A DNA stretch of 64,000 nt from Eublepharis macularius (taxonomy: Eukaryota > Chordata > Lepidosauria > Squamata > Eublepharidae). Below are positions 1-64,000 of this stretch, piece after piece. The translations under genes were made by a program, and so were the position numbers. Under the pieces are notes generated by a model, which was not told where the DNA came from, made no database searches, and saw only the letters and a list, made by a program, of their open reading frames with translations. Each line of letters starts with the position of its first letter. Position 1 is the first letter of the stretch. The stretch covers positions 57,675,766 to 57,739,765 of the forward strand of contig NC_072801.1 of the NCBI RefSeq assembly GCF_028583425.1, written 5' to 3'.

Positions 1-85
1 TGGTAGCCATTTTGTGGCAGTGCTTGCTAACCGTTCTCAAAGTTCCAGAAGTGCTCACAGGCTCAAAAAGGATGGTGACCCCCTG
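1..85. mobile_element. right end of a hAT-type DNA element
   Basis: The stretch ends in GGTGACCCCCTG and carries the internal text GCCATTTTGTGGCAG, both matching the right end of the better preserved element at 35949-36687. The left part lies outside the window. Family assignment to hAT is inferred from that longer copy. Confidence 0.5.
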
Positions 86-225
86 AGTTAAGGTGTTGGG
101 TAAAAAAACCCCTCAGGTTTAACGGCCATCCACATAAATGACTACTTAAGGTCCTCCTAAGTGATGTTTAATAGTCTGATATAACAACTCTTGTTTGAGG
201 CAGTTTCTAGGTATTCACCTAAAAG

Positions 226-245
226 TTTCATCTTTGTCTCTATAG
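226..245 (+). other. splice acceptor of the claudin-6-like coding exon
   Basis: A pyrimidine-rich run followed by CTCTATAG ends 19 bases before the ATG. Mammalian CLDN6 keeps its whole coding region in the second exon behind a 5' untranslated exon, so an acceptor just upstream of the start is expected. The upstream exon was not found and is probably outside the window. Confidence 0.6.
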
Positions 246-264
246 GACTACCTTGTGTTGAACA

Positions 265-909
265 ATGGCCTCTGCTGCCTTCCAAATCTTGGGCATGGCC
301 CTATCAGTGGTGGGCTGGATTGGTGCAATCGTCACATGTGCCCTGCCCATGTGGAAGGTCACAGCTTTCATCGGCACCAACATTGTGACAGCTCAGATCA
401 CCTGGGAAGGCCTGTGGATGAGTTGTGTGGTACAGAGCACCGGTCAGATGCAATGCAAGGTCTACGACTCCATGTTGGCTCTGCCTCAAGATCTCCAAGC
501 TGCCCGAGCCCTTATGGTCATCTCAGTGCTTCTGGCTGTCCTGGCCCTCATGATTGGCATTGTAGGGGCCAAGTGCACTAACTGCGTAGAGGAAGAGAGT
601 GCCAAGGCACGCATCGTCATCGTCGCGGGCGCCGTCTTTGTGGTGGCAGGAGTCCTCTCCCTGATCCCTGTGTGTTGGTCGGCCAACACAATCATCCGTG
701 ACTTCTACAACCCGCTGGTGGTAGAGGCTCAAAAGAGAGAGCTGGGGGCTTCCCTCTACATCGGTTGGGCAGCCGCTGCTTTGATGACCCTTGGAGGGGC
801 CCTGCTGTGTTGCAATTGCCCCAAGAAGGACAGCAACAACTACAGTGCCCGCTATACGTCAGCCCCCTCGCAGCCCCGCAGTGATTACCCCAGCAAGAAC
901 TATGTCTAG
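265..909 (+). CDS. CLDN6: claudin-6-like tight junction protein
   Basis: This 214-residue, four-pass membrane protein belongs to the claudins, which form the paracellular strands of epithelial tight junctions. The first extracellular loop carries W30, the W-GLW motif at 47-51 and the disulfide pair C54 and C64. R81 ends the loop before the second membrane segment. Membrane segments lie near residues 8-28, 82-102, 117-138 and 163-183. Cysteines 104/107 and 182/183/185 sit at the inner face, where claudins are often palmitoylated. The tail ends in KNYV, a PDZ-binding motif for ZO proteins. CLDN6 rather than CLDN3/4 is supported by [26 protein letters not shown] and the PSKNYV tail. The reading frame is intact and the length normal for the family. 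It is convergent with the claudin-9-like gene. The subfamily call rests on remembered mammalian sequences, not on an alignment search. Confidence 0.9.
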
Positions 910-1442
910 GAGCCCCACCGCTGGAAGCTGCCATCTTTCTGAAAGCTCAGTACTGTTGGGTCCCTTCAGTGGGATGGAATTCCATCCCTTCTAGGATGCC
1001 ACAAATAATTGAAAACAGAGTATCTTGCTCCAAGATTTCCATCCTGTTTGGCCCATCAGTATTTCTTTTTTTTTTTCCCTCCACAATTACCACAGTAACA
1101 ACTTTTCCTTAAAATTCTGAACTGTTCTGGAGAACATTGTGGACTTATGGTCAATGCCTTCTTTTTATGTAGTTGGTGCATTAGATCTCAAAAGTCTTCT
1201 CTCCAGGTAGTTCATGAGAAGTGGATGCATTTCTGGATACTCGACATGGGCTGTTCAACAAGAGACTGACTGCCAGCCATGCTCCTGTTCCATAGGATCT
1301 CAGCTTGGAGGGAGACAAGTGCACCAAGCCTGGTCATTAATGCTGTGATGTGTTTTTAAAATATTGCTTTTAAGTAAAGGCTATGTAGCCTCTTGTTGCT
1401 TATTTGTCAATTAACCTTGCATGCATTTCATATTGGAAGCCA

Positions 1443-1506
1443 GTTTTTTTTAGTATGTCTGAATAACATTGCAGGTTTTTTTTAGTATGTCTGAATAAAA
1501 TTGCAG
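1443..1506 (+). repeat. 32-base tandem duplication over the poly(A) signal
   Basis: Two 32-base units, 1443-1474 and 1475-1506, differ at one base. That base turns AATAAC in the first unit into AATAAA in the second. Confidence 0.9.
1494..1499 (+). terminator. CLDN6: poly(A) signal of the claudin-6-like gene
   Basis: AATAAA is followed within about 25 bases by a T/GT-rich stretch (CTTGTTTTCGTT). It is the first canonical signal after the stop codon. Confidence 0.6.
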
Positions 1507-1798
1507 ATTTCTTTTGTAAAAAGCAGCTTGTTTTCGTTATTGATGGGATGTATAAGGGTTAGTTGAAAGCCATGCCGAGCCCTGGAATGTTTCTCCAAGG
1601 CTAAAGCAAGTAAAATAGCTCCCTTGAGCGTACACAGAATTTCACCATGTAAATGCAACCATCCTAAGAATACCAGCTGTTGATGGGAAGGCATTGAACA
1701 ATAAAGAGGGGTGACTTCCAGAAAGATTTGAGCCTTGGCACTGGAGCTGAATACTCATAAACATGCTGGCAAGGGGTTGTGGCTAGGCATACCCACTC

Positions 1799-2001
1799 TA
1801 GGCTGGGAAATTCCTGGAGATTTGATGGGGGTGGAGCCTGGGGAGGGTGGGTTTGGGGGAGAGGCGGCGCCTCAGCTGGGTATAATATAGAGTTCACCTT
1901 CCAAGGAAGCCATTTTCTCAAGAGAAACTGATCTCTTTGCCTGGAGATCAGTTGTGATTCTGGGAGATCTCCAGCTACCCGCTTGGGGGTTGAGAACCCT
2001 A
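1799..2001 (-). mobile_element. short hAT element, TAGGGTTGCCAG family
   Basis: Internal text (CCTGGAGATTT, GGAGCCTGGGGAGGG, CTGGAGATCAGTTGT) and the AACCCTA end match the family whose copy at 25868-26094 has a perfect 8-base target duplication. The left terminus is eroded. Confidence 0.7.
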
Positions 2002-2205
2002 GCTGTGGCTCAGTTGTGGACCAAACGCCTTGCACGGGGAAGGTCCCAGGTTTAGTCTGCAATATCTCCAGTTAAAAGGCTCAGAGAGCAGATAATGCAG
2101 AAGACCTCTGTTCCTGAGCCCATGGAGAGCACTGCCAATCAGAGTAGACCTTGATGGACTCATGGCCTGACATAAGGCAACTTCATATGTATTCATTCCA
2201 TGTTT
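2001..2205 (+). mobile_element. tRNA-derived SINE, second type
   Basis: An A-box-like GTGGCTCAGTTGTGG and a B-box-like CCCAGGTTTAGTC are followed by the characteristic body (CATCTCCAGTTAAAAGG-like, CTTGATGGACTCATGG). It lies directly against the preceding hAT element. Confidence 0.6.
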
Positions 2206-2330
2206 CTTTACTAATAAGAACCTGGTGCCATTTACCACACTTGTGTCTTGTCTTTTTCCATGGGAACCTTACATGGTCCCAACACTTTTATTTTACTCTT
2301 AAAACAACAATAAAATAGCTTAGACTCAAA

Positions 2331-2528
2331 GCCAAGCTACAAGAGATGCCTTACACAGGTTGGACACTTGTCAGCTTACCTCAAGTTTTGATGAGAAATG
2401 TAGGTGTCCTGGTTTTACAGCTTGGCTCTCCATTACAGCTGCAAGACCAGGATGCCTACCTTTCCCATCAAAACTTGAGGGAAAATGACAAGTGTCCAAC
2501 CTGTGTCAGGCGTCACTTGTAGCTTGGC
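2331..2528. mobile_element. hairpin element with GCCAAGCTAC termini
   Basis: Arms of about 65 bases are inverted copies of each other: the left contains GGTTGGACACTTGTC and the right GACAAGTGTCCAACC. The termini resemble the GGGCCAAGCTA hairpins at 30.7-31.2 and 50.9 kb. No target duplication was found. Confidence 0.65.
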
Positions 2529-4843
2529 TCTCAGGTGGTGACTGGCCCAAAGCTGCATGGCTGAACAGGAATTTGAACCAGATGCATTTCTTAGAGGCTG
2601 TATCCTCCACACAGTACTTCAGAGACCGGTCTGGAGAATCTGTTGCCCTGCACTGCACCTGAATGAGGAAAGTTCAAAAACCTTGAGGAGGCTTTTGTAG
2701 AAAAGATCAGACAGCAAGTCTCCACAATTTCCTTCTTTAATCCTACTGGTTTTAGCGGGGTTCAATTGCAAGGGTGCTTAGCAAGCAGCCTATTTAGGAA
2801 GGGTGAGAGTGGGGCCAAATGAGAGAATTTTGTTCCTCCTATAAATCAGCACTGATTTCCATCTTCAGGAAAGGGAGGCAGCATTTGGGTACCTGCTAGG
2901 TCCCCCTAGCTACCCCTTTGAGGCAAAGATTAGGGGGGAATAAAAGTCTTCAAAAGTGGGAGAAGGTTAGCTACCCCCAAGAAACAAGGTGATCTACACA
3001 CTTAGTGGCCAGCCAAATGCTTTTAAGGAATCACACAAGTTGTGCATTGAGGCAACAGGTATGCTATTCCAAAATACAGAGGTTCTCCTTTGTTATGGCA
3101 ACATCAAGCACTGTAGTTGTAGAACAAATCTCTAGATTATCAGCTGGAGAACATAATTCTTAGGGTGGAGGGAAGGCTAGTTTTCACATGGTGCCAGGAG
3201 AACAGACATGAGAAGGATGTTCCATTGTCAGGTGCCACAACTGGGGAAGCCCAGCTCCTCATAACCAGTTGCTTTACAGGGTTGGACAGTACAGGGCCTC
3301 TGAAGATTTCCTCAGATGACTCAGGTTGCAGGTAACCATGTTAGTTCAAACCAAAAAAAAAATTAATGTCATACCTTTTTATTAGGATAAACCATAATGA
3401 CACAAAACTGGTTGTGTTATTTTGGTTCATATACAGGCTTCAGGGAGGACACACACCTATTCCTGTGTGGAGCCTTTATCCTAATCTGAATTTGTGAGGG
3501 CTAAAAGGGCGGGGTGGGGGGAGAGAGAGGCAGTTTTCATGTGTTCAGAAGTGCTCCCAACATTATTTGGGACTGAACCCCTTTTGAAAACTGGAGCTGA
3601 GATTTGGTTCGAAGGAAATTGTGTGGCATATCTGGTGAAATGTGTTCTAGCCCACAAAAGCTTCTGATACAATCAACTGGGCAGTCTTTAAGGTGCCAAC
3701 AGATTCTTTGTTGCAACCAAACTGATAGAATAACAAGGTTATCTTTCTATAATTGTTCTTGAAAGGAGAAAAGACAGCATTGAATATGGCTTTGGGACAA
3801 TTCTAGCCAGGAAGCTGGGGTGGGGATGCAGGGTGGATTTGATAAATAGCCTCTTCAGGCTGTTCCAATGGAGGGTGTGTACTCTTAGCCCAGATACCAG
3901 AGTATGAGTAGGGGTAAAAAGAATCCATAGATGAAAGGCAAATGTTCCTCTTTAAAAGTATTCTCTAGTCTATTTTAGCCTTTAGAAACTGTTTCAAAAC
4001 TGTTAAACTTGATTAAATTCAGGATCACAAAATGGGATTGTTCAACCCATTGCTCTCATTTTGTGTGCCAATTAATTTCTGGATCCAATCCAAAGAATCT
4101 GCTGTAACTAGAAATGATTTTGAATTTCTCTCAACAAAACCAGCATTTTGGTTCTGCTTCTACCTTGTGTGAACAGAACCCGTAATGCTTTATTTGGCAC
4201 CATTTTCTTTTCCTCATAGTGATTTTTAATGGAAAAGATGAGTGCATTTTTTATTCTGTTTGAGTATCAGTAAATAGTATACGCATATGTGACACATGAG
4301 TGTACGTGTCAATACTATATTTTCTGAAAGATTCCGCATGAGAGCACAATACAAACAAATCCATAACAACAATCACGAAAAGCCAAGAATGGAAACTATG
4401 AAAAATATAAATGAAACATATCAAAAAAACAAAATAGGGAACATTCACTTATCCCTGTAAAGCTATAAATTCATTTAATTTATTTTCTTATTTTTCACTG
4501 TGTTCTGCAAATTGATTTCTTTTAGACAGTCGTTAACGGTTTTTTCAGCTTCATTTGGTGCCAAGTGCACTGGGCACTTGTAGATATTGTTTTTTCTTCC
4601 TGAGGAGCTTCTTCAGGAATTCCAGGTAAGGAAGGTAGTTTGATGTGTTGTCTGTTCCATGTGTGGTTATTTGCAGTTGTTAAATGGCTCTTTTAGTACG
4701 TGCTTCAAAAATGCTTTGGATCAAAGCAGAAGATACAAAACAACTAACAACAATGGCAGAGCTAGGAAAGGGGGGAGACTAAAGGCATTACCGGACTAAT
4801 CAGCATCTCCAGTCTTCAGGATGAAAGCGTCACTGAATCAGTG
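2529..4843. other. intergenic, nothing recognised
   Basis: About 2.3 kb of AT-rich sequence. Short open frames occur but none has a recognisable motif, and I saw no clear repeat family here. Confidence 0.5.
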
Positions 4844-5648
4844 CACCCAGTCTGTACCTCTGACATAGGGACACGCAGAGAAGGAACTCTTGACAGTATG
4901 GGGCAGGCCTGTACAGGCAGAGGTGATTCCTGAGATATTGCAGTCACAGATATTTAAAACTTTAAGACCTAACACTTTAAGACCTAACACTGGAACACTT
5001 TAAGACCTAACACAATAATTTCACATTGATGTATAGGGGGCAGTTCTAAATTTTGTTGCAATCCTATTTACAATGGCAAAAAGAATCCCTACAGTCGTAA
5101 GGCTAACTCCTATGCAGTTGTGATTGGAATTTGGAACCAGGATCCCTGTCCTATTAGCCACTACACAGCCACTCCTTAAGAAAGGGAATGCAGAATCTCA
5201 AAATCACATGCAGGGGTCCATGTGCGGGCTTCTCCTGTCATCTGCACTGTCCTTCCTTGATACGGGGACATAGCTATTGAGACATGCACTTTAAACAATT
5301 TCATTTAAAATTTGTGCTGGGTTTCTTTGAAGGGCATGATTTTCAGTATGTCCAAATTTTGGGAATTTCAAAACTGTTTTTGTAATGGGGAGGCACATTT
5401 TTTGTAATTGGGAATTTCAGCACCTGAAAATCATGTCCCAGGGAGATTTCTGCAGGGCAGCCAAGGTTTGTGGGAGTCCAGGAGCCCAACTGCTTGCTCA
5501 CTGACCATTTTCAGGCAGTAACTTTAAAATTTTAAATATCTGTGACGGCAATTATCTCAGGAATCACCTCTTCCTGTACAGGCCTGCCCCATATTGTCAA
5601 CAGAGTTCTTTCTCTGCGTGTCCCCATGTCAGAGGTACAGACTGGGTG
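4844..5648. repeat. large inverted repeat, about 120-base arms
   Basis: The left arm 4844-4965 and right arm 5519-5648 are imperfect inverted copies (CAGGCCTGTACAGG lies in both; CCCAGTCTGTACCTCTGACA faces TGTCAGAGGTACAGACTGGG). The spacer of about 550 bases includes three copies of ACTTTAAGACCTAAC at 4959-5011. It may be an old foldback-type DNA element. No terminal duplication is visible. Confidence 0.7.
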
Positions 5649-6090
5649 GCTGCCTTCTCTATCCTTGTGAACGTTCCATCAAACACTTTAAGATCCTTTT
5701 TACAAGGGTTTTTTTACTAGTTACTCTACATAATACTTTTTAATTGATGCTAATTTTAACTGATGATGGATTGTTTTTGCAATCTGGTTAAGATATGATT
5801 AAAAAGATAGTAAGGGGTTATTAGCTTCATGATGGCTTTAATAGCAATTTTATAATCATTGTTTTGACTGGTAACCTATACATTTTATGGATGAAATAGA
5901 TACGAGACATAAATTACTTTAATAGACAAATAACGAGATGCCCAGTTCTTATTTCCAAAATAAGCTTTGAGCTCCCCTCCCCCTTACTGGGAGACATTCC
6001 CCTTCAAGATGTCCCAGCATCCACTCTGGAGTGCAGGTGCATTTTTGTGTTATGTTCTTTAACAGGTAATCCCTAGATATATAATACTGG
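5649..6090. other. intergenic, nothing recognised
   Basis: AT-rich sequence without a recognisable gene or repeat. Confidence 0.5.
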
Positions 6091-6318
6091 TAAGCCACTG
6101 TGGTGTAGCAGGTAGAGTGTCATACTAATATCTGAGAGAGCCGGATTCAAATCCTTACTCTGCCATGGGAAACTGCTGAGTGAAACTGGACTAGCCAATC
6201 GTCTCAGCCTAACCTACCTCACAGGGTTGTTGAGAGGATAAAATGGATAAGAGGAGAATGATATAAGATGCCTAGGTCCCACTGAGGAGAAAAACAGAGT
6301 ATAGATTAATAATAAAAG
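6091..6318 (+). mobile_element. tRNA-derived SINE
   Basis: The head carries the A box CACTGTGGTGTAGCAGG and a B-box-like GGATTCAAATCC. The body text CCTAACCTACCTCACAGGG leads to a tail rich in AATAATAAA. This is the common SINE of the window. Confidence 0.8.
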
Positions 6319-6436
6319 GATCCATCCATAGCTCCTCAGGCATAACTCCTCAGAAAATAAAGCTAGGAGCCTCAAAATTGGCCCCTGGCTTCAGGATGTA
6401 TGACGTATAAATGAAGTAAATCTATACTATTAAAAG

Positions 6437-6512
6437 GATATGCATTTCTGCCAGTCCATCTGTCTGTGGTAGGTGATATGCATTTCTGCCAGTCCATCTG
6501 TCTGTGGTAGGT
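6437..6512 (+). repeat. 38-base tandem duplication
   Basis: Two near-identical 38-base units beginning GATATGCATTTCTGCC lie head to tail. A weaker third piece follows near 6535. Confidence 0.85.
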
Positions 6513-8229
6513 GTAACTCATCCATCTACAATAATAAAAGTGTCTGTCTTTGGCAGGCATCACTCAGCAGAAGATAGCTAAGGATTTGAAAACTGACCAC
6601 CAGCAGACCAGCTGGGAGGGTTGCACCTCTCAATAAGCATTGTGTAAAAATATGTAAACTTTCATTCCTTACAACGCAACCCTGTGCAGCTGCTCCCATC
6701 TAAAACCATTGATTTAAATTTCAGCAGGTCTAAACTTGAATAACTCTGCATTTGGTTGCACTGCTGGCTACACATGCAGCTGGGTGCTGAATAAAGGGAC
6801 TGAACCTATTACAGTCTTATGCAAATCTTTGGTTTATGGTGGGATATAAAGTGTTTTGAAGACTTTGCCTCTCAGCTATGATGAGCGCTATGCATATTCT
6901 AGTCAATGGGTGGCTTGAATGAAAGGGACAGAAGGGGACAAATTAACATATTGGGAAGCTAGAATTGTAGGGTTCAGTGTTTTTTTTCCTTTTTAAATTG
7001 CTTTTATTATTTTAGGGCAACTATTATTTTTTATTACTGTTCAGCCCAAACTTGCTTTTTGAAGATGGCTACCAGGCCTGCAAGGGTTTCCCCTCCTCCT
7101 CCCTTGCTACTCAGTTAATGTTTTTTGTTCTCTTTTATACAGTTTTATTTACCTAATGATGTCTTTGTCAACCCAAACAATGGGTATTGTTGACTTCCCT
7201 GACATTTAAATGAACTAACATCTAACAGAACAAGTTCTTTCCCACCCAAACCTGCCCTGTGGGTGATGTGGTAATACTACAGACATGTTTTAGGGATGGA
7301 TATGTAAATAGTATGGAGGGGTGACTGAACAGTAGGACACAAAAGTGCAGGTTTGGAAAGCTGTGCCTGTGGGGAAGGACTGAAAATAGGGGATGAGATG
7401 TTCAGATCTGAAGGACAACATGCGAAATGTGGCCATGTGGATGTGTCCTTTGGGACCATGGGACTAGATCCAGCCAAGTTTTCCACTCAGTCTTGCCCAG
7501 TTCTTCTCATTTAGTTCAGCCCCCATCTCACATGGCTTTTATTTCCTAATCCATAGCAGAGCCTTTTGGGATGGTCAAAAGGGACCCTCCTCCCTTTTTC
7601 ACTAGTGGAAAACCTGGTAGGATGCAACCTGTTAATGTTACACCTACAGGCAGCATTTACTACCTGCAGTGCTCTCAACATGCAGTCTTCATGTTCTCTA
7701 AACAGTGGCAACACATGTATTTCAGATGCATGTACAGCTTTGGTACGCACAAGCCAGAGATCTAAAAAGTCCAATGATCAGTTCATGCATATCAAAACTG
7801 TGTGTACATGCAAAATACATCAGGGCATACCTGGTTGTGGGTGAATGTAACATCTGTAAAGGACTAGTGGCACCAGTGAATCTAAGGTACAGAATTGGAA
7901 TTAGGGCAGAGGTCTTAACCAGCTACAGTTCTGCGGTCCTTAGAATAGCAGGAGAAGCTGGAATTACAGCTAAGGAAACAGAGGTGTATCTTGGGGGCAC
8001 CTGGGGCAGGTGTGTAACCAGGGACCAGGCTTTTGGGTGCAGCGCCCCATCTGGTGTTTATTTTTGCCTCATCTATGCCCTTTATGGTCATCCTCAAAGG
8101 CTCTACTTTGGGTGCTCCACCTTCTGAGATTAGGAGAAGGCTTCCCAGCAGAGGCAGGAAAACTCTTGAACTCTCTCCCTGAGGAAATTTGTCTGTCCCC
8201 TTCTATTGCCATCATCCACCAGAGGGGGG
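6513..8229. other. intergenic, nothing recognised
   Basis: About 1.7 kb. Open frames of up to 140 codons near 7.7-8.1 kb have no recognisable domain and overlap on both strands, so I do not call a gene. Confidence 0.45.
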
Positions 8230-8455
8230 AAGACTTGTTTTGTTTTGTTTGGCATCCCCTCAGCTATCCATCCTTCCTGCCCAATGTTTTTAATTGTTGT
8301 TCTGTTCTGTATTTTAGTGTCTTAATCTTGGTTTTCTTGGGTGGTTTTTAAAATGTGATGTTATTGTGCTTGTTTTAATTGAGTACCCAGCTTGGCAGCT
8401 CCTGTGAAGGCAGAAAGGCAGGATATAAATTTTGTAAAATAAATAAAGAAAAGAA
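8230..8455 (+). mobile_element. LINE 3' end fragment, CR1/L2-like
   Basis: T-rich text with repeated TTTTAATTGTTGTT-like words leads to GGCAGGATATAAATTTTG and a short AAATAAATAAAG tail, as in 3' ends of CR1/L2-type LINEs. No coding part was seen. Confidence 0.45.
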
Positions 8456-9667
8456 GCTACTGCCAAACTTTTACATTGGTGACATAGCAGTTTCCATTTA
8501 AAGAACAGAATCCTGTTTTCAAAACAAGAAAAAATGCTGGAGGAAAAGTCCCTTCTTTAGGCTCAGTGAATACACTGAGGTGTTTAACACGGTTACATAA
8601 AACAAGGGTTGCCGACTTGTTCATTGTGCAGGGGGTGGAGAACCTTCCGGACTTTGGCTTCACCACTCCAGACTCTCTTCCTGCATTCAGATTAGCTGAG
8701 GAGGGTCTGGCTCTACCTGGAAATGTTTCAGCCCTACCCCGAGAGGAAAGCTAGCTATGCCCTTGCAGGGACCAGATGGCATAATCTTTGGGGTTGCCAC
8801 CCCATTTCTTCACAGAGGCCTCCTCGCGGCAGCTTGTCCATCATAACAACCCCCATCCCTTTCTCTCTCTCCTCTCACCTCGTGCCCATCTGGATGGAGG
8901 AGAGTCTTTCACATGCCAAGAAGACTGGCCTCCTTGTGCCGACGTGTCTGGCCGTGGAAGGCGCTGGCTGGCACTGGAATGTACTGGTACCCCTCCAAGC
9001 CGGGCAGGGGTCTCGCATTACAGGGGAGTTGACTGCTGGGCCCACATCCAAGAAAACTGGAAAGGGGGAAAGTACAGGTCAGCACGTCTGTGCACTTGTC
9101 AAAAGCGGGGGAAGTCGCCAAGCTCTTACCTTGCTGCCAGGATAGAAAGGATTGAGGTTCCCTTCAAAGGAAAATGTTCTTAAAGGAGGGAGATGTTAGT
9201 AGGGTGCAGAGGACTTTGGGAGAATAGTAGATGGGCTCCTTCTTATACTTCTATAAAATTTTCTTGAGTTGTTTGAAAAATGTTAGCTTTTCAATTCACC
9301 CTTGTGATTTAAGGAAAAGAAAATGCCTTCATTCTTCAAACCACTTCAGTTTCATTGTTGTGAGTCTGGCTCAAATGAAACTGCCCGCCTTCGATAGGAA
9401 AGAATGATAGCAGGCGAGTGGGTGGGGGTGGGGTAATTTTATCCCTCTTTCTTCTTAGAATAGAATCTTCTTAATCTTAGAATCTTCTCAGGATATATTA
9501 AATTCTCCACAGGTGGGCCTTCGTTTGACCCAGAGCTCAGGGCAGGAGCTTAATTTGAGTGGAAGGAAGGCTTCAGCCCTTGCTCAAGAAAAGTCAAGAA
9601 TATTTCTGGGCATGTACAAATGGTGTTTCTTCCATCAATACATATCCTACCCCAACATCTCAGGAAA
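8456..9667. other. intergenic, nothing recognised
   Basis: About 1.2 kb. Two overlapping plus-strand frames of 131-140 codons near 8.7-9.2 kb have low-complexity, non-conserved-looking translations. Confidence 0.4.
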
Positions 9668-9876
9668 TAGGGTTGCCAGCCTCTAGGTGGGGCTTGGAGA
9701 TCTCCCAGAATAACAACTGATTTCCAGTCAACAGAGATCAGTTCTCCCGGAGAAAACGGCTGGTTTGAAAGGTGGTATTATACCCTGCGGAGGCCTCTCC
9801 CCTCCCCATACTCCACCCTCTTCAAGGGCTACCCCCAAGTCTCCAGGAATTTCCCAATCTGGAGATGGCAACCCTA
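9668..9876 (+). mobile_element. short hAT element, TAGGGTTGCCAG family
   Basis: Both termini are preserved (TAGGGTTGCCAG and ATGGCAACCCTA) with the family body (CTTGGAGATCTCCC, CCAGGAATTTCCCAA). The 8-base flanks do not match, so the copy is old or rearranged. Confidence 0.8.
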
Positions 9877-10885
9877 GGACTGTGGTAGATCTGGAAGTTC
9901 CCCAGCTGACCTGAATCCCAGAACTTCTTTTTTTAAAGAAATGATTTATCAATAAATAAATTTTAACATTTAATGAAGTGCTGCCTAAAGTGAAAACGGT
10001 CTGTTCTTAATTTTTGAAACTGGGCTTTCATTTTCCTTAGTAGATTCTTCTAAATAAGTATCTTATTCCCACCGTGTCCATTTCAGGGGAATGCCAAGAA
10101 TTTGCCATGTGGTGATGCCAAAGAACAGGTGTAATTGATGCCTCTGCCCCTGAGAGAAAATGCATCATTCCCATGTTTGGGGACAAGAGGCTTTGTTCCC
10201 CAAGGTAGGTTTCCTTGTGGGGGGAGCACAGAAAATCTGACCTCCATTTCTAGATCAAGGGAGGTGTCATCAGGAATGCTTCTGTCCTTATGGCAAGACA
10301 GCAATGGCCTAAGCTATTTGGGTGTCAGTGAGGGTGAGAAAGGGTGAAAATCCCACCTTGGAATGGCAAAAGCTGCATTGTAGTTTGTGTCTGTCTGTAT
10401 TCTGCCTCAAGAACACAGGTTTCAATCTGAGGTATGACTAAACCCTAGAAATCTGTTTTTCAGTGTTTTGTCCTGAAACATGTATAGTACTCATAAAGGA
10501 CAGGGTATCACTTATCATGGGCAGAATGTATTTCTCATTCGAACAACCCCCTCTCCCTAACATGTGGAAACGAAGGGCATGATAACCTCTCACAGCCCCA
10601 TTAACACAGTTGCTCCATCTTGGCCCATATTATAAATTAACACTTGCTTTCCCTAAAATACCCCCCTTCCCTGTTCCTTCACCTGCTTAGGTTCCCCCAA
10701 ACTCAGCAGGTCAATTTCCTTGTGATAGATTTACCAAAAGTGCTTGCTTGGATCAGCACTCACTCTCTGTACTTTTTATATTTAGGCATTTTTCTGCTCC
10801 CATGTACATTCACTGTTCACTCCAGTTCCCTTCCTTTTACTCACATTCCGGGCATAATTTTCTGCCTTTCTGTAGAACACATAGC
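9877..10885. other. intergenic, nothing recognised
   Basis: About 1 kb with no recognisable gene or repeat. Confidence 0.5.
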
Positions 10886-11022
10886 GAGAGCCAGTGTGGT
10901 GTAGCGGCTAGGTCTGATTCCCTGCTCTGTTCTGGAAGCTTGCTGTTTTAAGGGGGGAAATGCAGGAGAGGGGAAAGATGTAAGCCGCTTTGGGTCCCCA
11001 CTGAGAAGAGAAATAAATATAT
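10886..11022 (+). mobile_element. tRNA-derived SINE, internally deleted
   Basis: The head GAGAGCCAGTGTGGTGTAGCGG and the tail TAAGCCGCTTTGGGTCCCC are present, but most of the middle is missing. Confidence 0.75.
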
Positions 11023-12605
11023 ACCACTAAGCTTCATTTGAGCTCCGTCTGGTTCTCTCTTTTTTCTCCTTAGACCCAACTAATAGTTCTGTTTTCATGT
11101 GTTATATGAAGGTGTTTTTTTAAAATCGTCCCTTAGGTTGAAAAGAAAGATGATTCAGTCCCCATGGAGAATGGATTCCTTTCCAGTCCCATCTCCCTCC
11201 CATAACTATAGCCATTTCCAACATACCCAGGAGGAGATCAGAGCTTCAGATTCAAAGGGGAGGCAACATCTTCGGGCGTGATCTTCTTTGGCACCTCTCT
11301 CCTTTTCACTCTGAACCAGTTCTGTAGCACATCACCACAGTAGCAGCAACAGAGCAGCTTGCTGTGCTCAGAGAGGCTGTTCATGCTATCGATCTTCTAT
11401 GCAACACAAGGATGTGTGTAAAGTGGTAAAGAGTTCTAGAGCATGTGTAAAGTTCCTTTCTTTTGTAATTTACACCAGTCCCAGAAAATAAAGGACAAAG
11501 GGGTAACGGCTTCCAGAAGTGAGCCATAACACCTGTCCTGTTGGAAATGAGGCTTTGTGTTGTTCATCAAACACCCTTCCCCACCCCTCTCTCTCACTCA
11601 TGCACACACAGAGTTGTCTTCATTCCCATTCCCATCCTGTCACATTTAGGTTTTTCTCCCTTTTTCCTACCCACTCACCCATCCCAAAAGAAGACTGAGA
11701 CATCCAGATTACAAATATTTTGTTTTATCTGAATAACACGGTTTTGAGGAAGACAACACAAAGCTGGGCAGGGAATAGGACCACAAGAAGAGTGACCCCT
11801 GCTAGTGACCCCTTCTTATTCCAGTCAAGAATCAGCTCATAGAGCCACCCCTCTTCTCTTTTATTGGGAAGCCTCTGAAGAAAAGCACACACCCCAGAGC
11901 TGGGGTGAGGACCCTATGTGTCTCCCCCACTCCCCTAAATCCATCCTCTGTACCAAAGAATGTGGGGAGTGGCTGGGTTCTGGTGCCAGCCATGTGAGGG
12001 AAGTGAGGTCTGGTGATATTGTGTATGTATGTGTGTGCTTGTGAGAGGGATCCATTTTGTCTTGACACTGGCTGAAGCAGGTTGCAATAGATGGATAGAG
12101 AGAGGTAGGGGGCTAGCAGCCCCTTCTGTTTGTCTGGGCCCCTAGGAATAACCAAATCTTTAACAAATTATTAACCAGTGAGCAAACAGCGCCAGTCTGA
12201 AAGTAAGGCAGGGTCAGGGTCTCCTGCCACGTTCCCCTGACTGCTTGCCAAGCCAGCCCTCCTCCTCTCTGCCATTCTGAAAGCAGGCCATACACTTTCC
12301 TTTGTGACTGACTCTCCCATTTCCCTACAATTTCCATGCCCTCATATGTTCTTTACGTCAGTGCTTGGCTTGGTTTGCCTTCCCTTTGATTCACTGCATC
12401 CCGTGCCTTCTGTTCCTTATTCATTCCCTCGTTCTTTGCCTTTCCCATTTCCCCTCACATTTGTGCAGTCTTTCGTTCTTGGGGGGAGAAGGAACAGAAT
12501 TCCACCATACATCCTCAGGGCACAGTTGTGTGACTAAAGCAGTCAGTTTTCCATGTGTTGATTTCTCTCATATTTTCACCTGCCGCTCCTCAGTCTGTTC
12601 TTGCT
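11023..12605. other. intergenic between the two claudins
   Basis: About 1.6 kb without a recognisable gene. Several C/T-rich stretches at 12.3-12.8 kb give open frames on the plus strand that I regard as chance. Confidence 0.4.
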
Positions 12606-12611
12606 TTTATT
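12606..12611 (-). terminator. CLDN9: candidate poly(A) signal of the claudin-9-like gene
   Basis: TTTATT on the plus strand reads AATAAA on the minus strand, 418-423 bases past the stop codon. No strong GT-rich element follows it, so the assignment is tentative. Confidence 0.35.
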
Positions 12612-13028
12612 TGGTTGTCCACTGGTGCGGTTCCATCCTCACTCATCTGCCTTCACACTTCCCATTCCCACAACTGTGGTCTTACTCAGCCGTTAACTTC
12701 TCAGCCCATCTTCCTCTTTTCATTCGACCAACCTCTGCACCTTTTGCTTTGGCATTTCCTTCCTATGCGCTGCTGCACTCATCTCTTTCATAACTGTTTG
12801 CTCATTCTTTCGTGTATCTCTTTGTTCATGTTTTCCCACTCACACATGCACTTGCACACGCGCATGCTCTCACACACACACATTCCAAAATTGCCAGATA
12901 TCACAGCCCAACCCCGACCAATCAGCCTTGCCCCAGTTTTCCACCATAAAAAGTCCTTGTGCCACCAACTCCTGTCAGGGTTTGGGCCTGGCAACATCTA
13001 GCAAGTCCACCTCCACCACCACACCTGC

Positions 13029-13688
13029 TCATACATAGTCCCGCTTGTCAATCCCACTGCCTGGTGGCGCAGTGGATCTGGCTGGGGCAGAATACCCAAT
13101 ACGTGGCGGTGGGTAGCGGTCCTCTCGTGGTGGGCAGGAACAGCACAGCAGAGAGCCCCCAAGGAGAAGCAGCGCAGAAGCTGCCCAGCCGACATAGAGA
13201 GCAGCTCCCAGCTCCCTCTTGAGGGATTCGGCCACCAGCGGGTTGTAGAAGTCACGGATGATAGAGTTGGCTGACCAACACACAGGGATGAGGATGAGGA
13301 GCCCTGAGACGATGAAGAGTGATCCGGAGGTGATGACGATGCGGGCCTTGGCACCTTCATCATCTACACAGTTGGTGCATTTGGCCCCCACAACGCCCAC
13401 CAACAGGGCCCAGATGGCCAGAAGCACTGAAATAACCATGAGGGCCCGGGCAGCTTGGAGATCTTGAGGCAGGGACAACATGGAGTCATAGATCTTACAC
13501 TGCATCTGGCCAGTGCTCTGCACAATACAGTTCATCCAAAGTCCCTCCCAGATGATTTGCGCCACAACAATGTTGTTCCCAATGAAAGCAGTGACCTTCC
13601 ACATGGGCATGGCGCATGAGATAATGCTCCCCAACCATCCCAAAATGCACAGGCCCATGGCCAAGATCTCTAGCCCTGCAGAGGACAT
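13029..13688 (-). CDS. CLDN9: claudin-9-like tight junction protein
   Basis: This intact 219-residue claudin is a four-pass tight junction protein. It shows W30, the W-GLW motif at 47-51, the loop cysteines C54 and C64, R81, and inner-face cysteines at 104/107 and 182/183/185. Membrane segments lie near 8-28, 82-102, 117-138 and 163-183. The tail ends in DKRDYV, a PDZ-binding end. CLDN9 is favoured over CLDN3 by [25 protein letters not shown] and the RIGYS...DKRDYV tail; CCSCPPRE in the tail is also seen in CLDN3, so the two are not far apart. The coding region is in one exon. The convergent orientation relative to the claudin-6-like gene matches the mammalian CLDN6/CLDN9 pair and not the divergent CLDN3/CLDN4 pair. 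CLDN9 in mammals is needed in the inner ear; that role is not readable here. Confidence 0.88.
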
Positions 13689-15181
13689 TGTGGGTGGTCC
13701 TTATCTACCGCCCACAGGACACCTCTTCCTCCACTGCTTTCTGGGTAACCCAGATTATGGGGTGGTAGCAACCCAAAGACAGTAAGTCTTTAAGTGACAA
13801 AGGTGAAAATTCAAGGTTCAATCTTCAAAGCAGGGACAAAAGTGCGGGTTTCTTCCCCGAAAGACCAAGTTCGACCGATAAAACCTCCGAAGATATTCCG
13901 ACAATGTATGGGACCTGAAGAACAGATTTTTATGGGCTCCTCTGCAGAATCAAGTCTCTTTATGGGAAGCATATGGCAAGAGCACAACCGAAGAGGCCTT
14001 TTTGTGTTATGACAAAAGAGGCCTTTTTGTGTTACGAAAGAAGTAGCTCAGAAGATGGCCGTTTACAGCATCCAACAGGCGTGCGATGGTCTCTTACCTG
14101 TCCGCAAGATGTTAATTCATAAGCTCAACTGAATACATGCTGGACCAGGAAGAACGGACAGGTGCAAAAACAGCAAAAGAGAACTGTCCAGGAATATGCT
14201 GGAGATCTGAGTTGGATATACCGTCTTTGCTGTTGCTAAAGCCAGGCTGTTTATTGTTGAATTGTTCACCCGCACAGGTACCTGCTGTTCTCTGGAAGGA
14301 TCCCGTGGGAGCCGGTGCTTAGCAGTGAGGAGGGGCGGGTTATATGTGCCCCCAACAGGTGGATGGGAGGGCCAGGCAACCCAAGCTGAGACGGGCATTG
14401 GGGGCTCCATGGTAACAAGGGACTGGGTGGTGGTGTTGAGGAGGGAATTTGAATATTTCTTTATTTTCTGTTAGCAAGTTGGGAAGCTGCCCATTCTCTG
14501 GGAGAAGGGGGGGAGGGGGAGGTCGAGAAAAACAACTAGAGGTGGAGAGAGGGAGGGGGGAGAGGGAGTGATAGAGTTCCTTGAGGAGAAAGTACATTAC
14601 CTCAAACAATTGTATTCTAGATTGCAGCAAGAAATGCTGCGTGTAGCACATATTCAATACAATACAATAAAAATAAAAGCCTAGCGCACACCATTCTTGC
14701 TGAAAAATGCAGCCATCTGTGGAACAAGGCAAGGGAAGAAGAATAGTCTGCTTAGCATTCGAGACCCAATGTGATTCAGAGTGAGGTTATATTTTTTGTA
14801 ATCCTTTTAACCAGTCGAACTGACCAGCAAACTTCAACAGTCTAGTTTTGCAGTATGCCTCATGGGTATCCAAATAAGTTTTAGGCAGTGCTTTGTAAAA
14901 TCTGCTTTCATTTTTGCTGCAATCCTGGCTTTTGCCAGTTAGACCTTCCTACCAATATTTGGCATCTTCACTGAACGTAGCAGTGGAACAAAACATGGGG
15001 GATATTCCAAGCATCCGTAGCACTTCACGTCTTTTTTTAGTTGCTCACAACCCTATGAGATAAGTTGATATTACACAGTGGGAGGAAACAGAAGAAATTT
15101 AGAAAGAGGGGATTTAAAAAAAATTATTTAGTCATACCCTGGTTTTTTTCCCAAAGAGTTCCTAAATTACCTTGCAACATT
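13689..15181. other. upstream region of the claudin-9-like gene
   Basis: About 1.5 kb that should hold the claudin-9-like promoter. I see no convincing TATA box or clear 5' untranslated exon; a weak acceptor-like CCCAG occurs on the minus strand near 13742. A 25-base-period duplication is annotated separately. Confidence 0.35.
13992..14034. repeat. 25-base-period tandem duplication
   Basis: The 18-base word AGAGGCCTTTTTGTGTTA occurs at 13992-14009 and again at 14017-14034, about 300 bases upstream of the claudin-9-like start codon. Confidence 0.85.
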
Positions 15182-15305
15182 GTTTTATCCTCACAACAAT
15201 CCTGTAAGGTTGGTTGGACGGAAAGCTTCCATGGCAGAGCAGGGATTCGAACCTGGATCTCCCAGGTCCTAATCTGGCATTCTGTCCACTATGTCAACCA
15301 GTCTT
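15182..15305 (-). mobile_element. tRNA-derived SINE, head part
   Basis: The minus strand reads the B box GGTTCGAATCC and the head ending near 15305; the plus strand shows CCTCACAACAATCCTG. The 3' part is missing. Confidence 0.7.
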
Positions 15306-15928
15306 ATCCATATAAGGAGTAAGTCCTGCCATCGCTGAGTGCAGGACTAGTGAATTTGAGACAGAGGTCAGATTCAAACCACAGACTTCCTCCTTCATTA
15401 TTCAAGCATATAGTCATTAATTATCTCTAGGTAAACAGCCACATCTTCAGCACAGTATATATCTTCCAGTGCCAATCTGGGGCAATAAGGTTACAGCAGT
15501 CTCCAGGTCAAAATGAGTCATATTCCAAATCCTGATAAAAACTGGAGCTGAGCACACACAACTCTGAAACGGGCTGATAACACAGAAACCGCAGTTGTTA
15601 AATAGGAATGGGGGGAGGATTGCCCAGAGCTGCCCGCTAGGATTCAGCATAGGTAGTTATCTTCTGACCCAGAAATGGCCTCTTTTTCTTGCACAATGAC
15701 AGAACGGGGAATTATGGGGCTGCCTGCTCCCAAGCCAAAGGTGGCCAGCTTCAGCCCAATCCCACAGCAAGAAAGTTGTGTCAGATTTCGGAAGGTTATT
15801 CTGGAAAATCTTCAAGAGGGCAGTTGCCTCACCTACACATACCTCAGAAACTTAGTTCAGCAGATTGGGGACAGGAAGCAAGTATGCCCACTCTCTTTCC
15901 CACTGCAGTCTTTTCTCCTGCTTAATTC
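15306..15928. other. intergenic, nothing recognised
   Basis: About 620 bases without a recognisable gene or repeat. Confidence 0.45.
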
Positions 15929-16142
15929 ATGTATACTCTGCCTTTCTCCCCAATAGGGACTCAAAGTGGCTTACATCATTCTCCTCTCCACTATTTTATC
16001 CTCACAACAGCCCTGTGAGGTAGATTAGGCTGCAAGTATGTGTCTGGCCCTAGGTCATCCAGCAAGCATCAATGGAAGAATGAGGATCTGAACCAGATTC
16101 TCCCCATTCACGACATTCTAACCACTGCACCAAAATGGTTCC
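15929..16142 (-). mobile_element. tRNA-derived SINE
   Basis: Read on the minus strand it runs from the head (complement of CACTGCACCAAAATGG) through a B-box region to the complement of TACTCTGCCTTTCTCCCC. Confidence 0.75.
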
Positions 16143-16454
16143 CCAGTGATGATTTAGTAGATTTCTGAAAAGAGAGAGCGAGAGCAGTGCTGGGGATACA
16201 CCATCTGAGCTGGAAGCCCCAATTCTAAGTTCCAGTTATGTGGGATCTCACTTTGGTCTATCAGAAGGGAACAGAAGGTACTTTGCATATGCACTGTCCA
16301 CTCTCTCCTTTAGGATTCAGAGCTGAGCTGCAGTTCTGAGCTTGAGGCCTGGCTGAGATAAAGCCCCTCACTAGCTAACAGTGACTGGAGAGAGCAGAAC
16401 AGATACTGCTTTTTGAAAGTGAGCCTGCCATTTCCTGAGGACACTGGTTAATTT

Positions 16455-17042
16455 CTAAAACGAAAGGTGCTTTGCCTTACTGCATCCTCTTCTTTGGTTG
16501 TTGTTATCCCAAGTCCTAAATGTATTAAGGTGAAGGAACAGCATTTTGCACATGCTAAAGATATTCCATGATTCTTCTTCCTGATCTGCGCAATGACAGC
16601 GAAAATAGGTTCTCAGGCTAAGTCCTGTTGAATCCTGACTCAAATTCATCTTGGAAATCACCTTTTCTGCCCTAGAAATGTCCTTACCCCAATCAAACGC
16701 ATTATAGTATTGAGTTGTCCATGCAATGGTGAAGGGAAAGGCAATCTGCACATGCCTCTGAGGCATTTCTTTCTGTATGATTAGTTTGCATGTGTCCAGA
16801 ATCCATATGTCTCTTTGAGAAATTGGGGGAAAGCGCTCCGTATGTGCTTCAAGGCATCCTTTCTTTATTTTGAGTTCAAAGCTTTTCTGAAGAATTGTTT
16901 GACCAGCTAATGGTTCCACCTCCCTGAAGTTGTTATAACCTGGGTCAGTTCCCGAGGGAGGGGGGGTTACCTGAAACCACTCCTGGAACAGGCCAAGCAG
17001 GAGGGCAGAAGGGGGGAGGAGGGTTGGAAGAGACACCGCCAA
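16455..17042 (-). other. orphan open frame of 195 codons
   Basis: This uninterrupted minus-strand frame encodes 195 residues that match no family I know. There is no clear signal peptide, membrane segment or repeat pattern; the first 20 residues are hydrophobic and proline-rich. It is unusually long for this AT-balanced region but has no visible promoter or splice context. It could be chance or a decayed transposon protein. Confidence 0.15.
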
Positions 17043-17520
17043 GAGCTCCTTTTCTAGGTCATTGCTGCATGCAACTGGTGCCCATATTCCACTTTAGCAG
17101 GCAGATAGGATCACGTTGCCAAGGGAGACAGAGTGGGCCCGAGAACAAAGGCAGGCAGTGAAGGGAGACAAGAAGGCCTGGGCCGCCTCACCTGGGGCAG
17201 ATCAAGTGTCCTTCCACCTTGCTAGCGCCCCCCCCCCCCCGCCGCCCATGCACACCTTCTTTTACAATGATGCTCCATCTCGTGGCCACTCAAAGAAACT
17301 GCACACCCTCAAAACTGAACACAAAACTCACACTTCAGGTTGAGCATCTCCTTTGAGTACATGGCAGGGGCCTTTTACCTGAAGGGTACAAAGCTGTTTT
17401 CCCCCCAAAAAGCCCCTAAGGGAAAAGTCTTTCTGAGTTTTATCCCTGTCTGACAGAAAAAATATATGATTATATTTTCTGTCTGCCTGAAGAGCTTATG
17501 GTGACAGACATGCATGTCTG
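17043..17520. other. intergenic, nothing recognised
   Basis: About 480 bases including a C homopolymer near 17230. No gene or repeat family recognised. Confidence 0.45.
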
Positions 17521-17684
17521 CCTGTTCCCCCTTATACTCTCACAACAACCTTGTAAGGCTTAGAGACAGTGACTGGCTCCAGAGTCCAGGGCAGTCACTG
17601 AGCATTGTGCCCAGTGAGGTTTAAACTGGGGTCTCCTTGGCCCAAAGCCAACACTCTGTCCATTACACCAGAGTTGGTTGGATT
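17521..17684 (-). mobile_element. SINE fragment
   Basis: The plus strand shows CTCACAACAACCTTGTAAGG and ends with CATTACACCAGAGTTGG, the complement of a tRNA-like SINE head. It abuts the nested hAT elements. Confidence 0.6.
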
Positions 17685-17734
17685 TAGGGTTGCCAACTTC
17701 AGGTTGGGAAATGACTGGAGATCTTCGGGTGGAG

Positions 17735-18727
17735 TAGGGTTCCCAACCTCCAGGTGGTGACTGGAGATCTCCTAGAATTACAATTGGTGACAGATCAGTT
17801 CCCATGGAGAAAATGGCTGCCTTGGACAGGGCCGGTTCTATGGTTGCCAGCACCCAGGGCAACCGTAGTCAGGCTAGTTCCGCGCATGCATAGCGCGCGT
17901 GCTCCTGGTGCTGCATGATGATGTAATTCCTGTGACATCATCACGCTGGGCGCCCCCCCCGGCCCTGCGGCAAGCCAGCTGTTGTGGCGTGCCACGGAGC
18001 TGGCGGCGGCGGCAGCGTGAGTGGCTCGGAGGCTGCCCGTGCCCTTCACCTGCCCTGCAGGACAAGGGGCGGCTGGCTTGCCGCGCACCCCTTGTCCTGG
18101 GGAAAGGCGAACAGCGCAGGCTGCCTCCCAGCCATCCACGCTGCCTTTTGCCTTTCCCACAGGACAAGGGGCTGCCAGCCTGCTGTGTGCCCCTTGTCCT
18201 GAGGAGAGGCAAATGGCGCGAGCAGCCTCTGAGCCACTCGCGCTGCCACCACTGCTGCCGCCTCTGTGGCGCGCCGGGACAGCTGGCTTGCCCCGGGGGC
18301 GGGGGGTAAAGGCAAACGGTGCAGGTGGCCTCCCAGCCTCCCAAGGCAGGCAAAAGGCAGTGCGGGTGGCTGGGAGGCCGCCCACGCCATTCGCCTTTCC
18401 CCAGGACAAGGGGCGCGTGGCAAGCCGGCCGCCCCTTGTCCTGCAGGAAAGGCAAAAGGCAGCGCAGGTGGCTGGGAGGCCGCCCGTGCCGTTCGCCTTT
18501 CCCCAGGCACGCTCCTGAGGCTGGCAGCTGCACCCGGCACCCCCTCTTTGGCAGCGCCAGGGGCAGACTACCCCCCCTGCCCCTCCGTCGATCCGGCCCT
18601 GGCCTTGGAAGGTGCACTTTACAGCATTTTACCCAGCTGACGTCCCTCCCCTCCCCAAATCCCATGTAAGTGGCAGCTCCACCCCCAAAATTTCCAGGCA
18701 TTTCCCATTCCAGACCTGACAACCCAA
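17735..18727 (+). mobile_element. middle hAT element of the nest
   Basis: It runs from TAGGGTTCCCAACC to CTGACAACCCAA. The flanks GGGTGGAG and GGATGGAG match at seven of eight positions, and the outer element's sequence resumes exactly after them. It is itself split by the GC-rich element at 17827-18601. Confidence 0.8.
17827..18601. mobile_element. GC-rich 775-base hAT element, innermost
   Basis: The termini CAGGGCCGGTTC and GATCCGGCCCTG are inverted, and both sides carry the perfect 8-base duplication GCCTTGGA (17819-17826, 18602-18609), diagnostic of hAT insertion. Inside, AGGACAAGGGG or its complement CCCCTTGTCCT recurs about six times in alternating orientation, separated by blocks related to GGTGGCTGGGAGGC. 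The long open frames on both strands reflect this GC-rich repetition and are not genes. No transposase is present, so it is non-autonomous. Confidence 0.9.
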
Positions 18728-18905
18728 GGATGGAGCCCAGGAAGAGTGGGACTTGGGGAGCAGAGGTACCTCACCAGAATATAATGCCATAGAGTCCACC
18801 TCCCAAAGTAGTGATTTTTTTTCCAGGATAACTGATCTCTGTAGTCTGGAGATCAGTTGTAATTCCAGGAGATCTCCAGTCCCTACCTGAAGGCTGGCAA
18901 CCCTA

Positions 18906-20443
18906 GTTGGACCCTACCAGCATTTCCTGGAGTGTGATCTTTTAAAATGATCCCTCTAGGTGAAACTTTAGTATCAATTTAAGCTGCAACAATTATCAAG
19001 CGATTTTATTTAGCTCCCTGTCCTGGAAAGGTTCAAATGCACATTGTCACATAATAAACTTCTGTTAAAGGGACAGGATATTGCTCCACCTTCAGCCCCA
19101 GACAACCTTAACTCTTCCACTGGTAATAGAGGGAGGAGAGGCCCATTTTGAGCACTGCAAAGGCTATGGGGAGGATCTTAAGCAAGCGGTGTGGAGAAAA
19201 GCCATACCGCTTACACTGAAGTGAGGAACTGAGATGTGGCAGAAAACTTGGTAGAGTCCAATTCATTGTCCAGCTCAAAAAGTGTATCAGCAGTATGCCT
19301 TTGACCATGTACTGAGAGCTCCCAACTTCTTAAATTAAAAACTGAAATTCCCAGGCAGAGCCGGGAAATGGTTTATGGCAGTGCCCGGAGGTTTTTGGTG
19401 GGTCTCAGAGTAGATTCCAAAACAAAAGCTATATAACTTTTGCATGTCCTCAAAAGGATCCTGCTGCTAAGCAATACCATCCCCACATAGATTTACCTTG
19501 TTGTGATGGATGTGTTCATATGCATTGCGTGCAGAAACATTAACAAAAAGAGTTAAGAAAATATGTTTCAATAAGGGAAAATACTGGCCTTGCTTCCTTC
19601 TTTTTTGACAGCTGGACAGAAAAACTAATTGGACAGGTCATTTTTTCATACCAGACTGGCAGTCCCACAAAGTTGATGTGCTCTTTTTTAAAAAAACAGA
19701 ATGTATCTTGGCAAAAATAGGAACATGATAACTAAAACATTTGTTTTTTCTCCAGCTTTACATTCTTAGGCAACTAGCCAGAGGGATAAAACTTTGGTCA
19801 GATCAGTCAAATTCAGGTTAAAGGCCATCCCTACTTCCAAAGACTTGTTTGTATTTCCCCCCTTTTAAACTGTTCAGTTTCTAAAAGAAGGGTAGGGGGG
19901 CTGATCCCTGCCTGGAAATCATATGCACTGCTGCAAATCCTCTCTCACTATTCCCAGATGTGAGGGGGTCTGGCTGTAATGGCCATTCAGTCACTGCTGA
20001 GGGAAAGGCACTCTTCACATGTTCAGAGGCACTGTGCAAGTGGCACTGAGGCTCAACGCAGACTGGAACCCATCGCACCCCATTTTGCTACTTGTTTGTA
20101 GACCAGCACTCACGGAGAGAACTCTGTATATGTTTAGAAAAATCACATAATTTCTTAGGCTGGGCCTTAGCATGGAAAATATGAGGGTTTCTGCCTAAAT
20201 GAGAGATGCAGTGTGTGCTGTCTGTGTGTGTGTTTGAGGGGGAGGTCTCCAATGCTGACCCTAAAGGTATGTGGTAATTGGGATGAAGCAGGGTCTGGGT
20301 TGAGGGTAGGATTTACTGACCTCCCTGTTGCATCAGTGTAGAAAAACAGATATGACAGATTGTGTCAGGATGCTCTGCAGCTCCATAGTGGGGGGCCCTG
20401 GCAACTGGTATTCAGTGGTATACTACTTCTGAATATAATACTA
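18906..20443. other. intergenic, nothing recognised
   Basis: About 1.5 kb of AT-rich sequence without a recognisable gene or repeat family. Confidence 0.45.
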
Positions 20444-20677
20444 AGAACATTCGATTTATATACCGCCCTTCAAGACAACTTAATGCTCACTCAGAGCGGT
20501 TTACAATGTATGTCATTATTATCCCCACAACAAAACACCCTGTGAGGTGGGGCTGAGAGCTCCAGAGAACTGCGACCTGCCCAAGGTCACCCAGTTGGCT
20601 TCAAGTGGAGGAGTGGGGAATCAAACCCAACTCTCCAGATTAGAGTCCCACGCTCTTAACCACTACACCAAACTGGA
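20444..20677 (-). mobile_element. tRNA-derived SINE, tail type II
   Basis: The plus strand begins TTTATATACCGCCCTTCAAG and ends CACTACACCAAACTGG, the reverse of the SINE at 23053-23308. This subfamily has a different 3' tail from the common SINE. Confidence 0.8.
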
Positions 20678-20889
20678 GGTTTGACTTCACTATCATGACT
20701 CACTTATTTTCTTGTCTTCTCTTTCTGTTGCCATTCTTTCTCTCAGAACACTCAAGCCAACTTAACAACCTTTAAAAAAACCACACAATTTAATTTTTGA
20801 GGAGGGCTTTCTTACACAGCTGATAGGGCTGTGCAGGAAGGAAATGGCTCAGAGAGATGCACTGGTGACTGTAAACTATACTACTGTGT

Positions 20890-21115
20890 ATTGTCTGTTG
20901 CTGTAAAAATGCTCCTGCTTTTTAATGTTTTATTTCAGTACTATTTTTGGTTTTGTTGTTCTTCAGCGTGGTATTGGATTTCTGCTTGTTGTCACGTTTC
21001 TGCTCTCCTACCCTGTTGTACTGTTTAGTGAATGTCCCAGCCAATGTTTGTATTGACTTATACTGTGTAATCTGTCTTGAGTATCTGTGAATAAGGCAGA
21101 CAATAAATAACATAA
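20890..21115 (+). mobile_element. LINE 3' end fragment, CR1/L2-like
   Basis: The text TGTAATCTGTCTTGAGTATC followed by an AATAAATAAC-rich tail matches, in opposite orientation, the LINE ends at 35165 and 45363. Confidence 0.5.
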
Positions 21116-21289
21116 ACATATAAGCCATTTATAAGCAACCATATTTTTTCAATAAATGGGCTTTATATTTGGTCCCAGAAAGTTAAAATGGGGGGGGGGG
21201 GTCCATTACCACCATCTCCGGTAAGTCAGTCTGTAGCCTTCAGGGAAATTTCAAAAATGTCTCCATTCTAGCCCACAGCCCCAGGTGAT

Positions 21290-21530
21290 CTCAATTCCTT
21301 TGTTGTGACATCTGTCCGCAGATCTTAATACCTGGTGGAGTTCAGGCAGGGTAAGGCACTCTTAGAGATATGCAGGCCGCAGGCCTCAAATGGCTTTAAA
21401 GGTTAACACCAGTTCTTGGATCTGAGAGGAGAAACTAACTGGCAGCCATAGCAATTGCTCCAAACCAGTTGAATATGTTCTTGTTTCTCCATACCTGTTA
21501 GGAGGCAGGGGGCAGCATTTTGAAGTTCCT
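21290..21530 (+). mobile_element. LINE fragment, CR1/L2-like
   Basis: Words such as TGGCTTTAAAGGTTAACACC and CCAGTTCTTGGATCTGAG resemble the complement of the LINE piece at 45363-45962. No intact coding region. Confidence 0.4.
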
Positions 21531-22145
21531 CCTTTCAAAGGCAGCAATATAGCTTAGACAGAACAATATTTAGTTGGGGACTCAGTTGCCCCACATTGTC
21601 CTTGCTTTGCCCCTGTGTATTTTGGCTGAATCCCAGAAATTTAGAGAAGAGAGAATGGGTGATGGAGGCTGGTAGAACAGCCAAAGACGAATTAGGAAAT
21701 GTGAATTTGGGGTTGGGGAGTGGAACCATTCTGGCAGGAGATCGGCAACTGATTGTATTCATTGGAAACAAAATGTCTTGAGACACATTTTGAAGAGGTC
21801 TGCCAAGATGAGCTCATTTCCCCTCCCTAGCCTGCCCTGACCTCTGGGTGGAGAAGAGCAGTCTTGAAGCTAGGATGGTCTTTGTGGGTTTCTGGATTTT
21901 ACTTCAGTGGCAGCTGGTTCTTTCATGCCCACAAGGTAGAGAATGCATCAAGGTCTTTGTGTGCTCTGATAAACCCCAATTCCCAAAGGCTAATGTGTTT
22001 GGGATCTGCTATCAGATTTCCCCAACAAAGTTTAGCTTGAGAAATCAGCCACAATCAGAACTGCTGAGAAGGAAGAAACTTGGGGGACATAATTCTGGTC
22101 ATTACAGGGGCTTATAGAACTGGGTGAGTCCTATGATATGATATA
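21531..22145. other. intergenic, nothing recognised
   Basis: About 600 bases. An 89-codon frame at 21848-22117 starts with a hydrophobic stretch but has no recognisable domain. Confidence 0.4.
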
Positions 22146-22268
22146 GGAATCAACCTCACAAGGTTGTTATGAGGATAAAGTAGAAGAGAGGATAGAAATG
22201 TAAGTAGCTTTGTGTCACCATTAGAAAGGTGAGGAATGTATGAATGAATGAATGAATGAATGAATGAA
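22146..22268 (+). mobile_element. SINE 3' part with GAAT microsatellite tail
   Basis: CCTCACAAGGTTGTTATGAGG is the conserved SINE body. The tail expands into about seven GAAT units at 22237-22268. Confidence 0.65.
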
Positions 22269-23052
22269 CAGATTTGGGTCAGTTCTGGGTGATCCAAGGG
22301 GAACAGAAGGAATCTTGATCTGTGGGCCTGTACTAGTGGCTCTGGCTGTGGGAAGAGCTTTGATCAAGGCTGTAGAACTGGGGAGGGGGCAAGAAGGTAA
22401 ACTTTTAGAAATAGTGGGGGGAGGGTGGGATATTTTACAACATGTTATTTCCCTGTTTAAAATAGCCATCCCCCTCTCCCAGGGGGCTGCTATTCACCCC
22501 AGTAAGGAAAAATGACATACAATGCCTGCCTTTCCCTCCTCCTGTTGGTTTAATAACAGCCTGTGGAGGGGGCATTTTTGATTGGGGATATGACACAGAG
22601 CCTGCTATTCCGGAATGAGGAAGTAGGTATGTAAGCAAAACGCAAAACAGAAAGGTAACAAAAAGGTTTAGTTAGGGTGGGGTATGGTTGGGATTTACAG
22701 AAACGAGCCTAGCTGTAAGGTCATTCGGTAAGGATACTTAAGGCAATACCTGCCTGCCCTCTAGTGGTAAACTCTATGATTGCCTGTCCAGATATACTTC
22801 ATAAACGGAGTCTTCTTGTTAACTGTGGTCCGTAGGATAACACACACAATACATTTTTACTGAGACCAAATAGATTATTACCAAAAATAGTAAATGATCT
22901 TTCAAGTTCACCTGGACTCTGCATCAAGTCAGTGATTCAAGAGCCCTGAATCCAAACTGTTGAAAGAAAGTGAGGACTGACTCCCTGAAGAGTCCTACTC
23001 TTCTCTTGGTCACAATAAGTTGTCTTCCTCACAAGGTGGTCCCTTACCTTCC
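22269..23052. other. intergenic, nothing recognised
   Basis: About 780 bases without a recognisable gene or repeat. Confidence 0.45.
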
Positions 23053-23308
23053 CAGCCAGTTTGGTGTAGTGGTTAAGAGCAGTGGGACTCTAATCTGGAG
23101 AACCGGGATTGATTCCCCACTCCTCCTCTTGAAGCCAGCTGGGTGACCTTGGGTCAGTCACAGCTCTCTCAGAGCTCTCTCAGCCCCCACTCACCTCAGA
23201 GGGTGATTATTGTTGTGGGGATAATAACAACATACTTTGTAAACTGCTCTGAATGGATGTTAAGTTGCCCTGAAGGGTGGTATATAAATCAAATGTTGTT
23301 ATTATTCG
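23053..23308 (+). mobile_element. tRNA-derived SINE, tail type II
   Basis: The A box is GTTTGGTGTAGTGG and the body CTCTAATCTGGAGAACCGGG. The tail reads GCCCTGAAGGGTGGTATATA followed by a TTATTATT-rich end. It abuts the 3' end of the LINE that follows. Confidence 0.85.
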
Positions 23309-24125
23309 AATTATCCAAAACACAATCAACAATAAGCAGAGGTCACGTTATTGTTGATTGGCCTTGCTAAGCTGATACAAGTTTCCACCGGAGACCTATG
23401 TATCAACCAGATATTGGCGTAATATGTACGTTGTTCCAAGTAACGCCATCTTTTGCAGTTCTGTAGGTGTTATGTCAGAAAGCTGCAGTTTTCCCATATG
23501 AATTGCAAAGTTTTTCGAGATGGTTCCAAGTTCCCCGATGACAATGGGGACTATAGTTGCATTCTTCTTCCATAGTCGGGCGGTTTCTATTACCAGATCT
23601 CTATATTTAATCATTTTTTCTTGTTCTTTTTCTTCAACTCTGGCATCCCCAGGGATTGCAATGTCGATTATCCAGACTTTTTGATTTCCCACAACTGTTA
23701 CGTCTGGTGTATTATGTTCAAGGTGCTGATCAGTTTGAAATCTGAAATCCCACAAAATCTTGACTTGTTCATTTTCTAGCACTTTTTCCACCTGATGCTC
23801 CCATGAATTCTTTGATACTGGCAAGTTATACTTTTTACACAATGACCAGTGAATCAGCTTTGCGACCCTGTCATGTCTAGCTTTATAGTCCGTCCGTGCA
23901 ATTTTGCTGCATTCAGAGATTAGGTGGGACACAGTTTCATTTTTTCCTGGCAAAGTCAACATTTTGGAATTTCACTGATTTTCTGAATTTTGGCTTTCAT
24001 AACATTCGTTTGTAATGCTTGTTCTTGTGCTGCGAAGACCAGACCTTCAGTTTCTTTCTTGATTGTACCCATCTTCAACCATGCCCAAGTTAGGCTGTTG
24101 TCACTTTTTCCTTCATTATTTTTCA
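23309..24125 (-). mobile_element. R4/R2-type LINE, 3' end with endonuclease domain
   Basis: The minus strand encodes the C-terminal part of a site-specific-type LINE polyprotein. An open frame at 23396-23962 (188 codons) carries a zinc-knuckle remnant (H13, C18, H30), then the restriction-like endonuclease with P86-D87, D100, and K119-Y120, and the conserved IVPIVIGELG near 137-146. It ends at a natural stop. Upstream, at about 23963-24115, the same protein continues (TWAWLKMGTIKKETEGL, then AAQEQAL and CRLC-like text), but an in-frame stop and a frameshift separate the parts. The copy is therefore 5'-truncated and dead. These LINEs use the endonuclease for target-primed reverse transcription. 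R4/Dong clade is my best guess, since such elements occur in lizards; R2 or Hero clades are possible. Confidence 0.8.
23323..23360 (-). other. perfect 13-base stem-loop in the LINE 3' UTR
   Basis: CAATCAACAATAA and TTATTGTTGATTG are perfect complements around a 12-base loop. It lies between the LINE stop codon and its 3' end, where R2-group elements carry structures used by their reverse transcriptase. Confidence 0.6.
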
Positions 24126-24130
24126 TTATT

Positions 24131-24153
24131 ATTTGTTGTTGTTGTTGTTGTTA
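24131..24153 (+). repeat. TTG microsatellite
   Basis: About six TTG units mark the junction between the LINE's truncated 5' side and the next repeat. Confidence 0.8.
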
Positions 24154-24420
24154 GGGGTGGGGAACCTGGCACTCACTTGTCAATGGTCTTAAAAAATTGG
24201 CCCATTTAGGGTCCAAATCAATCTGGCATGAAGGGTAGGAGCACTTCTGCAACTTGTGTGATGACATCACTCCTAGGAGTGACATCGTTGCGCTGTGCTA
24301 GGAGTGTGCCCCAGGAGCTCCGTTCCCTCACTTTTCCCTTCACACCAGCCAGGTGAGAGGTGGAGGGGCAGATGGTAGGAGTGGGGGATCCTCCACCTGG
24401 GGACTGGAAACCCCAACACA
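24154..24420. mobile_element. repeat with TGACATCA-type palindromes
   Basis: The segment contains GATGACATCACTCC facing GGAGTGACATCGTT and shares text with 27397-27683, 27793-28245 and 36973-37670. The last of these has hAT-type ends, so this is probably a relative; its own ends are not clear. Confidence 0.45.
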
Positions 24421-25197
24421 AGGACAGGTTTGTGTGAGTCTCCTGTTGCTGATGCAGTTCCTGTTACAGTGCAGATTCAAAGACGCTTCCACATGGTAGG
24501 TTTCCTGTAGTTTCCTTACCTCAGACTGCCAGCAGTAGGCATTCTTCCTCTCCCACCTCCATGCCACTAGAGATTTTTCAGTTTTTTAAAAAATTCAGCA
24601 ACAGAATATCGTTCCAAACTGTGTATTGGGTTCTCTGAATTCCCAGCTTTCATTAAAAAAAAAAGCAAGTTGCTAGCATCTTTTGTTGTGTGTTCCCTTG
24701 TACCTCCATAATGAAAGGGGCTAGAGCCCTTGTTTATAAAAAATGAAATCTAGAAATTCAGAAAACCCTGCTACACATATATGTTATAATGATGCTCAGT
24801 TGCTAGTTTAAAAAATGAAAAAGCCCTCCAGTGGCAGGAGAAGGGAATGTCAGCAAAGGGGACAAGGGCAGGGGAAATCTGCCATGTGAGCAGGACCAGG
24901 ATAATCCAAATTTTCCCTCCCAGAAGGCAGATATCCAGATTTTGCTGCAATATTTCCCACACATTTGCAGCAAAATAGGTTCAGGAAGGATTGTGGAAAA
25001 TCCAGAGAAAGCCCAGGAGTTGCACAAGTGCACTTCCCAGCAAAGTGCACACATTGAACAACATTGAACCTAGAGCAAATAACATGGATGAAAATGTCTA
25101 AGTGACTAGCAGTGTAGTTCTATGGAGATAGGTCCAGTCTAAGCCCATGTTTCAGTGGATAACTTTGTATGGGATTGTACGCTAAGACACAGTGGCT
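24421..25197. other. intergenic, nothing recognised
   Basis: About 780 bases without a recognisable gene or repeat. Confidence 0.45.
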
Positions 25198-25402
25198 TTA
25201 TTTGTTTATTTACTTACTCACTTCAGCTACATCATTCCCTTCATTTTACCTTCACAGAAATCTTGTGAGGTAAATTAATGTACTGTCTCACAGGACTTGT
25301 CCAGCTCCACAAGCCCTCAGAAGGACTAGAATTCTGTTCCCGCCCTGAATCTTGGCTCTCCCAATCTTTGTCCAACACACTAACCACTATACAATACTGG
25401 CA
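25198..25402 (-). mobile_element. tRNA-derived SINE, diverged
   Basis: The plus strand shows TTTACCTTCACAGAAATC and ends CACTAACCACTATACAATAC, the complement of a SINE body and head. Confidence 0.65.
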
Positions 25403-25867
25403 CTCAGTGTATATATTTAATTTATTTACAAATGCATTTAGTTAACATATTTGTTATTTATGGAATATATACATTGCTTTTCAAGACACTTCTGATAGCT
25501 ACAGATACACACAGGTCAGATTTGATTGATGCTCTCAATATATCTAGGGCTGCAGTTTTAGGTTTGGAGAAATCTCCACACAAACATGTGTGTGCGCATG
25601 CACGCACACTCACCAATAGGCTGCTAGGCTTACATTCTGTAGGGGGATGTTTTCTGTTTCTGTGTAAGTGGAGTTTCACGATATGTAAAACAAATATATG
25701 ATTGATGGAACATGTCACAACATGGACAACAGTCAAGGAAAACATTTGAGGGAAGGAACAGTCTTTACAATGTAATCATATTGTAACATCATTAATTTTT
25801 TTTTTACAGGTTCATTTCGCAAAAGGAGAAGGAAAGGAGAATGAGGAGAGAGAACGAGGGGAGTGAT
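25403..25867. other. intergenic, nothing recognised
   Basis: About 460 bases; the first 90 may be a LINE 3' remnant, but it is too diverged to assign. Confidence 0.35.
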
Positions 25868-26094
25868 TAGGGTTGCCAGTCTCCAGGTAGTGGCTGGAGA
25901 TCTCCTGAATTACAACTGGTTTCCAGGGCACAGAGATCAGTTCAGCTGGAGAAAATGGCTACTTTTGGGGTGGACTCCATGGAATTATGCCATGCCAAGG
26001 TCCTTTCCCTCCCCAAACCCCACTTTCTCCAGGTTTCTCCAGGTTTCACCCCTCAGATCTCCAGGAATTTCCCAACTTGGAGCTGGCAACCCTA
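25868..26094 (+). mobile_element. reference copy of the TAGGGTTGCCAG hAT element
   Basis: This 227-base element has termini TAGGGTTGCCAG and CTGGCAACCCTA, perfect inverted repeats of 12 bases, flanked by the perfect 8-base duplication GGAGTGAT (25860-25867, 26095-26102). That combination is diagnostic of hAT transposition. The body includes GGAGATCTCCTGAATTACAA and a near-palindromic middle. It encodes nothing. Confidence 0.93.
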
Positions 26095-26102
26095 GGAGTG
26101 AT

Positions 26103-27396
26103 GGAGAGACCAATCAATGAGAAGTGGCCAGAAGAAGGGGATAAGAAGGCAGAACATACGGCGGAGAAAAAATAAACCAAAAGGAAAATTCTGCACAGTG
26201 GAAAATCTCGACTTAAAACCACATCAAGAAAAACTTGAAGGAATAAGCACAGACAGAAAATTTGAAGAGAACCCTTGAAAATATTGCACTGAAATCTGAA
26301 GGGGGCGTTAAGTCTGTGGAATTCAGAAGAAAGCCCAAAGAGGTACAGGGCCGGAATCGGCTAAAATGGCCTGTGCAGAAAAGGCCTATTATATTCCTTA
26401 AGCTATAGCTGCATATGATAAATAGCTGCGCGCACTGTACTTGCACTGCATTCACACCCCAGATGTGAAGTTTTCTGGTTCCTGAAAGAGTTTTGCTCTG
26501 CCCACCTTTTGTAGGAAACGGTTCTTGTGACATTGGTAGAGCACTGAACCTGGAAATGATGAATATTTGAGAATATAGAAAACGTATGTGCTTGGCAAAT
26601 TAAAAGTCACGCTTAAAAAAAAAACCTGTGAAATTGTGCTTGTTGGGTAGCAGGGAAATGTCCGTGTGGTTGGCAGTTAATATTTCAAACATTCTTGGGT
26701 ACGGTATGTCACTGGACCCCATGGAAGAGGCTTGTTCATTTGGATCCCTGCAAATTATCTCTGGAAGGACCCCAACCTTTGCAGGAGTCACCCATCCCTG
26801 ATTTTACTTTGGGTTGAATTAAGGGCAAACCATAATTATGAACATCCCCCAGGAATGATTGTTTTGAACCATACTTAAGGGGAAATGCTGCTGGGGGGAA
26901 TGGGCGCTATCGGGCAACGTGGCTGTTTTTAGTTTAAAGCTATCTTGGCATGAGCTTTCACATCCATTGGCAGGGCAGGAATAGCGTGTATGCGGAATTG
27001 GAAACAGCAGGTTTTAGTGTGATTACATTTGGCCAGGGAATTAGGAATTTCAGGATTCCGGTGCTGCTTTGAGACTAGCATTGACTAGTGTACTCCAGCA
27101 CACAAACAGGTGGCAATTATTGCTTATCCCAGGTATGGCCAATTTTTTTGAACCTGCGGCAAAGTTGGAATTCTGATAGCTGGGGGTGATGGGCACAACT
27201 ACAAAATGGCTGCCCTAGGAGGAAAAGCCAACCACAAAATGGCTGCCACAGATGAAGCCAACCACAAAAAGTTAGGGAGTGAATCCATGCATGGCTCTAA
27301 TAGTAACTCTTCAACTGTTTAACAGTCAGATGCCTTTTAAAATGTATATATTGCTTAAAAGCATTATCCTCTGTATGCACAGTTTACATTCAGATA
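26103..27396. other. intergenic with one possible hAT remnant
   Basis: About 1.3 kb without a gene. At 27131-27270, text such as TTTTTTTGAACCTGCGGC and AAAATGGCTGCC repeated twice suggests an old hAT-type remnant. Confidence 0.35.
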
Positions 27397-27683
27397 TGAC
27401 ATCATTGTGCAGGCCTTGGAAGTGCTCTTGGGCTTCATGCCAGGTCAATTTGGGCCCCTAAACAGGCCAAATTGGCCTAGCATGAAGCCCAGAAGCACTC
27501 CTGGGGCCTGCACAATAACGTCAGTCCTGGGAGTGACATTGTTGCACCGGGCTGGGAGTGTGCCCTGAGAGGCCCACTTCCATCCTTTTTCCTCTGCTGG
27601 GCTGGCCAAGTGAGCGGTGGCTGGGAGAGGAGGCTGAGAGTAGGGGATCCCCCGCCCTCACTGAGGGAACAACACCCCTAGGG
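27397..27683. mobile_element. palindromic repeat with TGACATCA-type ends
   Basis: An inverted repeat spans 27397-27524, with arms of about 60 bases meeting near 27459 (GGGCTTCATGCCAGG against CCTAGCATGAAGCCC). The right part to 27683 resembles 24240-24420 and ends GAACAACACCCCTA. Confidence 0.5.
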
Positions 27684-27792
27684 GACCTCTGGTTTATCTT
27701 ATACATTTGTCAATAAACAGATTTATTACGTTGTCTCCAGCCGGCTTTTCTTCTGGTGAAAAACAGAGGGGTCTCTTTTGATCACCAAAAAA

Positions 27793-28245
27793 TAGGGTTG
27801 CCAGGCTCCCTCAACCTCCCAGTGGGGATTGGGGCCTAGCACTTACCTGCGTGGGTGGGTGGGGGGGTGCTCTCCTGCAAACGCGATGACATCACTTCTG
27901 GGAAGTGACATCATCACGCGGCCCCTGGGAACACGCCCTCGCTCCGCAGGGGCCCGGATTGGGGATGCTGCGGAGCATGGAAGCGCTCCTGCCCTCCACA
28001 GCAGCCCCAAACGTGCCTATTTCAGCCCAGATCAGGCTTGTTTTAGGCCCATTTTGGCGTGAATTAGGCCCATTTAGAGCCGCTGCGGAGCGCAGGAGCA
28101 CTCCCACGCTCCGTAGCAGCTCAAAACAGACTCGATCTATGTCAAAACAAGCCCAATTTGTGCTGAAACGGGCCTGTTTTGGGCCCCTGTGGAGGGTAGG
28201 AGCACTCCTGCACTTTGCAGCAGCCCCAATCCAGGCCTGATTCCA
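27793..28245. mobile_element. GC-rich hAT-like element, long form
   Basis: The left end is TAGGGTTGCCAG. The body has GATGACATCACTTC facing GAAGTGACATCATC, and several blocks with GGCCCATTTTGG and GCAGGAGCACTCC. The right terminus is unclear; the flanks CCAAAAAA and CCAAAACC agree at six of eight positions. Confidence 0.5.
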
Positions 28246-28645
28246 GACCAAAACCATAATATACACCCAAGTGATTCTTCAAAGGAAACTGACTATTCAA
28301 ACACTTTCTAGGGAAGCAGGAGCACAAAATGCCTTTAAAGGGCCGTTTTTCATTCACTCGCTCACTTGCTCGCTTACATACATATACACACACAGACACC
28401 TTATAGCTGAGTTACACCTCAATCTTTTTATTAACCGCTCCCTTTTTCAAATATTCTGAAAAGGTCAGAATACCAATAGCAAACTTGACTCCTGACTTGC
28501 AGGTGTTCATTGGAAAGCATACATGAAACCTACATACTTAGGACTCTTTCTGTGGCAGGCACCCAGCCATGGAAAACAGGATTTCCAGTCCTGTAGAGAA
28601 AGCTGCACCCATGCCAGCACATTGGTCTTGTATATGGGTTGCAAT
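28246..28645. other. intergenic, nothing recognised
   Basis: About 400 bases without a gene; a short CA-rich patch lies near 28385. Confidence 0.45.
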
Positions 28646-28904
28646 CAGGGCTTTTTTCCTGGAAAAAGAGGTGGTGGAACTCAGTGGGTTGCCCTCAGAG
28701 AAAATGGTCACATGGCCGGTGTCCCCGCCCCCTGATCTCCAGACAGAGGGGAGTTTAGATTGCCCTCCGCGCCGCCAAGTGGCAGCAGGGCAATCTAAAC
28801 TCCCCTCTGTCTGGAAATCAGGGGGCGGGGCCACCAGCCATGTGACCATTTTCAAGAGGTTCTGGAACTCCATTCCACCGCGTTCCAGCTGAAAAAAAGC
28901 CCTG
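28646..28904. mobile_element. hairpin hAT element, CAGGGCTTTTTT termini
   Basis: This 259-base palindromic element begins CAGGGCTTTTTTCC and ends GAAAAAAAGCCCTG. It is flanked by the perfect 8-base duplication GTTGCAAT (28638-28645, 28905-28912). The arms contain TCTCCAGACAGAGGGGAG and its complement around a GC-rich centre. It encodes nothing. Confidence 0.92.
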
Positions 28905-28929
28905 GTTGCAATGAACATATGCAGATTCA

Positions 28930-29151
28930 GTGCTAGCCAGTGTAATACAGGGGTTTGAATGTTGGAGTGGGACGTGGGGTTCGAATCCCCATTCTGCTTC
29001 AGAAGCTTGCTGCTCGACCTTGGGCCAGTCACACCCTCTCGGCCTAACTTACCTCACAGGATGGTTGTGAGGATCAAATGGATGAGAAGGATGTGAGCCA
29101 CTTTGGGTCTCCATTGAGGAGAAAGGTGGGGCATAAATGAAATAAAATAAG
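28930..29151 (+). mobile_element. tRNA-derived SINE
   Basis: The head GCTAGCCAGTGTAATACAGG and the canonical B box GGTTCGAATCC are followed by CCTCACAGGATGGTTGTGAG and an A/T-rich tail. Confidence 0.85.
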
Positions 29152-30124
29152 ATTGGGGTGGTGGAACTTACTGGCCCAGTCCTACTCTTGCCTCCGTGTG
29201 CTGTTGTTATCTCTCCTTGCTTAAAGATCTGAAAAAAGTGCTTGTCTGCGTTTGTGGGGGGATTCTATTGATGTATGTTTATGTTACTTTGGAAAGTTCT
29301 TTTTTTCATTTCCTTCCCTTCTCTTGTTTCTTTTCTCTTCCCAGGGCCATTCTCTTCCCTTCTTTTTCCAATAATGAAAACAAAAGATCTAGGCAGGACA
29401 TCAAAGAAAGCAAAATATATTTTTCACACCCTTCTCTTATGTCTCATCAGATCCTCCCCCGCAAAAAAACACACTTCCTCAGATACCTAGGTTGCAACCC
29501 AAGTGAAAACAGCCATGAGAACGCAAACAGCACGCCACCAGTCTGTAAAGAGAAGCTGTGGTTCCAGGAGATGGCGCAGGACAGCAGTAAAATGACCACT
29601 CCCCGGATTGAGGGATCAGACGTTACCCAACCTAAATATTAACAAAGAGCACCACACACTGTTCCAGAGTTTAGCCTGGAAAGAAGCCGAGATCTAAAGA
29701 CAGCAATGAGATGACATTCTTGTAGCCAGAATGTAAAAAGCGGGGCCTGTGGGATAGCAGTGGAGACGGTAGGTGGTGGACAGTCAAGGCCTTGCCTGTT
29801 GGCTATGACCATTGGAGGCTCTTTCTGGTGGTGTCAATCACCGCTCCAACTATCCCTATTTAGCAAAGGCAGACCCTAGTTTTTGGGTCTTGTTCCTGGT
29901 TAACCACAGTTTCTACTTAGTCTTTTAGGAAAGTTCAAGAGATGCTTTTAAAAAGTGGATATGCACCCGTGTAGTGTAGCAGCTAAGGATCAAACCACTT
30001 GAGAGGTCCTCAAGCATTAAAAGAAAAGTAAGCATACAAGATGAGAAATGTGGTGTGGTGGGGAGGCAGACTAAATCTTTTCCACAGTCCACTTCCCCAA
30101 CTGGAAACAGCCCAATGGCTCTGT
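29152..30124. other. intergenic, nothing recognised
   Basis: About 970 bases. A 148-codon frame at 29196-29642 has no recognisable domain. Confidence 0.4.
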
Positions 30125-30475
30125 TGTTTGATCCATTGCTGAAAACATACCATTTCTAATGCAGGGCCCAAATAAACAAAAATTGATGGATGTAGCCTTT
30201 CTCTGGCTAGTACCTTCGAGAGCCTCTGCCAGTCAGAGAAGAGTATTAAGCTAGATGGACCAATGGTTGGACTTGGCACAAGGCGGCTCCATACATTCCA
30301 TTTCATAAAAGGAAGGGCTTGGGATGCTGCGGGCCCAAGTTTCAATCCTTGGCATCTCCAAGTCAAAAAATCTCAAGCAGCAAGACATTCAGCTGAGACT
30401 TCAAGAGCTGCCATCAGCTGGAGCAAGCCATATTGATGGACCAATGGTCCAACTTGGTACAAGCCACCTTCCCCT
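30125..30475 (+). mobile_element. two tRNA-derived SINE pieces, second type
   Basis: Both pieces share GATGGACCAATGG followed by TTGGTACAAG-like text, at about 30252-30290 and 30436-30466. The second has a B-box-like AGTTTCAATCC at 30339. Confidence 0.5.
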
Positions 30476-30635
30476 AGTTACCTGTCCACCTTCTACCTGT
30501 GCTCTGCTTCTTCGCATGTAAAATGGTTAGAGAAGAGGCCAACCACCTAGGGATGTTGTTATGTGTGTGAGGACCCACTTATAAAACACATAACCCTTAA
30601 CAACATGGTGTACTAATAATCATCTCAATATACAC

Positions 30636-31305
30636 ACTTTTATCCTGCTTTTCCTCTGAACTTAGAAGAGCAGATATAGTTCCCTTCCTCATTCTCTCGA
30701 TAGCTCTGTGAGGTAGGTTAGGCTGAGGGCCAAGCTAGAAGCGAAGAATGACACTTGAATGGCAAGTGAACACATGTATTCCTCCCTGTTCACTCGCTTC
30801 TAGCTTGGCCCTGAGTGAGAGAGTGAGTGAGTATGGGTGAGTGAGGAGTGCAAGTGGAGTGCAAGTGAACAGAGGGCCAAGCTACACATGACGAATGACA
30901 CTTGAATGGCAAGTGGATTGAGTGGAAGGCAAGTGAACAGGGAGAAATACACTTGCTGTTCAAGTGTCATTCGTCATGTGTAGCTTGGCCCAGGGAGGAA
31001 TACATGTGAGGGCCAAGCTACACATGACGAATGACACTTGAATGGCAAGTGTATTTCTCCCTGTTCACTTGCCCTCCACTCAATCCACTTGCCGTTCAAG
31101 TGTCATTCGTCATGTGTAGCTTGGCCCTGAGTCTGTTCACTTGCCATTCAAGTGTCATTCGTTGCTTCTAGCTTGGCCCTGAGTGAGAGAGAGAGTATGG
31201 GTGAGTGAGGGTCTCCAATAAGCATCATGACAGAATGGGGATTTGAACCCAGAAGTCCGACTCCCTGGTCCGACACACTAACTACTACGCCTTTCTGGCT
31301 CTATC
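30636..31305 (-). mobile_element. tRNA-derived SINE split by hairpin elements
   Basis: The left part, 30636-30726, reads GTGAGGTAGGTTAGGCTGAG on the plus strand. The head part resumes at about 31180-31305 with GGATTTGAACCC and CACACTAACTACTACGCC. The hairpin nest at 30727-31179 lies between. Confidence 0.8.
30727..31179. mobile_element. nest of GGGCCAAGCTA hairpin elements
   Basis: An outer hairpin has arms 30727-30771 and 31133-31179. Two inner 118-base hairpins, 30874-30991 and 31010-31127, each run from GGGCCAAGCTACACATGACG to its complement. A further right arm lies at 30793-30811. About 40 bases (TAGCTTGGCCCTGAGTGAG and following GTGAGTGAG text) occur at both 30801 and 31169, so duplication also shaped the locus. 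No coding capacity. Confidence 0.85.
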
Positions 31306-31869
31306 AAATGGTGTGGGAGGGGTCTGGAGTTGAGCTGTGCAGATGGGGAGGGCCAAAGAAGGGACACTGCCAGGGACCGCATGAGGCAGGTTTGTTGCCC
31401 CAGCTGGGAGAGCTGGAAGGCTGCTTCAGGAGGCACATCTTGGCAATCAAAGAAGGCAGCTGCACAGTCGGGAACATGGTGGGGGGAGCAAATTCCCACC
31501 CAGGCCTTTGCTGCCAAGAGGCTGTTGTTTTCCTTTCCTTTTCAAAGTGGGCCCCCCACTGACATTCCTAAAAACCCAGACAGATCAGATCCTGGAAAGC
31601 GAGGAGCTCTGGTGGCCCTGCAAATGAAGTCACATCGATGGATTTGGTAGGGCTGAGCCGAAATTTCACAGGCAAAACCTTTTCAAAGCAGAAAAGGGAT
31701 GTTTTTAGGGATCTGATACCCTAAGACACGCCCCCCCTCCAATCTTTATTTTTCCCTTCACCATTTTGCTCCCATTTACTGCTTCTCTCAGCAGCTGCTT
31801 TGGTGCATTTCTTGTTTTATACAAATATATAAAGAGAGGATGGTTTTCCCTGGAAATATGATTCATCCA
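31306..31869. other. intergenic, nothing recognised
   Basis: About 560 bases without a recognisable gene or repeat. Confidence 0.45.
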
Positions 31870-32200
31870 ATGAGGGACCATAGAGCCAAAATGATGACAT
31901 TATTATCCCATGGTGCTTATGCAGGGTGGGGAAGAATGTTCTCATTGGGTCTGTGATCTAAACAATTAGGGAAACAATTGCTTCTTCTAAACAATTAGGG
32001 AACACGAAGCTAACACAATGTCATCACAGTGCCAGGATGCTTTTTTTTAAACAGAAGGTTCTCCCTGCTCCATGATCTAGACAATCAGGAATCACATAGC
32101 CAGCATGATGACATCACAGTGTTATGGTGCTTTGGGAGTGGAGGTGGCAGAGAGGGTTCTTATTGGCTCCATGACCTTGACAATCAGGAATCGCATAGCT
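31870..32200 (+). repeat. three diverged tandem units of about 115 bases
   Basis: The ordered words CATGATCTAGACAATCAGG, CATAGCCAGCATGATGACAT and GGTGCTTTGGGAG recur in diverged form three times. Spacing varies because of small insertions. Confidence 0.6.
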
Positions 32201-32628
32201 AACGAGAGGACATCCAACTGCCATGTAGCCAATCAAGTAAATACTACATATTGTCTTAGTATCCCCCCCCCCCCACCACACAGATTGCAAGTATTCTGTG
32301 ACCGCAGGTTAAGTAGGTTTTTAAAAATAAAAGTGCACATATGAGCTCACAAACGATTACGCTGTTCCACTAGAGTTTGCTGTGTTTTTCAATCATTCTA
32401 ACATCTATCTGTTTTTTTCAAGAACTCCAACACTGGGGCAGTCCTTGGAAAATAGTAGCCATCAGTGTCTGCTTACTTACTGAAAACATTTAGGAGTCAC
32501 TCAAAGTTTGAGTGCCACAGGCAATGCACAAGATTAAAAATGAATGTATAAACAAATTAAAAGCAAATATAACAGGTCGATGAATACCTGGCCTACCACA
32601 ATTGGTTAGGATAGGAAACATCTATCAT
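32201..32628. other. intergenic, nothing recognised
   Basis: About 430 bases with a C homopolymer near 32263. Confidence 0.45.
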
Positions 32629-32860
32629 CAGGGCTTTTTTTCTGGGAAAAGAGATGGTGGAACTTAGTGCATTGGCTGGTGGCCCCGCCCCCTGATCTCC
32701 AGACAGAGGGGAGTTTAGATTGCCCTCTGTGCCGTGGCATGGAAGGCAATCTAGACTCCCCTCTAGCTGGAGATCAGGGGGCGGGGCCACCAGCCATGTG
32801 ACCATTTTCAAGAGGTTCCGGAACTCCGTTCCACCGCGTTCCCCCTGAAAAAAAGCCCTG
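32629..32860. mobile_element. hairpin hAT element, CAGGGCTTTTTT termini
   Basis: A second, 232-base copy of the 28646 family, with a shorter centre. The flanks TCTATCAT and ACTATCAG agree at six of eight positions. Confidence 0.88.
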
Positions 32861-33108
32861 ACTATCAGCCTGCTACCATAATGACTTGCTGTGTTCCTCA
32901 GGTCTGTCATTTACTAGTAAAGGTCAACATCTGCTAGGATCAGCTAGGAACTTCTCACGCACTGAGCCCTCATGTGCGTTAACACAAGCCAAAACTTAAA
33001 GTCCATTTGTTGAAATAATCTATATTTCAGCTAGTTTGCATACTAACATGTGAATGACCAGGCGAGTGCTGCTATGAACATCCAGTACAGCATACAATTT
33101 TATTCACT

Positions 33109-33286
33109 GGCTGTTTTCACACTGCTTACTGGCCACGGAACATCGCACCAAGCTCCCGGAACGAGCGCGTCTTCCTGGCATGATATCACGCGATACAGTT
33201 CTCGCGCAAAATCACTCCAGGAAGATGCTGTTGTTCCAGGAGCTTGGCACGATGTTCCGTGGCTGGTAAGCAGTGTGAAAACGGCC
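33109..33286. mobile_element. hairpin element with GGCTGTTTTCACAC termini
   Basis: This 178-base palindrome runs from GGCTGTTTTCACACTGCTTA to its complement and is flanked by a 3-base repeat, ACT. Both arms contain CACGGAACATCG or its complement and GAGCTTGG-type text. A 3-base duplication suits PIF/Harbinger-like elements, though the target TWA usual for them is not seen. Confidence 0.8.
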
Positions 33287-33559
33287 ACTCTTTCCACCAA
33301 GATCAGTATCTCTGCATAGTAGTGCAGTGGAGCAGCTGCTTTGCACGCTACAGATGCCCAGATCAGTTCCTCCACCCATTATTTATAATTTTTTCCCAGT
33401 TAAGACATGTCAGGAAAGACCAGCCTGAGTCCTCGGAGAGCCACAACTGGCCAAGTAGACAATACGGAGCTAGATGGACCAGCAATCAGACTTTCCAGAA
33501 GACAATTCATATGTTTATCCCTGGCCACATCTCTCTGCCTCTACTTTTCATTCACTTTG

Positions 33560-33812
33560 AGAGCCTGTGTAGTGTAGTGATTAGAATGCCACACTAGGAT
33601 CTGGGAGACCCAGGTTCAAATCCCCGCTCTGCCATGGGAGCTTGCTGGGTGATGTTGGGCCTGCCATGTTGGGCCTGCCGCATACTCTCTGCCTAACCTA
33701 CCTCACAGAGTTGCTGTGAGAGGGGAAAATGGAGGAAAGGAGAATGATATAAGCTGCTGTAAGTTTCCATTGGGAAGAAAGATGGGGTACAAATAGCTAA
33801 ATAAAATAAAAT
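33560..33812 (+). mobile_element. tRNA-derived SINE
   Basis: The A box TGTGTAGTGTAGTGATTAG and B box GGTTCAAATCC are clear. A short internal duplication of GTTGGGCCTGCC lies at 33655-33680, and the tail ends in AAATAAAATAAAATAA. Confidence 0.85.
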
Positions 33813-34555
33813 AATAAGGTAAAAGAACTGGGAGATCTGACTGCAGATGTCCAACATTTGGCCTGAAGACAAGTTCTTGTCCTCTTCAGCATCTCCATTT
33901 GGAGTATGGGGGTCATAACACTGCCCAGCTTCACAATGTTGTTTGTAAGGATTTCTGAGAATTACACAGTCCTTTGGGGACTCTGAAAGGCTGAATAAAT
34001 ACTGTAATTATGATCTAGGTTTTTTTTTTCTTTTTAAGCTTTCTCCCCATGTCTATGCTGAGTTTCCAGCTAGAAGCAAATACAAAAATCTTGGAAAGTT
34101 TGTGTTGATTATGTATGTGTGTGATAGTGTTCACCATGATGAGGGGAGGGGATAGAGGCAAAACTGTGTATCCCTTCACCATCACAGGATGGAACATTAG
34201 TACACATTTAGCAACACAAACACAAGTGTGTTTATTTGGACAATAGGTCTGGATTATTCCACTGAGCTAACTTCACCGGCAGGGCTTCTCCTTTTTCTCA
34301 GTTCTCAAATTTCTCAAAGAATCATAATTTCTTAAGAGGTGCTGGGGCTTCCCAGCCATAGCGGAAGGAGCTGAGAAGGCCCTGCTTGGAACTTCCTGCA
34401 CTGTACTGAAAGCCACTGGATCCCTCTTCAGATTTTGGCACTCCAACAGCACGTAATAGGAGCACTTGCTGTGCATCATCCTGCTGAAATGCGCAGTTGC
34501 CATTGTGTGTGAACGAGGCAGCGTGCATATTTTCCACGTGGACGTGCAACTTGGG
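33813..34555. other. intergenic, nothing recognised
   Basis: About 740 bases without a recognisable gene or repeat. Confidence 0.45.
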
Positions 34556-34655
34556 TGTTTATACACATGAAGCTGCCTTTTACTGAATCAGACTATTGTT
34601 CCTCCAAAGTCAGTATTGCTGGCTCAGATTGGCAGCTGCTCTCTAGAGTGAAGGC
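34556..34655 (-). mobile_element. SINE 3' part, second type
   Basis: The plus strand reads TGAAGCTGCCTTTTACTGAA and TCAGTATTGCTGGCTCAGA, the complement of the 3' region of the second SINE type. Confidence 0.55.
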
Positions 34656-34667
34656 CAATCATGTCAC

Positions 34668-34786
34668 CAGGGCTTTTTTTCAGCGGGAATGGGGTGGAAC
34701 GGAGTTCCGGAACCTCTTGAAAATGGTCACATGGCTGGTGGCCCTGCCCCCTGCTCTCCAGACAGAGGGGAGTTTAGATCGCCCTC
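34668..34786. mobile_element. half copy of the CAGGGCTTTTTT hairpin element
   Basis: Only one arm is present, from CAGGGCTTTTTTTCAGC to GAGGGGAGTTTAGATCG. It is followed at 34790-34870 by a piece related to the palindrome at 40164-40406. Confidence 0.8.
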
Positions 34787-35164
34787 TTGTATCCTCAGCT
34801 GTATCACCAGAGGTTAGCCATGCTAGTCTGTTGCAGCAAAAACATGAAGCTTGTAACACTTTAAGGACTAACAGTTTTTTAATTCTAGCTTAAGATTTTG
34901 TGCAATAGAGTCCACTTTGTCAGCTGCCTAATGTGTGAGGGCTCTTGTGGTTGGGCATGCAGAACAAGATGTGGAGTGTCCTGAAATTGCATTGTATGTT
35001 ACCAGATTGAGGGAGGGGTATGAAAACAGGCCCCAGGGCTAAAATCTTAACTCTGATTAAATTCTGCAGGGTGGGGTGGGTCCAGAACTAGAGCCTAGAA
35101 GTTTTTAATGGGTCCAGAGAGACAGAAGCTAGCATTCCTTCTGGTAGGTTAATGGACAGATCCC

Positions 35165-35700
35165 ACTGCAAACAGCTCCTATTTGTTTGTTTGTTTGTTT
35201 GTTTGTTTGTTTAGGTCATTTGTATTCTGCCTTTCTCACTGAGACTCAAGGCGGATTACATAGTGTGAGATTAGTACAATCAGTGGCAAGGACAGGGGCA
35301 GGCATTTCCATACAGTGTCAAGAACATTTCCATAAACAATGTCATAGGGTAAATGAATACAAGTTTACAAAGACATAGTATTAGCAAGGATCCAATATGG
35401 GGTTGAAGAATTGCTGAAACAGAATATAATCAATTCTAGGACTTACATTAAACAACATGAAGCACAGGTAGTATAGTACATGTTTAAAGCAACAGATAAT
35501 ATATAAGGCAACATAATGGTGAAATCTATGGTTCCTAACTCGTTAGCGAAACATCTGGGACCCCTTTCCTACAGTACCGCCCTCTTAGCTGAGAAAAAAA
35601 CAGACTCTCCACCCCACCAACATACTTAACATATCAATGGGGGAGACATTTGACTGCTGTGGCACATCTAATTTGGCCCTAAGATAGCTTTTAAAAAGTA
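35165..35700 (-). mobile_element. LINE 3' region, CR1/L2-like
   Basis: On the plus strand it starts with about eight GTTT units (35182-35213), then CTGCCTTTCTCACTGAGACT and AAGGCGGATTACATAG, and continues to about 35700. It matches the LINE at 45363-45962 in text and orientation. Confidence 0.65.
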
Positions 35701-35948
35701 GCAAAGAGAAAGAGGGAAGCAGCTCTGTCCCTTGCTCTTTGGCAAGAGACCTGAAAGCGAAAATAACAAGAACATCCAGGCAGGATTTTTTTCCTGGTCA
35801 GCTGGCAACTCTAAACCGAGGTGGACTTCAGAGGCACGTTGCTCACCACTTTCGAGCCTTCCTCCGAGGACAGAATCTCTTTGGGTCAAAGAAAGGCTTC
35901 AAATGTGGTGGCAGGATACAAGTCATTGTGTGTTTGCAAGCTCTTGAT

Positions 35949-36687
35949 CAAGGATCTCCAGCATGGTGCCCATGGGCACTGGTACCTACCAAGTGTTTTT
36001 AGAAAATGGGCGGGGCCAGGTGGGGCTTTTGCCTAGTAGGGCTTCTGTTTGGCCATTGGAGATTTGATTAGCTGTGCATATTTTTTAAAATGTTGCTTTG
36101 GCAGCAGCTGCCACCACAAGATGAGGATCTTCACTGTGTGATTGAAGGTAAGCTAAGGCAGCCATTTTGTGTCTGAGTCTGCCTTCTGCAGCTAGGGTTG
36201 CCAGATGTCTGGTTTTCACCCAGACTGTCTGGGTTTTTTTAGGACTGTCCCGGGGAAACATAGTTGAAATACCGGAAACCTGTCCACCTGGTCTCCTGCA
36301 CACTGCTGGAGGAGTGAGCAGCCAGCCTGCCCACCCACCCTCCTGCACACCACCACTACTGGGGGAGTGAGCAGCCAGCCTGCCTGCCCTCCTGAATGGT
36401 GCTGCCTGGGAGTGGGTGGTCACCTGCCCATCCACCTGCCCTGAACATGAGGCAGATGGGATAACATCACTCCAGTAGTGAAGTCATTGCACTGGGGCTG
36501 GGAGCTCACACATGCAAATAATGCTTATAAGAGGTGAATGCCACCCCGAGGTCCAGTATTTCTCCAAACTCCAGCTGGCAATCCTATCTGCAGCAGCCAT
36601 TTTGTGGCAGCCATTTTTGGGTGCTCCCACCACCCTGTATCAGAATTCCAAAGGTACCTTCAGGATGAAAAATGTTGGGGACCTCTG
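35949..36687 (+). mobile_element. hAT-type element, CAGGGGTC-like termini, interrupted
   Basis: The left end CAAGGATCTCCAGCATGGTG and the right end AATGTTGGGGACCTCTG are inverted relatives of the widespread hAT terminus CAGGGGTCTCCAAC. The flanks CTCTTGAT and CTCTAGAC agree at six of eight positions. A second hAT element sits inside at 36193-36586. Confidence 0.75.
36193..36586 (+). mobile_element. 394-base hAT element inside another hAT element
   Basis: The termini TAGGGTTGCCAG and CTGGCAATCCTA are flanked by the perfect 8-base duplication TCTGCAGC (36185-36192, 36587-36594). The body (GATGTCTGGTTTTCACCC) defines a longer subfamily also present at 39194-39579. Confidence 0.93.
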
Positions 36688-37139
36688 CTCTAGACTGAAG
36701 AATAATACCTCTTGTTTCCTTCCTTACCTTCAGTTTTCAGTCATCCCCTGACATTCCTCTCATGTTCAACTGGCCTCTCTTATCTCTCCAGTCTCTCATC
36801 ACTGTCAAATTTCATATTTCGATTTAATTGGGGACAGGACTCAATAAACCATCTATGGTGGTGGGGGGTTGTTTTGTTTTTTGCCTGCCTGGAACTGCTG
36901 AATCAAGGAGATCATAGGGATGTACATAGACGGGTGATCTCCTTTCCTCCCCTTCACAATAATGTTAGTGAGTAGGCTTTCCAGTTGCCTGCTGGTAGCA
37001 AGTGATCTCCCACAGGGTTGCTCCATTGCCTTGGTGGGAGGTGGCAAGACCCCTGGAGATCCCCTGCCACTGGCTGGTAACCCAGGAAATCACGAAATAG
37101 GTGCACTCCTGGTGGGACACAACAATGTCACTTCCGAAG

Positions 37140-37147
37140 TGACGTCA
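37140..37147. promoter_or_regulatory. CRE octamer inside a repeat
   Basis: TGACGTCA is the full cAMP-response-element palindrome. It arises inside the hAT element's own inverted text, so a regulatory role is only possible, not shown. Confidence 0.3.
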
Positions 37148-37290
37148 TTGCGCCAGCTGCAGGCATGCTGCTGCTCTTTGCTGGGGCCAATTTTGGCCCT
37201 GAATGGGCTGAACTTGTCTCGTGCAAAGCACGGGAACATGTCTGTAGCTGGTGTGATGATATCACTTCCTGGAAGTGATATCATCACACA

Positions 37291-37554
37291 AATAATGATA
37301 ATATAATAATAATATTTGATTTATATACAGCCCTTCAGGACAACTTAACACCCACTCAGTGTGGTTCACAAAGTATGTCATTATTATCCCCACAACAACA
37401 AACACCCTGTGAGGTGGGTGGGGCTGAGAGAGCTCCTAGAAGCTGTGACTGACCCAAGGTCACCCAGCTGGCTTCAAGTGGAGGAATGGGGAATCAAACC
37501 CGGTTCTCCAGATTAGAGTCCCGCACTCTTAACCACTACACCAAACTGGCTCTG
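37291..37554 (-). mobile_element. tRNA-derived SINE, tail type II
   Basis: The plus strand begins with an AATAATAATATT-rich tail and TTTATATACAGCCCTTCAGG and ends CACTACACCAAACTGGC. It is inserted in the hAT element at 36973-37670 and is therefore younger. Confidence 0.88.
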
Positions 37555-37671
37555 TCATGAGTGCATGTGTGCTTGGTGCACACGCATGTGAAAACAACCA
37601 GGCCAAGGAACAAGGTAAGTACTAGGTCCCCCCCCTCCCTTTGAGAGGGTATAGGGATCTAGCAACCCTAT

Positions 37672-37780
37672 TAGTGAGAAAAGTTAGGTTGAGAGAAAAT
37701 GACTGGCCCAAGGTCACTGAGGGGTGGATCTTCATGGCCCAAACAGGGATCTGAACCCAGTTCAATTCTAGCACTCCAGT
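37672..37780 (-). mobile_element. SINE fragment
   Basis: The plus strand shows GACTGGCCCAAGGTCACTG and GATCTGAACCCAG, the complement of a SINE middle. The hAT element at 37781 interrupts it. Confidence 0.6.
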
Positions 37781-37950
37781 TAGGGTGGCCAGTCTACAGG
37801 TAAGGCCTTGAGTTCTCCTGGAATTACAACTGATATCCAGATGACACAGATCAGCTCCTCTGGAGGAAACGGCAGTTTCAGAGGATAGACTCCCCTCCCC
37901 AAACTCCACCATTCCCAGGCATTGCGCCCAAGCTGGAATTGGCAACTCTA
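37781..37950 (+). mobile_element. short hAT element, TAGGGTTGCCAG family
   Basis: The ends are TAGGGTGGCCAG and TTGGCAACTCTA. ACTCCAGT on the left and ACTCCATC just past the right end agree at six of eight positions. Confidence 0.8.
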
Positions 37951-38017
37951 AGACTCCATCTACTGTTGAACACCAGTCAAGCACCTGTCCAGTTACCACA
38001 CACAACCACATTTGCAC

Positions 38018-38130
38018 TACAGTTGCCAACCTCCAGGTGGGGCCTGGAGTTCTCCTGAGATTACAACTCATCTCCAGACTACAGAGATCAGTTCCCTAGA
38101 AGAAAATGGGTGCTTTGGAGGTGGGTTGTT
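38018..38130 (+). mobile_element. left half of a short hAT element
   Basis: AGTTGCCAACCTCCAGGTGG and CAGAGATCAGTTCCC match the family; the right half is missing after GGAGGTGG. Confidence 0.75.
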
Positions 38131-38873
38131 AGCTTCTAAGCAGTTACCCTGTGAGTCACACTGGTCTGGATTCACTGGTCTAAATGGAGTCTCACTGATC
38201 TGAATGGCGTGTCACGCCACATAGCCAGCTGTGTTTGTCCCAACAACACACATCTTTCTGCACTAAGCACTAGGCAGCGCTCCCAGTCTAAGGGTCCTGG
38301 CATCTCCCCCTTGAATAGCCATGCCACATTCTTTCCTTTTTCCTCTTGACCTTGTGTGCCTGTCTGGCCATCCCATGTTGTCCCGGCCTGCTCTTCTTCC
38401 CCCACAAATTCACAAACATTGCACTCACCTGCTACATTCTTTTCCAGGAATGTACCTGCTGTTTGACTTTCCCACCACGAGCAGCCGATTTTTGATGGAG
38501 TAGCTGCAAGATGCTTATCCCTTCAGGGACAAACAGGGTGACCCCCTGCCCCCCATAATTCAGACCCTCACTGGAACACCCTTGTGCAGTATTTGACAGA
38601 GCGTAAATTAGAGTGTTGGGTAGTGGAAAGTTTCAAATGTTGGATGCGAGCATTGTAAGAGACAGTTTATGGTCTAGTTTGTGAAAGGTGGTGGGACACA
38701 GAAGCAAAGATGTAACCTTGGCTTGAAATCTCATTTCTGCCAGACAAGGATGAAGTTGGCTCCCAGTTCCTTACTGGCAGATCCTTCTCTGGGGACTTTT
38801 CCCTGTAAGGTGACATAGATCTGCTCTAGACCAAAGTCTGGTTTCTGGGCCAAGGGCTTCTAAGCTGGGAACT
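38131..38873. other. intergenic, nothing recognised
   Basis: About 740 bases without a recognisable gene or repeat. Confidence 0.45.
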
Positions 38874-39071
38874 TAGGGTTACCAACCTCCAAGCTGGGAC
38901 TGTAGTTCTCCTAGAATTACCCCTCATCTTCATACTACAGAGATCATTACCCTGGAGAAAATGGCAGCTCTACCATATGGTCTACCAAAGAGTCTAGGAG
39001 AAATGGAAGCCCCTCCCCAGACACTGTCCCCAAATCTCCAGGAATTTCCCAAGCCAGGGTTGGCAACCCTA
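38874..39071 (+). mobile_element. short hAT element, TAGGGTTGCCAG family
   Basis: The ends are TAGGGTTACCAACC and GGTTGGCAACCCTA. The flanks TGGGAACT and TGGGTACT match at seven of eight positions. Confidence 0.88.
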
Positions 39072-39193
39072 TGGGTACTCCCAGGAATTACAAATGGTTC
39101 CATTGATAAGATCTATTAGATGAGAAACTGGGGCAGGTGCATTTTCCAGCTACATACTGTGAAATGGGAACCAACATCAACCTCACCTCTACC

Positions 39194-39579
39194 TAAAGTT
39201 GCCAGTTAGAGTCCAGACTCCAGACTAATACTGAACCTCAGGGAGAGGTGGGGAGGCTTACTTTTTCATGTGTACAACACTTCTGAGGTGGTGTGATGAT
39301 GTTATCATGCCAGAACCACCACCACTTCCGGGTGCCACTCCTGAGCAGCGTCGCACAGCCACAGGAGGCCGGCTGGGCTGGCTGGCCTGTGCAGCTGCAG
39401 GAGACCAGCTGAGCGCTGGGGCTGACTGGCCATTTCTCCAGCCAGTGTTGTTGCATAGTTGGAGGAGGGGAGGGGAAAAGGGGAGAGGCTAAGTGTCCAG
39501 TTTTTGGGGAATGGTTTCCCCAAATAGTCCCCCCAAATACCAGACTGTCCAGGTGAAAATTGAACACCTGGCAACCCTG
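39194..39579 (-). mobile_element. 386-base hAT element, long subfamily
   Basis: It is a reverse-oriented relative of 36193-36586 (CCAGACTGTCCAGGTGAAAA near its right end). The flanks CCTCTACC and CCTGTACC match at seven of eight positions. Confidence 0.88.
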
Positions 39580-40068
39580 CCTGTACCACGAACTCACTAC
39601 TTGAGGCAAACTACTGTGGTTTCAGCCTTATCCCCTGGCTACAAGATGGAGTTCAATAACGTATCTCACAGTGCTGTTAGGTGTCCCCTCCCCACTGGAC
39701 TCACCACCGGACATTAGAGCCAAACAGTGTGTGATGCTGGAATTCTATGAGTGGAAGTCCAGACATGTTTGGCTCTACAAAGCTGTATCAAGGGAACCCT
39801 CTACGGATTGAGGCCATGTTGCTGGGGAAGTAGGCTTAACTCTTTCTTCTTAGTTCCATTTCTCTGATCTGCGGGGTAGGGGGTGGGGACAGACCATACG
39901 GGTGTTTGTATTTTTTCCTTACCAGGGCTAAAAACAGCCCAGGGGGCATTTTTTAACTGAAAAATTGCACAGGGGAGGGAATTGACCCATTTCCTGGTCT
40001 GCATTGGGAACTCTAGGGGCATATTACACTCTGGATTTCCAGTCATAGAACTAGTAATATGTGTAGTG
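39580..40068. other. intergenic, nothing recognised
   Basis: About 490 bases without a recognisable gene or repeat. Confidence 0.45.
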
Positions 40069-40520
40069 TAGAGTTGCCAACTCTGGGTTGGGACATTTCT
40101 TGAGACTGGAATAGAGCCTGGGGAGGGCAGAGTTTGGGGAGTGGAAGGAGCTAAACAGGGATGTAGATCCAGAGGAGTTAGCCATGCTAGTCTGCAGTTG
40201 CAAAATAGTAAAGGGTCAAGTAGGACCTTTAAGACTAACCAACTTTATTGTAACATAAGCTTTCGAGAGCCACAGCTCTCTTCGTCAGATGCATCTGATG
40301 AGCAGGCTGGCCAGCATCTGACAAAGAGAGCTGTGGCTCTCGAAAGCCTATGCTACAATAAAGTTGGTTAGTCTTAAAGGTGCTACTGAACTCTTTACTA
40401 TTTTGCAACAGGGATGCTACATCCACCCTTCAATACTGCCATTTTCTCCATGGGAACTGAACTCTGTATCAGTTGTAATTCCAGAGAACTCCAGACCCCA
40501 TTGAGAGGTTGGCAACCCTA
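40069..40520 (-). mobile_element. short hAT element split by a palindrome
   Basis: AGAGTTGCCAACTCTGGG starts it and GGTTGGCAACCCTA ends it. The palindromic element at 40164-40406 splits the body, which resumes with CTGCCATTTTCTCC. Confidence 0.78.
40164..40406. mobile_element. palindromic repeat, TCTTCGTCAGATGCATCTG centre
   Basis: Arms of about 100 bases (AAGACTAACCAACTTTATTG, TTTCGAGAGCCACAGCTCTC) are inverted around a TGCATC centre with a short insert. The left end TAGATCCAGAGGAGTTAG matches the copy at 54124. A 10-base direct repeat, AACAGGGATG, flanks it. That length suits LINE-type mobilisation more than hAT. Class unresolved. Confidence 0.8.
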
Positions 40521-42822
40521 CCGTACCCAGATAATATATGGGGTCATTAAAGTACTATCTAAATCCTAAATTCTGTCATCCTTCCTCCAATCCTTGGCCC
40601 TCAGTTTAATGCCCAGAAGAATTTCTCTCCTAATATTTGGGGGTGAGGGGGGGTCTTCCTTTTGTGAAACTCAGGTATGACCGAGGCTGCCATGTTTTCT
40701 GGACATAATACCAGAGAATTCTCTCTGGCAGGACACCTAGCAGAAAACGGGTTTCCACATCTACACACAGAGACCCCAGGAGTCCTTTAGCTCTGACCCT
40801 CTCTGCCCCATCCCTCCCCAGAGATCCCCAGAATGCTGGCAAGCAGGTGCAACACACATGCAAGGCCAATGGGGAGTGGACACCAAAGGACCTTTCTCCT
40901 CTTCTCTATGTGTCATTCTGGCTGCGTTCCAGCCTTCCTGTATCTTTCCGTTCTTCTCAAACCCAACTTGACCAGGTGGACTGTAAATGGGATTTATTGG
41001 TGGTTCCTGGCACTTTCCAAGCATGGAAAATTTCCTTTCAGGATGCTTTTTTCTTTCAACTGTGTCCTGGAGCCACCCCAGTTTGGAGGCCAGGAGCAGA
41101 GGTATTTTTAAGCAGCCTCAACTGTGGTAGCAGTAACAAAAACAGAGCCATTGGGAGCAACAGAGCCAAAAGAAGCAACAGGCTGGATTTCATTCCCTCA
41201 AGAAGATGACTTTGGTGTAGTGAAATGTGCAAAATCAGAGCTAACTCTCACCAGACTAGATGTGGTGGGGCATCTCTGTATCATGTATATATTGTCGTGG
41301 TTCTTTCTTGTTTTTCCAGGAAAGGAAGCATGCAGGTAAGAGGAGCTAAAGCCCATCCTGCCCCATCTTAACTTGCTATGCTCCATTATTTGACTCATCT
41401 TTCTCCCAAGCCAGCTCTGATGGTATTACTGGGCTCAGGAGGAGCAACTGCTTCTCAGTGTCCCAAGTAGGCAACACAGTGGTGAAATTGATTGGACCAT
41501 GTTGCAGTGTGGGCTAATCAACTTCACTTAAGACAGAAAGGTATATGAAAGTGTCAGGTGTCTTGAAGCATTTTCCTTTTGCGTGAAAATCTATATTTTG
41601 GTTTTTTAAATTTTAATGCAATAGTTATGCATATGGGCATGGGGATGGGGTCTCTGAACATCATTCGCATGTGCCTCCACCCTGTTAGCTGCTGCTCCCA
41701 CATCCCTCTGTGGAAGAGGCCCAGGTCTGAGTCTGGTTGGCGTCTGGAAAGTAAGCTCTCTGGGAACCCTGCATTGAATTCAAAGGTTCCGTTTTGCTAA
41801 TGGTGGAGCTTTCCATTGCCGGACCACGCTTCTTCCCCTGGAGAAAGCCTTCTTGGACCAGAGGAAGACTCCAACATTAATGGGATAGCACCTTTGTATC
41901 CAACAATGGCCTTGAATGCCAAAGAAACAAGGCAAGGAAATACCGATGTATGCCATATCTACATAAAATACAGCTTCGATTTCTTTTTCAGAGGGTCTTC
42001 TTTTGTTTTTGATTGTTGTTTAAAATTGAATTGCAAGGGAAAGAGGAGAGTGGTTATCTGTGCATCCCCCTCCATCCTCACTTTGCCCTCTGTCCACTCT
42101 GGTGACCACCATTCCTCCCCACGCACCAATACCATTTGGATAAGCCCCCATGTAGCCGCCCTGATTTAAGGAACAGTTCATAGACCAGGAATGTTGACGT
42201 GCCTTTTGAAAGCCAAGAAAGACGGAAAAGGGCTGTGTGTGCGTTGGCCTCAGAATCCATATGGAGGTCGTGCTTATTGGGGAAGGGGGCAAACTGCATG
42301 CCAGGAAGCAGGATGGGTCACAGCCCGAGGTCAGCAAAGACCAGAGAGAAGGAAAAAAGAAGCAAAAACTCAGTGCCCAGCCCAGCCGGTCTACAGTGGG
42401 AATGAAGGATCTCCATGTGTCTCATGTCTTTGAAGCATTTCAGATGCAGATAATTTCAGTGATCCATACAACAATCCTGCAAGATAGGCCAGTGCTATCT
42501 CTGTGGCTGCTTCAAGCACAGGGATTATTTTCTCCCTACAAGAAGAGCAAGAAGCCCCTGCCTTTAAGGAGGAATGTCCACATGATGTCATGCTCTTTCG
42601 GCAGTTTCCCACTTTAAAGCAGATCAAAAATAAACCTACTTTGATCCAATTAGTGGCTGTAGGGGAGCATCCATGGTTCATGTGAGCACTTTATCCATTG
42701 CCACTATGGGCTTTAGGGCATCCCAGCACAACAAAGACGTGTCTGTTTTTCTCCACTGTTGGAATAGGGAGAAGAGGGGATACGGGAGCAGCAGCAGTGA
42801 GTGGAGTGGGGATGGGATGTGT
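40521..42822. other. intergenic, nothing recognised
   Basis: About 2.3 kb, the longest repeat-poor stretch between the claudin-9-like and elastin-like genes. Several frames of 90-126 codons overlap on both strands without recognisable motifs. Conserved non-coding DNA cannot be excluded. Confidence 0.4.
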
Positions 42823-43060
42823 TAGGGTTGCCAGCTTCAGGTTGGGAAACTCCTGGAGATTTCAAGGTATTTGGGGTGGAGTTTTAGAGACTCAGACACG
42901 GCGAGACCTATCGCTTCTGTGTTGCACTGGAAATGACATCATTTTCTAGCAACATGGGAACATACATGCACTTTGCATGTGCGGAAGAAGGTGAGTATCT
43001 GCCACTTCCAGTGCCCCTCACTGTCCTCCAGTTTGCCCTTAGGAGGACCTGGCAACCCTT
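42823..43060. mobile_element. hAT element, TAGGGTTGCCAG family, variant core
   Basis: The ends are TAGGGTTGCCAGC and CCTGGCAACCCTT, and the core carries GAAATGACATCATTTTC. The flanks do not match, so the copy is old. Confidence 0.7.
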
Positions 43061-43065
43061 GTGGG

Positions 43066-43130
43066 GTGGCATGATTTAGGCTGCTTCGGGAGAATAAGGC
43101 ATGGTATAAATGAAGTAAATAAATAAATAT
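43066..43130 (+). mobile_element. SINE 3' tail
   Basis: GGCATGGTATAAATGAAG followed by TAAATAAATAAAT is the common SINE tail. Confidence 0.6.
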
Positions 43131-43239
43131 TCCAGATATGATATCGCGCAAAACTCACGTGAGAAAACGCGATCTTCCGTGTTTTTTTCCGGCATGTTCC
43201 GCAACGTCCCGGCTTCAGGTAAGCCGTGCAGAATCAGCC
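43131..43239. mobile_element. partial hairpin element, GGCTGTTTCCACAC family
   Basis: The right end TAAGCCGTGCAGAATCAGCC and the interior GATATCGCGCAAAACTC match 33109-33286; the left arm is mostly missing. Confidence 0.6.
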
Positions 43240-44529
43240 ATGCTGTTAAAGTATCAAAGGGAGTAATTTTCCTCTCCCTCTATTTTTCCTTTTGACCATT
43301 TCTCAGCTGCCCTCAACTTCCTGTGCTTCCTAAAGGGCACTGAGCATGCTCATTCATCAAGTGTCATTTTGTGGGGCCGTCTTTTTTTTTAAAAGGCTAG
43401 ACAGTCTTCTGTTGGGAATGGTCTAGTTTTGGATTTCTCAGGCAGCAGGCGGCCTAGGTGGCCTATAAGCTTTCTCTAGGCCTCTAGTCTTTTTCTGCCC
43501 ACCAACCAAACCCCGTGTGTCATCTGTCAGCAGCCCCCAAAATTTCACTGTACTATGGATCGGCACAGGACTATCTTTAGCATAAGAATATGTGTTCTGG
43601 CTGCTTCTGTTTTTCTGTCATCCCTATATGCTGGACGGGGGCTTCAGAGTGGCTTCCCTCAGGCCCTGAGCAACAGCGCAGCCATTCAGAAGTGGCGTTG
43701 AAAATGGGTAACTTGCAAACCCATTCAGTGTTGCCTTCCACAATTAAGTGTTCCTGCCTCTCCCAATCTCCCAGTCTTGCAGTGTGGATTTGAGGCAACA
43801 CCATGAACAAGAGCTGGCAGGGAGCCCTTGATTAACGGCTGTCACAGCAACCAGACAGTTTAAACATACTTGGGACCTGGGAAGGGGGAGAAATAAAGGG
43901 GGGAATGACACAGCTGGCTGGATATGAGTTTTCCAAACAGGCAGGCGGTTGCATTACAGCTTAGGGATGGACGCCAAGCGGTTGTTTATCTTGGATGAGG
44001 ATGGCAGGTTTTGCAAATGACCCTACAGAGCAGCTTTGAAGACCACAGGGCAGGTAGAATTAGCTCAGTCACTCTTTTTTAATGTCCCAAAGGTTCATGT
44101 TTGTAGGAGCTTTGCAACAGACAGGAGTTCAACAGATGAAGCATTTCTAGCAGGGCTGTGGCATGATGATAGGGCAAGCTGCACCTGTTGGATTTTTCCT
44201 ACTACTAAAGTATATATTATTTTCCATCGTTTTATCTTCTTGTGCTTTTAAAAAGTTTCATTGTTGTTCCTGTAGATTGTTTTAGCGCTGTTTTACTGCT
44301 GCTGGTTTTACTGGTTCTGAATTTGTTGAATGACCGTGCACCTCAAAAGCCTAAAATAACATGTGAATTTCAGTCTGTTGCGCTGCTCAGAAGCCCTGCC
44401 AGACAAGAAGGTGGCTTGTTGGTCTAGGGGGGTCTGATTCCTGCTTTGGAGACAAGAGGTCATGAATTCAGTTCCCAAGTGAGCTGGTTCCGGCAGAGAA
44501 AGAGGTGCTGTATCTTTAGAAAGCTTAAA
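43240..44529. other. intergenic, nothing recognised
   Basis: About 1.3 kb without a recognisable gene or repeat. Confidence 0.45.
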
Positions 44530-44961
44530 GTACTGCATAGTGGTTAGAGTGTTGGGCTAGGATCTGAGAAACAAACCTTCCCCACACTGGGATGGATCCT
44601 GCCACCCTGCAAGGAGCCTTCCTCAAACCTAAGGAGCCTTCTTCCAACTTAAGTGTCACTTCCTCCAACTTTTCTCAATGAAGAGGTAGGATAGTGTTGG
44701 ATCGACCTCTCACTCAGTCATGGAAGCTCACAGAGTAACCCTGAGCCAGTCACTGGGGGGAATCCTTATGCAATGGCAGAAGAGCCATTTAGGTTGGAAG
44801 AAGGCTACTTCGAGGGTGCTTGGATCCACCCACACACTCTCAGCCTAACCTGCCACACAGGTTTGACATTGTGAGGAGAAGACGGAGGAGAGAAGAACAA
44901 TGTCGTAAGCTAATTTGGATCTCCATTGGGGAGAAAAAGAGGGTATAAATATCTGAATACA
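44530..44961 (+). mobile_element. tRNA-derived SINE with internal inserts
   Basis: The head TGCATAGTGGTTAGAGTG and the 3' part GATCTCCATTGGGGAGAAAA are clear. Two stretches (near 44570-44700 and 44755-44825) do not belong; both contain AAGGAGCCTT or AAGAAGGCTACTT-like text. Confidence 0.65.
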
Positions 44962-45362
44962 TCAATTGTTAAGGGCAGGACTGGAGGAGGAATTCCCAGC
45001 TGCCAGGACACAGAGTGGAGAACAGTGCTGGAAGGATGGGTAGGCTGGCTATCAAAGGGGGCCTGCAGAACCAGAGTCGTTCAAAGACCGGGAGGCTGGT
45101 GTTCTGGTACAGCTGTCAGGAAGCGTTTTTCACACTGTTGAAGTGACTGCATGGGGAGGATGTGGAACATCTGGCCAGATTGCTTCTCTGAAAAGATCCC
45201 TGCAGGATAGAGATTGTCAAAAGAGTTGAAGTTTAGAGATGGGATGTTTGTGGGTAATGCACAGAGGTGTGAGTTAAGCAGGGCCATTTTTGTGCCGGGG
45301 CTAAACCCCAGCACCTGTTATCCTGCCCTTCATCCAAAGAGCTCAGGGTAGCGTACATTTAT
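44962..45362. other. intergenic, nothing recognised
   Basis: About 400 bases without a recognisable gene or repeat. Confidence 0.45.
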
Positions 45363-45962
45363 TCACTTCATTTATTTATTTATTTTTATTTACATTATTT
45401 ATAGTCCTCCTTTCTCACTGAGACTCAAGGTGGATTACCCAGTGTGAGTCAGTACAGTCAATTTCAGAGACATTTCAGTACACATGTAATAGATTTTAAA
45501 ATACAGAGTGGAAGAAATGTTGAAACAGAGCGTAAGCAATTCCATGGCTGACATATTAAGCAACATAGGAGCCAACCAGTAGGGTCATACTTAGAGCAAC
45601 AGACAGTACCTAGCAGTAAAGTCTATAGTCCCTATCCCTTTATTGATTCATCTCTATGAGAGCACTTCTTTACAGTACAGCCATCCGATCTGAGTAAAAA
45701 GCCCTCTTGAATTATTCAGTTTTGCATTGTTTGAGGAGCTTTCCTGACCTCCAGGTAGGCTGTTCCATAAGATAGGGACCACCACAGAGAATGCACGTAT
45801 ATGGGCAATTTTGCCCGTGTGTGAGGTGGCACCTGCAGAAGACCCTGTCCAGATAAGCAAAGCTGCCACGGTAGAACAGAGGGCAATCCCACATATATGC
45901 TGGACCAAGGGTAGGTAGAGCTTCATATGTGATAGCCAATACCTTGAATTGAGCCCAATAAC
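45363..45962 (-). mobile_element. LINE 3' region, CR1/L2-like, with protein remnant
   Basis: The plus strand starts with a TTTATTTATTTATTTT tail and CTGAGACTCAAGGTGGATTA. The minus-strand frame near 45700-45800 encodes RAFSVVVPILWNSLPGG, the conserved C-terminal motif of CR1/L2-type LINE proteins. The remainder is degraded. Confidence 0.7.
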
Positions 45963-46150
45963 TGATACCCCAACTTTCTCCCCAGTGAGAAAAGAGAATA
46001 TATCATTCCTCCAGTTTATCCTTACAACAATCCTGTAAGGTAGCTTCAGCTGAGGGTGTGTGACTGACCCAATGTAACCCAGCAAGCTTTCATGACAGGA
46101 GATTTGAACTTGAGTTTCCCAGATCCTAGTCCAACTTTCTAACCACCTGG
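45963..46150 (-). mobile_element. tRNA-derived SINE
   Basis: The plus strand runs from CCAACTTTCTCCCCAGTGAG through CCTTACAACAATCCTGTAAG to a B-box complement (AGATTTGAACTTGAG) and CTAACCACCTGG. Confidence 0.7.
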
Positions 46151-46174
46151 ATCTCTCTTCCCTATTATGTTCTC

Positions 46175-46262
46175 AGATTGCTCAGCAAGCTTCATGGGAG
46201 GATGGGAATTTGAATCCAAGACTCCCACAACCAAGTCCAACACTCTTAATAACTCCTCTGCT
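46175..46262 (-). mobile_element. SINE head fragment
   Basis: GGGAATTTGAATCCAAGACTC is a B-box complement and is followed by CCAACACTCTTAATAACTCC. Confidence 0.55.
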
Positions 46263-46461
46263 CTGCCTCACCTGATTGCCTGGACAGGATTCAGTCACAG
46301 GACATTTGGTCTGACCCAGCAGGGCCTTTCCTGTGCTCAGCCATATACAGAGTGGCTTCCTCCTTTCTCCAGCAAGTAGCCACAGCCTACTCCCAAATGT
46401 CTGAGATCAGCAAAGAAGGACTACTGGGTGAGAAGTCATGCACTGGAGTGAAATGTGTATG

Positions 46462-46745
46462 TGTGTGTCATGTACCGTCAATTTGCTTCTGACTTAAGAT
46501 GAGCCTATGAATGAATGCCCTCCCAGACATCCTATCATTAACAGCCTTGCTCAGATCTTGCAAACTGGAGATCATAGCTTCCTTTATTGAGTCAAGACAT
46601 CTTATTCTGGGCCTTCCTCTTTTCCTAGCATTATTGTCTTTTCTAGTGAGTCTTTTTTTCTTGTGATGAGACCAAAATACAATAGCTTCCTTTTCATCAT
46701 TTTAGCTTCTAGGGAGAACTCAGGCTTGATTTGATCATGTATTTG
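46462..46745. mobile_element. interspersed repeat related to the 5S SINE tail
   Basis: It begins GTACCGTCAATTTGCTTCTG, close to the GTGCCATCAAGTCATAGCC that starts the 5S-derived repeat at 57880. The rest (CCTATCATTAACAGCCTTGC) I recognise as a common amniote repeat without being able to name it. Confidence 0.4.
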
Positions 46746-47294
46746 TGGCATGTGGGAGATAAAAACAGGGAAAATAAGAAGGTTTATGTGAGGCAAAGGT
46801 GATATGGGCAGAGATATGCAACTGCTTGCCCAAGAAAGTGTGTTGCATGGGCTCGAGGAAGTTGGATTAGGTGTATACTAGGTATGAGCTTTTTTGTGCA
46901 TTTAATGCAGACATGTTCCTTACTTGTACTGCAAATGAACAGAAGACACTCGAGATGATTCTCAGTTTCCATTTTCCACCTGTGCAACAGGAATAACAAC
47001 GACCTACCTGACAAAATTGGTGGATGAGCCAATGCACTTGAGACGGTTAAAGCATTCTGTGGATTTTTAAATTTGCAAGTGCTCTATAAAGAAGTTAGAA
47101 ATACTGATATTTGTGTGGGTGTGAGTCTGGATTGTTGAGTATGCACACAGAGGTGCAAAGATGTATATTCTAGCCTTGCCAGATAACATGGGTGTGAATG
47201 AATGTGTGTTAAACAGCTGGGTTAGCAGCAAGGTGTTGCTGTGTCTGTATTGCTTACCTCTCTTCTGGGGGTCTGCTCAGAGCCCACTGGGTGG
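46746..47294. other. intergenic, upstream of the elastin-like promoter
   Basis: About 550 bases without a recognisable repeat; distal regulatory elements are possible but not visible. Confidence 0.35.
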
Positions 47295-47400
47295 AATAAA
47301 AAGGGTGTGGCCTGAGCAGCCAATGAAAGGAGGAGGTGGGCAGGAGGCAGGCAGGAGCAGGGAATAAAAGGAGAAGCCCCCCCACCTGAGCCCCTTGTGG
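47295..47400 (+). promoter_or_regulatory. core promoter of the elastin-like gene
   Basis: The order is GGGTGTGG (47303-47310, a GT/CACCC box), CCAAT (47320-47324), a GGAGGAGGTGGG stretch, and a TATA-like AATAAAAG (47363-47370). Transcription would start near 47393, leaving a 5' leader of about 45 bases before the ATG. The transcription start is an estimate. Confidence 0.5.
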
Positions 47401-47436
47401 TGTCCTGGGACTCTGAGAAGTTCCTGCAGCTTCGCA

Positions 47437-47503
47437 ATGATGAGTTTGAATCTCTGCACTTCGCTTCTTCTCTTGTGCCTGGCCGGAGGAAGCCTGCAGG
47501 GTG
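47437..47503 (+). CDS. elastin-like exon 1, signal peptide
   Basis: It encodes MMSLNLCTSLLLLC and then LAGGSLQG, a short signal peptide with a Leu-rich core. Two adjacent ATGs (47437, 47440) could start it; the second has A at -3, the first G. The exon ends in phase 1 before GTAAGT. Confidence 0.75.
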
Positions 47504-50500
47504 GTAAGTCTCGGAGATGGCGGGGGAAGATGGGGGCGGGGACAGATTAGGCACAGTGTGTATATATAAAAAGGGAAGAAAGAGGATAGGTGTGTGTGTG
47601 GGGGGGGGAATGAATTAATTTCTTCATATCAAAGGGATGGCACCTCTTTTCAAAATGGAAAAACGTGCAATTATGACATTTTTGGTTTTCAGAAAATGAT
47701 TCCCAAAGGGAATATGTCAAATATTTATGAAATTATTATGTGGAGAGAGAATAATGAGAGAATCTCTCTTAGAACATGCAGGGGAGGGGGACTATCTCCA
47801 GTACAATTAATTGGCGGTAAGTTCAATACAAGTACAGGGAAAATATTCCTGTACATACTCCCAAATGTCTGATACCAGCACTGTGGAATTCAGTAACACA
47901 ATTCATTTTACTCATTAGGTATTTATACCTCCTTGCCTCCCCAATGAAGGTCTCAAGCTGCTTACAACCTCATTCTCCTCTCTTCCATTTTATCATCACA
48001 ATAACAATCCTGTGAGGGAGATTCAAGTGAGTGTGTGTGTGAGAGAGAGAGCGAGAGAGAGAGAGGCTGGCTGGCTGGCTGGCTCAAGATCACCTTGCAA
48101 GCTTCCTTAGCAGAACAGGGGTTTGAACCTGGGTCTCCCAGATTCTAGCCTGACACTTTAACCATTACACCATGCTGTCTCTCAGTTACACAAGATGAGA
48201 TGATGACCATTGCTAGCTTTAATGACCTTTTACAATGGATCGGTCTGCTGATTAGATAGCCAGGAACATAACCTTCATGGTCAGAGGCAGGACTCCTCAA
48301 CTGAAGGGCATTAAAGAAAGAGATCAACCAATCAAGCGGCGCATGGCAGTGTCCTGCCAACATCTGCTTGGGCGCTGCTGAGTGCTAGATGAAAAATGGA
48401 AATTTTGTCTGATGTATGTAGCAAGGCAGCTTTTATGTTAACAGAAATGGAGTCTTAAGGGAACAGCACAGAGGGAATGTGTTAGATATTTGGATATGGG
48501 AATACAGAATGAGCTCACCCACCTTCAGGCTTGCATTTCACTACTGAAGTTGCATGTTAAATTTTCATCACTCCTCTACTGCAACCAAACTTCCACAGAG
48601 ACAGGAAAGGAGTAAATGAAGGGTTTAGGCTAACAGTTTGGTCGTTAAGCTCATAAGCCTGGGTTCTGAGTTCTTAATCCTCTTTTAGCCTACTAAATTC
48701 TTGGAGAGAGAGACATAAAAATATTTCGCCTCCTGTGCTTCAAGAATCTCCTGTCCCTCAAACTCAATCAGAGCCTACTGGTTATAAGTTCTGAGGGGTG
48801 ATGTTCTCCAGTTCTGTTCTCACCTTAAGAGCATTTGGGGAAGCAGAATTTCCTTCTGCTGTTAACGTTTAGGGCAGGGCTCATTTCGAGGGGGAACGTG
48901 CTGGAACGCAGTTCCGGCAGTTCCCCAAACAGGTCACATGACAGATGGCCCCACCCACCTGACTCTCGGCCATTTTGGGCCCATTTTGGCCCAGATCAGG
49001 CCTCTGACGGGTGGTGGATCACTCTCCTGCTTAGCAGTGGCCTGATCCTGACCATTTTGGGCCCCTTTTTGGCCATTTTTAGCCCTTTCTGCCATTTTGG
49101 GCCCAATTTCGGCCCTGAATGGCCAGGATTGGGTCCAAAACAGCCAGGATAGGTGATATCAGGGGTGTGGCATATGCAAATAGCTATGCTAAGGACACAT
49201 TTCCAGTGATGGCAAGGGGTGTGGCATTAGCATATGAGTTATGCTAATGAGTTCCTCCAGCTCTTTTTCTACGAAATGATCTCTGGTTTAGGGCATTTCT
49301 CTTCCCCTTCCCAAGACTCCGTTGGTGCTACATTCAGTCAGCAAAGCAAGTGTATGTATATTTTTCCATTCTATCTTTCTTTTCTTCTGGGATAGTCAAG
49401 GTGGTCTGTATAGGATTCCTAGAAGGTCTCCCATGCAAGCATTGACCAGCATTGACCAGAAGTAGACCTTAAGCTTTCACAAGATAAATGATTTGTATCT
49501 CATCTGACCACATCCCAGCCTGGAACCATACCAAAGTGATACCGAACACAAAGCTACCTTATACTGAATCAGACTGTTGGCCCGTCAAGGCAGCAGTTCT
49601 TCAGGGTCTCAGGCAGAGGTCTTTCTTTTCTACATGCCTACAAGAACAGTAACCATTCAGAGCAGCCATAGTAGGTGAACATTCCCCACTTGTAAAGTGG
49701 GCAGCACCCATCTTTATGATTGAGACCCAGCAATATGTGAGAAAGAGCAAGATTCACCTCTAGTAGTGCCTTAGAGACCAACTAGTTCTCCAGGGTATGC
49801 ACTTTTGAGAGTAAAAGCTCCCTTCATCAGGTACAAGGAGTGGAGCTTTTTCTACTCCTCGTATCTGACGAATGGAGCTCTGGCTCTCAGAAGCACACAC
49901 CCTGGAGATCTAGTTGGTCTCTAAGGTGCTACCAGACCTGAATCTTGCTCTTCTACTAGACACCAACATGGCTACCCACCCAAAAATATGTGGGAAAGGA
50001 AAGGGGTTTGTTGCACTGCAAAACTCGGGTAGAGGTGGCTGAACGTGTCTCTGGTTCTTCTGGTCATGGAGACCCTCTCCAGGATCCTCACCAGTAAAGG
50101 CCTGCCAGCATCAGGGCTACCAGGAAAATTTTGGCTTCAGTGTCCCCCAAGAGTTGCACTTTCCCCCATAGGAAGGAATGGCGTTTACATGGGAGGCAGC
50201 AAAGGGGTTCAGTCAGGAATGTCTTTCTGGTGGGAAGTAAATGGATCTGTGCTCCTGGGGTTCCTAGAGCCGAAGTAGGCAACTTCTGGCACACTTGCCA
50301 AACAGTGGCATGCTTGGACCATTTTGCTCAGCAGTTCTCTGCCCAAGAGAGAGATGAACTGCAGCAGGAGTGCTGTTGGGTAGTGTGGGAGAAGACAACA
50401 GGCATGGCTTGTGCCTGTCACTGTCTCCTGAACCTGCATGGCTGCCAGTCAGGGCCACACTCCTGAGGTAGTAGCTGCTGAGCTTCGGCTTGTTCCCGAT

Positions 50501-53500
50501 ATGTCTGGCCAAGGACACCCCCCTCCTCCTTTGCTGGCACTCCAACATCTTTTGTTGCATTGTTTTCCAGACAATGAGAATCAGGCCTTTTGCTTTCTAG
50601 CGTAACCCGGTTTTGGCTTCTGTCTCTTGGTCGCTCTAAAGCATGACAGAATGTTGGGAGCTGACTTTTCTATGAAGATTATGAACAGCGTCGAGAGAGG
50701 GAGAGATCATACAATGAAATCAATTGATAGGAGGTAGATAAAAGCAAGCATTTCTCCACACACTGCGTAGTTCTTGTAGAGTCTATCACATTTTTATCCT
50801 CTGCATCCCACCCAGAAGCTGAGGGCATTATCCACAGTTCTTTCCTCCCTAGTTTATCTTCACAATGGCCCTGTGAGGTGGACTAGGTTGAAAGAGAACA
50901 GCTAACAAAGGGCCAAGCTAGAAGCAATGAATTACACTTGAATGGTAAGTGAACAGACTCACATCATGTATTTCTCCCTATTCACTTGCGCTCCACTTGC
51001 GCTCCACGCAATCGCGTAGAGCACAAGTGAACAGGGAGGGATACACGCGAGTCTGTTCACTTGCCATTCAAGTATAATTCGTCACTTCTAGCTTGGCCCT
51101 GAGGTCACTGGTGACCAGAATCAAGGTTTGAATGCAGGTCTTCCAGTTCCTAGTCTAAAGCACTAACCACTGCAGCAAACTAGCTCCCATCCATTGTTGC
51201 AGGTTGTATTGTATTGAGTTGTATTCAGAGTCCTTAGGGTTTGCCAATGTTTTTGAAAGATCTGTGCAAATTAATGGAAACCAGAGTTATTAGCTGCAAT
51301 AGCTAAATGAAACCTCCATGTTTAGAAGCAGTATACCTCTGAATACATGCTGCTAAGGTGGAAGAAGAGAGTGACTGTTGCCAGCACACCCATCTGGCTA
51401 GCCAGCACAGGAAAGAGAGTACTGGGTTTGATGGATTCTTGCTTGTTTCCAGAAGGAAAATCTTAGGTTCTTATGAATGCATATTGCTTGGCGAAACAAG
51501 AACACTGGGCCTGTGTTGGAGTCCAGAACTAACAGTAGTCAGTAACTCCAGGTTAATCAAAACTGATTATAAGTGTGAACTCTTCTGTATGTTGCCTTTG
51601 AAGGGTATTCTGTGTAGAATGAAGGGAGAGGAGGCTTCAGGGAGAGAGAGCTCTTATAGTGGAGACTAGAGAGACCTGAGTTCAAATGCCCACTCAGCCA
51701 TGAAGTTCACTGAGTGACCTTGGGTCAATTTCTTTCTACCTGGCCTACCTTACAGGGCTGTTGTTAAGGTAAAATAGAGGCGAGAACTCTGTATGTCATC
51801 CTGAGTTTCTGGGAGGAAAGCTGAGAGGAGATTTTTAAAAATCTTGCCCACATCCCAGCCTGTCACTAATAATTCCCCCACCCTTCCATGGCTCCTGGTC
51901 TAACATGACATCCCAACCCGAGGAGAGCTTAGGGGCTGATATGCCCCCTCTCACGTCACATCTCTGTCTGGCACAAAGATGCCACATTCCTTCTGTGCCA
52001 TTGCCAGCCCTGCACACAAAAGCCTCCTTAGTGGCCTCATTGGGGGGGAGGGGTTGACACCCCCCTGCAAAGCCGCAAAGGCAGGCAGGCAGACAGGCAG
52101 GCCAGGTCCCTGAGCCAGGAGACAGGGTGGGTCCCAGGTGGACCACAGGCCTGAATGAGATTAAATAATCCTCTGGCATTGGGGGCCCTGGCTGTGAAAG
52201 GTGCTTTGTGGAAAGCCCCAGACCTGGCATGGCGGATATTTTCCACCAGATGCAAGAAAGCCACGCTCTCAGCAAGCAGAATAAAAGATTCTTGTGGCAC
52301 CTTTAAACTTTCTCTGGATCTTTATTTGTGTAGACATTCACTATACAAACTTGCAGATAAATAAGGGAAATAGAGCAGAGCTGATTGACAGCATAAGAAT
52401 CAATTATGTGTCATATAGGTTGTTGAAAAACAGCACAGGAGGGTTTCCTTTCCGCAGCATCTCATCGGTCAGTCAGTGTGATATAGTGGCCAACATTTCA
52501 GGCCAGGATCTGGGAGACCCAGTATGCTGTGGAAATTTGTTGAGTAACCTTAAGCCAGTCACTCTCTCTTAGCCTAACCTACCTCACAGGGTTGTTGTTT
52601 TGAGGATAAAATAATGGAGGGGGAAATGAGATATTTTGGATCCCCATTGGGGAAAAATAATTTAAATCCATGAACTTTGGATGATGTTTCATAGCCACCA
52701 GACCACTGCATATTTATACAAAGTTTGGATAATACTTGTATTTGCTAGAATATTGATACCCTACTCTTCCTATGTAGGCACATACAAGGTGGCTTACAAG
52801 CATGTGGTTAAAATAATTAAACAGAAAATAGAAAAAGGAAAAGGAAAAGCAGACTAAAGACTCACTATAATAATAGCAGGTGAAAACATTAAACCCAGAC
52901 TAGGATTTAAATCATAAGAATAGCATCAAAAACACAGAGGAGATCATAAAAATACCAATGAAGTGAAATAGCCAATTGTTCATACTATGAAAAATAATTA
53001 TTCATTTTAGCATATTGTTTCACAGTATGGATAGCCATGTTCTTCTGTAGCAGTATCTGAGTTCAGTAGTTACATTAGAGGCCAACAAAATTTTCCAGGA
53101 TATAAATGTGACTCATTACCCCCTACTTTTTTTTTTGATATATTACAGCAGTAAAGCCACAAGGAAATGGCCGGGGAGCCCCTTACTTCCCATCACTGAT
53201 AAGGGGTAAGTGCCCTCTGCTATGCACCCCCACCCTTGCACCATCATCTAACACACAGATTCACACACTGGTGTTGCTTTTTTCTTTCAAGGTCCATCTT
53301 AATGCCACTGAATGGGTGGGTTTAAAATTGTGTAGATTTGCATGGAATTAACCTACGTGCATACATATACAATGGCTGATTTGTATCTCTGGAAGAGATA
53401 TCAAACCACATGGCAAGTCTACCAGAGATCCCATGCCTCATTTGGCCCCCTATAGCTCCTCTGGACCCAGGCTTAGAATTATTGGGAGACGCATAAAGGG

Positions 53501-56500
53501 GGAGAGCTTAATAAATATTGACCAAATCATGCCCCTGCGGAGCCTAAGTTTCATTTCTAATAGGGTTACCAACTCCCAGTTGATAAATTTCTGGATATTT
53601 TAGGGTGAAACCTGGGGAGGGACCTCAATAACATAGAGTCCACCTGCAAAGCAGCCATTTTCTTCAGGGGAACTGATCTCTGTTGTCTGGAGATTAGTTG
53701 TAATCCAGGGAGATCGCCAGATGCCACCTGGAGGCTGGCAACCCTCTCTCTCTTTCTCTCTTACCCCATATCTACAATCTCATCATGACTCATGAAAGAA
53801 AAAAAATCTATTTCTGTAGTGATATAGATGGACTGTATCATAGGCCTGCAGTCTCATCTGGGCTTTCCTCATGTGGCCCCTCACCCTTCCATGTTTGGCC
53901 TGTGTGTCCCCCATCTTGTAGTCTTCTAAAAGCTAAGGGAGGGAGGGAGTTATCAAAAAACAACAGGTAGGGGCTGGGCTGGATCCAGCCATCTTTTTCT
54001 CTAATTCTTGCCCCATTCATGTGCACTTTGTTCGTTTAGGTCCCCTGATCACCAGCATAGCTGTCTCGTGTGGTCAAAGGAGACCTATAGCTCCCTTTGT
54101 CACCAGCACTCTCTTCTGCAGTCTAGATCCAGAGGAGTTAGCCGTGTTAGTCTGCAGTAGCAAAATAGCAAAGAGTCCCATAGCACCTTTAAGACTAACC
54201 AACTTTATTGTAGCATAGCATAAGCTTTCGAGAGCCACCGCTCTCTTCGTCGGATGCATCTGACGAAGAGAGCGGTGGCTCTCGAAAGCTTATGCTACAG
54301 TAAAGTTGGTTAGTCTTAAAGGTGCTTACTGCTAAACACCCATAAGGGCCCCATTCGATACAAGGGGGAGTTCAGCCTTTGTGTTCTCTGTCCCACTCAG
54401 GCGTAGGAGGAGTGCAGCCAGGAGCCGGACTGGGACCATCTGGAGCCAAAGCAGGTAAATGATTCAAAGATCTTTGGATCCTCCCTGCATTCCATAGATA
54501 ATTTAAAAAATAGCGATCTCTGCCATTTGCTATCTATTGTCATGAAGTACTTGAAACCAAAATCTGGTATACTTTTTGCACCTTTATTACAGCAGCTAAA
54601 ACCATCGCAATCTGCTATGCCGCTTCTGAAATATGCTTAAACTAGGATTCAGAAGCATCTCCATAGCAAGTGTGTGTGTGGAAAGTGGATCTGGCAATAA
54701 GAGTTGCCAACTGTGGCCTGAGAAATTCCTGGTGATTTGGGGGGGGGGGGGCTGAAGCCTGGGGAGGGAGTGCAGCAGATTATAATGCCATAGCGTGCAT
54801 TCTCCAAAATGTCCACTTTCTCTAGGGGAACTGATCCCTATTGTCTGGAGATCAGTTGTAATTCCAGGAAATCTCCAGGTCCCACCTGGAGATTGGCAAT
54901 ACCAGGGCTTTTTTTCAGCTGGAATGCGGTGGAATGGCGTTCCGGAACCTCTTGAAAATGGTCACATGGCTGGTGGCCCCGCCCCCTGATCTCCAGACAG
55001 AGGGGAGTTTAGATTGTCCTCCGCGCCACAATCTAAACTCCCCTCTGTCTGGAGATCAGGGGGTGGGGCCTCCAGCCATGTGACCATTTTCTCCGAGGGC
55101 AACCGACTGAGTTCCACCACCTTTTCCCAGAAATCCTGTATGAAAAATGTCTTTCCATTGAGGTTTGTACTTGGCACAGCAATCGTAGTGGGGGTGCTAG
55201 TGTTTAGTTCTTTTACTAACAAACCCACTTTGCATTTACCTGGTGTCAGGTAAAGAAAAGACTGTACATTGTGATCCGCAGTGCAACTCCCTCCATAATT
55301 ATTCTTTTCATTTTCTTCCTCTGATGCCACCTGTCTTCTCCCTCCTTTCAGGGAAATATCCTGGTTATGGAGCCCAAGGAATGCCGACAGGACTGGGTAA
55401 GACTACCATAAAATACCACAAGAGTAAAAAAGAAAAACCATTAAATATGTTGCAAGCTGAACAAAAAAGAAATGCTTTCATTTGCCATCGTAGGGATGGC
55501 ACGTGTATGTCTCAATCAAGCTACTATCATAGGTACATTGGATGTCCCCTGCCAATCGTAACTGGAACAAAAGGTCTCTCTCTCCTTGGTGCAATGCCAT
55601 CTCCAGCTTTTAACCTTTCTTGTTTCTGATCTTTCAGGAGCCCAAAATGGATTTGGGGCTGGACCAAGCTTTGGGGGCAGACCAGGTGAGCACAGCCAGT
55701 CCTAGCAGGATGGGATCTTCCATCTGTCAAGTGATGCCAGAGCCAAGATAAAGATGGTGCAGAGCACAAAGGCAGGCTTTTCTGGGCCCAGAGAACTTGT
55801 AATCTAAGGGACCGTTCCCAGGGGTCTTAAAGAGACATAAACCTTCTCAGATATAGATGCTGTATGGGGACAGTCTGTATTTTCTTGTATCTCTTGGCAA
55901 ATCACTGTCCTGTTGGGGGATAATTTTGTTAGTGTGTGTTGCTATCAATGATATTCTTCAGAAGTTAAATCTAAGTAGAGAATGGATGCATGTGTGTGCA
56001 CATAGACACTGAGGCATCATGCAGTGCACACCCTGCCATTTCACACTTGCAGTTGCTGAAGTGTGTTTTGAATAAAACGACCTAATAATGACTGTGCTTT
56101 TCTTGTATGTCTTCAAGCAAAACAACAAACACCTGCTTTTGGATCAGTGGGGGAGAAGCTATCACAGGCTAAATCAGCAGACAGAGTGAAACTTTCAGCA
56201 GTATATGTAACTGGGGAGGGGGGCGTACATGCCAAGTTCTTGGTTTGAGAATTAGGGTCGTACAAGCATGTTTCTATTTGCAGTTGTGAAATGGGGGGTA
56301 AACTGTTGTTTCTGCACCATGAACCCCCCCCCTTTCCTCTTTTCTGAGCCTTTTTTCTTTGACACTTTCTGCCTCCCCATAGGCTATGGTGTCCCAGCAG
56401 GTTACGGAGGAGGTACGATAACTGCTCATTCTCTCTTCGTTTGCTACCATGTACTTGTACTCTACGTGTCCCCCAGGGCAAACATGGTGAAATGATTCCG

Positions 56501-59500
56501 AGCAGCTGATACTTATAAGGGACACACACACCTCCAGGGCTGGCATCAGCGTATCCCCAAATGGGGTAGTTGCTGAAGTCCAGATTTTCCATCAGGGTCC
56601 ACTGCCACTGACTCCCCCCGCCCCTGCCCATGTAGCTGCCCTGCCACCCGGTTGCACAGGCTGCCCAGCATCACCAGGGAAAGGGCAAGCAGGTGATGCA
56701 TATGGCTGGGAGCACAGCCGGTGGGAGGGCTCACAGGGGAATGACGCACACTTGGGCACCTGCTTGGTGGGTAAGCAGGTGCATGGGAAAGGGTGCAATG
56801 GGGGTGGCAGTTAGGGGGCCCCACTCTCTGCCCGGGGACCCCAAACCTTTAACCACCCCTGTACACTGCCATCCAGGGTGATCCCTCCGCCTTAGCAGGC
56901 TCTGCAGCCTCATTTTAGAGGCAGCACTACAGTTGGCCTTAGGTTCGGTGCTTGGGCGGACAGTATATTTCCATGGGAAAGACAGAGATTCACAGCACCG
57001 TGAATGTGCCTGCAGTTCTTTTTCTCTGTGTGGCCGCAGCACGCAGAGAACAGCTGGCTTGCGGCACCTTTGCCACTCCCTCCTCTCCAACCTACTTTTG
57101 GCTGGCTGCCTTAGCCCCTCCTTCTGTGATGGGTGGTGGTCTTCAGAAGGAGGGGCAGTGAGAGAAAATGGAGGGCTGGTTTTCATAGCCCCTGCCTCAA
57201 TCTGCTGCTGCAGCAAGGGCAGTGAAGGCAAAGATGGGCAGGTCATGGTCTACGACCATCGCTTTCTCCCATCTGAAGGGTTAAGTTGGGGGCCCAGGGT
57301 GGAAGCCGCCAGAGATGTGGCTGAAGCAAAGATAATGTGCCCTCGTCTCTGTCATCTTGCAGGACTAGGTGCTTATCCACAGGCTGGGAAGCAGAAGCCA
57401 GGTAACTATGAACAACCTGGAGGGACAACGAGGGCTGCTTTCCGGTGGCTTGTGATAGATCTGTTAGACAAGAAATGTCTCCAGCAAATTCTTGTAGTGC
57501 CATATTTCTCACCCCTTCCAAAAAGAATGAGAAAACTTTCCCAACAACCTTCATTATTATGGATTTACTGGGACTTCATAGTTGGAAATGAACAGAAGTC
57601 GGATCCCATGGATCCATTCTGCTAATGGTAGAGCTTTCCTATGGCAGATGGAGCCTCCCGCTGAGAGGATGTTCTTCTCCTTGTGCCAGAGGAAAATGCC
57701 GCTGTTAGTGGAATCAGACCGTAGAATTTGGCAAGTTCGTCTTTAGCATTAAAGTCCTTTGACCCCCACCCCCACCCCCACCCTGCTGGTCAGTTCATCT
57801 GCATGTCTCATTGATGTCATTTTGTACAGCTTCTGGATATACTTAACTGTTTGCCGCTTCTTAAAATTGATCCAGGAGCCTTCTGTGTGTAAAGTGCCAT
57901 CAAGTCATAGCCAACTTGTGGCAAGCCCAGAGGGTTTTCAAGGCAAGAGATGTTGGCTTGCCATTGCCTGCCTCTGCGTGGCAATCCTGGACTTCCTTGG
58001 TTGTCTCCCATCCAAGCACTAACCAAGGCCAACACTGCCTAGCTTTTGAGCTCCAAGGCGAACAGCCCGGGCCATCCAGATCAGGGTCCAAGAGAGTTAC
58101 AAGGTGTTGTTGTTTTTTAGCATGTTTCAAAATGAAAACAGAAATTTGAGGGAAAGAAATTTAACCAAAATAATTTTTTTTCTATTAAAAAAAATTGTAT
58201 GACGTTTCTGTCCTGTTATATTTCATGATAAATCTGTGTTCCAGGTTACGGAGGAGTTGGCTACCCCCGTGGCGGCCTCCCCTTAGGAGGTAAGCGCAGC
58301 CCCCAGCTACCGTCAGCCCTTTCTTTCTTCACTCCAACTCTTGCTAGTGGTATAGTACTTAGAGTGTTGGGAGACATGGATTCAAATCCTCAAGTCCTTG
58401 CTGGAGGACCTAGGGTCAGTCATTCACTTTCTGCCTAAGCTACCTCGCAGGGTTGTTGTGAGAATAAAAATGGGGAAGGGAGAACTCAGTGCTATGAGCT
58501 CCTTGGAGAAAGGGTAGGGTTAAAATGTACGAAGTAGATAGCTTCCAGGTTCAGAGGTCCCCTTCATTGACTGCCATCAGTTCCGCGGTCTGTGGGAAGT
58601 AAGGCCTAGCCAGAAGCAATGTGCTGCCCAGATGTCGTTCTTTCATCCACTCCCTGATTAATCAGCGAGAGCTCCCAGGGAAGTTTTACTTCTGCTGAGA
58701 TGAGTAGAAACATCATGAGCATCAGGGAGGGAACGGATATTGACCCAGTTGCCCTCAGGAAGCGCTGTACAGTAAGAGCACCCTGCTCCCTGCTGCCAAA
58801 CCAGATATTGTTATCTGTTCTACTCCCAGATTAGCCTGGGAGAGTTGGATGCTTCTAAGGAGGGTCTTTCTTCACTCCCCTGTGGCTGCTGAGATGATGC
58901 CAAAGGGTCTTGTCCCTTTGGCATAGATACTAGGTGTTGGGGGAAGAAACCTCCTCCTTCTAGAGTGGAGAGTCTACACATGGAAGGTGACTCCTGATGG
59001 TGAAACTGAAAATAACTTTGATTTGGAAGCTATCTTGAAGAGCTGAATAGTAGAAAGCGAGAGAACATACATCCAGTTGCAATTGACTCATGGCGTTGCC
59101 AATCCACCGGGCATCCCAGTCAAGAGACTAGCAGAGATGTTTTGCCATTGCTTTCCTCCACGTGCCAACCCCCGGTCCTTGGTGAAGCAGAATATAAACT
59201 ACTGAAAGAAAGAAATACTTGTCTCCCTGCTCTCCCCCGCCCCCCACTGTTCTGGTGGCCAAACATACCTTGCTTGACAGTCCCTTTACTTTTGCTCTTT
59301 GCAAGTCTTTTTACAAACCAGCTGTCTGCTATGTGACTTCATTACCTTTCTTGGCCAAGGCATCAGCCTCCTTGGTTATTTGACCCTTTTGAAATCAGTT
59401 AGCTGTCTTCCTCCCTCTGAAGGTCCAGGGGCGAAGGATCCAGCGTCCAGGACATTAGCCGTGAACATGATTTCGTTTAGGATTTGTTGTTTGAATCATG

Positions 59501-62500
59501 TGGTGATTTTGATGCCTACGCTTTCGTCCAGTTAACTTTTGGGGAATTCCCTCAAAAGTACTTCATCATTTGATGTGGCAGCCGCTGCACCATTACATCT
59601 TTAGTAGACTGAGTATATCCTGCAGCTTCACTCAGAATTTATTACGCTGAGAAAACGGAACTTTTAAAATTAAAAACAAAGGAAGTGTCTAGACCCTAAG
59701 ATGCTCGTCACAGGACAATTCCCTGCACAAGTCTTTATCCCTCATCCTGATTATCAGAATCAGGCAAACCAAGTGTAAGTATGCAAATGTGTCTGATTTG
59801 CGTATTGTATACAAGTTACAGAATTCTGATTTTCTTTGTGCAAGATCTTTTTTCCTTTGAGCGCAAAGTACGCAACCACGCTTTCTAGTTTTTTGCCTGA
59901 CTTGCTCTCCCTTTCTCCCTCTGCAGGTCTTGGAGCCCGAGGCAAGCCTTCCAAAACAGGTAACACTTTCTCAGCCATCAGCTCCTCTCGTGGATTCTTC
60001 TTTGAGCACTTGGAAAAATCCAACTCCTTCCACTGCATCAACACTGTGTGTCTGATGCGGTTCCATAGTGGCACAGAACTCAAGCTCTGGAGAATTTTTC
60101 TTTTCTGTTTAAAAAACAAAGCAAAATTCTAGTCCATAATGTACTGCGGTTTACTTAAAAATAATTTGATCCCACTTTTCCTAAAGCTCACAGCAGCTTT
60201 CAAACCAACCTCATAAAACCTCGTGTAATCAAATAAACTAGCAAGAGATACAACTCACAGTTGTAGATCAAAAAACTCGAAGGAAGCTGATTTCACTCTG
60301 CGACAAAGGCAGATGAGCAGTTAAACCGGTGCCAACAAGCTTAACCAAAAGCCATTCAAAATGACCCACATTCACCTAGTACCTAAAGATAGGCAGAAAA
60401 GGTACCAGGTAGATCTCCAGAGGGAGAGAATTCCCCCTTGTACAAAACCCAGCAAGTAGAGTCAGCATGCATAGTGCATCAACTTCACCCAAACCACTGT
60501 AAATGCGTGCAGATTTAAAAGGTAAGCAAAAGAGCGTGGTCTTCTTGGCTGCTGGGCTTCCATGCAGAATGCCAGAGCTCTGCCTGCCCACCTCTCTACA
60601 AACCCTTCTGGCTCCATCCTCCTCCTCTTCCTGAAGATAGTGGGCCACCACCTTAAAAACTAGCAGAACTATTGTGGCACAAGTGTTTGTGGTCCACAGC
60701 CCATTGCATCGGGGCACTCGACAACATGGGTTGTTGCCCACAGCAGCATCTGCCACAATATATCGATCAGTCTTAAAGGCACCGCAAGATTCAGTTTTTG
60801 GCTGTTTCCACACAGCTTACCTTATTCTGCAAAATAGCGAAATCTCGCACAAAATCTCGCGAGAAGATGCTGTTATCGCGTCTTCTCACGCAATAACAGT
60901 GTCTTCTCGTGTGATAACAGCATCTTTTCGCGAGATTTCGCGCAGGATTTCGCTATTTTGCAGAATAAGGTAAGCCGTGTGGAAACGGCCTTTGTTTCAG
61001 CCGCATTAGACTAACACAGCGAGTGTCTCCTTGCTGCTGGGATTTCTATAATTCCCTTCTACACCTTTTTCTCCAAACAAAAGTGGGTGGTGAGCAATGG
61101 TTTAACTGTTGGACTAGGACTCAGGTGTGAATCCCCACTCTACCGTGGGAGCTCACCTGGTGACCGTTGGGCAATTAGTCTCTCATCCTAACCTGAGGCC
61201 AAAAGGCAAGCGGGGAGAATGAAGTTGTCAGTGGCTCTGGGTCCCCACTGGAGAGAAAAGCAGGGGATAAATATGGCTAAATAAATAAATACATTAATTT
61301 ATGTGCATCAATGTTTAATGCCTGTTTTTGACACATAAATAATGTTGGAAAATGCATGTGGGAATTTTGGGCAGAAGATGGCATGAAGTGAAACGGTGTG
61401 TGTGTGTGTGTGTGTGTGTGTGTGCACAATGTGCACATGAGAGAAGCAAAATCAAAACAGGAGACCTGAGACTTGAAATAGCAAAGATGGGAACTTTGAA
61501 ATCCTCCCTCCTCAGCCGTGCTCGTGTGGCTACGTCATTTGTGCCATCTCCTCTTGACCCATGCTGGCTCTTCCCTCTGATCCTGCTCCAGGAAACCTCA
61601 TTTGGCAGCTCTAGCTTATTGACAACCTAATTTGTTCTTAGAAAATGATTTCTTCCACTCTCTTTTCCCCTGCAGGCTATGGGGCAGGGCCTGGTGCCTA
61701 CCCAGGAGCCAGCGCACAGCAGGGTAAGGATTGGTTAGAGCACAGTGGCTGCAAAACAGATGAGGATGTGGTGGCTGGGATTTTCCTTTGGGGAATCTCT
61801 CCTAAGAAATGTGCTGGAAGGTTCAATCTGTCCTCTTACAGGTCCTCTGACCTAGAACCTCTTGACCCCAGAGGGCAAGATGTGTTTCCTTAATCTTCTT
61901 TATTGGTGTTACACACTCCTGGCTTCCATGAGAAGTCCCAGGAACAGCCAAATTTACTTTATTTTGGGAGAGAGCGAGCCTTGGAGGCTTACACTACCAT
62001 GGCGGTATTTATCTGAGCATAAGTGGAGACAAAGAGGCAGCCCTCCAGGGCAGATTGCTAGAGAACAGTGTGAGCATCCCAGTGGCAGCTTAAAATGCAG
62101 CCAAAAATGTTCCTCTCTGTACCTCCCTCTCCCTCTTCCCAGCTGATATCTCTCAAGGCTCAAACTATGTATGTGTCTGTGCATGGAGTTGGATCCAGCA
62201 GTAATTCCCGCTGGTGGAAGACCTGTCTGTCAGCAGACAGGACTTCTTTCCTCTTGCTACAATCCAGAACACGCCCTGAAATGCTGTTCTGTGGGACGGG
62301 GGACCCCCTCTCCCAAGATCAGCATGAGAGGTGAGTTGGAGGGCTGCAGCAGAAGGGGGGAAATGGCAAAAAACACCCTTCTGTTAGCAGAAATCTATCA
62401 CTGTGTTCAATCCATTGATACTGGGGATCTGTGAATGCACACGCACGTGCACACACAGAGGTTCCTTAATTGAATGTAACTTCCTGCTTTAGATGGGGGG

Positions 62501-63335
62501 AAGAGGCTCAATACAGTCTCTGTGTTTTCCTTACCAGGGTTAAAACAACTCTCTAGGAGTATTTTCAATCAGGGAAACCACATGCGGAAGAATTAATCAC
62601 CCGCTGTTCCCCATTCTCATCGCCCCAATCCATATCTTCTCCAACCCACATCAGCTAGTTTTTGTTGCCAAATGCTGAAATGAAGCTTGCTGTCTGAGTT
62701 CTCAATTGAGTGAACTTTTTGATTCACACAAGAAGTGCCTGGGAATTTCAGAGTGGGGGCTGGGCGAGGCAGGCAGAGGGTTGCGCATGGCCACTGCGCC
62801 ATACTCTTCTTTCTTCTGATTGGCTTTCTTCCTGCCTGTCTGCCCTGCCCTGTGGCCCTATGTGAATCTTTCTAACTTGGAAATTCCCAGCCAGATTGAA
62901 TGCTCAAGTCAAGACATTCCTGTTTTTAAAAAGCTTGAGTCAGTTCCAGCAATCCACGAACGTGCACCGACACAGCAGCTGTTGCTTGCCTCATCCAAGG
63001 AATGCAGACCTCGCAGGAGCAAGTCCTGCAGATAAATTTGGAATAGTTTTGGGCTACTGTTTGTAATTTGCATGATTTTCAGGGGAAAGCTGCTTCAGTT
63101 TGAAATACAATTGAATATGGCCAAAGGAGGAAATTCATTGCAGCTTGTTTTCTAATTTTGGTGGTAACATTAGTTCTGATCTCCAACTCAAGTCTTGCAG
63201 AGGCTGTGGGGAGGAGAAGTACCTTTTCTCTGTTTTCTTTTTGTCCCTTCACCACACTTTGTTCAACAGCCTATCCAGGTGGAGTTGGAGCCGGAGGCTA
63301 TCCAAGCAATGGACTCCAGAATGGCTATGGCAACG
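47437..63335 (+). CDS. elastin-like secreted matrix protein, first 11 exons
   Basis: Eleven exons, 47437-47503, 53149-53205, 54401-54454, 55352-55396, 55638-55685, 56383-56412, 57363-57401, 58245-58289, 59927-59959, 61676-61723 and 63270-63335, give 532 coding bases (177 codons plus one base); the gene continues past the window. Exon 1 is a hydrophobic signal peptide. The rest is Gly-, Tyr- and Pro-rich, free of Cys, with spaced lysines in AVKPQG, GAKAG, GKYPG, GKQKPG and GKPSKTG. Every internal exon is a multiple of three and every intron is phase 1, splitting a Gly or Ala codon: the tropoelastin gene design. In elastins, lysyl oxidase cross-links such lysines in the extracellular matrix. 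Differences from ELN are the many GY motifs, the shortness of the exons and the lack, so far, of poly-Ala cross-link exons. It could be a second elastin paralogue or another Gly-rich matrix gene. Confidence 0.72.
47918..48181 (-). mobile_element. tRNA-derived SINE with microsatellites
   Basis: The plus strand runs from TTTATACCTCCTTGCCTCCC to TTAACCATTACACCATGC with the B-box complement GGTTTGAACCTGGG. Short GT, GA and GGCT runs expand its middle at about 48030-48085. Confidence 0.8.
48182..48874. other. intron 1 stretch, nothing recognised
   Basis: About 690 bases without a recognisable exon or repeat. Confidence 0.4.
48875..49285. mobile_element. 411-base hAT element, CAGGGCTCATTTCG termini
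   Basis: The ends CAGGGCTCATTTCG and CGAAATGATCTCTG are inverted. The perfect 8-base duplication GTTTAGGG flanks it (48867-48874, 49286-49293). The interior repeats GCCATTTTGGGCCC-type words. No coding capacity. Confidence 0.92.
49370..49540 (-). mobile_element. 5S-rRNA-derived SINE piece, diverged
   Basis: AAGGTCTCCCATGCAAGCAT followed by GACCAG and AGACCTTAAGCTT follows the complement of the 5S rRNA internal region (GGTCTCCCATCCAAGTACT...CTGCTTAGCTT). Confidence 0.5.
49548..49612 (-). mobile_element. SINE 3' part, second type
   Basis: AGCTACCTTATACTGAATCA and CAGGGTCTCAGGCAGAGGTC are the complement of the second SINE type's 3' region. Confidence 0.55.
49750..49990. repeat. old palindromic repeat related to 40164 and 54124
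   Basis: GAGACCAACTAGTTCTCCAG faces CTGGAGATCTAGTTGGTCTC, with CTTCATCAGGTAC near the centre. The plan matches the younger palindromes, but the arms have diverged strongly. Confidence 0.6.
49991..50779. other. intron 1 stretch, nothing certain
   Basis: About 790 bases. AGGCAACTTCTGGCACAC near 50278 hints at an old DNA element, but I cannot place it. Open frames on both strands lack recognisable motifs. Confidence 0.35.
50780..51187 (-). mobile_element. tRNA-derived SINE split by a hairpin
   Basis: The 3' part (CACAATGGCCCTGTGAGGTG) ends near 50909 and the head part resumes at 51100 with GGTTTGAATGCAGG and CACTAACCACTGCAGC. A GGGCCAAGCTA hairpin lies between. Confidence 0.75.
50910..51099. 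mobile_element. GGGCCAAGCTA hairpin element
   Basis: This 190-base inverted repeat runs from GGGCCAAGCTAGAAGCAATG to its complement ending TAGCTTGGCCC. No target duplication was found. Confidence 0.85.
51188..51654. other. intron 1 stretch, nothing recognised
   Basis: About 470 bases without a recognisable exon or repeat. Confidence 0.4.
51655..51832 (+). mobile_element. tRNA-derived SINE, diverged
   Basis: GAGTTCAAATGCCCACTCAG is a B-box region, followed by CCTACCTTACAGGGCTGTTG. Confidence 0.7.
51833..52465. other. intron 1 stretch, nothing recognised
   Basis: About 630 bases. A 20-base word near 52283 (TTCTTGTGGCACCTTTAAAC) resembles the arms of the palindromic repeat family; otherwise nothing recognised. 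Confidence 0.35.
52466..52672 (+). mobile_element. tRNA-derived SINE
   Basis: The head TCAGTGTGATATAGTGGCC, GGATCTGGGAGACCCAG and CCTAACCTACCTCACAGGG are clear. The B box is damaged. Confidence 0.78.
52740..52990 (-). mobile_element. possible LINE 3' end
   Basis: ATACAAGGTGGCTTACAAGC followed by an A-rich tract resembles the complement of a LINE 3' end. Too diverged to be sure. Confidence 0.3.
53149..53205 (+). CDS. elastin-like exon 2
   Basis: The 57-base exon reads AVKPQGNGRGAPYFP then SLIRG in phase with exon 1, and ends before GTAAGT. The acceptor is TTACAGCAG, a NAGNAG site that could also be used three bases downstream, dropping one residue. It holds one Lys-Pro. Confidence 0.75.
53561..53746 (-). 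mobile_element. short hAT element, TAGGGTTGCCAG family
   Basis: TAGGGTTACCAACTCCCAG and GGAGGCTGGCAACCCT mark the ends; the body has GGGGAACTGATCTCTG. The flanks do not match. Confidence 0.78.
54124..54328. mobile_element. palindromic repeat, TCGTCGGATGCATCTGACGA centre
   Basis: A near-perfect palindrome: GAGAGCCACCGCTCTCTTCG mirrors CGAAGAGAGCGGTGGCTCTC around GATGCATC. The left end CTAGATCCAGAGGAGTTAG matches the copy at 40164. Because the arms mirror each other so well, the copy looks young. Confidence 0.85.
54401..54454 (+). CDS. elastin-like exon 3
   Basis: The 54-base exon encodes GVGGVQPGAGLGPSGAKAG between CCACTCAG and GTAAAT. The GVGGV opening and the Ala-Lys-Ala end are the most elastin-like text in the gene. 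Confidence 0.8.
54699..54902 (-). mobile_element. short hAT element, TAGGGTTGCCAG family
   Basis: AGAGTTGCCAACTGTGG starts it and the body (GGAGATCAGTTGTAATTCC) is typical. Its right terminus is interrupted by the hairpin element at 54903. Confidence 0.75.
54903..55130. mobile_element. hairpin hAT element, CAGGGCTTTTTT termini
   Basis: The left arm is close to the 28646 and 32629 copies. The right terminus is degraded (CCAGAAATCCTG), so no duplication can be read. Confidence 0.85.
55352..55396 (+). CDS. elastin-like exon 4
   Basis: The 45-base exon encodes GKYPGYGAQGMPTGLG between CCTTTCAG and GTAAGA, phase 1 on both sides. Confidence 0.8.
55638..55685 (+). CDS. elastin-like exon 5
   Basis: The 48-base exon encodes GAQNGFGAGPSFGGRPG between TCTTTCAG and GTGAGC, phase 1 on both sides, without lysine. 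Confidence 0.8.
55686..56382 (+). other. elastin-like intron 5
   Basis: About 700 bases without a recognisable repeat or further exon. Confidence 0.45.
56383..56412 (+). CDS. elastin-like exon 6
   Basis: The 30-base exon, the smallest here, encodes GYGVPAGYGGG between CCCCATAG and GTACGA. The donor is slightly weak but keeps phase 1. Confidence 0.72.
56413..57362 (+). other. elastin-like intron 6
   Basis: About 950 bases, rather GC-rich. It carries an open frame continuous with exon 7, which I take as chance. Confidence 0.45.
57363..57401 (+). CDS. elastin-like exon 7, Lys-Pro type
   Basis: The 39-base exon encodes GLGAYPQAGKQKPG between TCTTGCAG and GTAACT. The paired lysines K-Q-K-P look like a KP-type cross-link site of elastins. 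Confidence 0.78.
57402..58244 (+). other. elastin-like intron 7
   Basis: About 840 bases with a 5S-derived SINE piece; the rest is unassigned, with a CCCCCA run near 57765. Confidence 0.45.
57880..58092 (-). mobile_element. 5S-rRNA-derived SINE
   Basis: GTCTCCCATCCAAGCACTAA followed by CCAAGGCCAACACTGCCTAGCTT and GAACAGCCCGGGC follows the complement of vertebrate 5S rRNA (internal control region), fused to the repeat body GCCAACTTGTGGCAAGCCC. Such SINEs occur in squamates. Confidence 0.7.
58245..58289 (+). CDS. elastin-like exon 8
   Basis: The 45-base exon encodes GYGGVGYPRGGLPLGG between GTTCCAG and GTAAGC, phase 1 on both sides. Confidence 0.8.
58340..58541 (+). mobile_element. tRNA-derived SINE, diverged
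   Basis: The head CTAGTGGTATAGTACTTAG, GGATTCAAATCC and CTACCTCGCAGGGTTGTTG are clear. Confidence 0.75.
59070..59172 (-). mobile_element. fragment of the 5S-derived SINE body
   Basis: GTTTTGCCATTGCTTTCCTC and CGTGCCAACCCCCGGTC match the body part of the repeat at 57880; the 5S part is missing. Confidence 0.5.
59927..59959 (+). CDS. elastin-like exon 9, Lys-Pro type
   Basis: The 33-base exon encodes GLGARGKPSKTG between CTCTGCAG and GTAACA, with a strong pyrimidine tract. The two lysines three residues apart suit cross-linking. Confidence 0.8.
59960..60799 (+). other. elastin-like intron 9, first part
   Basis: About 840 bases without a recognisable exon or clear repeat before the hairpin element. 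Confidence 0.4.
60800..60990. mobile_element. hairpin element with GGCTGTTTCCACAC termini
   Basis: This 191-base palindrome has long arms (TTATTCTGCAAAATAGCGAA against its complement) and the 3-base flanks TTT on both sides. It contains the palindrome TCTCGCGAGA at 60856-60865. The arms are nearly identical, so it looks young. Confidence 0.88.
61085..61296 (+). mobile_element. tRNA-derived SINE
   Basis: ACTGTTGGACTAGGACTCAG, the B-box-like GTGTGAATCCCC and GGGTCCCCACTGGAGAGAAA lead to an AAATAAATAAATAC tail. Confidence 0.75.
61393..61423 (+). repeat. GT microsatellite
   Basis: About 14 uninterrupted GT units in intron 9. Confidence 0.9.
61676..61723 (+). CDS. elastin-like exon 10
   Basis: The 48-base exon encodes GYGAGPGAYPGASAQQG between CCCTGCAG and GTAAGG, phase 1 on both sides. 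Confidence 0.82.
61724..63269 (+). other. elastin-like intron 10
   Basis: About 1.5 kb in which I recognise neither an exon nor a repeat family. Confidence 0.4.
63270..63335 (+). CDS. elastin-like exon 11, last in the window
   Basis: The 66-base exon, the longest internal one here, encodes AYPGGVGAGGYPSNG followed by LQNGYGNG, between TTCAACAG and GTGAGA. The GGVGAGG core is elastin-like. The gene clearly continues to the right. Confidence 0.8.
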
Positions 63336-64000
63336 GTGAGAGTAACAGACAGAATTTCCTTTGGGTGAGGTCCAGCGGCAGTTGCCATCCACAGGAAGAT
63401 GTTACGGCATCCTGCCCATGCTCCCTCCAATCTCCTGTCGCCCAATTTGGATAGCTTTCAGCTCAAATCCCATTTGTCATAACATCCAAAAGCAGGCCTA
63501 GGGCAAATTGTTGCCTTGCTACAAACCTAGGAGAGTTTCTTCCCAGGGTTTGCAAGGGTGGGGGGACTCCTGCACATTTGGACATCTTGGCAAACTAGAG
63601 TTGGAACAAAGGTTTTCCAAATCAGGAAGATTTTATGTGCGGCGTGCGTGCGAGGAAACAGGAGGGAGTGTCCGAGCACATCAGATAAGCCACGCTCATG
63701 CCTGTCACCAACAGACAGAGGTTGGTTGTGACATGAGAATGTTGCTTCTAGTGTGGCTAGTGACAGAGGTCCTGTCCTCTTCTGGCATAGCCGTGTGCAT
63801 CCACTGTTCCAACCAGGCTCCACTGCTCAGTGGTAGTGCACATGCTTTGCACAATGGGACTGCTCAAGGTAGATGACGCTGAGCTAAGCAGTATCGAGCA
63901 GCTTCTTGTGTCTGAAATGGCACCACAGCTGCCTCCACCTTCCCAGAGGATGGCCGCTTACCTGCAAACCTGATGGTAGATTGCATCTAGCTCAGTTTCC
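63336..64000 (+). other. elastin-like intron 11, incomplete
   Basis: The last 665 bases hold no exon or repeat that I recognise. Confidence 0.4.

Follow-up and report, generated by a model that had tools for sequence, protein, structure and literature searches.

A GREP1 orthologue beside two claudin genes

The window, a 64-kb stretch of the Eublepharis macularius genome to which all positions below refer, contains two claudin genes, each a single open reading frame, followed by a series of very small exons. The first claudin gene is probably CLDN6, judging from its place and its ending. The second, whose best match is claudin-9, is the nearest recognised gene to the left of the small exons, which start 33.7 kb beyond it.

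265..909, forward strand: CLDN6-type claudin gene
13029..13688, reverse strand: CLDN9-type claudin gene
47437..47503, forward strand: GREP1 exon 1, with start codon and signal peptide, ending in phase 1
53149..53205, forward strand: GREP1 exon 2
54401..54454, forward strand: GREP1 exon 3, with the first lysine of the pair KAGK
55352..55396, forward strand: GREP1 exon 4, with the second lysine of KAGK
55638..55685, forward strand: GREP1 exon 5
56383..56412, forward strand: GREP1 exon 6, 30 bases
57363..57401, forward strand: GREP1 exon 7, encoding GKQKP
58245..58289, forward strand: GREP1 exon 8
59927..59959, forward strand: GREP1 exon 9, with the lysine pair KPSK
61676..61723, forward strand: GREP1 exon 10
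63270..63335, forward strand: GREP1 exon 11, the last exon in the window

The eleven exons are the 5′ eleven of the 20 exons of a GREP1 orthologue, which encodes a secreted extracellular-matrix protein. The features first described at 47437-63335 on the forward strand, namely eleven tiny phase-1 exons, a signal peptide in exon 1, and Gly/Tyr/Pro-rich text free of cysteine, are all present. An AG acceptor precedes each of exons 2 to 11 and a GT donor follows all eleven; because exon 1 ends in phase 1 and the lengths of exons 2 to 11 are multiples of three, every junction is in phase 1. The joined exons encode a peptide of 177 residues that begins with the signal peptide and from residue 22 onward consists of 34% Gly, 12% Pro, 11.5% Ala, and 8% Tyr, with no Cys. 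In a protein search with this peptide, 25 of 33 matches were named GREP1, with geckos giving the best identities (80-85%). The best match (E 6.6e-77, 82% identity) is the 369-residue GREP1 of Sphaerodactylus townsendi, with residues 1-179 of which all eleven exons align in order, exon 1 covering residues 1-22 and exons 2 to 11 following collinearly. When the E. macularius genome itself was searched, every match up to E 4.6 fell at the GREP1 locus. Pfam returned no family for the window peptide or for four proteins from the GREP1 searches, and Rfam gave no match within the window.

Exons of 30-67 bases that encode low-complexity text could in principle be Gly-rich open segments strung together by chance, or the remains of a decayed gene. 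However, the in-order alignment to S. townsendi GREP1 and its E value exclude a chance run, and with 80-85% identity to annotated gecko proteins, intact splice sites, and a frame that stays open through the last exon, both forms of this explanation are refuted and keep a negligible probability. The initial annotation had called the locus a candidate second elastin gene, a name that falls because the best match is a named, non-elastin Gly-rich gene. Nor is it an unrecognised squamate gene missed for its tiny exons, as had been supposed: it is annotated as GREP1 and has matches in turtles, amphibians, mammals, and fish. In humans GREP1 is a named gene (PMC9877250). Its other names include LINC00514, formerly used for the human gene, and 1520401A03Rik in mouse.

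Exons 12 to 20 lie past the right edge of the window and were read in the same genome, with the last exon ending at the equivalent of position 76322. By exon lengths the protein has 375 residues. The internal exons are in phase 1 in all 17 for which phase was computed; exon 17 (63 bases) is placed by coordinates with one base unread, and apart from that base the frame is open through the last exon. The second-last exon encodes NGFLGNGYRG and the last encodes RCPSGKC followed by a stop codon. Compared with the fetched non-human orthologues, the gene shares with known GREP1 the signal peptide ending in SLQG, the Gly/Tyr/Pro-rich body, both of these terminal exons, and the neighbours PKMYT1, CLDN9, and CLDN6. 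It differs in species detail only: several frog and mammal matches are 434-569 residues long, and these longer proteins contain extra K-P-x-K repeats.

Lysine pairs and C termini across GREP1 proteins

Matches to GREP1 were found in turtles, frogs, caecilians, marsupials, rodents, teleosts, and one shark. This spread bears on the possibility that the locus is a recent, squamate-specific duplicate of ELN, a reading encouraged by the elastin-like text, the phase-1 exons, and the naming of one tortoise orthologue as 'Elastin' in UniRef. The occurrence of the gene in amphibians, mammals, and fish refutes that origin, which is also opposed by the lack of strong residue similarity between GREP1 and the ELN of the same genome beyond the second-last exon; its probability is vanishingly small.

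Lysines in GREP1 are spaced in a manner that recalls elastin, where lysine pairs take forms such as KPPK, KPGK, and KAPK. In 33 GREP1 proteins picked from 82 fetched, there are 168 K-x-x-K spacings compared with 24.9 ± 5.0 in shuffled sequences, an excess that common descent and internal repeats exaggerate. The KP-type spacing is present, and KA-type domains (poly-Ala with repeated Lys) were not seen in the GREP1 sequences read.

The C terminus also invites comparison. Cysteine in the mature part is confined to the last six residues in 21 of 28 tetrapod GREP1s, and the tetrapod protein stops at the second of its two terminal cysteines and lacks RKRK. The Cys pair is found in most tetrapod matches but is missing from all 14 teleost matches and from the hare and marmoset predictions. 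In the shark, the protein ends in GGCPPGKCVVQGKK, which combines a Cys pair with a basic end, although a tetrabasic end of the RKRK type is absent here and among the GREP1 matches listed, the shark having VVQGKK. In E. macularius, the two-Cys, basic last exon anticipated for an elastin was recovered in part, with two cysteines in the last exon and no RKRK-type end. Of the 82 proteins retrieved by the GREP1 searches, 54 carry a pattern chosen post hoc, with the data already seen, C-x(1,2)-G-K-x(0,1)-C; so do 5 of the 16 retrieved by the elastin search. It occurs in 186-1261 of every 100,000 shuffles of five tails.

Sequence comparison of GREP1 with elastin

The ELN exons of E. macularius lie on another chromosome (C17, 21.273-21.315 Mb), ~274 kb from CLDN4. 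All 9 of the ELN acceptors found are in phase 1, and each of 10 cores has a phase-1 donor, in one case along with a further donor in a different phase; the stretches searched did not yield ELN exon 1. Tropoelastin and GREP1 share exons that are small and in phase 1, lysine pairs (K-P-x-K among them), a tiny last exon, and a place near a claudin pair of the CLDN3/4/6/9 type. Bird and mammal elastins share with GREP1 a Cys pair with G-K between, whereas ELN of E. macularius has no Cys pair and ends in GVGRKRK. GREP1 is unlike tropoelastin in its low Val content (2-6%), the absence of KA-type domains and of an RKRK end from the sequences seen, and the lack of a significant profile match.

With composition correction, none of 16 proteins from the elastin search matched a GREP1 profile significantly (best 3.0 bits, E 0.37). 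Frameshifted or chimeric predictions are common among the 16 and weaken the profile tests. Goldfish elastin scored above all 500 of its own shuffles, though at a negative score. For a C-terminal GREP1 profile, 2897 of 10,000 shuffles scored as well as the eagle elastin tail and 6821 of 10,000 as well as the lemur tail; for an N-terminal profile, the corresponding counts were 202 of 10,000 for goldfish elastin, 4170 for bear, and 4752 for titi monkey. Without the correction, 15 of the 16 proteins scored above all reported shuffles in the forward direction, but reversed sequences also scored high, once above the forward sequence, and therefore we give the uncorrected scores no weight.

In this residue comparison only the second-last exon stands out. 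Its pairing with the second-last exon of ELN ranks first among 272 exon pairs (z 4.4; 2 of 600 shuffles as good), from 17 of the 20 GREP1 exons (all except 1, 17, and 20) and 16 ELN candidates. The candidates came from searching part of the gene for phase-1 exons, with one duplicate and one 24-base candidate dropped and at least one ELN exon missed. When the alignment was global, none of 4000 shuffles equalled it, and 6 of 4000 did so if the final three residues were kept constant. The match is not very specific, since the same GREP1 exon takes part in five of the six top pairs, and in four of these its partner is a KA exon of ELN. It also fades when E. macularius ELN is compared with other GREP1s, with 982 of 4000 shuffles as good for shark, 170 for marsupial, and 189 for frog.

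These data bear on convergence, by which GREP1 would be a Gly-rich matrix protein of independent origin. Its phase-1 exons, its lysine pairs, and its Cys end would then be common solutions, and the nearby claudins would be coincidental. The absence of homology to elastin in composition-corrected profiles fits this account, as do the lack of RKRK in tetrapod GREP1, the 14 teleost matches without a Cys pair, the Tyr/Asn/Gln-rich text of GREP1 compared with Val-rich elastin, and the good scores of its second-last exon with several KA exons. Against it stand the position-matched exon pair at the top of 272, the Cys pair and basic end of shark GREP1, and the chromosomal context described below. We consider convergence a possible but less probable origin. 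Because direct residue-level tests against elastin were mostly negative, the kinship of GREP1 with elastin is no more than plausible.

Gene neighbourhood and proposed kinship with ELN

To the right of GREP1 lie PKMYT1 and then a PAQR-type (HlyIII) gene, giving the order CLDN6-CLDN9-GREP1-PKMYT1-PAQR. Human GREP1 is at 16p13.3, presumably between PKMYT1 and CLDN9. A cattle gene list places PAQR4, PKMYT1, CLDN9, and CLDN6 within one 0.64-Mb interval (PMC4928802). A tree of eight claudins groups those of the CLDN3/4 type together with those of the window (support 0.855), and related claudin pairs lie near both GREP1 and ELN. Copies of BCL7 occur on both the GREP1 chromosome, 8.0 Mb from that gene, and the ELN chromosome, at a distance of 2.3 Mb from ELN (two matched stretches: C12, C17 and C13). 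The ELN chromosome carries a LIMK1-type gene, but ~2.1 Mb away rather than beside ELN, and LIMK had no match near GREP1. With BCL7 distant and LIMK unmatched, the case for a shared block rests on two gene families. Among the papers searched, none dealt with CLDN3/4/6/9 and elastin or with BCL7/STX1 and 7q11.23, and none names both GREP1 and elastin.

The earlier suggestion of an elastin relative arising by duplication of a claudin-elastin block gains from the position of ELN near CLDN4 and from the claudin grouping, and loses from the residue-level tests. Its appeal to the two elastins of fish does not hold: elna and elnb are ascribed to the teleost genome duplication (PMC4735684), and thus provide no precedent for GREP1. 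In the proposed history, one claudin-elastin block would have been duplicated in early vertebrates, leaving ELN with CLDN3/CLDN4 and GREP1 with CLDN6/CLDN9. The signal peptide would direct secretion of a Gly/Pro/Tyr-rich, probably disordered chain bearing K-x-x-K lysine pairs. Lysyl oxidase is predicted to convert these lysines to allysine and thereby cross-link the molecules. The two C-terminal cysteines (C-x4-C) may serve assembly or binding, as judged from elastin. That GREP1 works like a small elastin is fairly likely, and we lean slightly toward its being a true sister gene of ELN. The best explanation overall, which we hold to be somewhat probable, is a GREP1 orthologue with elastin-like working that is sister to ELN by duplication of the claudin-elastin block. 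The chances are evenly balanced that GREP1 is an overlooked ELN ohnolog retained from sharks to mammals next to CLDN6/CLDN9, providing a second cross-linkable elastin-type protein in tissues like the inner annulus fibrosus.

Amniotes are usually regarded as having one elastin gene. If GREP1 is sister to ELN, the human genome contains a second elastin-type gene that was first filed as a non-coding RNA. So far, the literature has treated GREP1 chiefly as a cancer lncRNA or a cancer protein (PMC11437038), and mouse Grep1 is expressed in the inner annulus fibrosus and nearly lost in Adgrg6 mutants (PMC13082157). Should the kinship be true, this Adgrg6-dependent expression would gain a testable mechanism in the lysyl-oxidase cross-linking of elastic or fibrous matrix. 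As the GREP1 gene was already known, the value of the analysis lies in the kinship and the tests that it makes possible. Four GREP1 orthologues have spidroin, fibroin, or cell-wall names, which we take to be automatic labels; spidroins, fibroin heavy chain, and plant glycine-rich cell-wall proteins share a Gly-rich composition with GREP1 and are likened to it by name only.

A GREP1 gene in the gecko genome

The initial annotation placed eleven phase-1 exons at 47437..63335 (+) of the window and proposed them as a candidate second elastin gene, possibly kept in squamates and missed. Recomputed splice sites, phases and peptide bear out the exons themselves: exon 1 is 67 bases long and ends in phase 1, and exons 2–11 measure 30–66 bases each, every length a multiple of three. 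The encoded peptide begins MMSLNLCTSLLLLCLAGGSLQG and continues as Gly/Pro/Ala/Tyr-rich, Cys-free text. A protein search with this peptide gave 33 matches at E up to 0.001, led by those of the geckos Sphaerodactylus at 82% identity, Paroedura at 80% and Euleptes at 85%, with 73% of the query covered in the last, and all eleven exons align in order to residues 1–179 of the 369-residue Sphaerodactylus GREP1. Because of the GREP1 matches and this collinearity, we identify these exons, from sequence comparison, as the 5′ half of GREP1, a gene already known and annotated.

The window corresponds to C12:57675766–57739765. Exons 12–20 were found in the DNA downstream of it, with exon 17 (63 bases, one of them unread) running across two pieces, from L009 9953 to L010 14. 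The second-last exon is GGKESKYGMNGFLGNGYRG, the last (26 bases, stop codon counted) encodes (G)RCPSGKC-stop, and the exon lengths give a protein of 375 residues. When Sphaerodactylus GREP1 was compared with the whole genome (2.24 Gb, 72 contigs), every match up to E 4.6 fell at the GREP1 locus, which accounts for 12 of the 15 listed; the other three have E 7–9.

The gene is not confined to squamates. A profile built from 15 GREP1 sequences, scored on the 7991 candidates sharing most words, matched 80 proteins with E no higher than 10. They include proteins of frogs, caecilians, marsupials and rodents, one of a hare, one of a marmoset with E about 0.08, 14 of teleosts (E 1.8e-5 to 4.8) and P0062 of the horn shark Heterodontus francisci, named 'elastin-like' (E 1.8e-7). 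The shark protein scores 35 bits with the tetrapod GREP1 C-terminal profile, a value reached by 0 of 10,000 shuffled tails, and these matches identify it as a GREP1 relative. After composition correction, it and the four teleost proteins tested (P0064, P0066, P0067, P0073) beat 500/500 of their own shuffles and their reversals. No bird or crocodile names appear among the GREP1 matches, in searches limited by length and shared words that give no evidence of loss.

Human GREP1 is described as the former LINC00514 (PMC9877250), at 16p13.3 (PMC7500027). A review describes its product as secreted, reports that cells lose viability when the gene is deleted, breast cancer lines most of all, and connects it with raised GDF15 (PMC11437038). 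Several papers treat LINC00514 as a microRNA-sponging non-coding RNA, despite its present protein-coding name, and two LINC00514 papers carry retraction notices.

Lysine pairs and the C-terminal end

Across 33 GREP1 sequences, hand-picked from 82 with a single one for each species, neighbouring lysines are spaced three apart 168 times, a count that includes shared ancestry and internal repeats, against 24.9 (SD 5.0) in composition shuffles; every other spacing up to ten lies below the shuffle mean. Reptiles have the pairs KAGK, KPSK, KPPK, KPGK and KESK; frogs have mainly KPSK and mammals mainly KPQK. Since the prevailing pairs differ, the module seems to have multiplied separately in frogs and mammals. 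Elastin sequences have KPPK, KPGK, KAPK and KPAK.

Mature GREP1 has Cys solely in its final six residues in 21 of 28 tetrapods. One additional Cys is present in three marsupials and two rodents. The hare has a single Cys and lacks the Cys end, and in the lizard Sceloporus a longer N-terminus brings two additional Cys into the counted part. In anurans the Cys spacing is shorter, and Xenopus lacks the intervening G-K. The elastin C-terminus is described as having two disulfide-forming Cys and a tetrabasic motif (PMC8875079). The motif C-x(1,2)-G-K-x(0,1)-C, chosen post hoc and occurring in 186–1261 of 100,000 shuffles of five tails, is present in 54/82 GREP1-search and 5/16 elastin-search proteins. 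The two-Cys, basic C-terminal exon expected of an elastin is found in part: the last exon carries both Cys, and the tetrabasic RKRK is absent from GREP1. Conversely, the last exon of ELN in this genome has the basic end and no Cys; the protein ends GYRG-GVGRKRK (DNA piece L038 7473–7520 and 9780–9806; chromosome C17 21.312–21.315 Mb). Shark P0062 combines a C-terminal Cys pair with a basic VVQGKK end. Secretion, the Gly/Pro/Tyr text, the paired lysines and the Cys end make an elastin-like secreted monomer, presumably cross-linked by lysyl oxidase, the likeliest mechanism for GREP1.

The Cys pair is absent from all 14 teleost matches and some mammal predictions. All 14 teleost predictions (P0064, P0066, P0067, P0070, P0072–P0074, P0076–P0082) end in KG, 11 of them in GNGYKG, immediately before the expected Cys exon, as if the last exon had been dropped in teleosts.

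Neighbourhoods of GREP1 and ELN

Two claudin genes share the window with GREP1.

265–909, +, CLDN6-type claudin gene (PDB matches: claudin-4, 312 bits; claudin-9, 306 bits)
13029–13688, −, CLDN9-type claudin gene (PDB match: claudin-9, 348 bits)

The first is presumably CLDN6, judged by the ending of human CLDN6 and by its place; no CLDN6 structure is among its listed PDB matches. PKMYT1 (218 bits to Myt1 structures) follows next after GREP1; also downstream is a PAQR-type gene, which encodes an HlyIII domain. In cattle, KREMEN2, PAQR4, PKMYT1, CLDN9, CLDN6 and TNFRSF12A, listed not strictly in map order, fall within one 0.64-Mb interval (PMC4928802). Elsewhere in the window, a 188-residue ORF at 23396–23962 (−) resembles by eye the end of a LINE-type reverse transcriptase protein and has no Pfam match, and a GC-rich repeat at 18058–18247 (102-base period, 1.9 copies, open in several frames) probably accounts for the cluster of long overlapping ORFs around it.

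The same genome has ELN near CLDN3/CLDN4-type genes, a point that the initial annotation had proposed to check, with its exons at C17:21.273–21.315 Mb and a claudin trio at 20.98–21.01 Mb.

C17:21006665–21007195 (DNA piece L018 6654–7301), divergent third claudin, nearest of the trio to ELN (266 kb)
C17, CLDN4-type gene, about 274 kb from ELN
C17, CLDN3-type gene, about 291 kb from ELN

Of the CLDN3/CLDN4-type genes, one has claudin-4 as its best match; for the second, called CLDN3 by place and ending, claudin-4 comes first, then claudin-9 and -3. A LIMK1-type gene is on the same chromosome, at 19.21 Mb. In Colinus virginianus, one gene prediction (P0091) has elastin-like text together with LIM and PDZ domains. 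It is apparently a fusion of ELN with LIMK1 and suggests that these genes are neighbours in that bird.

Relationship of GREP1 to elastin

We lean towards GREP1 being the sister gene of ELN. Both genes have phase-1 exons: with ELN splice sites chosen regardless of phase, acceptors are phase 1 in 9/9 found and a phase-1 donor is present in 10/10 cores (one core lacks an acceptor, and one has a second donor in another phase). Both also lie near related claudin pairs, which likewise counts for sister status: in an eight-claudin tree the C17 CLDN3/CLDN4-type pair groups with the two window claudins (61–68% identity, support 0.855), and the third C17 claudin falls outside. BCL7 genes matched in two stretches are found on the GREP1 chromosome (C12 65.70 Mb, 8.0 Mb from GREP1), the ELN chromosome (C17 18.93 Mb, 2.3 Mb from ELN) and C13 (69.94 Mb), which also carries a LIMK2-like gene; C1 has a fourth BCL7 match, of one stretch. 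This BCL7 and LIMK distribution is compatible with a block shared of old, and human 7q11, 16p and 12q24 probably follow a similar pattern.

Among 272 exon pairs (16 ELN × 17 GREP1), the second-last exons, GKPPKPYGALGALGYRG in ELN, rank top (z 4.4; 2/600 shuffles as good). In global alignment 0/4000 shuffles were as good, and 6/4000 with the last three residues fixed. This match has low specificity, which favours a convergent resemblance: the GREP1 exon recurs in five of the six top pairs, four of them with ELN KA exons (an elastin lysine domain type), and its score with another GREP1 exon is 36, compared with 42 for its ELN partner. The match is better with GREP1 of caecilian (14/4000), Alosa (10/4000) and Tachysurus (35/4000), and fades with that of shark (982/4000), frog (189/4000) and marsupial (170/4000), which counts against a sister gene because an old one should match about equally.

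Profile tests point mostly the same way. With composition correction, the whole GREP1 profile had no significant elastin match; goldfish elastin beat its own 500 shuffles, at a negative score. The C-terminal profile did no better on elastin tails than on shuffles (eagle 2897/10,000, lemur 6821/10,000), and full-tail local alignments with GREP1 of gecko, frog, shark and marsupial were weak for eagle elastin (133, 135, 772 and 1103 of 5000) and for ELN of this genome (70, 286, 4160 and 3092 of 5000). The N-terminal profile gave 202/10,000 on goldfish elastin, with SLQGGV common to both, and nothing on two mammal elastins. Given these results and the differences at the C-terminal end (no RKRK, and a Cys pair missing from teleost matches and some mammal predictions), we hold sister status as a slight preference, and convergence as a possible but less probable explanation.

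Among the open-licence PMC papers searched, none mentions both GREP1 and elastin, and no such kinship showed among the papers listed on elastin paralogues and neighbours; subscription papers could report it. UniRef names one tortoise GREP1 orthologue 'Elastin', which shows that a database has once attached the elastin link to GREP1.
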